Shown here in pieces: positions 1 through 38,769 of a DNA stretch of 38,769 nucleotides. Every line of letters starts with the position of its first letter. Position 1 is the stretch's first letter. Made by a program: the position numbers and the translations under genes. The stretch covers positions 1 to 38,769 of the IMG/VR virus record IMGVR_UViG_3300047392_000227, one strand, 5' to 3'. This DNA is from a virus. Under the pieces are notes generated by a model. It was not told the DNA's origin, made no database searches, and was given only the letters and a program-made list of their open reading frames with translations.

Positions 1-958
1 TAGTAAGTTCAATGAACTTTAGCTTGTCATCCAACTTCTTCAACAGCAATACGTCTTGTCTGTTGTAAGCAATAAACTTTTCAAAGTCATTGTTGTATAA
101 CTGATCTAGCGTGCCTTCGTAGTGGATTTTATTTTCGCCAAGTTCAATCTCACCAACATAATCTAGTCGATAGCTTGGCAGTTCATGATAGTTGTACTTG
201 CGATACAGTTCAAGATAGTCAAGGTGAACACGACCAATAGGGTCATATGTTTCCATGGACTTGCCGTACTTTTCAAACTCACGCTTCTTGGGATATTGGT
301 CCCACAAGCAGATGCGGCGGGTTTGTTCCTTGCCAAGCACTCGTGTAATACGATTGGTAGTGTATGGAATATCGAAGCCTTCTGAGTTCCAACCACTTAG
401 TACGTCGGCATCTTCAATCAGCTCAAGCCACATGTCCAGCATTTGCTTTTCGCTGTCGCACAAGATTGTGTTTTCAAACTTGACACAAATTTCTTGTGCC
501 ATTTGATCGCTCATGGCCTCGGGCTTTAAGCACAAGGTAATGTTCACATCCATCCACATTAGATACGTGGTAATGGCTGTGATATAGTTGAACGGATCTT
601 CTGGTGGAGCAAAGCCCTTGACCTTGTCGTATGCGACTTCAATGTCGAAAAACGCAACATGAAGATCGGGGCCGTCTTGGCCTCCATACACTTCTTCTAA
701 GCAACGATTCAAGGGCTTGTAGTCGCTTTCGCATAGTCGCTTGTTAGAATGGATGCGGCGTTCTTTGTCAAAAGCCGCGGCATTACCTAACATGACTCTG
801 CTGACTCGATCGCCAGCAATGTTTACAAACTTGCCTTGCTTGTCAGGATAGTATAGCACGTACTTGGCTGGATACTCTTTGAGTACCCTCTTGCCATCTA
901 CACGTTCTACAACGTGGATGATTTCTTTTTTCTTATCGTGATATGCGTCAATGAACAT
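1..958 (-). CDS. T4-type family B DNA polymerase, N-terminal part (cut by window edge)
   Basis: Replicative DNA polymerase of the T4 gp43 type; the N-terminal 319 residues are visible and the gene runs off the left edge without a stop. The start is the ATG at 958-956. The 3'-5' proofreading exonuclease is recognisable: Exo I as FFDIEV (Asp105, Glu107), Exo II as SGWNSEGFDIPY, and Exo III as YNRQDVLLL near the visible end. The order and spacing match gp43, whose N-terminal domain precedes the exonuclease. The palm and thumb domains lie outside. It is the last gene of the leftward early-type block, 17 bases after the stop of the preceding gene. Family assignment is confident; polymerase activity cannot be checked here. 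Confidence 0.93.
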   Translation of the reverse strand, partial: MFIDAYHDKKKEIIHVVERVDGKRVLKEYPAKYVLYYPDKQGKFVNIAGDRVSRVMLGNAAAFDKERRIHSNKRLCESDYKPLNRCLEEVYGGQDGPDLHVAFFDIEVAYDKVKGFAPPEDPFNYITAITTYLMWMDVNITLCLKPEAMSDQMAQEICVKFENTILCDSEKQMLDMWLELIEDADVLSGWNSEGFDIPYTTNRITRVLGKEQTRRICLWDQYPKKREFEKYGKSMETYDPIGRVHLDYLELYRKYNYHELPSYRLDYVGEIELGENKIHYEGTLDQLYNNDFEKFIAYNRQDVLLLKKLDDKLKFIELT

Positions 959-975
959 GTATTATGTATTTCTCT

Positions 976-1371
976 TTAGTAGAAGTGTCTTGCCAGTGCT
1001 TCAGACAGCCGATCATCATCTACTTCGATTTCTAATTCTTTAAGGGTATTTTTAAACACATGCTCTAGATCTTCAAATCGATAGATACTGTTGTGCAGGC
1101 CCAAGAATCCAGCATGTTGAGCTGCCGCATAAGCCTCTGGCCCCCATCCAAAAGTATCATACAGGATACCTCGATAACTACGTCCTTCATCTAACTCACC
1201 TTTAGATAGCTTTTCAACCACAGCACAAAAGGCCCATAGTTGTTCTTCAGGCTCAAGGCTGGAGTAGTATGAGTTGGCCATGTCTTGCCATTCGTTCGCG
1301 GCCTTTAGAAAAGCATTTCCAGACGCATGTAGGGCGTCCATTACTTCTTGTTTTTTAGTTTCATCAGTCAT
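976..1371 (-). CDS. Conserved phage protein of unknown function, 131 aa
   Basis: Acidic, helix-rich protein of 131 residues directly upstream of the DNA polymerase. The central segment EEQLWAFCAVVEKL followed by SYRGILYDTFGWGPEAY looks like a small conserved phage family I have seen beside T4-like replication genes, but I cannot give it a function. No signal peptide, membrane segment or metal motif is visible. The start ATG at 1371 follows the previous stop by 14 bases. Its place between small accessory genes and the polymerase suggests early expression. Confidence 0.75.
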   Translation of the reverse strand: MTDETKKQEVMDALHASGNAFLKAANEWQDMANSYYSSLEPEEQLWAFCAVVEKLSKGELDEGRSYRGILYDTFGWGPEAYAAAQHAGFLGLHNSIYRFEDLEHVFKNTLKELEIEVDDDRLSEALARHFY

Positions 1372-1385
1372 AAGTTAGTATAGCA

Positions 1386-1607
1386 TTATTCTTTAAATTT
1401 GTCAAGCATTTCAACTTCGGCCAGTTCCCGCCATTCTTTGAGCCAAGGTGAATGATCACATTCACGTACATGAGCCATTACTCGCTGACGTCCGGCACCT
1501 TCCATGGCCTCTCCAATAAAGAAGTGCATTATTACTTGTCCGTGATGCATGATCTCAACAATCATTGGATCGTGTTTGGCATTACGCCAACTAAATTCTT
1601 GATACAT
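1386..1607 (-). CDS. Small hypothetical protein, 73 aa
   Basis: Unrecognised 73-residue protein rich in His, Met and Glu. It lacks the C-terminal FKL-x-W module of its neighbours. Its ATG touches the preceding stop (TGAATG), which indicates translational coupling. The sequence has a predicted beta start (EFSWRNAKHDPMIVEIMHHG) followed by helices. Nothing shows a function. Confidence 0.65.
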   Translation of the reverse strand: MYQEFSWRNAKHDPMIVEIMHHGQVIMHFFIGEAMEGAGRQRVMAHVRECDHSPWLKEWRELAEVEMLDKFKE

Positions 1608-1883
1608 TCAATTACTCCAAGTTAGCTTAAACAGTGCGGCTTCTTCGCGGCTTTCAAACATCCATACCTTACCACGACGGTGCCAATGCTTTTTACATTC
1701 TGTATGCATCCAGGTGTTCATGTCGCGATTGTCAGTTCTTGTTAGTCTGCTTAATTCTACTCGTGTCCATCCAACATGAGTTAGCATGTTAAACAAGATT
1801 TCATTATCAATTTCTTCTCGTAAGATTTCGGCCGCTTGATCAGCATACTGTTCTTCAAGCACTTGTGTTGCTGTTTTGTTCAT
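1608..1883 (-). CDS. FKL-x-W family small protein
   Basis: 91-residue member of the repeated small-protein family of this block, ending VWMFESREEAALFKLTWSN. The N-terminal half is helical (LEEQYADQAAEILREEI), then TRVELSRLTRT and a His/Lys-rich stretch lead into the terminal module. I chose the ATG at 1883 because it overlaps the previous stop as ATGA and has GGAGAAG before it; the longer frame to 1901 would add six residues inside the neighbour. Function unknown. Confidence 0.75.
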   Translation of the reverse strand: MNKTATQVLEEQYADQAAEILREEIDNEILFNMLTHVGWTRVELSRLTRTDNRDMNTWMHTECKKHWHRRGKVWMFESREEAALFKLTWSN

Positions 1884-2122
1884 AACACTTCTCCGCCCCA
1901 TGTCAATAAAAACATAGTAGCGGCTTCTTGAATTTCAAATTGATATGTCATATAGCCTTGATCATATTCTTTAGTATCTAAATACCAGCGTTGAAAGTAT
2001 CCGCTACCAGTTACTGGGTATTCTTCACACCAGTCATAGGCTCCATCGCAGGGCCGTTTGACTCTAACCTTATATCTAAAGTTGGGATTTTGTGAACCAC
2101 CACCGCCATAAAACTTTTCCAT
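1880..2122 (-). CDS. FKL-x-W family small protein with DWCEE motif
   Basis: 80-residue protein: a Gly-rich start (FYGGGGSQNP), a strand YKVRVKR, the motif DWCEE near residue 31, aromatic strands, and the module FEIQEAATMFLLTWGG, in which Lys of FKL is replaced by Leu and four residues (GEVL) follow. DWCEE also occurs in the larger paralogue at 3929-4363, so the two look like copies of one ancestor. The start overlaps the preceding stop as TAATG. Confidence 0.75.
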   Translation of the reverse strand: MEKFYGGGGSQNPNFRYKVRVKRPCDGAYDWCEEYPVTGSGYFQRWYLDTKEYDQGYMTYQFEIQEAATMFLLTWGGEVL

Positions 2123-2316
2123 TACTCGCTCAACACATCAAAGATGTTTCCGTATTCATAACGCTTCCAATTGTCCATATCCACGTAAGTGTTGATGCAA
2201 CGTCGAAACACCCATTCAAACCAAACCCATTTGCCGTGTAGCTTAACGGGTCTCCAAGCATACCAACTCTTCCATGGTGATGTTTCTATTTTACGAGCAA
2301 CATAGTCTGTGCCCAT
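2122..2316 (-). CDS. PW-YAW-PVK small protein, copy 1
   Basis: Paralogue of the protein at 4335-4610. Both share M-x(12)-PW, then YAW-x-PVK, a VW-x-E-VF-R/K strand, and a C-terminal FD-x-L segment. I take the ATG at 2316, because homology between the copies begins exactly at this Met and 2316 lies after the upstream stop at 2339. An in-frame start at 2406 is open but would overlap the neighbour by 68 bases. Aromatic-rich (many Trp). Function unknown. Confidence 0.6.
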   Translation of the reverse strand: MGTDYVARKIETSPWKSWYAWRPVKLHGKWVWFEWVFRRCINTYVDMDNWKRYEYGNIFDVLSE

Positions 2317-2338
2317 TGGCCCATCAAACAACTCGTCT

Positions 2339-2581
2339 TTAGGCCCACCCCAATTTAAATAACATAGCGTGTTCTTTCTCTTTAAACCATACGTTTGCCG
2401 ATGCACCTTGACTGAAAAATCTTATGCTGTACATATCAGGTTGCCATTCTACTAACTCATCCAACCAATCTCGCATTTGCTTTACATCAATGGAATGCTG
2501 TTCAACTGATACGTCACTAAAGAAATCAAATCGAGGTAGTTCAATCCTGACTCGATAATTGTGATCTTCTGGAACTGTCAT
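2339..2581 (-). CDS. FKL-x-W family small protein
   Basis: 80-residue protein with strand YRVRIELPRF, a helix around VKQMRDWLDELVEW, a second strand MYSIRFF, and the terminal module VWFKEKEHAMLFKLGWA. This is one of the clearest examples of the beta-alpha-beta-like layout shared by the family. I chose the ATG at 2581 because it overlaps the previous stop as ATGA; an in-frame ATG at 2590 would add three residues. Confidence 0.75.
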   Translation of the reverse strand: MTVPEDHNYRVRIELPRFDFFSDVSVEQHSIDVKQMRDWLDELVEWQPDMYSIRFFSQGASANVWFKEKEHAMLFKLGWA

Positions 2582-2769
2582 GCACCCCACCGTAATTTAA
2601 AATAGAAAGCATCTTCTTTGTTATCAAAAAAATAATCAATCCGGGTATGATCATATGTGTTATAACCATCCTGGTGCAGATCATTGGTGACATAACTGGG
2701 ACAATGTTCTTTGGCCCATTCCAACGGCTTCCAAAACGGAGAGTACGGCAAAGTGACTATACAACTCAT
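2578..2769 (-). CDS. FKL-x-W family small protein, shortest copy
   Basis: 63-residue copy, the shortest of the family. PLEWAKEHCPSY corresponds to the WxxEHCP segment of the 5719-6006 paralogue, and the end YFFDNKEDAFYFKLRWGA is close to the family consensus. The start follows the previous stop by two bases. Function unknown. Confidence 0.75.
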   Translation of the reverse strand: MSCIVTLPYSPFWKPLEWAKEHCPSYVTNDLHQDGYNTYDHTRIDYFFDNKEDAFYFKLRWGA

Positions 2770-2771
2770 GC

Positions 2772-2957
2772 TTACATTGGAGTAGCTGGCCTGTCAGGAC
2801 AATATTCGCACTCGGGGTCATTGCACTTGTCTTCTAGCCACTTGTTGCATGTGCCACAGAAGTAGGCATCGTACTCTTCCGAGTAGGCCTTTTCGCAGTT
2901 GTTATCACAAGGCATTACAATATTCCATTGTTGTTGAACAGAGGTCTTGACTATCAT
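2772..2957 (-). CDS. Cys-rich zinc-ribbon-like small protein
   Basis: 61-residue protein with six Cys arranged as C-x3-C, C-x2-C and further C-x4-C-x2-C pairs (CDNNC, CGTC, CNDPECEYC), which suggests bound zinc. The start ATG at 2957 overlaps the previous stop as ATGA; the longer frame to 3029 lies inside the neighbour and is unlikely. A role in binding nucleic acid or protein is possible but not shown. Confidence 0.65.
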   Translation of the reverse strand: MIVKTSVQQQWNIVMPCDNNCEKAYSEEYDAYFCGTCNKWLEDKCNDPECEYCPDRPATPM

Positions 2958-3319
2958 ACAGTGACCAATGCAACAAGTCCAACATAAGTTAGTGCATGTA
3001 AGAACTGGTCCAAGCCCAACAACCACCAAAACTGTTCATGTGTGTTAGCACCCCAACCCATGCGAGCATTTAGGTTCATCTTGGCCCAATCGATATGATA
3101 GTGAATCACTGCGTCAATCAGAGCCAAGTAAATGGCCGATACAGGAGCAAACCATACAAAGCAAAGATAAGTGCCTATGCCGTGTAGGCCTGAGTGTAGT
3201 ATGCCACCCGGGTGACCATATGTGCCTTTGTTCTGCCATTGGTAAGGCTTTTGTAGCGGAAAGTCAATAACAAAGTGTTTGGTAAAAAGCAAGGCAATTA
3301 GGATCAGTGTTTCATTCAT
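2954..3319 (-). CDS. DUF3307-like membrane protein
   Basis: 121-residue membrane protein with three or four hydrophobic segments (about residues 3-18, 46-72 and 100-121). The pattern KHFVIDFPLQ, then QWQNKGTYGHPGG and LHSGLHGIGTYL matches my memory of DUF3307, a family of small phage and bacterial membrane proteins whose role is unknown. I chose the ATG at 3319 because GGAG lies seven bases before it and it follows the preceding stop by two bases. It probably acts in the host inner membrane. Confidence 0.75.
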   Translation of the reverse strand: MNETLILIALLFTKHFVIDFPLQKPYQWQNKGTYGHPGGILHSGLHGIGTYLCFVWFAPVSAIYLALIDAVIHYHIDWAKMNLNARMGWGANTHEQFWWLLGLDQFLHALTYVGLVALVTV

Positions 3320-3321
3320 GG

Positions 3322-3678
3322 TCAACTCCACATAAGTTTAGCAATTATAGCATGCTCTTGGTGCTTTCGCCTAATCTTTATTGTCAGGCGGTTTGCCGAA
3401 ACGTCATCGCCAGCCATGCCCCAATCCCAGTCCCATTTTTGGCGGCCCACATTGGCTTCCATCCAGGGCCTATAGTGATCGTTTGGATCAGCTGACCGAG
3501 TGGATACCATTGATCCATCTGGACTTTCGTTTAGGACCACCCATCCATCGGGCCACCGCACATTGATTACAACTCCAGGCATGAATCGCCACCACAGTTG
3601 GTGCAAGAGGTTAAGCCCGCATGGGAGATATTTGCCCGACGGGATCTTAAAAAGATTGTTTATTTCTAACTTACTCAT
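3322..3678 (-). CDS. FKL-x-W family protein, 118 aa
   Basis: Longer family member. An N-terminal 60 residues with several Trp/Pro (LWWRFMPGVVINVRWPDGWV) precede a middle WDWDWGMAG stretch. The terminal module is IKIRRKHQEHAIIAKLMWS, in which FKL is AKL. The start at 3678 overlaps the previous stop as ATGA; a start two residues earlier is also open. Function unknown. Confidence 0.7.
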   Translation of the reverse strand: MSKLEINNLFKIPSGKYLPCGLNLLHQLWWRFMPGVVINVRWPDGWVVLNESPDGSMVSTRSADPNDHYRPWMEANVGRQKWDWDWGMAGDDVSANRLTIKIRRKHQEHAIIAKLMWS

Positions 3679-3929
3679 ACGCACGATAATGCAAACATGG
3701 CCGCATCCTCATCACATTCAAATTGAATGAACTTTTCTTTAAGATATCCGGGACTATGGTAGTACGGATGCCTACAGTTTGATTTTAACCATGTGTCTAC
3801 CAAGTGATCCTTATAACTGCGTTGATACTGTGCTTGTACTCCATCTACAGTTTTGGCATAGACCACTGTGTGCAATACGGGAAAGTTAATGCCAGGCCAT
3901 GCTTCATTGGTTTTATAAGTTACTGCCAT
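3675..3929 (-). CDS. FKL-x-W family protein, divergent end
   Basis: 84-residue protein with the strand VLHTVVYAKTVDG, a helix YKDHLVDTWLKSNC, a His/Tyr-rich link, and the terminal module FIQFECDEDAAMFALSCV. Here FKL-x-W has become FALSC, as in the 4607-4801 copy (FKLSCA). The start overlaps the upstream stop as TAATG. Confidence 0.7.
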   Translation of the reverse strand: MAVTYKTNEAWPGINFPVLHTVVYAKTVDGVQAQYQRSYKDHLVDTWLKSNCRHPYYHSPGYLKEKFIQFECDEDAAMFALSCV

Positions 3930-4363
3930 TAGCTACCCCATTGCAGTTTAAAAATGAAATAATCTTCGCTATCCTGAAACGCAAAAAACCAGTGATCGCA
4001 ACCGCCTAGTTCATTTACTTCCCATTGGTTTCCAGTGCTCGGGGCCTTCATTACACGAAGCATATCGTATCGCCATTTACCTTGTAAGTGTTCTTCACAC
4101 CAGTCACATATCTCATGGAACCCGTCTCTGTATCCACCGGGACCGTAATCGTAAATTCTTTTGTACACAAAGTTTTCACGATTTTCAAAACAATGCACAT
4201 GCTGATAGCCGTGATAGTAGTTGGAAATCTGTGTAGCACGTAGCACATAGTCTGGGTCATATCTACGTTCATACTCTTTACGATTGCGACAGTGGTGCCG
4301 AGCCAAGAAACGATTTTCTTGCCAGGTACGGTACTTAGATTTTATAATACCTATCAGGGTCAT
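3929..4363 (-). CDS. FKL-x-W family protein with DWCEE motif, long copy
   Basis: 144 residues, the longest family member. A basic, Arg/Tyr-rich N-terminal third (RHHCRNRKEYERRYD) is followed by an aromatic region, the DWCEE motif also present in 1880-2122, and the terminal module FFAFQDSEDYFIFKLQWGS. The start overlaps the 3' end of the preceding gene by 29 bases, so the first residues are less certain. Function unknown. Confidence 0.72.
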   Translation of the reverse strand: MTLIGIIKSKYRTWQENRFLARHHCRNRKEYERRYDPDYVLRATQISNYYHGYQHVHCFENRENFVYKRIYDYGPGGYRDGFHEICDWCEEHLQGKWRYDMLRVMKAPSTGNQWEVNELGGCDHWFFAFQDSEDYFIFKLQWGS

Positions 4364-4610
4364 ATGTGATCAAATCAAATGCAGTTGCGTATTGTACGTG
4401 AGGTTCCATGTGAAAGCCTGTGCCCCACACTACCCAAACTTTTCGTTTAAAAACTCGTTCACCCCACACTCGTTCACCTGACACTGTTTTAACTGGCCAC
4501 CAAGCATAAACTTCTCGCCAAGGATAGCAGTCAGCGCCGTCAGCTATGATACTGTATTCCATGGGACTCCAGTTGTCGGGTAAAAACTTTTCTGCACCAC
4601 GGTAGCTCAT
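4335..4610 (-). CDS. PW-YAW-PVK small protein, copy 2
   Basis: 91-residue paralogue of the 2122-2316 protein: MEYS-x(9)-YPW, then YAWWPVK, VWGERVFKRK and a terminal FDLI segment. Compared with copy 1 it has a 32-residue N-terminal extension (MSYRGAEKFLPDNWSP). The ATG at 4610 is chosen because it overlaps the previous stop as ATGA; the frame upstream to 4658 lies inside that gene. Neighbours on both sides are FKL-x-W proteins, as for copy 1. Confidence 0.7.
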   Translation of the reverse strand: MSYRGAEKFLPDNWSPMEYSIIADGADCYPWREVYAWWPVKTVSGERVWGERVFKRKVWVVWGTGFHMEPHVQYATAFDLITYDPDRYYKI

Positions 4611-4801
4611 GCGCAGGACAATTTGAACAGCACTGCATCGTCTTTGTTGGCAAAGCAAAAGGTGCTGTCGTTTTCATTGAAACGCCAAGTGTTGGCAGGC
4701 AAGTTATCCCGCAACCAAAAGATACGATCGTCAGTAGAGTTCATGTCTTTGACTGGCAACCTAAATTGATGCGGCCATAGCCGTTTGTTTAATACTCTCA
4801 T
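4607..4801 (-). CDS. FKL-x-W family small protein
   Basis: 64-residue copy with HQFRLPVKD, a helix DDRIFWLRDNLP and the terminal module FCFANKDDAVLFKLSCA, with Cys in place of Trp. The ATG at 4801 overlaps the preceding stop as ATGA; starting at 4810 would add three residues. Confidence 0.75.
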   Translation of the reverse strand: MRVLNKRLWPHQFRLPVKDMNSTDDRIFWLRDNLPANTWRFNENDSTFCFANKDDAVLFKLSCA

Positions 4802-5211
4802 GTGCCCCACCGTAGTTTAGTCATTGCCAACATTTCTTGCGACATGTCAAATATGTTGTGATGAATCATCCATTTTTCATTGATGTGGTTGAACCAATCT
4901 CGATCTTCTTCGCCGTTTTCACGAATCCAAACGGAAACTTCTTTACGACAGGAAACAGTGTACCAAGGCGCACCATCAACATCAGCAGTGGATAAGACTT
5001 CAAAGGGTGGCATGATGATTTCTTTACAAAGGTTATCTAGCATGACGGCAGTAAGCATAGACTTGCCAGTGTTACGACCCGAAGCAAATGTCATCATTTC
5101 CCCATGTTTGAATCCGCCGTAGATAGTGTCAAATGTTTGCTTTTGCCAAGGAAGCAGATCAACACCCGTCATTGTTTCAAGATCAATGTTTAGACATTCT
5201 GGATCATTCAT
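4798..5211 (-). CDS. P-loop fragment fused to an FKL-x-W module
   Basis: 137-residue composite protein. Residues 1-60 hold LLPWQKQTFDTIYGGFKHGE and a Walker A loop SGRNTGKSM, like the start of phage terminase or helicase-type ATPases. No Walker B or later ATPase motif follows. Instead the rest (PWYTVSCRKEVSVWI, then DWFNHINEKW) leads to an FKL-x-W type end, EMLAMTKLRWGT. The ATG at 5211 lies two bases after the upstream stop; the ATG at 5223 is inside that gene. It may bind nucleotide but is unlikely to be a full motor. Confidence 0.75.
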   Translation of the reverse strand: MNDPECLNIDLETMTGVDLLPWQKQTFDTIYGGFKHGEMMTFASGRNTGKSMLTAVMLDNLCKEIIMPPFEVLSTADVDGAPWYTVSCRKEVSVWIRENGEEDRDWFNHINEKWMIHHNIFDMSQEMLAMTKLRWGT

Positions 5212-5213
5212 GC

Positions 5214-5456
5214 TCAGTCCCATGTTAGCTTAAACAACATTATAAACTCATCTGCTTCACTTCGCGACCTAAATTTCCAAGTATCGTAGCTGATCCTGAT
5301 TCCCCCAGAATTTTCTGTGGACCAATCCAATATGGCATTGACTGAATCCAAATCAATTACAGCCGCAAATTCATGGTGAGCCTGTAGCGGATCACTTAGG
5401 GTCACAACATGCCCCCAACCTTTTCGCAATTCGTATGTGGGCTCAAGCCAACTCAT
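5214..5456 (-). CDS. FKL-x-W family small protein
   Basis: 80-residue protein with HVVTLSDP, a helix VNAILDWSTE, the strand GIRISYDTWKFRSRSE, and the end FIMLFKLTWD. The alternating strand-helix-strand plan is easy to see. The start overlaps the previous stop as ATGA. Confidence 0.75.
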   Translation of the reverse strand: MSWLEPTYELRKGWGHVVTLSDPLQAHHEFAAVIDLDSVNAILDWSTENSGGIRISYDTWKFRSRSEADEFIMLFKLTWD

Positions 5457-5719
5457 GTCATTGAACCACCAAAACGCAACTTGGCCATTAGGGCATCTTC
5501 TTTGTTCTTGAAACTGAGTACAGTTATAATGTCATAAGAACCAGATGTATCTGATACATCAGCAGAGTGCATGATCCACAAGTCATCATCGCCGTGATAC
5601 ATGGTAAAGTAATCCCAATCAGCTTTGGTTGTCATCAGCACGGGCGCAATGTTTTCACACAGCCAATCATACAGCTCTGTTTCATCACGGTCACCTAGGT
5701 ATAAGTTATAGTCAAGCAT
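5453..5719 (-). CDS. FKL-x-W family small protein
   Basis: 88 residues, acidic. LYDWLCENIAPVL, a Tyr/Asp-rich loop, ITVLSFKNKEDALMAKLRFGG with four trailing residues. Trp of the motif is Phe here. Its start overlaps the upstream stop as TAATG. Confidence 0.73.
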   Translation of the reverse strand: MLDYNLYLGDRDETELYDWLCENIAPVLMTTKADWDYFTMYHGDDDLWIMHSADVSDTSGSYDIITVLSFKNKEDALMAKLRFGGSMT

Positions 5720-6006
5720 TAGACGTCAAAGTTCAGCATAAAATATGCCGCTTCATCCTTATCTTTAATACTCACAGTGACCATTGGGTCACCTGAATTG
5801 AATCTGGGAGTACAATCTGCTCCGGGGCAGTGTTCTGCCATCCACTCAATAAACTCATGATGATTAAAGCAGTATACCCAACAGTGCCAGCCAACCACTT
5901 CCTCACGGAATTCACGTTCTGGTTCTCCTTTTTTTAAAAGGATAGAAGGCACTGTGTGCCACCCATCTTCATAACGCCAATGGTTTACTACAACTTGCTG
6001 TTCCAT
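5719..6006 (-). CDS. FKL-x-W family protein, most divergent end
   Basis: 95 residues. An N-terminal 45 residues (HWRYEDGWHTVPSIL, then EREFREEVVGWHCWVYCF) precede FIEWMAEHCPGADC, which parallels LEWAKEHCPSY in the 2578-2769 copy. The end is VSIKDKDEAAYFMLNFDV, so both Lys and Trp of the motif are lost. The start follows the upstream stop directly (TAAATG). Confidence 0.72.
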   Translation of the reverse strand: MEQQVVVNHWRYEDGWHTVPSILLKKGEPEREFREEVVGWHCWVYCFNHHEFIEWMAEHCPGADCTPRFNSGDPMVTVSIKDKDEAAYFMLNFDV

Positions 6007-6297
6007 TTACTGCATCCACATTTTGACCAGTGCAACACTGTCGATTGTGACCAACAACAAGTAGTTTGCCAGCATGCCAACACTGCCACGAGTACGTGCC
6101 GCCCATGCAAAGATACCACACTGCAAAATAAACAGCGGATACAAGATCAAGAATGGTGGATTAGGCACTGTTAACATCATTGTAAATGCACAACTAATGC
6201 TTAGAAACCAAGCAAGAATTTCCAGTACACATCGTACGGGATTCTCTTGCCAATCCTCTCGAACGTAATTACCTATGCTGGCAAACAGTTTGATCAT
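6007..6297 (-). CDS. Small three-span membrane protein
   Basis: 96-residue protein with hydrophobic segments at about residues 24-42, 46-64 and 76-92. The C-terminal pattern WAARTRGS-x-GMLANYLLL-x-TIDS recalls a membrane family common in T4-like phages. Function unknown. It overlaps the stop of dsbA by one base and probably shares its transcript. Confidence 0.75.
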   Translation of the reverse strand: MIKLFASIGNYVREDWQENPVRCVLEILAWFLSISCAFTMMLTVPNPPFLILYPLFILQCGIFAWAARTRGSVGMLANYLLLVTIDSVALVKMWMQ

Positions 6298-6548
6298 TAG
6301 ATCTTGTTGCCAGTTACGTCAAGGATTTCCTCAACTGCGTCAAGGTCAGATTGATCCTTTTCAAAGTCACCTTTGAATGCTTTGGTAATGGCTTTGTTTA
6401 GAACTGCTGGCTTGATTTCCATTTCTTCTGCAATGGCAGCAACAGTTTCCTTGAGGCCCACGCTAAGGTCGTCAATTTCACGTTTGACTTGGATACCTTC
6501 TTGGATCACTCGTTTAAGTTTTGCGATTTGTTCTGGTGAAAAGCTCAT
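6297..6548 (-). CDS. dsbA: DsbA-like dsDNA-binding late-transcription protein
   Basis: 83-residue helical protein. KETVAAIAEEMEIKPAVLNKAITKAFK and the acidic C-terminal helix match the T4 DsbA family, which in T4 binds double-stranded DNA near late promoters. It is first in the leftward block. It has a clear ribosome site (CCGGAGATATAC-ATG) and its own sigma70-like promoter, so it is probably made early. Its length is close to T4 DsbA (89). Assignment rests on pattern similarity. Confidence 0.78.
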   Translation of the reverse strand: MSFSPEQIAKLKRVIQEGIQVKREIDDLSVGLKETVAAIAEEMEIKPAVLNKAITKAFKGDFEKDQSDLDAVEEILDVTGNKI

Positions 6549-6582
6549 GTATATCTCCGGTTAGTTAAATGCTTACCTAACA

Positions 6583-6611
6583 AGTATACACGAACGCTAC
6601 AGCAAGGTCAA
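6583..6611 (-). promoter_or_regulatory. Sigma70-like promoter of the early block
   Basis: Read on the minus strand: TTGACC at 6606-6611, a 17-base spacer, and TATACT at 6583-6588, five of six consensus bases in each box. Transcription would start near 6576 and give a leader of about 27 bases with GGAG before the dsbA ATG. It would drive the whole set of overlapping genes down to the DNA polymerase. The -35 box overlaps the end of the next gene upstream. Confidence 0.7.
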
Positions 6612-7348
6612 GAGCTTTTTCGTTCGATATCTTCTTCTACGCACATTGATCCATACTGTATCTCAATGATCCTAACTGGCTCACAGTGCGGGTTAGTAAG
6701 CTGGTGCCATTCGCCAACAGGCACTTTATGTTCTTCGTGCCGCGCTAATTCACTACTATTATCAATACTATTAACATTGGCTCTACCTTCGCTCACAATC
6801 CAATATTCTGCACGTCGGTGATGACGTTGCATACTCAAACTTTTACCAGGATTGATTGTTAGCTCTTTGACTTTCATGCCTGGCACATCATGCAACACAC
6901 GATAGTAGCCCCAGACACGTTCAGTTTTGGGTGCTTTCCATTCTTCCAAGATCCACGAGCTGGAGTTGGCTTTGTTATCCCCGCCTACTCCAAATTTAAA
7001 CAGCACATTCTTAACACTCATTTCGGGAATGTTTGCCGCTGTTCTATCCCCACCATTGACAAAGATGATTTCGGCATAGGAATAACTTTGTCGCATGTTT
7101 TCTAATAGCTTGACTGCACTGCCATCACTATCATCAAACGCCACTACTTCATCTACACATCGCAATGCTTGTAATACAGCTTGCCGTTCAGCAAAGGGCA
7201 TAAAAGGTCGCCCTTTCTTACGCTCAAGCCAAGCATCTGAGTTTAGGCCAACAACCAACTTGTCACCATAACTTCGGGCCTCTTCCAAGTACTTGATGTG
7301 CCCGGAATGCACTGGATCAAAACCCCCGGTTGCGATTACTATTTTCAT
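6608..7348 (-). CDS. Cytidylyltransferase-cupin fusion (nucleotide-sugar type)
   Basis: 246-residue two-domain protein. Residues 1-140 are a nucleotidyltransferase of the cytidylyltransferase family: IVIATGGFDPVHSGHIKYL with the HxGH nucleotide motif, then VVGLNSDAWL and a late FVNGGDR. Residues 155-240 resemble the cupin of mannose-6-phosphate isomerase type II (WGYYRVLHD, SMQRHHRRAEYWIV, VPVGEWHQL). Together they suggest activation and isomerisation of a sugar phosphate. I chose the ATG at 7348; the GTG at 7375 would add nine residues before a perfect nucleotidyltransferase start. It is the leftmost gene of the sugar cluster. Confidence 0.85.
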   Translation of the reverse strand: MKIVIATGGFDPVHSGHIKYLEEARSYGDKLVVGLNSDAWLERKKGRPFMPFAERQAVLQALRCVDEVVAFDDSDGSAVKLLENMRQSYSYAEIIFVNGGDRTAANIPEMSVKNVLFKFGVGGDNKANSSSWILEEWKAPKTERVWGYYRVLHDVPGMKVKELTINPGKSLSMQRHHRRAEYWIVSEGRANVNSIDNSSELARHEEHKVPVGEWHQLTNPHCEPVRIIEIQYGSMCVEEDIERKSS

Positions 7349-7353
7349 ATGAT

Positions 7354-7361
7354 TATTTATT
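7354..7361 (-). promoter_or_regulatory. T4-type late promoter candidate (AATAAATA)
   Basis: Minus-strand AATAAATA, fitting the NATAAATA form of T4-like late promoters. It ends only five bases before the ATG at 7348, so the transcript would be nearly leaderless. No ribosome-binding sequence is visible. Confidence 0.45.
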
Positions 7362-7389
7362 GGCACATACCGCACAGTGTTTTCATAAT
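7360..7389 (+). promoter_or_regulatory. Sigma70-like promoter for the FMN TIM-barrel gene
   Basis: TTGGCA at 7360-7365, 18-base spacer, CATAAT at 7384-7389. It overlaps the divergent late-type site, so the two could exclude each other. The start point would fall very close to the ATG at 7399 and leave almost no leader. Confidence 0.45.
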
Positions 7390-7398
7390 AAGTATTGT

Positions 7399-8322
7399 AT
7401 GAAAACCTTTATCGAAATATTCAAGTGTAAGTATCCAATTGCTGTCATGGCCATGAACAAAGTATCTGATGTGCCATTGGCCATTGCAGTTCGACGTGCT
7501 GGGTGCTTGCCCAGTTTAAGCATCTTCAATTATTTTACAAGGATAGGCGTAATTGATCCACAACTGTTGGATAAGGACATTGAACAATATGCAAGTGCTG
7601 TAGGTGATACATCTATCCTGATCAGTGTAGATATTGGAAATTTGTTGGACTTGCCAGGACTAGTAGATGTATTGCTAGCACGGCAAGTTGGAGCAGTGGA
7701 AATTATATTAGACGATGCAAATGAAAATGCTTCTAACAGACGCAGAGTAGTGTTGCCGCAAGTTATTAAACAATTACAACAAAATGGCAGCATGGTTTTT
7801 ACTAAAACACTGTTACCAATGGATGTAATGATTGGAGCAGATGGTATCATACTCAAAGGCCCAGATGGTGCAGGCCGCGGCAGTGTGTCAGGTGAAACAC
7901 TAGAACAACTGTTTGACAAGTATTTGACTAATTTTCCAACGCAACGTGTGATCACATCGGGTGGTGTAGGTACAAGCAAGCAGTTGAAATATTATATGGA
8001 TCGTGGTGCATTTGGAGTAGGCATTGGCACTATGTTTGCTGTCAGTGCTGAAAGTAAAATTTCCACGGAAACCAAGCTCAAGTTGGTAGCGTCAGGAGCG
8101 GCAGATGTCAAGCGTTTGAATAATGGTAAAACAGATAGCGACAGCCAAAATGCAGTTGTATTTGCAGAAGTAGCCGACGACAATCACAACAACACTCGTG
8201 GCCTAATGGTTGGCATCAAAGACTCAACGCAAGGACATGTGTTTATAGGCAAGGGAATTGAACACGCAAATGAAATCCTCACTTGCGAAGCAATTGTTGC
8301 CCGTTTAGTCAAAGATATTTGA
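7399..8322 (+). CDS. Nitronate monooxygenase-like FMN TIM-barrel protein
   Basis: 307-residue protein that reads like the NMO / 2-nitropropane dioxygenase / FabK group. It has an N-terminal YPIAVMAMNKVSDVPLAIA segment, the middle ADGIILKGPDGAGRGS, and a phosphate-binding GGVGTSKQLKYYMDRGAFGVGIGT typical of FMN barrels. The substrate cannot be told. IMP dehydrogenase-like enzymes share this fold and are an alternative. The ATG at 7399 is taken because residues before it (from a TTG at 7330) lie over the divergent promoter. It is the only plus-strand gene in the sugar cluster and overlaps its convergent neighbour by 14 bases. Confidence 0.75.
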   Translation: MKTFIEIFKCKYPIAVMAMNKVSDVPLAIAVRRAGCLPSLSIFNYFTRIGVIDPQLLDKDIEQYASAVGDTSILISVDIGNLLDLPGLVDVLLARQVGAVEIILDDANENASNRRRVVLPQVIKQLQQNGSMVFTKTLLPMDVMIGADGIILKGPDGAGRGSVSGETLEQLFDKYLTNFPTQRVITSGGVGTSKQLKYYMDRGAFGVGIGTMFAVSAESKISTETKLKLVASGAADVKRLNNGKTDSDSQNAVVFAEVADDNHNNTRGLMVGIKDSTQGHVFIGKGIEHANEILTCEAIVARLVKDI

Positions 8323-8941
8323 ACTCTATCCCTCTATAGCAAACAACACCTTGTGTGGTATTTGCTATAGCGTAGCCTGCGGCCAACATTAAAGGAATAG
8401 CAGTTCCGCATTTGCCGCCCCAGCCTGTGGGGGAATTAACATCTTGGTAAGTGTCATCAATTAAAATAAGACTCTGGTGTGCCATATACGGCAAGCAATA
8501 TAGCGTTTGTAGCCTATGCTCTTCCATACTGTTTTCATTGTTCATAACAACACCACGAGCCGCATAAGCCGCAATTTGATCGTGTAGCCATTGGTACTGT
8601 AAATTGACAGGATCAATCCAATCGAAGTTGTCTAGGTACAGTACCACAATCTGTTTGCCCAGAGTTGGCAACACATCCCTGCACCAAGCATGACCAGTTT
8701 CAACAGTATGAAATTTAGTGTTACCTACACCGCCAAATGCTGTGTTATTGGTAAAGTGTGTTAGTGCTTCGTCTGTTACGTCGATAGTATGGAAATCTGC
8801 GCCCCGAGCCTGTGACCAATCTCTAAAGTATGCAGTGCTGCCTTCTCCGCGTTCGCTACCAATTTCTACAACACATTTAGAATTATCTACTTGTAATCCT
8901 TGAAACTGGTCGTTTAACATTTTATAAGGTGACATGCCCAT
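8309..8941 (-). CDS. Class I SAM-dependent methyltransferase-like protein
   Basis: 210-residue protein with a Rossmann-type start: KCVVEIGSERGEGSTAYF (SAM motif I), then DFHTIDVTDEAL (motif II acidic end) and VVLYLDNFDWIDP. The later IDDTYQD and GWGGKCGTAIPLML segments resemble small-molecule methyltransferases of the Methyltransf_24/CmcI type. It may methylate a sugar or glycan. Three start codons are possible (8941, 8935, 8920); 8920 lies right after the upstream stop (TAAAATG) and would keep the whole fold. Confidence 0.7.
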   Translation of the reverse strand: MGMSPYKMLNDQFQGLQVDNSKCVVEIGSERGEGSTAYFRDWSQARGADFHTIDVTDEALTHFTNNTAFGGVGNTKFHTVETGHAWCRDVLPTLGKQIVVLYLDNFDWIDPVNLQYQWLHDQIAAYAARGVVMNNENSMEEHRLQTLYCLPYMAHQSLILIDDTYQDVNSPTGWGGKCGTAIPLMLAAGYAIANTTQGVVCYRGIEFKYL

Positions 8942-10019
8942 GATTTAAAAATTCCCTAATTTTGTGTTCTGCATCTTGCAGACGTACATTGTATTGATGG
9001 TTGAACTGTTGAACATTACGCTCTAATCGATTTTGTATATTTGGAATAGATTTAAAGTAATCGTGCCCACGTTTATATAGCTGTTCTACTTGTGTTGCTA
9101 CTGCTTGAATTCTTTCCAAGGGGTCTGACATTTTATCGTAACTATGATCAACAATGTCGTCAAACACATCCAGTCCCAAATCACGCATTAGTTTAACATG
9201 ATTTTGAACAGTGTTAAAAATTGGAATCTGACGCATTGCTATTGCTTTGGTTGTTTTTTCTGTAACAAACAATCTATCCCATTGTTGCCACCAACTTGGT
9301 CTTGGGCCTTGAAGCTTTTGATATATAACGTCGCCTCCGGGCAGTGGCTCATACGATGACTCAGACACCACGTTGATAAACGCATTACTAAAGCCCTTTT
9401 CATTTAAGAACGATTCATCGTGTCTTGAAATAAGCCCATCTACCAACAGCGGGAAATGGTGCTGTAGTTTAGAACTAACAAAAAAGTCAATCCATTGATT
9501 GTCAACGGATTCTGTGTCGGAACCACAACTGATAATCGAGTACTCGGTTAAACCGCGTTTGATAAGTTCAACTGTTAGACCAACTCTATTCCAAGTTGGA
9601 CGACGGGCAAGGCTAATTATTAGGTTGTCTCTGTCTTGCCAAGGAACTACTGTATCTTTATCGTATTTGAGTAATCTGAACTCGCCTAGGTTATAAAATG
9701 TCGGGTACGAAATAACATGCTGGCTGGCATAGTCTCCGCCGTTTATAAAAACAATGTCGTTACGAGAAATGTCGCAAACATGGACAAGATTATCAATCAG
9801 TAAATCTACTTCGTCCAAACTTCTAGCCTCAGTCAAGTCATCAAGTATCACACGATCAACAGTGCCAACAGCACGAATTTTCGCGGTATAAAAATTAACA
9901 AAGTCTCCGTCAAAGTCCAGTGCCCGCAATGGACAAAACGCTATTTGCAGATGTGGTACTTCATCTAGTAGATGGTAATACTGAACCTTAATAGGATCTT
10001 CGTGCGTATAAATTACCAT
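8922..10019 (-). CDS. Glycosyltransferase-like protein, GT paralogue A
   Basis: 365-residue protein. The C-terminal 130 residues carry VTEKTTKAIAMRQIPIF, LMRDLGLDVFDDIVDHSYD and a final helical tail. The same order is found in the C-termini of the 10021-12372 and 13822-15096 proteins. The TEK-x4-A-x4-PI pattern recalls GT10-type fucosyltransferase donor sites. The N-terminal half (VDLLIDNLVHVCD, DIVFINGGDY) is unrecognised. It starts one base after the upstream stop, so the two genes are probably cotranslated. A role in glycan synthesis is inferred from the cluster. Confidence 0.6.
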   Translation of the reverse strand: MVIYTHEDPIKVQYYHLLDEVPHLQIAFCPLRALDFDGDFVNFYTAKIRAVGTVDRVILDDLTEARSLDEVDLLIDNLVHVCDISRNDIVFINGGDYASQHVISYPTFYNLGEFRLLKYDKDTVVPWQDRDNLIISLARRPTWNRVGLTVELIKRGLTEYSIISCGSDTESVDNQWIDFFVSSKLQHHFPLLVDGLISRHDESFLNEKGFSNAFINVVSESSYEPLPGGDVIYQKLQGPRPSWWQQWDRLFVTEKTTKAIAMRQIPIFNTVQNHVKLMRDLGLDVFDDIVDHSYDKMSDPLERIQAVATQVEQLYKRGHDYFKSIPNIQNRLERNVQQFNHQYNVRLQDAEHKIREFLNHGHVTL

Positions 10020-10020
10020 G

Positions 10021-12372
10021 TTACTGCGGTACAGACTTTACAAAATTCCAAAATGTGCCATTGTTATATGACGCGGTAGAGTCAAACTTTTCTTTGTTGC
10101 GGTTAGCAATGTTCATTAGCTTATGATACATGTCAAACCGTTCTTGGCCTTCCATTAAGTTGATGCGTTTTAATTCTGTAATGATTTTATACATGCGAGT
10201 ATTGGCATCATATTCTTGATCGTATGACTCGTCAATGACGCCGTCAAATGTTTCAAAGCCCATGCTTCGTAATGCACGTAAAGACTCTGCAGGACCTACA
10301 ATAATAAATGGATGTCCGTGTGCAATAGCCCGGAATGTTTTTTCGCTGATAAACACATCTCCGTTTTCGTAAGTGGTTTCGGCAATCACACTTAGCAATG
10401 CTTGCTCATAATGACTGCTCACTTGCGGACCATTTTGTGTTACATCGTACTCATCAATTGTCAATGGTGTATCTAGTACAGGTAAGATTCTTGCCTTTAC
10501 GTCTGGATGCAAGTACAGCGAGTTTTCAACAACTTGGATTGCAGTTTTGACCACGCCTGGGTACAGTTCGCCACTGGGCACAAAGCTGACCATATTGCCA
10601 TCAATTAAATTATGCAGTCGCATTTCACCTACCAGGTGGCAACGGTGTGCTTTGATAACTCGGTTGTAACTTAAAAAGTTTGCAGTTTTGTTTTCGTACG
10701 CATGATCGGCCACAATGTCTCTATCTACCCAAGTATTGATCGAAACAAAATTTAACAAGTTGATATCTGCTTTTGTTTTATTTGCTATTGCCAGTGCTTG
10801 ACCTTCGCTTTGCAACTCATTAGCATAGAACCATTGGTCTTTGGTCAATTCAGGCCAAAATTTGTTTAGTCTGTCTTGCCACATAAACGCATGTGCAATC
10901 ATACCTTCGTGTGGTGTAATAAACACAATGCGATCATCTGCATTAAATTCACCAATTCTAGACAGTAGTGATTTGATGTAGTCCTGGGCAACGCTATCTT
11001 TATTAACTGCATCCACTGGTGCTAGCGCAAAGTATGTCATTGGCTCATCACGCTTGGAAGTAAATTTAAATTGCGAGTACAATTCAACAAAGATGTTGCA
11101 CTTATTGACAGGATTTAAAATACGACCATTGATAGTAGGCAAGCTGAATTTAGGGTTACCGTAATGTACTACCTTGCAACCTGGGAATGATTTAATTGTA
11201 CGCCATGGATCAACCAAGATGCTGCCTGGAGCAATATCATAATAAAATTCATCAGCCTTTACTTCAACGCCTGTACCTGCGTATGTAATAGCAGGATTGT
11301 GTGCCATTAGCACTACGGCAGGGCCTTCTGGTGCTGTATCATCGCCGGTTAAAGGATCAACGTAAAACAACTCTACGCCAGAATGTTCAACAAAGTGTCC
11401 TACCAATAAGCTATAGCTGCCAATTGTATAAGGTACATATGGCTTGTATGCTTTGCCGTGAATCACAACTGGCATGTTATTTTCTTGCGCAAGTCGTACT
11501 AACTTACTAGCCATGGCTTGCGCTTGACTATCTCTAGCACTCATAATGGCATGGAACATATCATATCCCAAGTCCAACTTGCCACTTAACCAACGTAGTG
11601 CAATGTTGTCGCGGGGATGGCACGCACCTGCGTCACCTAAGCCAGCAGTCAAATAACGTGGTCCAGTGATACGTTGAGTAGCGGCTTTGAGTGCGTCTGT
11701 TACTACATCTACGTTGATGTTGCCATTCTTTTCAGCAACGTCTTGAATCATATTAACCAAACCAATTTTGGCACTGATGAATGTATTGTAGAAAATCTTA
11801 ATAGCTTCTGCTTCATCCCATGTACCAACATTAACACGGGGCTCGTTCTTCATTAAGGGCTTGTAAAACTCAATTAGCTCTTTTGCGTCACCTGTTGTAG
11901 AGCCATCTTCTGTACCAATGATCAAGCATTCTGGATTGACCATGTCCCACTTAACTGAGCCCATGGCAATAAGATAAGGATTGTAAATGAAACGTGCGTT
12001 GGTCAAATAGCCAATTAGGCTATCACGAACTGTGCCTGGTAACACTGTACTAATTAGAACCACCAACTGGTCTTGTGTCACGTGTGGATTGATTTGTTGG
12101 AACACTTGAATTACAGGCGTGTAATCAAAGTCGCATGGTGTCATATTTGAGATTGGAGTCTCGCCACCGTATTGTGGATTGTGTGGTGTAGGTACTGCAA
12201 CAAAGATAATATCAGCACCTTTGACAGCTTCTTCAACTGAGCCCATAATCTTGACTGTTTGTGTAGGATCAACAATGTTGATATCGTATCCACAAACATC
12301 GTAATGTTCGGCCATTACTTCTGCACATGGTAAGCCCAGCTTACCCAATCCAATCATTGCTACACGTTTCAT
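10021..12372 (-). CDS. UDP-sugar 6-dehydrogenase fused to glycosyltransferase-like domain
   Basis: 783-residue fusion. Residues 1-425 are a UDP-glucose/GDP-mannose dehydrogenase. They have the NAD loop IGLGKLGLP, KIFYNTFISAK (Lys192, Asn196, Lys202), and GDAGACHPRDN with the likely catalytic Cys251 where the family has G-x-C-F/H-P-K/R-D. HGKAYKPYV follows as the C-terminal domain. Residues 440-783 form a second unit that ends ISEKTFRAIAHGHPFIIVG and MGFETFDGVIDESYD, like GT paralogues A and C. This would make a uronic acid donor and perhaps transfer it. The start overlaps the preceding stop as ATGA. Confidence 0.85.
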   Translation of the reverse strand: MKRVAMIGLGKLGLPCAEVMAEHYDVCGYDINIVDPTQTVKIMGSVEEAVKGADIIFVAVPTPHNPQYGGETPISNMTPCDFDYTPVIQVFQQINPHVTQDQLVVLISTVLPGTVRDSLIGYLTNARFIYNPYLIAMGSVKWDMVNPECLIIGTEDGSTTGDAKELIEFYKPLMKNEPRVNVGTWDEAEAIKIFYNTFISAKIGLVNMIQDVAEKNGNINVDVVTDALKAATQRITGPRYLTAGLGDAGACHPRDNIALRWLSGKLDLGYDMFHAIMSARDSQAQAMASKLVRLAQENNMPVVIHGKAYKPYVPYTIGSYSLLVGHFVEHSGVELFYVDPLTGDDTAPEGPAVVLMAHNPAITYAGTGVEVKADEFYYDIAPGSILVDPWRTIKSFPGCKVVHYGNPKFSLPTINGRILNPVNKCNIFVELYSQFKFTSKRDEPMTYFALAPVDAVNKDSVAQDYIKSLLSRIGEFNADDRIVFITPHEGMIAHAFMWQDRLNKFWPELTKDQWFYANELQSEGQALAIANKTKADINLLNFVSINTWVDRDIVADHAYENKTANFLSYNRVIKAHRCHLVGEMRLHNLIDGNMVSFVPSGELYPGVVKTAIQVVENSLYLHPDVKARILPVLDTPLTIDEYDVTQNGPQVSSHYEQALLSVIAETTYENGDVFISEKTFRAIAHGHPFIIVGPAESLRALRSMGFETFDGVIDESYDQEYDANTRMYKIITELKRINLMEGQERFDMYHKLMNIANRNKEKFDSTASYNNGTFWNFVKSVPQ

Positions 12373-13835
12373 TCTTGTTCTTCTTTATCTTTGTTGGCTG
12401 CTTCTCTGAGTGCCTGTGATTCTTCGTATTCTCGCTTGCATTGATCATAGAAATAACCAATCTCCGGAAACACTGTTTTAAAGTCAGTGCCATTGCGGCG
12501 ATCATGTTCGCTAATGTACAAGTAAAAATCCCTTCTACTTACCTGATTATCTAAACTGCCTTGCCATTCTGCAGAAGCGATGTTATACACACGTTGCAAG
12601 TTTTCTACTTCATGCGGGTAAAAGCCATCGTGGTAATCAACATGTTGATACGTTGCAGTATTGTGCCGCATGAACTGAATGGCGCGGTCTAGTAATACCA
12701 GCATATAAGGATCTGCCAACAATGAACTTAGGTAACGGGGATGACGCAGATATGGAAAGTCTAATCCCACACCACGCATGCCTGAATTGTTAATGCTAAC
12801 ACTTGGGGCCTGGCGTAACGCCAACATATCACGTAGGAATGATTCAAATCGCGGAATACTCAACAAGTTAAAGGTGACCATTACTGTAATGCTCAACGCA
12901 GGATAGCGTAATGTAATGTCCCACAATGTGCGATACCATTGTTTATAGTTCAAGCCTGTGCGAATATATTCGGCCTGGTTGCCCCATGTATCGCAACTTG
13001 TAAAGATTTTTAAACTCTTTACCAAATTGTTTTCTTGAATGTAGTTGGCTTTTTCTAAAAACTCATTTAATAGCTTTTCATCCACACCCAAATTGGAGTT
13101 AATGGCAAGATCAAGTTCGGGATTTGGATGCTCAATAATCCAGTCTAATACTTTAAATGTGTCCTTGGCCAACAGTGGTTCCCCGCCAGTGATGCGGAAT
13201 ACTTTTAGCTTGGGATATAATGTAGGCCACCATTTCCAAAATGCTTCAATGTAAGGATTGTGTTCCCTATTAGGAATAGGCATACGCCCTTGACGTTCTA
13301 GCTTGATAATGTCACGATCAACACGCCCACCATCTAGTAAGACAGGACCAAAACGTTTGGCCTCTTGCATGATTGTACTGCTAATGTCGGGACTGCAATA
13401 TGCACAACCAAAATTGCATACGTTTGAGAAACTTACTTCTACATAAGCTGGCGTAACGTCAGCGTCCCAGGGCATCTGTGCCGACGGCTTTAAAAATGGT
13501 TCGCCCCACACAGGGTCGGCACTTTTATGCACACGATCTGAGAAGTGATGCCCTGGAGAATCTTCAGCTTTCCAGCAGTAGTCACATTCGCTTGGACGTT
13601 CGCCTTCTAGCATCTTTTTGCGTTGAGCTTTTTTAAACTTGGTATTGTGAAGTGCAGATGGATTGGCAATGATTTCTTCTACGGGAATATGATGTGTTGC
13701 AGGGTGATGACACGAGTGTGTTTGTCCCGTTGCAAGATGGATAGTGACTTGCTGCCATTTGGCCACACAATAGCTACTGCTGACAGCATCTAATCGTTGC
13801 TTGACCTTATTTAAATGAATTTTAATTGGTTCCAC
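12369..13835 (-). CDS. Radical SAM protein of the phage twitch type
   Basis: 488-residue radical SAM enzyme. The cluster-binding motif is C140-x3-C144-x2-C147 (VCNFGCAYC). FRITGGEPLL supplies the SAM-contacting GGE motif, and DLAINSNLG the next strand. An N-terminal Cys/His segment (SCHHPATHH, then CDYCW) is typical of twitch-type radical SAM proteins in marine and freshwater phages, where it may bind another cluster. The start is GTG at 13835 with AGAAGG before it and overlaps the upstream gene by 14 bases. It probably modifies a sugar or peptide in this pathway; the substrate is unknown. Confidence 0.85.
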   Translation of the reverse strand: MEPIKIHLNKVKQRLDAVSSSYCVAKWQQVTIHLATGQTHSCHHPATHHIPVEEIIANPSALHNTKFKKAQRKKMLEGERPSECDYCWKAEDSPGHHFSDRVHKSADPVWGEPFLKPSAQMPWDADVTPAYVEVSFSNVCNFGCAYCSPDISSTIMQEAKRFGPVLLDGGRVDRDIIKLERQGRMPIPNREHNPYIEAFWKWWPTLYPKLKVFRITGGEPLLAKDTFKVLDWIIEHPNPELDLAINSNLGVDEKLLNEFLEKANYIQENNLVKSLKIFTSCDTWGNQAEYIRTGLNYKQWYRTLWDITLRYPALSITVMVTFNLLSIPRFESFLRDMLALRQAPSVSINNSGMRGVGLDFPYLRHPRYLSSLLADPYMLVLLDRAIQFMRHNTATYQHVDYHDGFYPHEVENLQRVYNIASAEWQGSLDNQVSRRDFYLYISEHDRRNGTDFKTVFPEIGYFYDQCKREYEESQALREAANKDKEEQE

Positions 13836-15096
13836 GTTTGCCTTCTAATGTACGTACTATGTCACGAGCAACAGTTGCTTTCATTTGGTTCTGATCTGTA
13901 ACCAATTGTTGATTGTGTTTGATCACTGACTGGCATTGGGCCAGTATTGCATCAAATTCCTCGTCAGAAATACTTATCAGACGTTTTAACTCTCTTGCTA
14001 CCAGATTGGCACGAGCAATTGGTTCTGGCTCTTCATCGTATTCTTCGTTGATGTATGGAGCAAATGTACGAAACCCAATTCGCTTTAAGCCCCGTAGATA
14101 GTAAGGTCCGCTTAATACCAAAAATATCTGACCTGCTGCCATTGGCTTCCATATCTTTTCTGACGCAAACGCACTGGTAGTAAAGCACAGCGTTTCAGTA
14201 ACAAGATTTATAGGATGCTCGCTATACAAGTCTGTATTAAAGTCCAATGCATGGTTAGTTTCAAAGTCTGTTCTGTCGGCTATTAATGGCAATTTACTAG
14301 TCAATGATTTAAATGCATTTTCGTAGCGATCCAAAAATCCCATTTGTAGTTCTTTTAGCTCGTCCCACAATCTACGTAGATCCCATTGATTGTCTGCCCA
14401 TCCAATGTCAGGTTCTACAAAGTTTAAAGGCATGCTAATAGTACCGTGTTCAATTAATTCCCTACGTTCTAATATAGTCATCATCATAATACGATGATAG
14501 TGCGGGCGTCGATTTAAACTCATATAACGGCGACGTCTTGTATTTTGAGAGGTTGCTTGTAGTTGCCTGCTGGCCCATACTGCAAAGTATCCGTAATATG
14601 AAACTGTCATTGCAGGTCGAACACGGTGTTGGGCACACCACATTCTATAGTTGTCTTCGATGTTTAAGTCGCCGCTTACATAAACAAGTCTATCCTCAAG
14701 ACCATGGCTGCGGCTCCAATTATACAAGTCGCCAAACGCTTCTTCGCCAAAGCCTTCCATGCTGTAGTCTAACACTATACGACACGAGTCATCGAGCCAG
14801 GCACGTGATCTATTGTGGTCAGACTCAAACCATTTGGTGATTAATTTTAATTTAACAGGATCCCAACCTCCATGTAGTCCAATTACTACTACACCATTTG
14901 AATTATTTTTGTAGTCAGGAAATGTTTTTACCGTTATTGCAGAATTAAATTCAGGTAATATTGTTAAATCAATTGCAGGTTGTACAGTAAAGTGATCTAT
15001 GTTGTCTGTATCGTTAGTAATAAACTGTTGTAGGTAGCTGTGCAGTTCAAACGGATTATCATTTTTGTGGTCGCAGTACCATATCATTTCTCTCAT
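13822..15096 (-). CDS. Glycosyltransferase-like protein, GT paralogue C
   Basis: 424-residue protein, first gene of the leftward sugar operon. Its C-terminal third has ASEKIWKPMAAGQIFLVLSG, LKRIGFRTFAPYINEEYD and a helical tail, parallel to the ends of the proteins at 8922 and 10021. The middle segment RRRYMSLNRRPHYHRIMM resembles an Arg-rich NRRPHxHR block seen in phage glycosyltransferase-like proteins. The start is ATG 15096, or 15087 (MIWYCDHK), which would leave GAGAGAA as a ribosome site. A terminator-like hairpin and a late-type promoter lie upstream. Confidence 0.65.
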   Translation of the reverse strand: MREMIWYCDHKNDNPFELHSYLQQFITNDTDNIDHFTVQPAIDLTILPEFNSAITVKTFPDYKNNSNGVVVIGLHGGWDPVKLKLITKWFESDHNRSRAWLDDSCRIVLDYSMEGFGEEAFGDLYNWSRSHGLEDRLVYVSGDLNIEDNYRMWCAQHRVRPAMTVSYYGYFAVWASRQLQATSQNTRRRRYMSLNRRPHYHRIMMMTILERRELIEHGTISMPLNFVEPDIGWADNQWDLRRLWDELKELQMGFLDRYENAFKSLTSKLPLIADRTDFETNHALDFNTDLYSEHPINLVTETLCFTTSAFASEKIWKPMAAGQIFLVLSGPYYLRGLKRIGFRTFAPYINEEYDEEPEPIARANLVARELKRLISISDEEFDAILAQCQSVIKHNQQLVTDQNQMKATVARDIVRTLEGKRGTN

Positions 15097-15100
15097 GCTT

Positions 15101-15108
15101 TATTTATT
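15101..15108 (-). promoter_or_regulatory. T4-type late promoter candidate (AATAAATA)
   Basis: Minus-strand AATAAATA four bases before the ATG at 15096. If transcription starts a few bases downstream, the message would be leaderless or use the second Met at 15087. Confidence 0.45.
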
Positions 15109-15130
15109 ATGTGTGCAGTTAAAGATATTG

Positions 15131-15185
15131 CGGCCAAGAAGAACCCCAACGTGCTTGGGTAATTAATCCGCAGAGGTTGGGGCCG
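15131..15185 (-). terminator. Hairpin between endolysin and sugar operon
   Basis: CCCCAAC (15144-15150) pairs with GTTGGGG (15176-15182), and CGGCC (15131-15135) can pair with GGCCG (15181-15185) as an outer alternative. Read leftward, the seven-base stem is followed by TTCTTCTT. It fits a weak terminator for the endolysin transcript; the T run is broken, so read-through is likely. Confidence 0.45.
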
Positions 15186-15197
15186 TGTTAATAGTAC

Positions 15198-15830
15198 TTA
15201 GCTGTCTAACTCTTCAAGTACTTCCAAAATGTGCTCGTAATGTTTTTTACGATCAGCAAGACCAATTGTACCACCGTTGATCTTTTTAGTAACAGTGGTA
15301 ACGTCGCCCTTGTCTGCCCATTCGTTTAGTCGGCGTGTGTTCCAGAACCAACCTGCACTTAATACTGCCACTGGGTTTTCTGCAACACAGTCTGGGTCTG
15401 TTAACAAATCCATGTCTAATGCTTTACCGCAAGCTGTATAGTTGTCTTTACCGGTTAATTGAATAACACCACGACCACGATACTTGTAACCGTCACCTGA
15501 AGCTTCGGCACCGTTACCCATACGACCACCGTACACACGATTGGCAATCTTCTCTGGCTTACGTGCATAAGGCACAGCCGACTCTTCTGAGGGGAAATAC
15601 TTTTTAAATGTGCCAGTTAGACCCTTGGCACTGTAGTTCAAGTTTTCTTGGGTGGCGGCAAAGTTGCCTGACTCGTGAGCAGTTTGTGCAATAAACATGG
15701 CCATACGCTTGGGCGTGTCAATTTCAAAGTGTTCAAATGTTTCGTTCAAACCTTCTACAAACTTTTCCAAATTGGATCTCTTGGCTTCGGGCAAGCATGC
15801 TTCTAAAATATCAATTGTTAACTCGATCAC
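15198..15830 (-). CDS. GH19-type endolysin
   Basis: 210-residue glycoside hydrolase family 19 protein, expected to cut the peptidoglycan sugar chain (or chitin-like polymer) at lysis. Glu53 in IAQTAHESGNF is the likely acid catalyst. FKKYFP, RVYGGRMGN, YKYRGRGVIQLTGKDNY and VTKKINGG follow in family order. No signal peptide or membrane arm is seen, so it would need a holin. The start is GTG at 15830 with GGAG at 15837-15840, one base after the previous stop; the longer frame to 15866 is rejected. Confidence 0.88.
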   Translation of the reverse strand: MIELTIDILEACLPEAKRSNLEKFVEGLNETFEHFEIDTPKRMAMFIAQTAHESGNFAATQENLNYSAKGLTGTFKKYFPSEESAVPYARKPEKIANRVYGGRMGNGAEASGDGYKYRGRGVIQLTGKDNYTACGKALDMDLLTDPDCVAENPVAVLSAGWFWNTRRLNEWADKGDVTTVTKKINGGTIGLADRKKHYEHILEVLEELDS

Positions 15831-15831
15831 G

Positions 15832-16722
15832 TTAATCTCCTTTTTTGATAGCACGAGCAATAGCATGTGCTTTATTGATAGTGCTCTTTTTCAATGGTGG
15901 TTTATCACCTGTGCTTTTCATTGCTTGGCTCATACCAATTGCATATGGATTTTTATCAGCTTCTCGAATGCCAACGTTAATTTTAGTCCGTTGTTGAAAC
16001 TTTCTGAGAACTTCAAACTCTTGCGGGCTAATTTTACCAGCGTGGTACATTTTATTTACTAAGGCTTGAATCTCTGGCGGAACGCCTGGTGGATTTTGTT
16101 TCTTGCTTGGAGCATCGTAATTGCGATCAACTTTAACTGAATCAGAATCAGCTTGGTTAAAGTAGTCACGCATTTGTGCTAAACTAGCTTCGTCTAATCC
16201 ATGACCACCTTTGACAAAGTCTTCTAGCTTGACTATTACTTCGTGCTCAACGTCTTGGAAATCTTCTTCTGGATCTAATCCATGTTCTTGTGCAGTTGCC
16301 ATAAACATAGCATGCAAGCCCGGAATGTGTTCGTCAAACAAGTCAGTCATTGTGACACTACCGTTGCTGTTATAAAGTTGGTCTAACACATACTTGGCCC
16401 AGTTAGGGGTCATTTCTGTAGCTACACTTTCGTCTACATCATCCTTAGGAAAATTTCTGGGATCAAATTGTGGCAAGTATGTAACCGTGCCTTTTGGACT
16501 TACCACGTGAGTAAACTCATATCCTTCGTCATCTAAATCTCGCATGAACTTTTTAGCACTAAAGAAAGGATCTCCCTCTACCGGGTGTTGCATTACTTCT
16601 TCGTCACCGTCCATGACAGTCCATATATTATGACGTATAAAGCGATGGCGGCTTTCGTCGGCTTCTGCTACACCTTGTTTGAACAGTGGATTACCGTTAT
16701 CTCCTAAATCTGTGTATTTCAT
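15832..16722 (-). CDS. Phage protein with C-terminal basic Ala/Lys motif, 296 aa
   Basis: Unrecognised 296-residue protein. The N-terminal two thirds are acidic (HPVEGDPFFSAKKFMRDL, TYLPQFDPRNFP, LYNSNGSVTMTDLFDEHIPG). The C-terminus is basic: QALVNKMYHAGKISPQEF, then NPYAIGMSQAMKSTGDKPPL and INKAHAIARAIK. The NPYA(I/V)GM plus HAIARAIK ending occurs in virion-associated proteins of T4-like phages as far as I recall. The start ATG at 16722 shares a base with the upstream stop (TAATG) and has GGGAG nine bases before. Confidence 0.7.
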   Translation of the reverse strand: MKYTDLGDNGNPLFKQGVAEADESRHRFIRHNIWTVMDGDEEVMQHPVEGDPFFSAKKFMRDLDDEGYEFTHVVSPKGTVTYLPQFDPRNFPKDDVDESVATEMTPNWAKYVLDQLYNSNGSVTMTDLFDEHIPGLHAMFMATAQEHGLDPEEDFQDVEHEVIVKLEDFVKGGHGLDEASLAQMRDYFNQADSDSVKVDRNYDAPSKKQNPPGVPPEIQALVNKMYHAGKISPQEFEVLRKFQQRTKINVGIREADKNPYAIGMSQAMKSTGDKPPLKKSTINKAHAIARAIKKGD

Positions 16723-19700
16723 TATTTTGGCTCCCAATATCTACCTGCGCCAAAGAACATGTTGGCACGTGAGTTTTCGAATGGACTGTACCATTTGCCG
16801 CTTTTTGTTTTGAACAGGCCAAGTTCTTCTGCTTTAGCAGTTTGATCAGCTGGTACATTATAAAAGTAGTAGCCTTTTTTAACAGGTGCCTTTTTATAGT
16901 AAGAACGTTCTTGTTCTGGCTTGTCCCAACCTTCATCGTTAGCACCACCGTCTAATTGATAAGCTAAACTTTGACGCTTGCCCATACCTGCTACACTTGA
17001 ATCATAATCACGTTGGTAAGCATCGCGTCGATCGTAACGACTTTCTTTTTGCGCTGTTGGCATAACTGGTTTTGATAACATTCCTAATGCTTTATTCAAG
17101 TTATTGATACCTGCTTTCCATGTGGCTCCAGCCGCATGTGCCGCTGTTAATGCCGCACCCCAAATTGGGTTAAGAGTCATCATAAATGCTTGCTCAATCT
17201 TAATATCACTTTGTTGTTTCTCAACATCAACTTCCTTTTGCATTACTTCAACTCGGGCCTTTGTTTCAGCGTCAATGACAGCAAGTTGTTTTGCTTTTTC
17301 TGTATTGATCTGATCCAATCTGTTTTGACGCTCGCCTGCATTGTCAATGTTGTCTAGCTGTTTGATTTGAATTTGATAATCAGCTTCTAGTTTAGCTTTC
17401 TTATATTCACCTTCAGCTGAGGCATTGATAACTGCAATTTCATGTTTGTACCCAGCTTGAGCCATTTCTAACTCATGCTTGCGAATATCTTCACGTTCTT
17501 TGCGGTCTTCAATTTCGCGTTCAATTTGAGTCAAGCGTTCTTTAGCATCAAGTTCTAAATCCTGCTTGATTTTAATAATAGCCAGACGTGCTTCCATATC
17601 AAGTTCCAGCAACTCTTTCTGGTCTGCTTGATCTAATTCAGCTTTGTTTAATAAGGCTTGTACAGATAGTTCGTGCTGTAGTGGAGCATTTTCTAAATCC
17701 AACTGATTTTGAATGTTAGTAAGATTTTGTTGATGCACACCAGCAGCCTGTTGTTTTACGGCAGCTCGCATTTCATCCATGGTCGGGGCTTGTTGCATCA
17801 AATTCCAAATAGCTTGAACATCACGAGCTAATGCGTGCCCTTCACTACTATTGATGAATATTGCTTGGCTTGGATTTTCAGTGTATGGTAGTACAAACTC
17901 TTTTAAATTTTGACCAATTATGCCGCTATCCTTAGCGGCTAGTGCCATCATTTTTTTCCAATTAAGACCCGAGCCGCTTGATGGCTCTCCGTCATTTTTT
18001 AACAACATGTTATAAGGAACTAACCAATCTTCAGCAGCTTCTTTCATGATAGATACTTGGCCACTGGCATCTGCTGGCTTTGTTGATAGTTCATGATATG
18101 GATTATGAATTTCAAGAGACTTCAATGGTCCAATTGTGATAACAGGGCTACCATTGTTTTGTGCAATCATTCGTGGACTTGAAACGCTGACCATGGCCAT
18201 ATCGTTGCTCATTAACTTTAGAACCTTGGCTTTAGTAGGTACCATTTTGGCACCAGGTACTCTGTAACCAATAATGTCGCCGGCTTTTAATTCAGCCGGT
18301 GCTTCTGGCGCAGTGGGCGCAGTGTATGGTGGCACTGGTGGGCGAGGAGTTGTTGGTAAATTAGCAGTTGGCTTGGCAGGCGGATTACGTCTAGCGTCCA
18401 TTCGTGCTCTAACATCATCCAATAGACCTTCAGTTAATCCAGCTTCGGCCATTGCTGATTGCATAATACTTGCCGCACGACTTGCCGCTTGTTCACGTAC
18501 ACCGCCACCAAAGTAAGCAGCGATCTCTTTAAAGCCTTCTTCGGTGTTCAGTGTGTCTTGTAACAATGCTTTGCTTTCTGGTTTCATCTTTTCAAACTTT
18601 GCTAGCAATTGGCGTGCAATGTTTGGCGCAATTACTGTTACAGTGCCATCAGCTAACTTTACTTTGGTTGGCTTTTCGTAGTCACTGGCTTTACGAATCT
18701 GCATAATGATATTCTGATCAGCAGTAGCTTGGTCGCCTGGAGTAGCTTCATCGCCTTCAGCTTCAATAACTGGATCAACTCCGCTCTCTTGATCTAAACG
18801 ATCTGTAATCCATTCATAAGGATCGCCATCACGAGCTTTCTTTACACCATATGGCATCTCATCAAAGTAGTATTCGTACAAGGCATCAAAGAAGTCTTGA
18901 TTTTCATCAATGTCGCCACCTGCACGGAACTTGGCGTAGTCTGCACTGTACTTGCTTAAGATACCTTCTAGGGTATCGCTGCCTTCGTTTACCGTTTCAC
19001 CAAATGCTTCTGGTGGATTGCTATCTAACATTTGTTCGACTTGCTTGACCCAACCACTTACATCGCTGGATCCAATTTCTTCTACATCGCCTACATAGTC
19101 TGCAACTTCGTCAATGGCTTGCATTACCAATACTGGGCCGTACTTGCTCAACAAGTCTGAGCGTTGCAATAAAATTCTACGTGTGATAGCACCTGCCACT
19201 GGATTGTCTTCGTTTTCTTTAATTTGTACGCCGGCTTGCTGTAGTTGCTTAACGGCATTGGCATCTAAGTTAACACTGCCGTCATCTTCTTGTTCTGTAT
19301 CTAATTCAATTTGGCCGTTCTTGTTGAACGTGGCGTTTGTTGTTTTACCTGTTGGGGCAAACTGTGTGCGACCTGTACCACCTGAAGTGCCTGTGCTTGG
19401 GATAGTACCCACTGTGGCATTTGGATCACCTTCCGCTACAGCTTGCTTACTTTCACCAATTTGCTTAACTGTGGCAGCGGCAGCTTTTTGTTGTTCCGGT
19501 GGTAATGTAGCAATTTTACTGCTTGTATATTGTGCAACTTTATCATCACCGCCCAACTTCTCTGCGGCAGCGTCCCATAGCTTTTCTACACCCTGCATGC
19601 CTAGCTTGGCAGCACTATAAGCACCGTATGCGGCCATTGGGATTCCCAGCAGTGGTCCCAAGATAGAAACGATAGCTGGAGCGCCTGCGGCTGCTACTCC

Positions 19701-20738
19701 ACCTAATGCTAAACCAGCGGCTGCTTTAACCAAACCTGGTGCAGCCTCATCCATCTTAGCATAATCTTCGTGACCAATGTAAAAGTCAGTTTCGGGATCG
19801 TAGTACTTGCCTTCTTTTGGATCGTAGTAAACAACCTTACCACTGCGAGTACTGAATGGGCCTTCTAAGCCTGGACGTTCTTGATAACGCTCATTGTCAA
19901 TACCGCGTGTGACTGTATAGCCTTCTGCTACTTTTTTTGCAGGAAAACGTGCAACTGTCTTACCGTCAACTGTAACAAATCCAGTTGGAGCAGATCTAGC
20001 TGTTGCAATTTTGCCATTTGGATATTTCTTTTCCATTGAAGCGACCCAAGCGTCACGAGCTGCATATTGGTCTTTGGATCCACCAATGCTTTCTGTTACA
20101 CCGGTCACTGCATGTGGATGACGCACATACAATACGTTGCCGCCAGCTGTGATATAGTGTGGTAAACGTTGGCTATCGCCGGGCATGTATTCTGTGCCTG
20201 ACACTGGAATGCGTCTAACTTTGTTGTCAATACCGTAGATGATGTATGACTTGCCGTCTTGGCTCAAACGACTTTGGTCATAAATCACATGCTGTTGACC
20301 ACCACCTGCACGACTACGAGCATCTGCAATTCGTTGCTTACGGATTTGATCTTGCTCAGCGTTCCATACTTGACGCTCTGTACTACGACCATATTCACGT
20401 TGGCGCATTGCTTCTTTATAGTTGGGACTAAAGATATCGGCCATGTGCTGGCCAACTGAATGATTTAGACCTGGATAGTTAGGGTTAGCACCACCTTGTG
20501 CTTGAGCTGAATGTGCGCCACCCAATGCAATACCCGCTGCCATTGCCGCTGGCACAATCTTTTTAGCAACATGATGCAACATATCTTTTGCACCTTCGCT
20601 TAATTCGCCTTCTACGATTTGAACAGTGTCAAATGGGTCTTTGTACTTTTTAACCTGTTCCAATACTACGCTTTCATGTAAGCGGCTGGTAATTTGCTTG
20701 ACAACTTTACCTTCTTTGATTAATCTAATGCGAATCAT
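16722..20738 (-). CDS. Giant virion-type protein, 1338 aa
   Basis: Largest gene of the window. Hydrophobic Ala/Gly segments lie near residues 50-80 (KIVPAAMAAGIALGGAHS) and 335-380 (AAAGLALGGVAAAG). The middle has acidic linkers with repeated VAEG, VTES, VNEG and LTEG sites, a block MPYGVKKARDGDPYEWITDR common in T4-like phages, a Pro-rich link near 800, and a long charged coiled coil at about 1020-1190. Linked LxE-type sites suggest cutting by a gp21-like prohead protease. It may be an injected inner-capsid protein. Ribosome site AAGGGAC precedes the ATG. Confidence 0.75.
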   Translation of the reverse strand: MIRIRLIKEGKVVKQITSRLHESVVLEQVKKYKDPFDTVQIVEGELSEGAKDMLHHVAKKIVPAAMAAGIALGGAHSAQAQGGANPNYPGLNHSVGQHMADIFSPNYKEAMRQREYGRSTERQVWNAEQDQIRKQRIADARSRAGGGQQHVIYDQSRLSQDGKSYIIYGIDNKVRRIPVSGTEYMPGDSQRLPHYITAGGNVLYVRHPHAVTGVTESIGGSKDQYAARDAWVASMEKKYPNGKIATARSAPTGFVTVDGKTVARFPAKKVAEGYTVTRGIDNERYQERPGLEGPFSTRSGKVVYYDPKEGKYYDPETDFYIGHEDYAKMDEAAPGLVKAAAGLALGGVAAAGAPAIVSILGPLLGIPMAAYGAYSAAKLGMQGVEKLWDAAAEKLGGDDKVAQYTSSKIATLPPEQQKAAAATVKQIGESKQAVAEGDPNATVGTIPSTGTSGGTGRTQFAPTGKTTNATFNKNGQIELDTEQEDDGSVNLDANAVKQLQQAGVQIKENEDNPVAGAITRRILLQRSDLLSKYGPVLVMQAIDEVADYVGDVEEIGSSDVSGWVKQVEQMLDSNPPEAFGETVNEGSDTLEGILSKYSADYAKFRAGGDIDENQDFFDALYEYYFDEMPYGVKKARDGDPYEWITDRLDQESGVDPVIEAEGDEATPGDQATADQNIIMQIRKASDYEKPTKVKLADGTVTVIAPNIARQLLAKFEKMKPESKALLQDTLNTEEGFKEIAAYFGGGVREQAASRAASIMQSAMAEAGLTEGLLDDVRARMDARRNPPAKPTANLPTTPRPPVPPYTAPTAPEAPAELKAGDIIGYRVPGAKMVPTKAKVLKLMSNDMAMVSVSSPRMIAQNNGSPVITIGPLKSLEIHNPYHELSTKPADASGQVSIMKEAAEDWLVPYNMLLKNDGEPSSGSGLNWKKMMALAAKDSGIIGQNLKEFVLPYTENPSQAIFINSSEGHALARDVQAIWNLMQQAPTMDEMRAAVKQQAAGVHQQNLTNIQNQLDLENAPLQHELSVQALLNKAELDQADQKELLELDMEARLAIIKIKQDLELDAKERLTQIEREIEDRKEREDIRKHELEMAQAGYKHEIAVINASAEGEYKKAKLEADYQIQIKQLDNIDNAGERQNRLDQINTEKAKQLAVIDAETKARVEVMQKEVDVEKQQSDIKIEQAFMMTLNPIWGAALTAAHAAGATWKAGINNLNKALGMLSKPVMPTAQKESRYDRRDAYQRDYDSSVAGMGKRQSLAYQLDGGANDEGWDKPEQERSYYKKAPVKKGYYFYNVPADQTAKAEELGLFKTKSGKWYSPFENSRANMFFGAGRYWEPK

Positions 20739-20749
20739 TTTTGTCCCTT

Positions 20750-21631
20750 TTATGCTTTATCGTGAATTTCTGGCTGATCATTCGTACCGCCAATTATTTT
20801 GTATGTCAGGCCCATTTGTTTAACCTTGGCCAACATTTCTTTGTATTCTTCTTCGCCCTGCGCTACTAACACAGTGTCGCTATCGTCTTGTCCAAATTCG
20901 TGCGGATCAATTTTGTTATTGTTCCAGTACGTACCAATTTTGTACCAATCCAAATCACCCGGTGTATTTACTACAATGGCATACTTTGGATTAGATAGTA
21001 TGTCTTTGACATAACCCTGTGGATCTGGCTCTTTGGTCAAGCCTTCCATCAAGCGATAATTTTGTGCGGCTTGCTCTACTACGCGAATACATTCGCGAAT
21101 AAAGTTGGTGTCTTCGTCTGTGATGCCACGACTGCCACGACCACCTTTACGTCTTAATCTTGCCAGCTCATTGTAAGCCGCAACAATAGTATTGATTGTA
21201 TTTGTTAGTTGTTTGATATTTTCAGCACTGCGACGGAACGCTCCGCCATGCTCAATGCTTAAATCTTGTGCCAATGCGGCTGCTTCACGACGAGCTTTGT
21301 CACGTAAAGCCTTCAAGCTGTAACGACCAGCGCCACCTAGTACTGCAACTTCTGTATCGCTCATTGGATTTTCACGGTCTAGTCTATAGATAACATTGTC
21401 GTGATTTAACACGTGAGCTTCGTCTACACCTTGTTGCTCAAACACACCTTGTCCAATTCCCTTGGGACCTGGCACATATTTTTGACCAACTGCGGCACGT
21501 GCGTTTTTGCGTTTTTCTTTATTGTTCTTACCACGTACAAATAGAGGATAGGCCACTGTAGCGATGTTGCTAGACGTGGTTGCCACCACAGCTTCGCCGT
21601 CTTCCACTATAATTAATTCACGTAGTTTCAT
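20750..21631 (-). CDS. Virion-type protein with capsid-targeting-like leader, 293 aa
   Basis: 293-residue protein starting MKLRELIIVEDGE. The leader fits the M-K-x-R-E-L-x-x-x-E form discussed for this window. The middle is basic and helical (SLKALRDKARREAAALAQDL, RLRRKGGRGSRG). The end WYKIGTYWNNNKIDPHEFGQ followed by EEEYKEMLAKVKQMG is, from memory, a block seen in T4-like structural proteins. Function unknown; probably packaged with the capsid. It is the first gene of the leftward transcript from the divergent late promoter pair. Confidence 0.7.
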   Translation of the reverse strand: MKLRELIIVEDGEAVVATTSSNIATVAYPLFVRGKNNKEKRKNARAAVGQKYVPGPKGIGQGVFEQQGVDEAHVLNHDNVIYRLDRENPMSDTEVAVLGGAGRYSLKALRDKARREAAALAQDLSIEHGGAFRRSAENIKQLTNTINTIVAAYNELARLRRKGGRGSRGITDEDTNFIRECIRVVEQAAQNYRLMEGLTKEPDPQGYVKDILSNPKYAIVVNTPGDLDWYKIGTYWNNNKIDPHEFGQDDSDTVLVAQGEEEYKEMLAKVKQMGLTYKIIGGTNDQPEIHDKA

Positions 21632-21636
21632 AGATA

Positions 21637-21644
21637 TATTTATT
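21637..21644 (-). promoter_or_regulatory. T4-type late promoter candidate (AATAAATA), leftward
   Basis: Minus-strand AATAAATA five bases before the ATG at 21631. It is one half of a divergent pair with 21711-21718. It would drive the virion-type genes toward the endolysin. Confidence 0.5.
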
Positions 21645-21683
21645 GTTTTTACACATTAACCTTCACTCTATTTACCAACAATG

Positions 21684-21710
21684 AAAATGGTCCTATTTTT
21701 AGACCGTTTT
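21684..21710. terminator. Hairpin between divergent late promoters
   Basis: AAAATGGTC (21684-21692) pairs with GACCGTTTT (21702-21710), nine pairs with one T-G, loop CTATTTTTA. It ends directly against the rightward late promoter. It could stop stray transcripts or bind a regulator. Confidence 0.4.
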
Positions 21711-21718
21711 AATAAATA
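21711..21718 (+). promoter_or_regulatory. T4-type late promoter candidate (AATAAATA), rightward
   Basis: AATAAATA 25 bases before the ATG at 21744, with AAAGGA at 21730-21736 as ribosome site. This spacing is what a conventional T4-like late promoter needs, so it supports the motif elsewhere in the window. Confidence 0.6.
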
Positions 21719-21743
21719 CTACTATAGATAAAGGATTGCCAAG

Positions 21744-22025
21744 ATGGGTGAGTTTTTCAAATTAGTAGCAGAAGTAGGCTTCCCAATTGCGGCTGCTATT
21801 GCCGCTGGCTACTTTGTGTTTCTAACGCTAAAGTTTATTTTAGCAGGGGTTACGTCAAGTGTAGCAAGCCTTAAAGGGATCATCGAAGCCTTAGATAACC
21901 GTGTTAAAACAATGAATCACGATGTTATACGCATTGACACTATTGTTTCAAATGCACTGGGCCTAAGACCCGACACCAGTCGTATTGCTCGAGCAGACGG
22001 CAAAAACGATGCGAGACGCGACTAA
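21744..22025 (+). CDS. Small membrane protein, holin-like paralogue 1
   Basis: 93-residue protein with one strong membrane segment at residues 12-34 (VGFPIAAAIAAGYFVFLTLK) and a cytoplasmic helical tail LDNRVKTMNHDVIRIDTIVS. The same layout is found two genes downstream (22225-22548). This family is common beside virion genes of T4-like phages. A holin or membrane-anchor role is plausible but unproven. Clear late promoter and ribosome site upstream. Confidence 0.7.
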   Translation: MGEFFKLVAEVGFPIAAAIAAGYFVFLTLKFILAGVTSSVASLKGIIEALDNRVKTMNHDVIRIDTIVSNALGLRPDTSRIARADGKNDARRD

Positions 22026-22225
22026 TGCTACACTTTGATTATAACTGGGATTTAAGACCAGACAGAATTATACTTGACGAAGAACTAAACATCGATCGTT
22101 TGGGTTGGCAAGCTGGTGACTACTTTAAAGTTGTCAATATAAATGGCCGAGCAATGCTGGTCAAAGTAGATCCACTTACAGCGTTTGTTCGCGACGGTGG
22201 CGCAGAATTAGCAGGAAAAGAATAA
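22025..22225 (+). CDS. Small soluble protein, 66 aa
   Basis: Unrecognised 66-residue protein between two membrane paralogues. Strand-rich C-terminal half (WQAGDYFKVVNINGRAMLVK). The start overlaps the previous stop as TAATG and its stop overlaps the next ATG the same way, so the three proteins are likely made together and may work together. Confidence 0.7.
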   Translation: MLHFDYNWDLRPDRIILDEELNIDRLGWQAGDYFKVVNINGRAMLVKVDPLTAFVRDGGAELAGKE

Positions 22226-22548
22226 TGGATATCGCAACACTGATCAACAAATACGGCTTCCCGATTGTGGCCGCTGGTGGCATGGGATACTTGATATTCT
22301 ACGTATGGCAATGGGCAACACAAGACATTAAACCAGTGTTGAGTGCCGCCTCTAATACTTTAATTGCCTTGATTGATCGTGTGCGTATGCTGGACAACGA
22401 TCTAATTCGTTTGAATCAAAAAGTAGATGTAGTGCTACATTTACGTGGCAAGATCATCGACGGTGAGCGTGTGGTAGAACAGCAAAAAACAGATCGCGAA
22501 GCTGATGAAAAGTTCCGCGATGCTGTCAACATTGAATCTAAGAAATAA
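22225..22548 (+). CDS. Small membrane protein, holin-like paralogue 2
   Basis: 107 residues. The membrane segment is YGFPIVAAGGMGYLIFYVWQW (split here only by length) at about 10-30, and LIDRVRMLDNDLIRLNQKVD parallels the tail of the 21744 protein. The C-terminus is longer and charged. It overlaps the convergent gene at 22538 by 11 bases, leaving no room for a terminator. Confidence 0.7.
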   Translation: MDIATLINKYGFPIVAAGGMGYLIFYVWQWATQDIKPVLSAASNTLIALIDRVRMLDNDLIRLNQKVDVVLHLRGKIIDGERVVEQQKTDREADEKFRDAVNIESKK

Positions 22549-22921
22549 CTAACCCGTCTTGGGCAAAGCCCTCGGTTACCATTTGGACATAATGCTGACT
22601 TGGTTCACAACCAGTCAGCTTTGTTCTATAGTGCGGAGTCATGTAATATACCCAAGCCGAAGTTTGTTTGCCATTGTGTTCAACTACTGCACTGACTCTG
22701 TCGTAAAATGAAGGATACCCTTCTCTATAATCCAAGTCCTGTAGCTCAATCTCATCAATATCCCATAATATGCCTACAGCAGTATCTCCTTTGGATTCAA
22801 ATACATTAGCGAACTGTAGCATTTCCCACTTGTAATCTATTAGTGTAGCAGGTCCCAAACGCTTGCTGGTCTTGCTCATAACACTGTTATTGGTATTCAT
22901 ACCATATGCAAAATATAACAA
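22538..22921 (-). CDS. Gamma-glutamylcyclotransferase-like (GGCT/AIG2) protein
   Basis: 127-residue protein with the family start LYFAYGMNTN (substrate-binding YGxN loop) and DYREGYPSFYDR, where the Glu of REG is the likely catalytic residue. The middle TAVGILWDIDEIELQDLD fits the barrel strands. Such enzymes release 5-oxoproline from gamma-glutamyl compounds. In phages they often occur near amidoligases such as the one at 27605. It lies at the end of the leftward transcript that includes the adenylate cyclase. Confidence 0.78.
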   Translation of the reverse strand: MLYFAYGMNTNNSVMSKTSKRLGPATLIDYKWEMLQFANVFESKGDTAVGILWDIDEIELQDLDYREGYPSFYDRVSAVVEHNGKQTSAWVYYMTPHYRTKLTGCEPSQHYVQMVTEGFAQDGLVIS

Positions 22922-22922
22922 C

Positions 22923-23582
22923 TTAAACTCCTAATAAATGAATATTGTTTTTGATGTGTTCCCACACACCTTCAGGGTTGCCGTCGGCAAATACCAATTG
23001 GCAACTGATAGTTATCCTGAATCCGGGTCCTTGAATCACAGTGTGCGGTTGGTTAGTACGTAATATAGCACTGGGTACATTGGACTTGGTTTCAAATACT
23101 GGGCCTGGTAAGTCGTGCCATTGAATACGGCCAGCCGCTAAATCTTCTACACAATTGGCCATTACATTGACTCGTGCTTGTGAATATTCTGTAGCTGGAT
23201 ATTCTTTTATAGTAATTGGCAAGTCTTGACTATCCCACCATTGGATCGTGCCCGGTGATTCTGCTAGCTCATAGTAACTTAGTCGTGCTTCTAACAGTGT
23301 TGGCTTGCGATTATAATACACCCCGTCGGCATGGATAGCATACGAAGTTGAATCAGCATCTCCGGCAAATAAAGTAACTGCTCGTGTACGTAATCCCAAT
23401 AGCTCTACCAGACTATTAGTCTGAGCAATAGTCTTTGGGAACGCTTCGGTTACTGTACCCACATTAACCAGACCGTGACCAGTGCCCACATACTTGTGTT
23501 GTAAAGCAGGCAACTGATCTTTAATGAATGCTTGTTTTTCTACAGGATCAATTGTTAATGCCAACGGATAGAAATAGGTCAT
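22923..23582 (-). CDS. Possible 2OG-Fe(II) oxygenase-like protein, 219 aa
   Basis: 219-residue protein of uncertain family. AIHADGVYYNRKP gives an H-x-D pair and PHTVIQGPGFRITISCQL a distal His followed by an Arg, the pattern of double-stranded beta-helix 2-oxoglutarate oxygenases or cupins. The spacing is reasonable but sequence similarity alone is weak. The start overlaps the stop of the adenylate cyclase as ATGA, which implies a shared message. Confidence 0.5.
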   Translation of the reverse strand: MTYFYPLALTIDPVEKQAFIKDQLPALQHKYVGTGHGLVNVGTVTEAFPKTIAQTNSLVELLGLRTRAVTLFAGDADSTSYAIHADGVYYNRKPTLLEARLSYYELAESPGTIQWWDSQDLPITIKEYPATEYSQARVNVMANCVEDLAAGRIQWHDLPGPVFETKSNVPSAILRTNQPHTVIQGPGFRITISCQLVFADGNPEGVWEHIKNNIHLLGV

Positions 23583-25630
23583 TTGCTTGTGGCACGATAG
23601 GTACCGTCCCAGTTGGCTGGCAAGCCTTCACGCATACGCTCCAACATATTTTCATAGTACTGCTTTAACTCGTTGTCCAAGGCAATTAACTTTTCGCACT
23701 GTTTTATAGCACGAGTCCAATCACCACGATAGTATGCAGTCAAGTATGTGTTGTGTAATGTTGTATTGGTTTCGCCTAAGGTGTAGATTTTAACGCCTAC
23801 ATTCTTACCCTTAACTGCAATACAATCTAATTCTACCGTCGGGTGTTCAGCTTGAACAAGCTCAGCAGTTCGCTGTCCCAGTACAATTCGTACGCCATAA
23901 GGCTTACTTTGTCCCTCAAGTCGGCTCGCAAGATTGACGCCATCGCCCAGGCAAGTATAGTCAAAACGCTGATCAGATCCCATGTTACCGACCACAACAA
24001 CTGCACTATTAATCCCAAGACCCATACCAAAAGGCGGGATACCTTCTGCTGTAATTTCCCGATTAAACTCATCCAAACTCCTCATCATTTCTAATGCTGT
24101 TTTAACTGCTTGATGTGCATGACGCGGCTCGTCAACTGGTGCGTTCCAAAATGCCATTTGTGCGTCGCCAATGTACTTGTCAAGCGTACCGTTATTGTCA
24201 ATGATCTTTCGTGTCATTGCTGTCATATAACGATTCATGATACGAGTAAGTCCTTGTACGTCCTTACCGTAGTGTTCACTAATGGTAGTAAAGCCACGAA
24301 CGTCTGTAAACATGATTGATAGTTCACGTTCATCACCACCCAGTTGAAGCATCTCTGGGTTCCGTTGCAACTTGGCAACAAGAGCCGGACTCAGATATGT
24401 ACCAAACTGCTTTTTAACTTGTTGCTTTTGTTTAAACTCAACTACAAAGCGGGCAAACAACGCATGACCGTACAATACAATGGCCGCAAAGGCCAAGTAG
24501 TAAATGTCCCATAATTGACTATAAGTTTGCCAAGCATAGAAACTGCCGCCCACTACTGATCCTAGTGTGACAAACAATGCCGCACCTACTGCCCAAAACG
24601 GCAGTCGAGTCATAACGAAAATTAGTAGAAACGCTATCAGCACAATTGCTAATAGCTCAATACTTCTTGCAAATGCAGGGCGTACTGGACTGTCACCATC
24701 CAGCAATGTTTGTACTGTTTGTGCCTGAATATCATGTGCCCACGCTCCGCCCTGTGGCGTGGCAATAATACTACCCAATCCCTCTACAGCCAGTCCCAGT
24801 ATTACAACCCGGCCTTTGAGATCTACTTTTTTCTTGCTCAACTCAGACAGTTCGTAACGTGAGAAGTTCTTGTTCCAACGCAACCAAACTCGAGCATGTT
24901 CATCTGTGGTAATAACTGGCTGTCCAGCAATGCGGACTTTTTCAATTCCTGCTGAACTCATTTTGACTTGATAGCTGGTTTGTCCTGTAGCAACACGAAG
25001 TGCTTCAATGGGCAAACTGGGATACACTTGATCGCCTACCCCAACTACTAACGGCATGCGTCGAACAACACCGTCTACTTCGGGTGCAACAACACTGGTA
25101 CCTACACCCGAAGCCGCATCAGCCAAGGGCTTGTAAGGACTTAACGCACCAGGCCAACTAAATGTCCAATCCAATGGGTCACCACCTATAACAGCAACAC
25201 CACGACGAACAGCGTCAGGCCGTTTATTTTGTGTAGTAGGTGCTTGAGCAATAACGGAGTTGGTATGACTTAGTGTATTAACTAAATCTCGATCGCCGCC
25301 TAGTCGATCTGCTTCACTCATGATAATGGGCACAACAACTGCTGACGCTCCCAGTTCTTGAACTCGATCGATTGCTCGTGCCAGGTCCTTGCGAGGCCAC
25401 GGCCACTGTCCTAGGCGTTCTATACTGGCTTCGCCTATATCAACAATGACAACACGATCAGAATCAACTGGCGTGTCTGTAGCAAGTAATGTATCAAAGC
25501 CTTTGAGCTGTATGCTTTCAACAGGCTTAGGGTTGGAGATTTTTAATGCAACAAGTACCACTGCCGTAACAGCTACCCATGCAATACTCCATGGTCCGGG
25601 AATAAAGTTCTTCATACTGTAATTTAGCAT
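23579..25630 (-). CDS. CHASE2-domain class III adenylate cyclase
   Basis: 683 residues. TM1 (13-30), an outer CHASE2 sensor (about 40-320), two or three TM spans (322-341, 344-362, 373-393), a linker, and a class III cyclase domain from about 432. Metal-binding Asp443 (FTDVRGFT) and Asp489 (YIGDAQMAFW), base-selecting Lys485 and Thr559, and Asn566/Arg570 (GDGVNLASR) are all present, which favours ATP over GTP. It should make cAMP in the host inner membrane on a periplasmic cue. The start may be Met6 at 25615, since a promoter overlaps the first codons. CHASE2 cyclases are usually bacterial, so recent transfer is likely. Confidence 0.92.
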   Translation of the reverse strand: MLNYSMKNFIPGPWSIAWVAVTAVVLVALKISNPKPVESIQLKGFDTLLATDTPVDSDRVVIVDIGEASIERLGQWPWPRKDLARAIDRVQELGASAVVVPIIMSEADRLGGDRDLVNTLSHTNSVIAQAPTTQNKRPDAVRRGVAVIGGDPLDWTFSWPGALSPYKPLADAASGVGTSVVAPEVDGVVRRMPLVVGVGDQVYPSLPIEALRVATGQTSYQVKMSSAGIEKVRIAGQPVITTDEHARVWLRWNKNFSRYELSELSKKKVDLKGRVVILGLAVEGLGSIIATPQGGAWAHDIQAQTVQTLLDGDSPVRPAFARSIELLAIVLIAFLLIFVMTRLPFWAVGAALFVTLGSVVGGSFYAWQTYSQLWDIYYLAFAAIVLYGHALFARFVVEFKQKQQVKKQFGTYLSPALVAKLQRNPEMLQLGGDERELSIMFTDVRGFTTISEHYGKDVQGLTRIMNRYMTAMTRKIIDNNGTLDKYIGDAQMAFWNAPVDEPRHAHQAVKTALEMMRSLDEFNREITAEGIPPFGMGLGINSAVVVVGNMGSDQRFDYTCLGDGVNLASRLEGQSKPYGVRIVLGQRTAELVQAEHPTVELDCIAVKGKNVGVKIYTLGETNTTLHNTYLTAYYRGDWTRAIKQCEKLIALDNELKQYYENMLERMREGLPANWDGTYRATSK

Positions 25631-25654
25631 ACTTCTGACAGAAAGTCAAGTCAA
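25626..25654 (-). promoter_or_regulatory. Tandem sigma70-like promoter for the cyclase gene
   Basis: Minus strand TTGACT (25649-25654), 17 bases, TATGCT (25626-25631). A second TTGACT (25644-25649) has TAAATT 17 bases on (25621-25626). The -10 boxes overlap the first codons of the longer frame, which favours Met6 as start and a very short leader. Confidence 0.45.
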
Positions 25655-25722
25655 ATAAAGGACCTGGATCAATCACAGCTACTCATTAAGAACCATAGAC
25701 AATATCATAGTCTTCGTGTTAA

Positions 25723-25771
25723 CCATATTTTTGCGGCACATAATTTTTACGGTGTATCCATATTTTTGCGG
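25723..25771. repeat. Three 14-base iterons
   Basis: CCATATTTTTGCGG at 25723-25736 and, identical, at 25758-25771, with a variant CATAATTTTTACGG at 25739-25752 (three differences). Starts are 16 and 19 bases apart. They lie 70-140 bases upstream of the cyclase promoter and could be operator or replication-type iterons. Confidence 0.7.
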
Positions 25772-25814
25772 GTTAAAGTTAGTGAGTATTGTAGTTTTGA
25801 TTAACACGAAAAAT

Positions 25815-26250
25815 TTGATCTCAAGATGAATAGTTTTGCTAGATTGGGAGGCCATACGACACCCTGTCGAGGATGCCGGATGAGATGTTTGCTTAGACGA
25901 TCAGCCACACTGAGACAATAGGTGTTTGGGTTTCCGCGTCTCTGGGCTCTGTACCTTACCCTACCTATTACGATTTTTAAAACAACTTCGGTGTCATATG
26001 TTGTTATGGACGCATTGGAACTAAGTCAGTTCGCACTGCACTCAACCTGTATACTGGTATTCAAACGTAAGACCCATAGGGGCAACATTTTAAGGCATCC
26101 GTACTAAGACGGGTAGTGAATACAAGTCCGTGGCGTACTCACAGAATTGGGCATCGGCACACACTTAGATGCTTACCCAGCAGAATATTAACCGGCCTGC
26201 TAACCTTTTGTTACGCTTGATTATTGTGTGTTACTTACGACTGTAAGATC
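25815..26250. ncRNA. Candidate structured RNA in the gene-free stretch
   Basis: No credible gene lies in 25631-26273. The stretch is dense in complementary segments: ATCTCA (25818) with TGAGAT (25881) enclosing GGCCAT/ATGCC (25850, 25873) and CGACA-CCC-TGTCG (25857-25869). Others are AATAGGT/ACCTATT (25917, 25963), which crosses GAGAC/GTCTC (25912, 25938) as a possible pseudoknot, AACAAC/GTTGTT (25981, 26000), GTGAaTAC/GTAcTCAC (26116, 26135), GCATC/GATGC (26151, 26168) and CTTAC/GTAAG (26234, 26243). Strand and ends are unknown. Short stems occur by chance, so this is a proposal. Large ornate RNAs such as GOLLD and ROOL are known from phages. Confidence 0.35.
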
Positions 26251-26273
26251 TGGACCAGTCTTCAAAGATGACG

Positions 26274-26690
26274 TTATTGGGCAGGATCGTTTGGAGCCGC
26301 TAGTACAAAGTGCTCACCAGACTGCTTCATTGTCCATGTAGGCAGCAGTCGCCTGACCATACGGGCATATAAGCCCTGACGCGAATCTTCTTTGGCAGAA
26401 AATGTCAACACTTGTATTCGGTCTTGGTACTTGGCCAAAAACGCTCGCATAATGTCAACTACAGTGCCCATGACTTCAGCTGAATTACCAGTACCAGTTA
26501 AGCCAAACTTTTGTGCTCGACTCAACTTGGAACCATGCTGTTTGAATTCAGCTTCCCATTCACCATCAGCCCCGTAAGCATGAAACATGTAAGGCACTTC
26601 ACCTACATGAAAAGTAGCAATGGCTTCTTCGCTGCCAGTAAACTCCCACTGCCACTTTTTACCAGGTTCAAACAATTCTCTTATTAGCAT
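26274..26690 (-). CDS. Phage protein with capsid-targeting-like leader, 138 aa
   Basis: 138 residues starting MLIRELFEPGKKWQWEF. The first eight residues resemble the capsid-targeting peptide of T4 Alt (M-E-L-I-T-E-L-F-D-E from memory). The rest has strands (ATFHVGEVPYMFHAYG) and an end LTFSAKEDSRQGLYARMVRRLLP that recalls a common phage family of unknown role. The ATG at 26690 lies one base after the upstream stop; the frame to 26762 would be inside that gene and is rejected. Confidence 0.7.
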   Translation of the reverse strand: MLIRELFEPGKKWQWEFTGSEEAIATFHVGEVPYMFHAYGADGEWEAEFKQHGSKLSRAQKFGLTGTGNSAEVMGTVVDIMRAFLAKYQDRIQVLTFSAKEDSRQGLYARMVRRLLPTWTMKQSGEHFVLAAPNDPAQ

Positions 26691-26691
26691 A

Positions 26692-27600
26692 TTACCACTT
26701 ACGGCATGACCAGTATCTAGCAGAAGTACGAGGTCCAGGATTATCACAGTTATGACGAGCACGGAAGCTACGACGAGCAGCAGGGTTAGACTTTCTGATC
26801 TTCATATCTGGATCGCCAAAATTTACTTTTTTAACGTTGCCAGTTGAAGGATCTTTTACGTACACTTTGAACTTTTTAACATCGCCTTGCATGGGTTTGC
26901 CCAGTGGCACACTACGTCCTTGGTATTCGGCTTCGTCTAATTGCTCGTCTTCGTTGAACCATAACTCACCGTATGCTTCAAAAAACTCGTCACCGTCATA
27001 AGTTTCTTCTAATTCTTCTTTGACGCAGTTATTGACTCTGACGCCACCTTTGATCTTAGTGCCATCCTTTTTATAACCCGCCCAGCACTTGGGGTCTAAA
27101 CGAGTCTTTTCCTCCGCCACACCTTGCTCTTTCAACTTGTCTTGAATCTTTTTATAGCGTTGGAAGTTGGCATCTTTATCCACATCAGTTCTGCCAAATT
27201 TTTCAGCATCCATCTTCTTATCAATCTCACGCTTGGCATATCCAGGAACAACTTTACGGAGAGTCTGTGGCAAGCCTTCCGCTACATCTTGTTTAACGCT
27301 TTCGATAAACTTGCTAGTAATGCTCTGCGGCAATCGCAAATCATACTTCATTAACCAACGTTGAATATAACGTGGGTTTGCATCTGCTACAGATCTTTTA
27401 GTGCCATCTGGTGCTTGTACCACAACAGTGATGACACCATTGCGATCTTCTGCACTTAGCAATCTGCTGGCATTTTCATTTAGTTTGCCTTCCGCTACCT
27501 TTCTACTTTGCTTGGGGCCTTGACGGCACTTCCACTTTTTATCTGTGGAGCAGTAGTACTCTCCGTGAGCGCAACCTTCTTTTAAATCTTGTATTTTCAT
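26692..27600 (-). CDS. Virion-type protein with RARH-C-PG-YWSC-W ending, 302 aa
   Basis: 302 residues. Leader MKIQDLKEGCAHGEYYCS, then repeated LxE-type sites (VAEGKLNE, VAEGLPQTL, VAEEKTR, LDEAEY). The ending SFRARHNCDNPGPRTSARYW followed by SCRKW holds two Cys and a His in a compact, probably metal-binding domain that I recognise from T4-like phage structural proteins. Function unknown. It follows the amidoligase gene by four bases. Confidence 0.72.
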   Translation of the reverse strand: MKIQDLKEGCAHGEYYCSTDKKWKCRQGPKQSRKVAEGKLNENASRLLSAEDRNGVITVVVQAPDGTKRSVADANPRYIQRWLMKYDLRLPQSITSKFIESVKQDVAEGLPQTLRKVVPGYAKREIDKKMDAEKFGRTDVDKDANFQRYKKIQDKLKEQGVAEEKTRLDPKCWAGYKKDGTKIKGGVRVNNCVKEELEETYDGDEFFEAYGELWFNEDEQLDEAEYQGRSVPLGKPMQGDVKKFKVYVKDPSTGNVKKVNFGDPDMKIRKSNPAARRSFRARHNCDNPGPRTSARYWSCRKW

Positions 27601-27604
27601 AGTA

Positions 27605-29584
27605 TTATCTCATTTCTGGAACAACGGATACTTCGGTGCCGTGCCCATATCCGTTTTGTGTTAGCCATTGAATAGCAAGACGGTTGGCATCACTTTGATT
27701 ATTGCCAATGCCACCAAAAGTATGTAGCACTCGATCACTGCCGTCTTTAATTAGCCATTGACCAGTCCACTCACCACCGCCCGCCGGTGTCGCAGTTGAT
27801 GCTGGTGCAGTAATCTTGCCGTACATAAAGTCTCCAGGATTCTGTGCTTTGAAGTCTTGTAGATACTTAAACGCTTCTTCAGAACTGGCAGCATAGTAGT
27901 TCTTAACAATCTCATTAGTATCACGATTTTTGATATACCAATTTGGTTCTTTTTGTTCTGGTTGTGGCTTCTTACCCTGACGCTCTAATTGTGCTTGCTT
28001 AATAAAGCTCTTTAGTGCTGCCTTGGGCATTTGACCTGCGGCATATTGTGCAAAGTAAGCCAAAGTATCGTTGTGAGTCTTTGGTTGTAAAATTGCATAC
28101 AACTTTTTCAAGTATTCTTGTTTGTACTTTTCCGGATCCACTGCGGCATCTAATGCCACAACAAAGCGAAGCAATGTATTTGTAATTGAACCAGGATCGC
28201 TTGCATACTCCCCTAACCAATCACCGCCAGGACTACGAAACTCAATGTAGCCACTCTTGGTGTTGATACTAGTGTACTTGTTAGTAACACCTGAGTGAAT
28301 AGCCTTACTGGCCAAGCTGTCGAGGCCACTCTTCATTTTTTCTAATAACGCACCCGCATCTTCGGGACGTTGCGATACACGGTTTTTAATTTCGTTCATT
28401 GCACTTTTGCAATAGGTATTGCCAGCTCGGCCAAACTTGTCTAGGATATAGTTGTCGCCCATCAACAATGCTAACTTGACATAGTCTAACTTGCCCATGT
28501 CTCCCGACCAACCTTCGACGCTGACGTTAATGTGTAAGCCAGTGGATTGGTTTGTGTAGCAACCATATCGCCCGGCCCACTTGGCAACTTTATCTAAGTC
28601 ACTTAATAATTCAGCAACGGGCAATGCCGGGCTTACAAATTCTAAACCACCATCACCACTGTTATCTGGGTCTAAGCTGCCGTCTGGCTCAACAACATAG
28701 TGAGAGTTGTTGGCATCTGGACGCTCTACACTGCCTGAATGATAAGAGCCACTAGCCTTTACTGTACGGCCAACTGCCTCGGCAAAATCTTCGGCTACTT
28801 GTTCTGCACTGACTTCACCACCATATGGACTTGTCCAATAAGGCCATTGGATGTCAAACTCGCTTGAGATATCGCTCATGTAGCGATAGCGAGCATCCTC
28901 TAAGAAGTCACCTTCATCACGCGAACCTTGGTTTTCTTCACGATATTCTTCCAAGGCCGAATCATACATGTTGCCTTGATTTTCCCACTCGCTTGTGACC
29001 AACTCTTCAAGTTCCTCATCAGCGGCAGCTTTGGCTTCCATGTAATGATCATACGCTTCGTCTGCTTCACGTGCCGCTTGTTGATCGCTTAATTTACTAT
29101 AACGTGGAGCACTGTTGCCAGCTGCCATGGCAGCATCAACTGCTTCTTCGTCTAGTCCTTGTGATTCTAAGTGTTCGCGAATTTTATCTTCTTCAATCCA
29201 CTCGTTGTTGTTAATCCAATCACGTAGATAGTCTTCGCCGTCACTGCCCCAATCGTTATCAATCTTTTCGCTTTCCCACTCGTAATACGCTTCTTGTAGC
29301 TTTTCAATTAATCTGCGAACATCGCTACGGCTATTGTAGTCACCATCATTGAAGAATTCTTCAATATCAGAAAAGCTACGAGTACGCTGATCCTCGTCAT
29401 AATCGGGCTCCATGTCCCCGCCCTCGTTGTTTTCAGCATTTGGCACAATCATTTCAAATTCCATGCCGGCTCGGGCATTGATTTGGCTAGCCAACTGCTT
29501 TAGGCTACTGGGGCTCATGTTAATTTCGGCTAGGACTTGTTCATCTAGCACTGCGGGTTGGGGGTTGACGTCACGTAATTTCAT
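27605..29584 (-). CDS. Putative amidoligase (COOH-NH2 ligase), virion-type
   Basis: 659 residues. The amidoligase core is split by a long acidic insertion: GMEFEMIVPNAE near residue 40, VEPDGSLDPDN near 300, GLEFVSPALPVAELL near 316, and STGLHINVSVEGW near 350. These match the glutamine-synthetase-like amidoligase family, which forms amide bonds on peptides or cell-wall parts. The leader MKLRDVNPQPAVLDEQVLAE-like start carries LxE-type sites. The last 120 residues (EPNWYIKNRDTNEIV, WTGQWLIKDGSDRVLHTF) are two small similar modules. A TATAAATA box lies just upstream. Confidence 0.8.
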   Translation of the reverse strand: MKLRDVNPQPAVLDEQVLAEINMSPSSLKQLASQINARAGMEFEMIVPNAENNEGGDMEPDYDEDQRTRSFSDIEEFFNDGDYNSRSDVRRLIEKLQEAYYEWESEKIDNDWGSDGEDYLRDWINNNEWIEEDKIREHLESQGLDEEAVDAAMAAGNSAPRYSKLSDQQAAREADEAYDHYMEAKAAADEELEELVTSEWENQGNMYDSALEEYREENQGSRDEGDFLEDARYRYMSDISSEFDIQWPYWTSPYGGEVSAEQVAEDFAEAVGRTVKASGSYHSGSVERPDANNSHYVVEPDGSLDPDNSGDGGLEFVSPALPVAELLSDLDKVAKWAGRYGCYTNQSTGLHINVSVEGWSGDMGKLDYVKLALLMGDNYILDKFGRAGNTYCKSAMNEIKNRVSQRPEDAGALLEKMKSGLDSLASKAIHSGVTNKYTSINTKSGYIEFRSPGGDWLGEYASDPGSITNTLLRFVVALDAAVDPEKYKQEYLKKLYAILQPKTHNDTLAYFAQYAAGQMPKAALKSFIKQAQLERQGKKPQPEQKEPNWYIKNRDTNEIVKNYYAASSEEAFKYLQDFKAQNPGDFMYGKITAPASTATPAGGGEWTGQWLIKDGSDRVLHTFGGIGNNQSDANRLAIQWLTQNGYGHGTEVSVVPEMR

Positions 29585-29591
29585 AGTACTA

Positions 29592-29599
29592 TATTTATA
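29592..29599 (-). promoter_or_regulatory. T4 late promoter, exact TATAAATA
   Basis: Minus-strand TATAAATA, the full T4 late consensus, seven bases before the amidoligase ATG at 29584. It marks the border between the curli locus and the virion-type genes. Confidence 0.6.
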
Positions 29600-30520
29600 C
29601 TATTGACCTTGCTGAACTTGTATAGCGGCACACCCGCCTGCTGTAGCACAATTATGGTTAATACTGTAAAACTGTTGAGCTGATCCAGCTTGGCTTAAAC
29701 TTAGTGCAGTTGGGGCTCCACTGAGAGCAATACTGGCCATATGAGATCCGCTGCCTTGCTGTAGCACATCTACTTGTTTGTTTCCGTTAAGCAACTTGAT
29801 TTCAGCATAATGACTACCGCTATCCTTTTGTTGCAAATTAACACTGTTTGAACTGTCGGATATGGACACAAAGGCACCTTTTGAGCCACCGGTACTTTGT
29901 TGAGTTATTGTGGCCAAGTTATTGTTGCCTGTGATTTGTAAGTCTGTGTAATTGACAATTGTGGCAGAATTTCCGCTTTGTGTGATGCTTACTGTGTTAT
30001 TGGATCCGTTGCTGTCATAACTGACTTGATTGTTCTTGGTACCTGACTGCTCTACTGTTATTTGATTGCCATTGCCAATTTGGCTGATATAAACTTGGCT
30101 ATCATTGGTAGTACGATTATAAAATGTTTGAGCTTTATTGACATTAACAGAATCCGGGTTGAATGGTGCCGACAAACCCCCGCAACATAACGGTGGCGGC
30201 GGACTGTTAAAGCTGTACCACTGTCCCGAGTCAGGCAAGCTGTTTGTATAAAGAAACAGGTAATCAGCTGAAGGCATAGTGGCATGGTCTATTGTCAATG
30301 TAAAAGTGGTACAGCCTGAAGACACGCAAGTTGCTTTCCACCCTGCAAGATTACCAAGTCCCTGGGCCACCAGTACATCAAATTCGTTTGGGTTATTGCC
30401 ACGATATACAAATATGTAATCACTGCCTTGGCCGCTAACATTCATTGCGGCACCAACAGATGTAGCCTGTGCTTGCAAGCCGGTAATTAAAAATACAATA
30501 GCAATGATTAATAATTTCAT
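29600..30520 (-). CDS. Secreted curlin-repeat protein with N-terminal domain
   Basis: 306 residues. Signal peptide MKLLIIAIVFLITGLQAQA. Residues 20-135 form a separate domain with Cys pairs (CVSSGC, LCCGG). From about 140 come curlin-type strands: VYISQIGNGNQITVEQSG, NTVSITQSGNSATIV, NLATITQQS, SVNLQQKDSG, HYAEIKLLNGN and QVDVLQQGSG. These follow the I-x-Q-x-G-x-x-N-x-x-x-x-Q pattern of CsgA/CsgB. It ends CAAIQVQQGQ. It could be a nucleator (CsgB role) or a decorated minor subunit. The start overlaps the FecR gene as ATGA. Confidence 0.85.
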   Translation of the reverse strand: MKLLIIAIVFLITGLQAQATSVGAAMNVSGQGSDYIFVYRGNNPNEFDVLVAQGLGNLAGWKATCVSSGCTTFTLTIDHATMPSADYLFLYTNSLPDSGQWYSFNSPPPPLCCGGLSAPFNPDSVNVNKAQTFYNRTTNDSQVYISQIGNGNQITVEQSGTKNNQVSYDSNGSNNTVSITQSGNSATIVNYTDLQITGNNNLATITQQSTGGSKGAFVSISDSSNSVNLQQKDSGSHYAEIKLLNGNKQVDVLQQGSGSHMASIALSGAPTALSLSQAGSAQQFYSINHNCATAGGCAAIQVQQGQ

Positions 30521-31629
30521 GGCAATCTCTGTCTCAAAACACCAGCATTTTGTTTGATATAAACATTGTTGCCGCCAGCACTTCCATCGCCAATTACCAC
30601 AGTGGCCGGAGAGTCATCATGTACTATTGTGATGGTTGTATTTGAACTATACCCTTGTGTTTTGACTTCGGCATAGTGTTCGTTTGTGGTTTCTCGATAT
30701 GCAACGCCTTTGCCACGACTTTGCAAGTCTACTTCGTTTGGTTGATCCCATCTGATGCATACAGTTCTATTTGGATTACAAGCAGGAGTACCTGCTGCCT
30801 CAAGCAACGCCAATAGTCTTGCATCATCAATGGCCTGCTGTGCTTCTCGAACACGTTGAGCCAATCGTCTTTGTGCTTCAAATTCAATCTCTGAATCTTC
30901 TTCTTCCTTTTTGGTCTTGCCAGTGGTATAACGAATAGCTTTGCTGATTTCGCCAGGCGGGGTAAGAATCATCAAGTTATTAATCTTGGCTTCAACAGTG
31001 TTGACAATAGCAGGGTTAGTTGGCATCATGTTGGCACTGATAACATACGTGGCTTGAAACGCTTCAGTTAGTTCAACTTTACCTGCTGAAGTTTCAACAG
31101 TAATAGCACCCACACGGCAACGCTGTTCTTCTAGCTCGTATGTTTTGATATCTTTATCATCTTTGCAGGATGGCAACAAGATAATTAAACTTTGGCCAGT
31201 TTCATCTACTGTCATTGAAAAGTCTGTGCCACGAACCGCAATGTTTGCAGTTGGAGTTGTGATTGCCACACGCTGTGGATTTTGTTTGGCTATTTGACCT
31301 GAAGCATAACGCACTGTGCCCATGCCAACTCGCATGGCCAACTTACCAGCATCACTTGCCTTGGGATCAAACACAAAGTCGTCAATGACTAGACGACTAT
31401 TTTCTGTTACTTTGACTCGGGTATCGTCAATGAATGTGATGTTGCTTTCACACTTTTTGGTAATGTAAGTGTCCAGGCTTTCAACTGCTGAACCTTTACT
31501 ACCTGCCAGTTCTTTTTTGTTGCGTTCAATGGAACATGCAGTGCCTTTGGTATCGGCAACTGTACCGATACTGCCAGCGCCCGCTGTTGTTACTGTTGCA
31601 GCCAACAATAAGGCAAGCACTAAACGCAT
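30517..31629 (-). CDS. FecR-domain secreted protein with curlin-like tail
   Basis: 370 residues. Signal peptide MRLVLALLLAATVTTAGAG. Residues 35-170 are a FecR-like domain: DDTRVKVTENSRLVIDDFVF, ITTPTANIAVRGTDFSM. A charged coiled segment near 240-275 (EFEAQRRLAQRVREAQQAID) follows. The tail HYAEVKTQGYSSNTTITIV and NNVYIKQNAG looks like degenerate curlin strands and is close to HYAEIKL of the next gene. No TM anchor is seen, unlike sigma-regulating FecR. It may anchor or cap the fibre. Six bases after the preceding stop, with an AAGGTAA ribosome site. Confidence 0.82.
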   Translation of the reverse strand: MRLVLALLLAATVTTAGAGSIGTVADTKGTACSIERNKKELAGSKGSAVESLDTYITKKCESNITFIDDTRVKVTENSRLVIDDFVFDPKASDAGKLAMRVGMGTVRYASGQIAKQNPQRVAITTPTANIAVRGTDFSMTVDETGQSLIILLPSCKDDKDIKTYELEEQRCRVGAITVETSAGKVELTEAFQATYVISANMMPTNPAIVNTVEAKINNLMILTPPGEISKAIRYTTGKTKKEEEDSEIEFEAQRRLAQRVREAQQAIDDARLLALLEAAGTPACNPNRTVCIRWDQPNEVDLQSRGKGVAYRETTNEHYAEVKTQGYSSNTTITIVHDDSPATVVIGDGSAGGNNVYIKQNAGVLRQRLP

Positions 31630-31634
31630 ACTGA

Positions 31635-32423
31635 TTACCTTGGAATAGCTGAAACTGGATTAACGATTGCAGCCGAACTACTTCTAACAGTAACAGTATT
31701 GTTACTGCCATTGGTTGCAATGTTGATAGTAGTATCATTGAACCCTTGTTGTTGCGTAGTAATTGAGTTAAAGTCACCAGTAGTGTTCATTGTTAGCTTA
31801 TGACCATTGGCACCTGCTGTATCAATTTGCTGGCTGTTGAACACGTTGCTGTTTCCCACTACAGTATTTGTCACTGTACCATTGCTACTCTTTAACTCAT
31901 TGGTGACTTGGTTGGAGTTTCCTGTAATTGTATTTGTACTATTGATGTTGTTACCAACCACAGTTTGCACAACTGTATTGTTATCGCCTGTGACAGTTTC
32001 AGCTACATTGGATTGAGTTGTGTTTGTATTTGCATCACCCATTGTCAAATTGGTTTGATTGCTATTTCCGCTTACTGTTGATGTATAGGTATTTTGACTG
32101 CCGCGAATATTGTACTGTGCTGAGTTATCGTTGCCGGTTTGTGTAATACTAATGGTGTTACTGCTACCGTTAATGGTGCCGTAGTTTGTTGTACCTGGTG
32201 CGACTGGCGTCAATGTAGTAATACCAGTGCCGGCAACAGACGTTGTATTTGCTGTTCCGCCAACGGTATTGGTACCACCAACTTGTTGTATGGTAATTGT
32301 ATTGGTGTTACCAATTTGTTCAATGTAAACACTGTTTGGACCTGTTGGGCCCGCTGCTTGTGCAACCACTGAAGATAATGCAATCAATGTTGCAACCGTG
32401 CTTTTTGTAAATTTACGGTTCAT
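31635..32423 (-). CDS. Major curlin-like amyloid subunit (CsgA-like)
   Basis: 262 residues. Signal peptide MNRKFTKSTVATLIALSSVVAQA. The mature part is very rich in Asn, Thr, Gln, Gly and Ser and holds about ten G-N/D-x-N turns. The clearest curlin units are SVYIEQIGNTNTITIQQVGG and NTISITQTGNDNSAQY. Later units (GNSNQTN, GDNNTVVQTVVGNN, GNSNQVTNEL, GSNNTVTV) are degenerate but keep the period. Only one stretch without turns is seen near residues 55-85. It is expected to leave through CsgG and form fibres. No strong ribosome site is adjacent to the ATG. Confidence 0.87.
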   Translation of the reverse strand: MNRKFTKSTVATLIALSSVVAQAAGPTGPNSVYIEQIGNTNTITIQQVGGTNTVGGTANTTSVAGTGITTLTPVAPGTTNYGTINGSSNTISITQTGNDNSAQYNIRGSQNTYTSTVSGNSNQTNLTMGDANTNTTQSNVAETVTGDNNTVVQTVVGNNINSTNTITGNSNQVTNELKSSNGTVTNTVVGNSNVFNSQQIDTAGANGHKLTMNTTGDFNSITTQQQGFNDTTINIATNGSNNTVTVRSSSAAIVNPVSAIPR

Positions 32424-32571
32424 ATTTCAACATAATCAGTTTCCCAACTACGCCTCCTGGGCTGTGCCCTTTATGTAATATTTAAACTAAATCCCTTTAT
32501 AATTAACATACGCTGTTAAATATTTTACATGTTACAAAATTTACATGTAAATAATTCAACACCAATGGTGA
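32424..32571 (-). promoter_or_regulatory. AT-rich control region of the curlin genes
   Basis: 148 bases between csgG and the curlin gene. A 14-base perfect palindrome ATTTACATGTAAAT lies at 32539-32552, and TTTACATGT recurs at 32524-32532, 16 bases away. TATAAA on the minus strand at 32496-32501 is a possible -10 box without a clear -35. A GGGC-ACA-GCCC hairpin (32459-32469) is followed at once by a perfect AGGAGG (32453-32458), which lies about 30 bases from the ATG and opens no frame. This suggests a curlin-specific promoter, an operator and perhaps control of translation. Confidence 0.55.
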
Positions 32572-33405
32572 TTACTTTTTCTCTTCCACAAACGCCCAAT
32601 GGCCTTTGCGAGCCCCTTCTTTGATAGTATTAACTACTGCGGCTTGAACTGCAACATCCACGGCTTTGTTGATACTTTCGTTGATACTTCCGCCCATTTC
32701 GCCCTCTAATGCTCTTGCATTTGCTCCAAGCGGAGTACCATCATCTATAAATCTCAATAACGTTACCTTATCCATATAACTTAAAACAGTCTTAGTAACA
32801 GTGACTGTGGTCAAAATTTCTCCGGTGCTTACGCTAACAGTTCTTAAAGTAACTGTGACTGTATCGCTTTGGTATTGAGTACTTGCACCAATACCAAATA
32901 TACGCATACCACTGCCACCTGTGATTGTATTACTGTCATATCCAACAATACCACCTTCAACAATTACACCAGCAAACAACATTGGTGGTAACGGTGTAGC
33001 TTCCTTACCTTGATATTGTTCGCGCATGGAACGAATCATTTGACGTTCTTTGATCAAGTTTTCTAAACCAACACGTTCTACAACACGGAACCAACGAGCA
33101 TTGCCAACTTCCTGCAATGCCTTGATCAAATAGTTTTCAGCACCTTGCGTTACTGCTGAACTTAAAGAAGCAATGTTTGGCAAACTCTTGCGCTGGCCAG
33201 TCATGTCCTTGAATCCATATACTGCAATTGTAATTGGGCCACCAGCCGGCGGGGACAACTTATTTTCATCTTTTTTAAGATATTTGCTGGACTCAATTTT
33301 GGGAGTATCAAACTGTTCGCCTGTGGCCAGTTCTCGCAATGCACTGCTTGTTGCACATCCACCCAATAAACTTACCACTGCCAAGGATACTAATAATCGT
33401 TTCAT
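32572..33405 (-). CDS. csgG: CsgG curli secretion pore lipoprotein
   Basis: 277 residues, the same length as E. coli CsgG. The lipoprotein signal ends LLGGC with Cys17 as lipid site. Family blocks follow in order: ITIAVYGFKDMTGQRK, ARWFRVVERVGLENLIKERQ, GVIVEGGIVGYDSN, GIGASTQYQSDTVTV, VSTGEILTTVTVTKTVLSY and a C-terminal helix. CsgG forms a nine-fold outer-membrane pore that passes unfolded curlin. The constriction segment reads KSLPNIASLSSAV where E. coli has KPYPASNFSTAV (from memory), so the Tyr and Phe of the narrowing are replaced. AAGGAT precedes the ATG; ten bases after csgF. Confidence 0.95.
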   Translation of the reverse strand: MKRLLVSLAVVSLLGGCATSSALRELATGEQFDTPKIESSKYLKKDENKLSPPAGGPITIAVYGFKDMTGQRKSLPNIASLSSAVTQGAENYLIKALQEVGNARWFRVVERVGLENLIKERQMIRSMREQYQGKEATPLPPMLFAGVIVEGGIVGYDSNTITGGSGMRIFGIGASTQYQSDTVTVTLRTVSVSTGEILTTVTVTKTVLSYMDKVTLLRFIDDGTPLGANARALEGEMGGSINESINKAVDVAVQAAVVNTIKEGARKGHWAFVEEKK

Positions 33406-33414
33406 GTGCTATCC

Positions 33415-33903
33415 TTAAAATGCGAATGTGCCACTTGGCACTTTCATTGTGGTAGTTTGTGCAGGGTTGGTTAGATTGGTAATTGTAATAATAATCATAC
33501 CAGTGTCACTACCAGTGCCCAATTTCCATGTGACTGAATTACCAGCCAAATCTGGGATACTACCGCATACTGCGCCAGCGGTTGCTACAGTGCAAGTGGG
33601 CGCATCAGTTGCACCAAATAAACTGTCTGTTAGTTGCTTGGCCAACTGTGCATAAATTCTGCTTTGTAAGTTTGCTACAAATTGTGCTTGTGGAGTATTG
33701 GCCGCATCACGTTCGGCTTGAGACTTTAAGGCATCTGCTTTGGCAGTATTCTTTTCACGTTGCTGATCTTCCAATTGCTTTATTGTTAGAACGTGAGAAC
33801 TATAACCAATTCCAGAAAAACTTGGACTATTAAATGAATGTGAAATCTCGGCCCCTACTACTAATGTTGGGCAAAGCACAGCTAAAGCAATTAGTTTTTT
33901 CAT
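33415..33903 (-). CDS. csgF: CsgF curli assembly factor
   Basis: 162 residues. Signal peptide MKKLIALAVLCPTLVVGA. The mature start EISHSFNSPSFSGIGY keeps the F-x-N-P/S-x-F block that in E. coli CsgF inserts into the CsgG pore. A helical middle (LEDQQREKNTAKADALKSQ, FVANLQSRIYAQLAKQL) and a beta end (MIIITITNLTNPAQTTTM) fit the family. Two Cys in the C-terminal part are an addition I do not recall in E. coli. CsgF holds the nucleator at the cell surface. First gene of the curli locus; AGGATCAACG precedes the ATG and TATAAT lies just upstream. Confidence 0.88.
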   Translation of the reverse strand: MKKLIALAVLCPTLVVGAEISHSFNSPSFSGIGYSSHVLTIKQLEDQQREKNTAKADALKSQAERDAANTPQAQFVANLQSRIYAQLAKQLTDSLFGATDAPTCTVATAGAVCGSIPDLAGNSVTWKLGTGSDTGMIIITITNLTNPAQTTTMKVPSGTFAF

Positions 33904-33965
33904 CGTTGATCCTATTATAATACTATTTAAAGTAGAGGATCAGACAAATTAACTACTACTATAAT

Positions 33966-35474
33966 TTATTTTAGTTCACGAGTTGTGGAAGTGGTTGTCA
34001 TTGCAGGCTTGTCTTTTGGCACAATTTTCTTGGCCTTGGGCACTGCTACAGGAGCTTCGGTATCGCCTGCTACTTCGACATCTTTGGCACCATTTTTAAG
34101 AATCTTAAATGTAAAGTTGCCTTTACCTTGTGTGCTCATGTATGCTTTAGATGCATCAAGTAAAACGCCTGTAACTGTTTCACTTGGATATACAGCATTA
34201 AAGCTGTCAATGCTGATTGTGTCCTTGGTTTCGGAACAATTTGTGTACATTTGTACCAGGGCGGAGTGGTTTAGAATGTCAGAAGCTGCCTTGCCAAACT
34301 CAGTATTGGCATTGACATAGTCAGCAATCTTGTAAGCAATAGCACTGATCATGTGTTCCATTGGAATGATAACACGCATGTCACGTGCCTTACGACCATT
34401 GTACAATGCTTCTAGCTTAGTATGTCCAGCCCAATCAATTTGATCGTCAGGTCCGTACTTCTTTAGTGTCATTGCAAACGTAGCATCGTCTGGAGAAATC
34501 ATTTTGTAATCTACTGCTAACTTCAATGGAGCGCCAAAGTGACCCTTGGCATCAATGTCTTTTAAAATTTCAACAACTACTTTATACTTTTCCAGCAATG
34601 CCGCACCTTTAGGAGCAACTTTTAATTCGTTGATACTCTTTAACAAGTTAACAACGGAAGCACTGGCACCAGAAGCACCTTTGCTGGATAACTTGATTTG
34701 CTTGCCTTGTGGATTAACAATTAAGCTGTCATACAAGCCACCAGTGACTGCGGCATTGAAACTGATTGTACAATCTTTATATCCACCTTTGCCAAAGAAG
34801 ATGTCAGCGGCTTCACCAGCATTACCTTTAATAGGCTTGTCCATCAGCAATGCCAATGGCTGTAGCATTTCGCAGAAGTAATCGCGGAACGCTGTCATGT
34901 TAATGTTTCCCTTGGGGAATGTAATAGGAAACTTGTTGGCAGTTAAAAACGCATTTAGCGCAACAACTTCATCGCTGCTTTGACCAAACTTAGCAATGAT
35001 TTGTCTAGAGATAGAATCAACATTGTTGTTTTGGAATTGTGTTAGAATCTCACTTGGCTTATAGCCTGTGTTTTCTTTTTGTCCTGCCTTGCTCTGATAC
35101 TTGAAGCCACCAGGAATGGCATCATGTTGCCAATCGTTTTGTACGCGGTTAGCACTAATTTGTTTATAGTAACGACCCAAGAAATAGTCTTTACCGTGTG
35201 GTGCGTAGTTGAACTTGGCAATAGCGAATGCCAACATACCAGCATTTGGTTTGTTTGTCCATTCAATTGGCTGTTTTGCTTCCAATGCGGCAATTGCCGC
35301 TTGCATTTCTTCTTTTGAACTGAATTGTCCACGTTCAGGATAAAAGTCCAAACTTTGGAAAACAATGATATCACCTTGTGCGTTTTTAAATTGTTCACCA
35401 GGAACGCGAGCAGCAAGGCCACGGCCTTCAACTAAGACTTCAATTTTAGTTTCAAATATTTGACGGAATAACAT
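33966..35474 (-). CDS. Phage protein with capsid-targeting-like leader, 502 aa
   Basis: 502 residues starting MLFRQIFETKIEVLVEG, close in form to the MLIRELFE leader at 26690. The fold is unknown. Blocks include YYKQISANRVQNDW, GNINMTAFRDYFCEMLQPL, FFGKGGYKDCTISF, LSSKGASGASASVVN and MEHMISAIAYKIADYV. A conserved KLSSKGASG loop could be a nuclease-like or phosphate-binding site, but I cannot confirm this. The C-terminal tail is basic and Thr-rich. The ATG at 35474 follows the previous stop (TAAAATG); the ATG at 35486 is inside that gene. Confidence 0.72.
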   Translation of the reverse strand: MLFRQIFETKIEVLVEGRGLAARVPGEQFKNAQGDIIVFQSLDFYPERGQFSSKEEMQAAIAALEAKQPIEWTNKPNAGMLAFAIAKFNYAPHGKDYFLGRYYKQISANRVQNDWQHDAIPGGFKYQSKAGQKENTGYKPSEILTQFQNNNVDSISRQIIAKFGQSSDEVVALNAFLTANKFPITFPKGNINMTAFRDYFCEMLQPLALLMDKPIKGNAGEAADIFFGKGGYKDCTISFNAAVTGGLYDSLIVNPQGKQIKLSSKGASGASASVVNLLKSINELKVAPKGAALLEKYKVVVEILKDIDAKGHFGAPLKLAVDYKMISPDDATFAMTLKKYGPDDQIDWAGHTKLEALYNGRKARDMRVIIPMEHMISAIAYKIADYVNANTEFGKAASDILNHSALVQMYTNCSETKDTISIDSFNAVYPSETVTGVLLDASKAYMSTQGKGNFTFKILKNGAKDVEVAGDTEAPVAVPKAKKIVPKDKPAMTTTSTTRELK

Positions 35475-35475
35475 T

Positions 35476-36291
35476 TTAAATTTCAACCCCTTCGCGACCT
35501 AGAGTTTCTCTAGCATCAGCTAATAACTCTTCACGCTGAGGATTATTTTCTAGTGCTTTAAGTACAGCTTCAACGCTGGTCAAGCTAGTACGATCAAATC
35601 TATGACCAAACAGTAATTCAGAAACATGATCTGGGTTATCGCCGTTGTCCACTAACTTTTTAGTAGCACGATCAATAAGACCAGTGGTTGGATTCCAAGT
35701 GTAGCCTTTTACTTTAGCAATGCTACTTAGTAGAATTTGTTTGTGGGCTCCACGATACTTGCTGTGTGGATCAGCGGCCATTGCAAACTTTGCAAAGTCT
35801 AAATTGGGTACAAACATAAAGTCTGTTTGAACATAACCACGTTCAGGACTGCCGCCAATTGGCGTTTTAAAGTGTACGCTGATACCAGACTTTCTGATAA
35901 AAGCAGTTGAATCTTCGCCGTGTTGGCTACACCATGCACTTAGTTTAGCAACTAGTTCTTCTTTGGTAACGCCCGGTGGGATACCAATGTCCAAGTCGCC
36001 GCTGGTGGGTGTTTTACCAGTTGTACCCAACGCATGTTCAAAATGCGGGATACCAGTAATCTTTTCAAGAAAGCGTACAGTTGGTTCTACATCAGCTTGA
36101 TTGATACGCTGTGTTAGTTCCTTGCCTTCTTTGTCTTTAAACACATTGCCGCCTTCAGCAATAACTGCTTTGGCGCCATGATAGTACTCCACCACTGTAT
36201 CAGTTTCCGTGTCAACACGGGCCCAACGCCCGTTTACTTGACGTAGAGATTCATATACAGTTACTCGTGGAGTAATATCATTTAAGAACAT
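35476..36291 (-). CDS. Nucleotidyltransferase-fold protein, 271 aa
   Basis: 271 residues with the pol-beta superfamily signature: GTTGKTPTSGDLDIGIP (G-S/T-x-D-x-D metal pair) and YVQTDFMFVPN (third Asp). N-terminal residues 1-60 (DITPRVTVYESLRQVNGRW) are separate. The later HKQILLSSIAKVKGYTWNP and SVEAVLKALENNP segments are helical. Such proteins are frequent in large T4-like phages; the nucleotide and acceptor are unknown. It sits between a basic peptide and a virion-type protein and probably belongs to the late transcript. Confidence 0.78.
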   Translation of the reverse strand: MFLNDITPRVTVYESLRQVNGRWARVDTETDTVVEYYHGAKAVIAEGGNVFKDKEGKELTQRINQADVEPTVRFLEKITGIPHFEHALGTTGKTPTSGDLDIGIPPGVTKEELVAKLSAWCSQHGEDSTAFIRKSGISVHFKTPIGGSPERGYVQTDFMFVPNLDFAKFAMAADPHSKYRGAHKQILLSSIAKVKGYTWNPTTGLIDRATKKLVDNGDNPDHVSELLFGHRFDRTSLTSVEAVLKALENNPQREELLADARETLGREGVEI

Positions 36292-36293
36292 TA

Positions 36294-36521
36294 TTAAGCC
36301 TTAGGAGCTTTCTTAGCACGTGGCTTCTTTTCGCCTGCCGGCTTCTTAGGAGCAGCCTTTTTCTTAGGAGCTGGTACTTCAACTGCGCCTGCGCCTTCAA
36401 CAACCACTACTGTTGCAGGGGGTTCACCCAATGCAACAAAGCTAGGAGCTTCTACTTTGTACGGTGCTTCTGGGGCCGGTGTGCTACCAAAACCAAACAG
36501 CTTCTTTAAAAATGAGAACAT
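36294..36521 (-). CDS. Basic Lys/Ala/Pro-rich small protein, 75 aa
   Basis: 75 residues. An N-terminal amphipathic piece MFSFLKKLFGFG is followed by Pro/Val/Ala linkers and a histone H1-like tail (APKKKAAPKKPAGEKKPRAK). The tail is likely to bind DNA or another acidic surface; the hydrophobic start could touch membrane. Ribosome site AAAGGAAAAG is close to ideal. No family recognised. Confidence 0.65.
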   Translation of the reverse strand: MFSFLKKLFGFGSTPAPEAPYKVEAPSFVALGEPPATVVVVEGAGAVEVPAPKKKAAPKKPAGEKKPRAKKAPKA

Positions 36522-36612
36522 TTCTTTTCCTTTTATTATAGTCGTCGAATCATCAACAACTGTGTATTATATTTAGTTTTTTGGCTGAACTTATGGCAGT
36601 TCGAAATGCCTG

Positions 36613-37836
36613 CTATTTCATAGCAACTTGCATGTAATCAGCAAAGTTATCCTTGCGATTTTCTAAACCACGCAGCCCCGGATTGATTTTTTTGGTTACA
36701 CCTGTAGTGTCTTTAAAGTTATCTACGTTGGGTTGTACACGGTGCTTCCAAAACCACACTGCAATCTTGGCTGCGACTGCAGGATCTTCTGCTAGCTCTG
36801 GATGCTTTTCTAAAGGAATGCCCAGTTCTTCTCCGGCACGCTTGTAATTGTATCGACCTGTAATTTGGATAAAGCCACGACCCTTAAACTTTGCCCCATC
36901 GCCAACGTGCTTGTTGCCTAATGCTTTGGCTTTCTTTGGAGCAAATTTTGGATCGTATTTACGGAAGTCTAAGCTACCACCAAACTCTGTTAAACGTTTA
37001 AAATCCATTGTTTCATGAGCACATTGTGCCATAAAAGCCGCAAGTTCAGATCCTTGTAAGCCAGATGACTTTGCAACCTTTAGCAATACTGCTTCCAATG
37101 GGTTGTTGGTAATTGGCTGTACGTTTAGTTTTTTAGTAGGTTCTGCTTTTGGTTCAGCTTTGACAGCGGCCGGAGCACTTGGTGCAGATTTGGCTTGTGC
37201 AAATGTTTTTGGCACTGCTGGTGCTTTTGTCGTTGCTTGCGCCACTGCGGCAGTCGGCTCTTTGAAGTAATCTTGTGCGGCTTGCTTGGCCATCATACCG
37301 CCCATACCGCCTGCGGCAATACCACCAGCAACGGCCAAGTTGGTAATTGTATCTTTCCAACCTTCTTCTAAGTCATCTTCGAACAGTGGCCCAGCAACAA
37401 CATTGGTCGCTTTTTCAGCTTGTAAGCCACGCACCAAGGCAGCACGGAATTCTGTAGTAATGTCTCTGCTACGATATCCACCGCGTGGGAAGATATGTAC
37501 TTCAATTGGGTTATCGCCTTCTAGCTTTTGAATAGCGGTCATACGATTGCGACCTTCGTGTCCTACAACTTGTGCAGGCTTAGAGAAGTCACCATCATCC
37601 CATTCCATTGGGATTTTAATTTCCAAGAATGGAGCACCAATGGCACCACCGTCACTAATGTATTTTTCTAACTCAGCGCTGTGTTCTTGTCCAAGTGGTG
37701 CGGCTAGTCGTAGGAATGTGCTGGGCTTCATCATAACTCGCAGACCAAAGTAGTCTACATCTTGGTTATAAGGTACTGCTCCAGCACCGTCTTTGTTGTC
37801 AATTTTGACTTCAGATAATAGTTCACGTAAACGCAT
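36613..37836 (-). CDS. ParB-like N-terminus fused to GH19 hydrolase, virion-type
   Basis: 407 residues. Leader MRLRELLSEVKIDNKDGAGA, then a ParB-like block (VVGHEGRNRMTAIQKL, DITTEFRAALVRGL) near 90-145, a Gly/Ala hydrophobic stretch (AVAGGIAAGGMGGMMA) near 168-185, and a Pro/Ala/Lys linker. Residues 245-407 are a GH19 hydrolase with Glu in CAHETMDF and KFKGRGFIQITGRYNY, VTKKINPG. The leader and hydrophobic part suggest it travels in the virion and opens the wall on entry, unlike the free endolysin at 15198. Stop at 36613; no gene lies in the 91 bases before the next. Confidence 0.82.
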   Translation of the reverse strand: MRLRELLSEVKIDNKDGAGAVPYNQDVDYFGLRVMMKPSTFLRLAAPLGQEHSAELEKYISDGGAIGAPFLEIKIPMEWDDGDFSKPAQVVGHEGRNRMTAIQKLEGDNPIEVHIFPRGGYRSRDITTEFRAALVRGLQAEKATNVVAGPLFEDDLEEGWKDTITNLAVAGGIAAGGMGGMMAKQAAQDYFKEPTAAVAQATTKAPAVPKTFAQAKSAPSAPAAVKAEPKAEPTKKLNVQPITNNPLEAVLLKVAKSSGLQGSELAAFMAQCAHETMDFKRLTEFGGSLDFRKYDPKFAPKKAKALGNKHVGDGAKFKGRGFIQITGRYNYKRAGEELGIPLEKHPELAEDPAVAAKIAVWFWKHRVQPNVDNFKDTTGVTKKINPGLRGLENRKDNFADYMQVAMK

Positions 37837-37840
37837 CAGA

Positions 37841-37848
37841 TATTTACC
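37841..37848 (-). promoter_or_regulatory. Degenerate late promoter-like site (GGTAAATA)
   Basis: Minus-strand GGTAAATA four bases before the ATG at 37836, in the same place as the NATAAATA boxes of other leader-bearing genes but with one mismatch in the core. Confidence 0.3.
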
Positions 37849-37873
37849 TGAAATGCCTTTTACGGTAACTACA

Positions 37874-38074
37874 TCATTTGCCGTTGATAGACTTCATCTT
37901 TTCGCGTTTTTCGTGAGTGTCCCTGCACTCAACTGAGCAAAATGTAAACTCCGTTGGTTCCTCACATTCAATGCAAAAGCCTGTCCGGATTGGTACAAAC
38001 TCTTTTGCTGTGGCTCGGCGAAGCTCTTCGGCTGCTTCCATTGCTTCTTGAGCGTCATCGATAATATCTGCCAT
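37874..38074 (-). CDS. DksA/TraR-like zinc-finger small protein
   Basis: 66 residues. A helical start (AQEAMEAAEELRRATAKEF) leads to FCIECEEPTEFTFCSVECRD, a C-x2-C-x(n)-C-x3-C pattern like the zinc finger of TraR/DksA proteins, followed by a charged helix. TraR-type proteins bind RNA polymerase; whether this one does is not shown. AGGGA lies before the ATG. Confidence 0.7.
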   Translation of the reverse strand: MADIIDDAQEAMEAAEELRRATAKEFVPIRTGFCIECEEPTEFTFCSVECRDTHEKREKMKSINGK

Positions 38075-38083
38075 GTTATTCCC

Positions 38084-38335
38084 TTATTGTTTTACTTCGA
38101 CAATTTCAAAATCATCTGCGTCGAAGAAAGTTACTCGATATTCTTCATCTCCATACTTATAGTAATCGGTGATGAATCGTTGGTTATTGGTTGATTGACA
38201 TGCTTCTAAAAATTGCAAGATAAGCCACATATCGGCTTTTTCTTGTCCTTCTAATGTTCGTTCGTTGGGACGTACAATGCCAGCACGTACTAAAAAGTCA
38301 AACGCTTCTTCTTTGGTTTTTGTTTTAAAGTCCAT
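38084..38335 (-). CDS. Small hypothetical protein, 83 aa
   Basis: Acidic 83-residue protein. A helix KEEAFDFLVRAGIV, then ADMWLILQFLEACQS, and strands EEYRVTFFDADDFEIVEV. Family unknown. The start overlaps the preceding gene by 11 bases. Confidence 0.65.
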   Translation of the reverse strand: MDFKTKTKEEAFDFLVRAGIVRPNERTLEGQEKADMWLILQFLEACQSTNNQRFITDYYKYGDEEYRVTFFDADDFEIVEVKQ

Positions 38336-38591
38336 TGGTCAGCACCCACATAAACACATCAGGTCCGTCAAGAATTACCATGTCACTGGCATACTTTAGT
38401 CGCTTGGAGCGATACTTACTGCCAATTTTTTCGACTTCAACCATCTTGGGAGTAAAGCGTTTGACCTGTGCAATGTACAATCCGTTATCACTTACTGCAA
38501 CATACTGCCCTTCTTTGAACTCTCGTCCCATTAGGTCATGGTGTAGTTCGGTTGGAACAACACTTTTGATTGGCTTTTTAAGAGTTGTCAT
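38325..38591 (-). CDS. Small hypothetical protein with SH3-like strands, 88 aa
   Basis: 88 residues. LMGREFKEGQYVAVSDNGLY, IAQVKRFTPKMVEVEKIG and KRLKYASDMVIL read as a small beta barrel of SH3 or KOW type. Function unknown. The ATG at 38591 overlaps the upstream gene by 14 bases; the longer frame to 38639 lies inside that gene. Confidence 0.65.
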   Translation of the reverse strand: MTTLKKPIKSVVPTELHHDLMGREFKEGQYVAVSDNGLYIAQVKRFTPKMVEVEKIGSKYRSKRLKYASDMVILDGPDVFMWVLTNGL

Positions 38592-38769
38592 CTTCTGCTT
38601 CCTGTTGCAGTTGGCTCTTGTAAAACTCCAACTGATCAATCAAACTTTGAACGCCTTCGCTGTTCATACTGACTTCACCGTAGTACATGCTGAGTGCTAC
38701 ACGATTGTTTTCGGTTAGTCCCAAGCGATAATATACACGACCAAAATCTTCTTTTGGCTGTGTTACTTC
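38578..38769 (-). CDS. Hypothetical phage protein, C-terminal part (cut by window edge)
   Basis: The last 63 codons and TAA stop of a gene that enters from the right edge. The visible sequence has VYYRLGLTENNRVALSMYYG, then a helix VQSLIDQLEFYKSQLQQEAE. The start is outside the window. Family unknown. Confidence 0.65.
   Translation of the reverse strand, partial: EVTQPKEDFGRVYYRLGLTENNRVALSMYYGEVSMNSEGVQSLIDQLEFYKSQLQQEAEDDNS

Follow-up and report, generated by a model that had tools for sequence, protein, structure and literature searches.

A membrane adenylate cyclase with a CHASE2 sensor belonging to the curli-FecR module of a probable large T4-related phage

Introduction

A cluster uniting FecR, adenylate cyclase and curli (type VIII secretion system, T8SS) genes has been described in pelagiphages (Wittmers et al. 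2022; PMC9599517). The combination of cyclase, FecR and curli in phages is thus already known and is not novel. The main text of that paper contains no mention of CHASE2 or of the FecR tail described below. A pairing of FecR with CHASE2 is also known in bacteria, namely in S. meliloti, Campylobacterota and Burkholderia (PMC5498481, PMC9239204, PMC5192318). The CHASE2 cyclases of S. meliloti are switched by way of NsrA, an outer-membrane barrel (PMC13001267), and a FecR-domain gene, SMc02177, lies near cyaD1 (PMC13001267, PMC5498481). CyaD1 deleted for its CHASE2 domain makes cAMP constitutively, CHASE2 thus restraining its cyclase (PMC5498481).

Here we compare these systems with a locus found in a 38,769-nt stretch of viral DNA, the whole of which is referred to as the window. 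An earlier note on this DNA had proposed that it encodes a full-length CHASE2 adenylate cyclase.

Results

Cyclase gene and predicted architecture

The gene at the centre of this study is the following:

23579..25630, minus strand: CHASE2 class III adenylate cyclase, 683 aa (ORF, Pfam, catalytic residues, AlphaFold2 model)

The reading frame is free of internal stops and the plus strand of the same interval is full of them; the earlier note had given the coordinates exactly, leaving the strand unstated. The claim of a full-length phage-borne CHASE2 cyclase is borne out by the intact frame and by two Pfam matches, both above the curated cut-offs: CHASE2 at residues 24-336 (E 4.1e-41) and Guanylate_cyc at residues 436-617 (E 6.9e-19). 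In an AlphaFold2 model built from 59 phage sequences (mean pLDDT 89.7), a single N-terminal membrane-length helix (13-32) precedes the outer CHASE2 domain, which is followed by three further membrane-length helices (321-340, 345-370 and 376-409); the cyclase domain and a small helical tail come last. These four helices, together with the CHASE2 match, agree with the outer sensor domain and membrane spans that had been proposed. The predicted layout (transmembrane helix, periplasmic CHASE2, three transmembrane helices, cytoplasmic cyclase) is that of a CHASE2 receptor cyclase.

Full-length versions of the ORF recur in independent contigs at 94, 91, 91, 87 and 83% identity, and dN/dS values over the protein, computed for close relatives, lie between 0.05 and 0.09, denoting purifying selection. 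A sequencing frameshift, which the earlier note had named as an outcome fatal to its reading, is ruled out by these two observations. Translation may in fact begin at Met6, five codons after the annotated start: of six close relatives compared, two have GTG as codon 1, and Met6 is conserved in every one.

Catalytic site and its variants

The metal-binding aspartates (D443 and D489), the purine-recognizing pair (K485/T559) and the transition-state residues (N566 and R570) are all present in the window cyclase, and the six had been correctly numbered beforehand. The nearest adenylate cyclase structures are those of P. aeruginosa CyaB (3r5g) and Spirulina (S. platensis) CyaC (1wc0), at 30-33% identity; comparison of the model with them yields TM-scores of 0.84-0.90 over the domain. 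K485/T559 corresponds to the adenine-type K/T pair common to CyaB and CyaC, and guanylyl cyclase Cya2 has a Glu at the position of K485. That the window cyclase would make cAMP from ATP is well supported.

Across 154 phage cyclase sequences, D443, K485, D489 and R570 are invariant. The pair at positions 559 and 566 is T/N in about 100 sequences, S/N in 7 and D/S in 46-47. The D/S variant (Asp at 559, Ser at 566) arose once and defines one clade, which includes Melnitz. Because this clade has lost the catalytic Asn, Melnitz-type cyclases may have altered activity. The variant loci (L002, which is Melnitz, L027, L053, L079 and about 43 other viral loci) reflect one coordinated change, kept since.

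It appears very improbable that the enzyme makes another cyclic nucleotide (cCMP or cUMP, in a Pycsar-like manner) or that it has lost catalysis and serves for sensing only. PADLOC PycC models do match the domain (E 3e-25), and one phage clade carries D559/S566; yet bacterial CHASE2 cyclases match the same PycC model equally or better (91-100 bits versus 87), and in the window the K/T pair and catalytic residues are intact. Membership in Pycsar was rejected since the PycC score is non-specific, control cyclases scoring alike, and no effector was found among the neighbours scanned with Pfam.

A curli-FecR module in the window

Upstream of the cyclase, the window contains the following features:

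33415..33903, minus strand: CsgF-like curli accessory protein (Pfam CsgF, 5.5e-6)
32572..33405, minus strand: CsgG outer-membrane curli pore with lipobox LLGGC (Pfam CsgG, 6.1e-48)
31635..32423, minus strand: first curlin-like fibre protein, 262 aa (assigned from position and profile family; no Pfam match of its own)
30517..31629, minus strand: FecR-domain protein, 370 aa (Pfam FecR, 3.7e-8; AlphaFold2)
29600..30520, minus strand: second curlin-repeat protein (curlin-2), 306 aa (Pfam Curlin_rpt, 9.4e-6)
25631..29599, minus strand: 4-kb stretch parting the cyclase from the curli-FecR genes, with an amidoligase and two genes of unknown function
27605-29584, minus strand: amidoligase, inside the 4-kb stretch
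26692-27600, minus strand: gene of unknown function, inside the 4-kb stretch
26274-26762, minus strand: gene of unknown function, inside the 4-kb stretch

Reading from 33.9 to 29.6 kb on one strand, the order is CsgF, CsgG, curlin, FecR and curlin-2, with the cyclase last. Of the elements of a canonical curli operon, CsgG, CsgF and curlin subunits are present. The NCBIfam CsgG model also matches the window CsgG (2.3e-52), below its equivalog cut-off. The first curlin sits where the isolated phages HTVC008M and Melnitz have an annotated curlin and belongs to the same profile family. No Pfam match to CsgE or CsgD was obtained among the 30 larger or nearby window ORFs, in a partial genome where some 20 small ORFs at 1-6.5 kb lay outside the scan. 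FecR, placed earlier about 5 kb from the cyclase within a curli locus, lies at a measured 4.9 kb. As for regulatory signals, the window contains no Rfam elements; the T4 late-promoter pattern TATAAATA occurs once against 2.1 expected, a second AT-rich pattern is below chance, and scans for sigma-70 promoters and terminators gave results near chance.

About 510-640 nt of the 4-kb stretch have no listed minus-strand ORF. The cyclase directly follows curlin-2 in HTVC008M and Melnitz, and curlin or FecR in most phage loci, including three (L087, L089, L091) from the same lineage as the window; in two others (L086, L088) only the amidoligase intervenes. Because direct succession prevails in these loci, the 4-kb spacing in the window is probably a local insertion.

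Conservation of the module across phages

At least 590 IMG/VR stretches encode relatives of the cyclase (two scans; up to 598 confirmed among the matches listed), and the isolated phages HTVC008M and Melnitz encode it as well. CsgF, CsgG, curlin and FecR accompany the cyclase in every one of 76 fetched phage loci having at least 7 kb of sequence upstream of it. In the converse test, FecR and a curlin gene were found in 55 of 55 phage loci retrieved through CsgG with at least 8.5 kb of downstream sequence. The cyclase lies inside the fetched flank in 50 of these and further on in three of the remaining five (L431, L446 and L485, on the same contigs as L005, L088 and L006, respectively), so that it may be absent from two. 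The proposal that cyclase and FecR form one module is upheld by this reciprocal co-occurrence. Moreover, an overlap of 1-4 nt joins the stop codon of FecR or curlin to the cyclase start in many phage loci. Three loci (L053, L062 and L074) have the csg-FecR genes in the orientation opposite to the cyclase, with the CsgF and cyclase starts back to back.

These counts bear on a simpler explanation, in which the cyclase on its own raises host cAMP, shifting catabolite control or surface structures, and the curli genes are merely co-inherited. The catalytic site is intact, bacterial homologues mostly stand apart from curli and in most cases from an adjoining FecR (see below), and the phages have no cAMP receptor, which means that the target must be in the host: a search of 26 phage records, several of them of about 140 kb or more, gave no cNMP-binding domain (PF00027), which a control search detected in 11 of 14 genomes. 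However, such a cyclase would need neither CHASE2 nor FecR, and the cyclase of the phages is never seen without CsgF, CsgG, curlin and FecR (76/76 loci) and often starts within the preceding FecR or curlin gene. We regard this explanation as unlikely. A metallophosphatase was considered as a possible phage phosphodiesterase; 13 of 14 records match, but so broad a domain would equally pick up T4-type gp47 nucleases, which makes these matches uninformative.

A curlin-like tail in the FecR protein

The AlphaFold2 model of the FecR protein (pLDDT 86) comprises an N-terminal hydrophobic helix, the FecR domain, a long helix and a C-terminal beta region. The FecR domain matches the PupR structure 6ovk, and Pfam FecR matches all 59 aligned phage members. 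A FecI/FecR-type role as anti-sigma iron regulator was rejected because the protein has no cytoplasmic anti-sigma part, its FecR domain being preceded by a hydrophobic, export-type helix, and because no sigma factor appears among the window ORFs scanned with Pfam.

The C-terminal beta region (approximately residues 315-361) resembles a curlin unit, and Gln360 is invariant in the C-terminus of the phage proteins. Of the 371 positions of the phage profile, none beyond 268 is covered by a bacterial FecR protein among the matches listed. When compared with the phage curlin profile, the last 70 residues or so of FecR give a probability of 75%, a P of 2.4e-5 and a score of 32.5; the highest score among 20 column shuffles is 14.3, and that among non-overlapping segments of FecR or of the cyclase is 15.2. 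Of 110 phage FecR proteins, 107 have in strict form a C-terminal motif, N/G/S-x-hydrophobic-x-hydrophobic-x-Q. In two more, including that of the window, the motif sits slightly farther in, by a few residues, as judged by eye; one ORF is without it, as are all nine bacterial FecR proteins. In many phage FecR proteins the last two motif glutamines are 21-23 residues apart, which is about one curlin repeat period. The likeness is visible only by profile-profile comparison: none of the phage tails matches Pfam Curlin_rpt at E<=1, and a direct curlin HMM search of phage FecR gave no match at E<=10. Against bacterial curlin units the resemblance is weak (score 13.0, P 0.04). Possibly, the tail is a shared sorting signal instead of a fibre unit.

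The tail is also relevant to the hypotheses published for Melnitz and pelagimyophages (Buchholz et al. 2022; Zaragoza-Solas et al. 2020), in which CsgG and CsgF are repurposed as a pore for lysis timing or for uptake; FecR and the cyclase would then regulate the pore, not fibres. Two GH19 endolysin-like genes, identified with Pfam in the window, would suit such a role. On the other hand, the presence of two curlin-type genes per module and of a curlin-like FecR tail fits fibre export better, and both papers missed the curlins found by Wittmers et al. and in the present analysis. We consider a repurposed pore quite improbable.

Bacterial relatives and origin

In a tree of 68 sequences, of the type that the earlier note had suggested building, the phage cyclases, that of the window included, group in a single clade (SH-aLRT 100) that branches within the CHASE2 cyclases of Alphaproteobacteria. 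A very distant gut-phage cyclase (L004) falls outside this clade. In the nearest bacterial locus, from a marine MAG (L159), genes for a 1317-aa FecR-domain protein, a TolC-type OEP and HlyD lie upstream of the cyclase. The FecR-CHASE2 pair there (2171-11788) adjoins type I secretion genes, and OEP/HlyD genes also adjoin other alphaproteobacterial CHASE2 cyclases.

Full-length cyclase homologues are encoded by 111 of 289 alphaproteobacterial genomes. The notion that bacterial CHASE2 cyclases are often near FecR fits the relatives found first, nearly all of which (L159 and L161-L168) have FecR on the fetched stretch, and the published pairs; it does not extend to a broader alphaproteobacterial sample, where only 3 of 36 cyclase loci have a FecR gene at a distance of 3 kb or less. 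The CHASE2-FecR-curlin gene set that had been expected in bacteria was not found: no csg genes lie near these 36 cyclase loci, and neither FecR nor cyclase lies near four alphaproteobacterial csg loci. CsgG is absent from eight of the nine bacterial relative genomes tested. Because the bacterial relatives have FecR and eight of nine genomes are without CsgG, gene content indicates that the pairing of FecR with CHASE2 is bacterial and older, and its link to curli looks like a phage feature. The CsgG search covered three further genomes, namely those whose contigs bear phage-type cyclases; these contigs (L155, L156 and L157), from bacterial MAGs labelled Flavobacteriaceae and Pirellulales and in two cases also containing curli-FecR genes, are probably misbinned phage contigs.

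Phage lineage and other genes of the window

Most of 50 window proteins compared match a 285-kb contig (G007) in the same order, mainly at 193.7-223.7 kb. The gp23 capsid protein of that contig is 62-64% identical to those of PA5oct, GAP32, CBB and Sinorhizobium phage Phosso. The description of the virus as T4-like cannot be read from the window itself, in whose 38.8 kb gp23 was not found; the collinear contig does have this gene. Since that contig has a gp23 nearest to those of GAP32/CBB/PA5oct-type jumbo phages, the window, as a fragment, probably comes from a large T4-related phage and not from a pelagiphage. Also encoded on the 285-kb contig (L276-L278) are 29 tRNAs and a tmRNA of the permuted type whose tag reads ANDSQFALAA; these might be of use in placing the host.

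Five otherwise unrelated minus-strand proteins in the window share similar N-termini: MRLRELLSE (36613-37836), MKLRDVNPQ (27605-29584), MKIQDLKEG (26692-27600), MKLRELIIVE (20750-21631) and MIRIRLIKEG (16722-20738). These recall T4 capsid-targeting sequences, and the five proteins, which include a GH19 endolysin and the amidoligase, may be packaged in the head and injected with the DNA. A nitronate-monooxygenase-like ORF (7330-8322, plus strand; Pfam NMO 3e-13) lies on the strand opposite to most genes and is kept at 45-89% in related phage contigs. A sugar/lipopolysaccharide-type island (6608-15096, minus strand) encodes a cytidylyltransferase with a mannose-6-phosphate isomerase C-terminal domain, a UDP-glucose dehydrogenase-like protein and a radical SAM-like protein.

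Discussion

We consider it somewhat probable that the cyclase is a working, membrane-bound member of the phage curli (type VIII secretion) module, acting as a curli-coupled cAMP switch gated by FecR. In such a switch, CsgG and CsgF would export curlins during infection; FecR, in the periplasm or at the pore, would report on curlin export or assembly through its curlin-like tail and pass the signal to CHASE2, which would raise or lower cAMP synthesis. Because no CRP-type protein was seen in the phages (0/26 records), cAMP would be read by one of the host. The likely purpose, and the least certain step, would be an adjustment of host physiology or of fibre production to the infection. A more specific version, in which the FecR tail monitors curli and gates CHASE2 so that cAMP reports the status of the amyloid fibres, is put forward tentatively, as a possibility that we hold to be rather doubtful. 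The curli link would then be a phage addition, because the bacterial FecR matches lack the tail. Against the switch speak the dispensability of the SMc02177 protein for signal perception in S. meliloti, the loss of the catalytic Asn in the D/S clade, the weak likeness of the tail to bacterial curlins, the lack of a cNMP-binding protein in the 26 phage records, and the fact that in the window the cyclase no longer adjoins FecR.

With the present data, large T4-related phages join the pelagiphages and methylophages as known carriers of the module. Phage-encoded amyloid export together with a cAMP-making sensor would mean that host surface and signalling are reshaped by several phage lineages. 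The FecR tail makes the connection of fibre to signal concrete and testable, and it offers a way of approaching what the FecR-CHASE2 pair that recurs in bacteria senses.

Comparison with described systems places the locus as follows. P. aeruginosa CyaB and Spirulina CyaC share the class III fold and the K/T pair with the window cyclase, but have different sensor parts and are not phage-encoded. The phage FecR has the periplasmic signalling domain fold of the FecR/PupR anti-sigma regulators (6ovk); unlike them, it has no cytoplasmic anti-sigma part and bears a curlin-like C-terminal region. An exported FecR-domain protein stands beside a CHASE2 sensor, as in the phages, in Campylobacterota (a cyclase) and in the Burkholderia BiofilmReg operon (a CHASE2 histidine kinase), whose outputs and partners differ (PDE and TPR proteins; a response regulator) and which have no curli. 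S. meliloti CyaD1, CyaD2 and CyaK combine CHASE2 with a class III cyclase, as does the window protein, and the system likewise has a FecR-domain gene (SMc02177, near cyaD1), with NsrA as outer-membrane partner; it is described without curli, and its cAMP is read by Clr, of which no phage counterpart was found. Closest of all is the pelagiphage cluster of HTVC008M and Melnitz, which has the same gene order (CsgF, CsgG, curlin, FecR, curlin, cyclase) and cyclases of the same clade, 41-42% identical to that of the window. It differs in that the window and its relatives are collinear with a 285-kb jumbo phage contig, and in the 4 kb that part the window cyclase from the rest. As far as the papers examined show, the assignment of CHASE2, the FecR tail, the catalytic variant restricted to a single clade and the absence of a phage cAMP receptor had not been described. 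What is new is a member of the module from a different lineage of larger genomes, beyond the pelagiphages.
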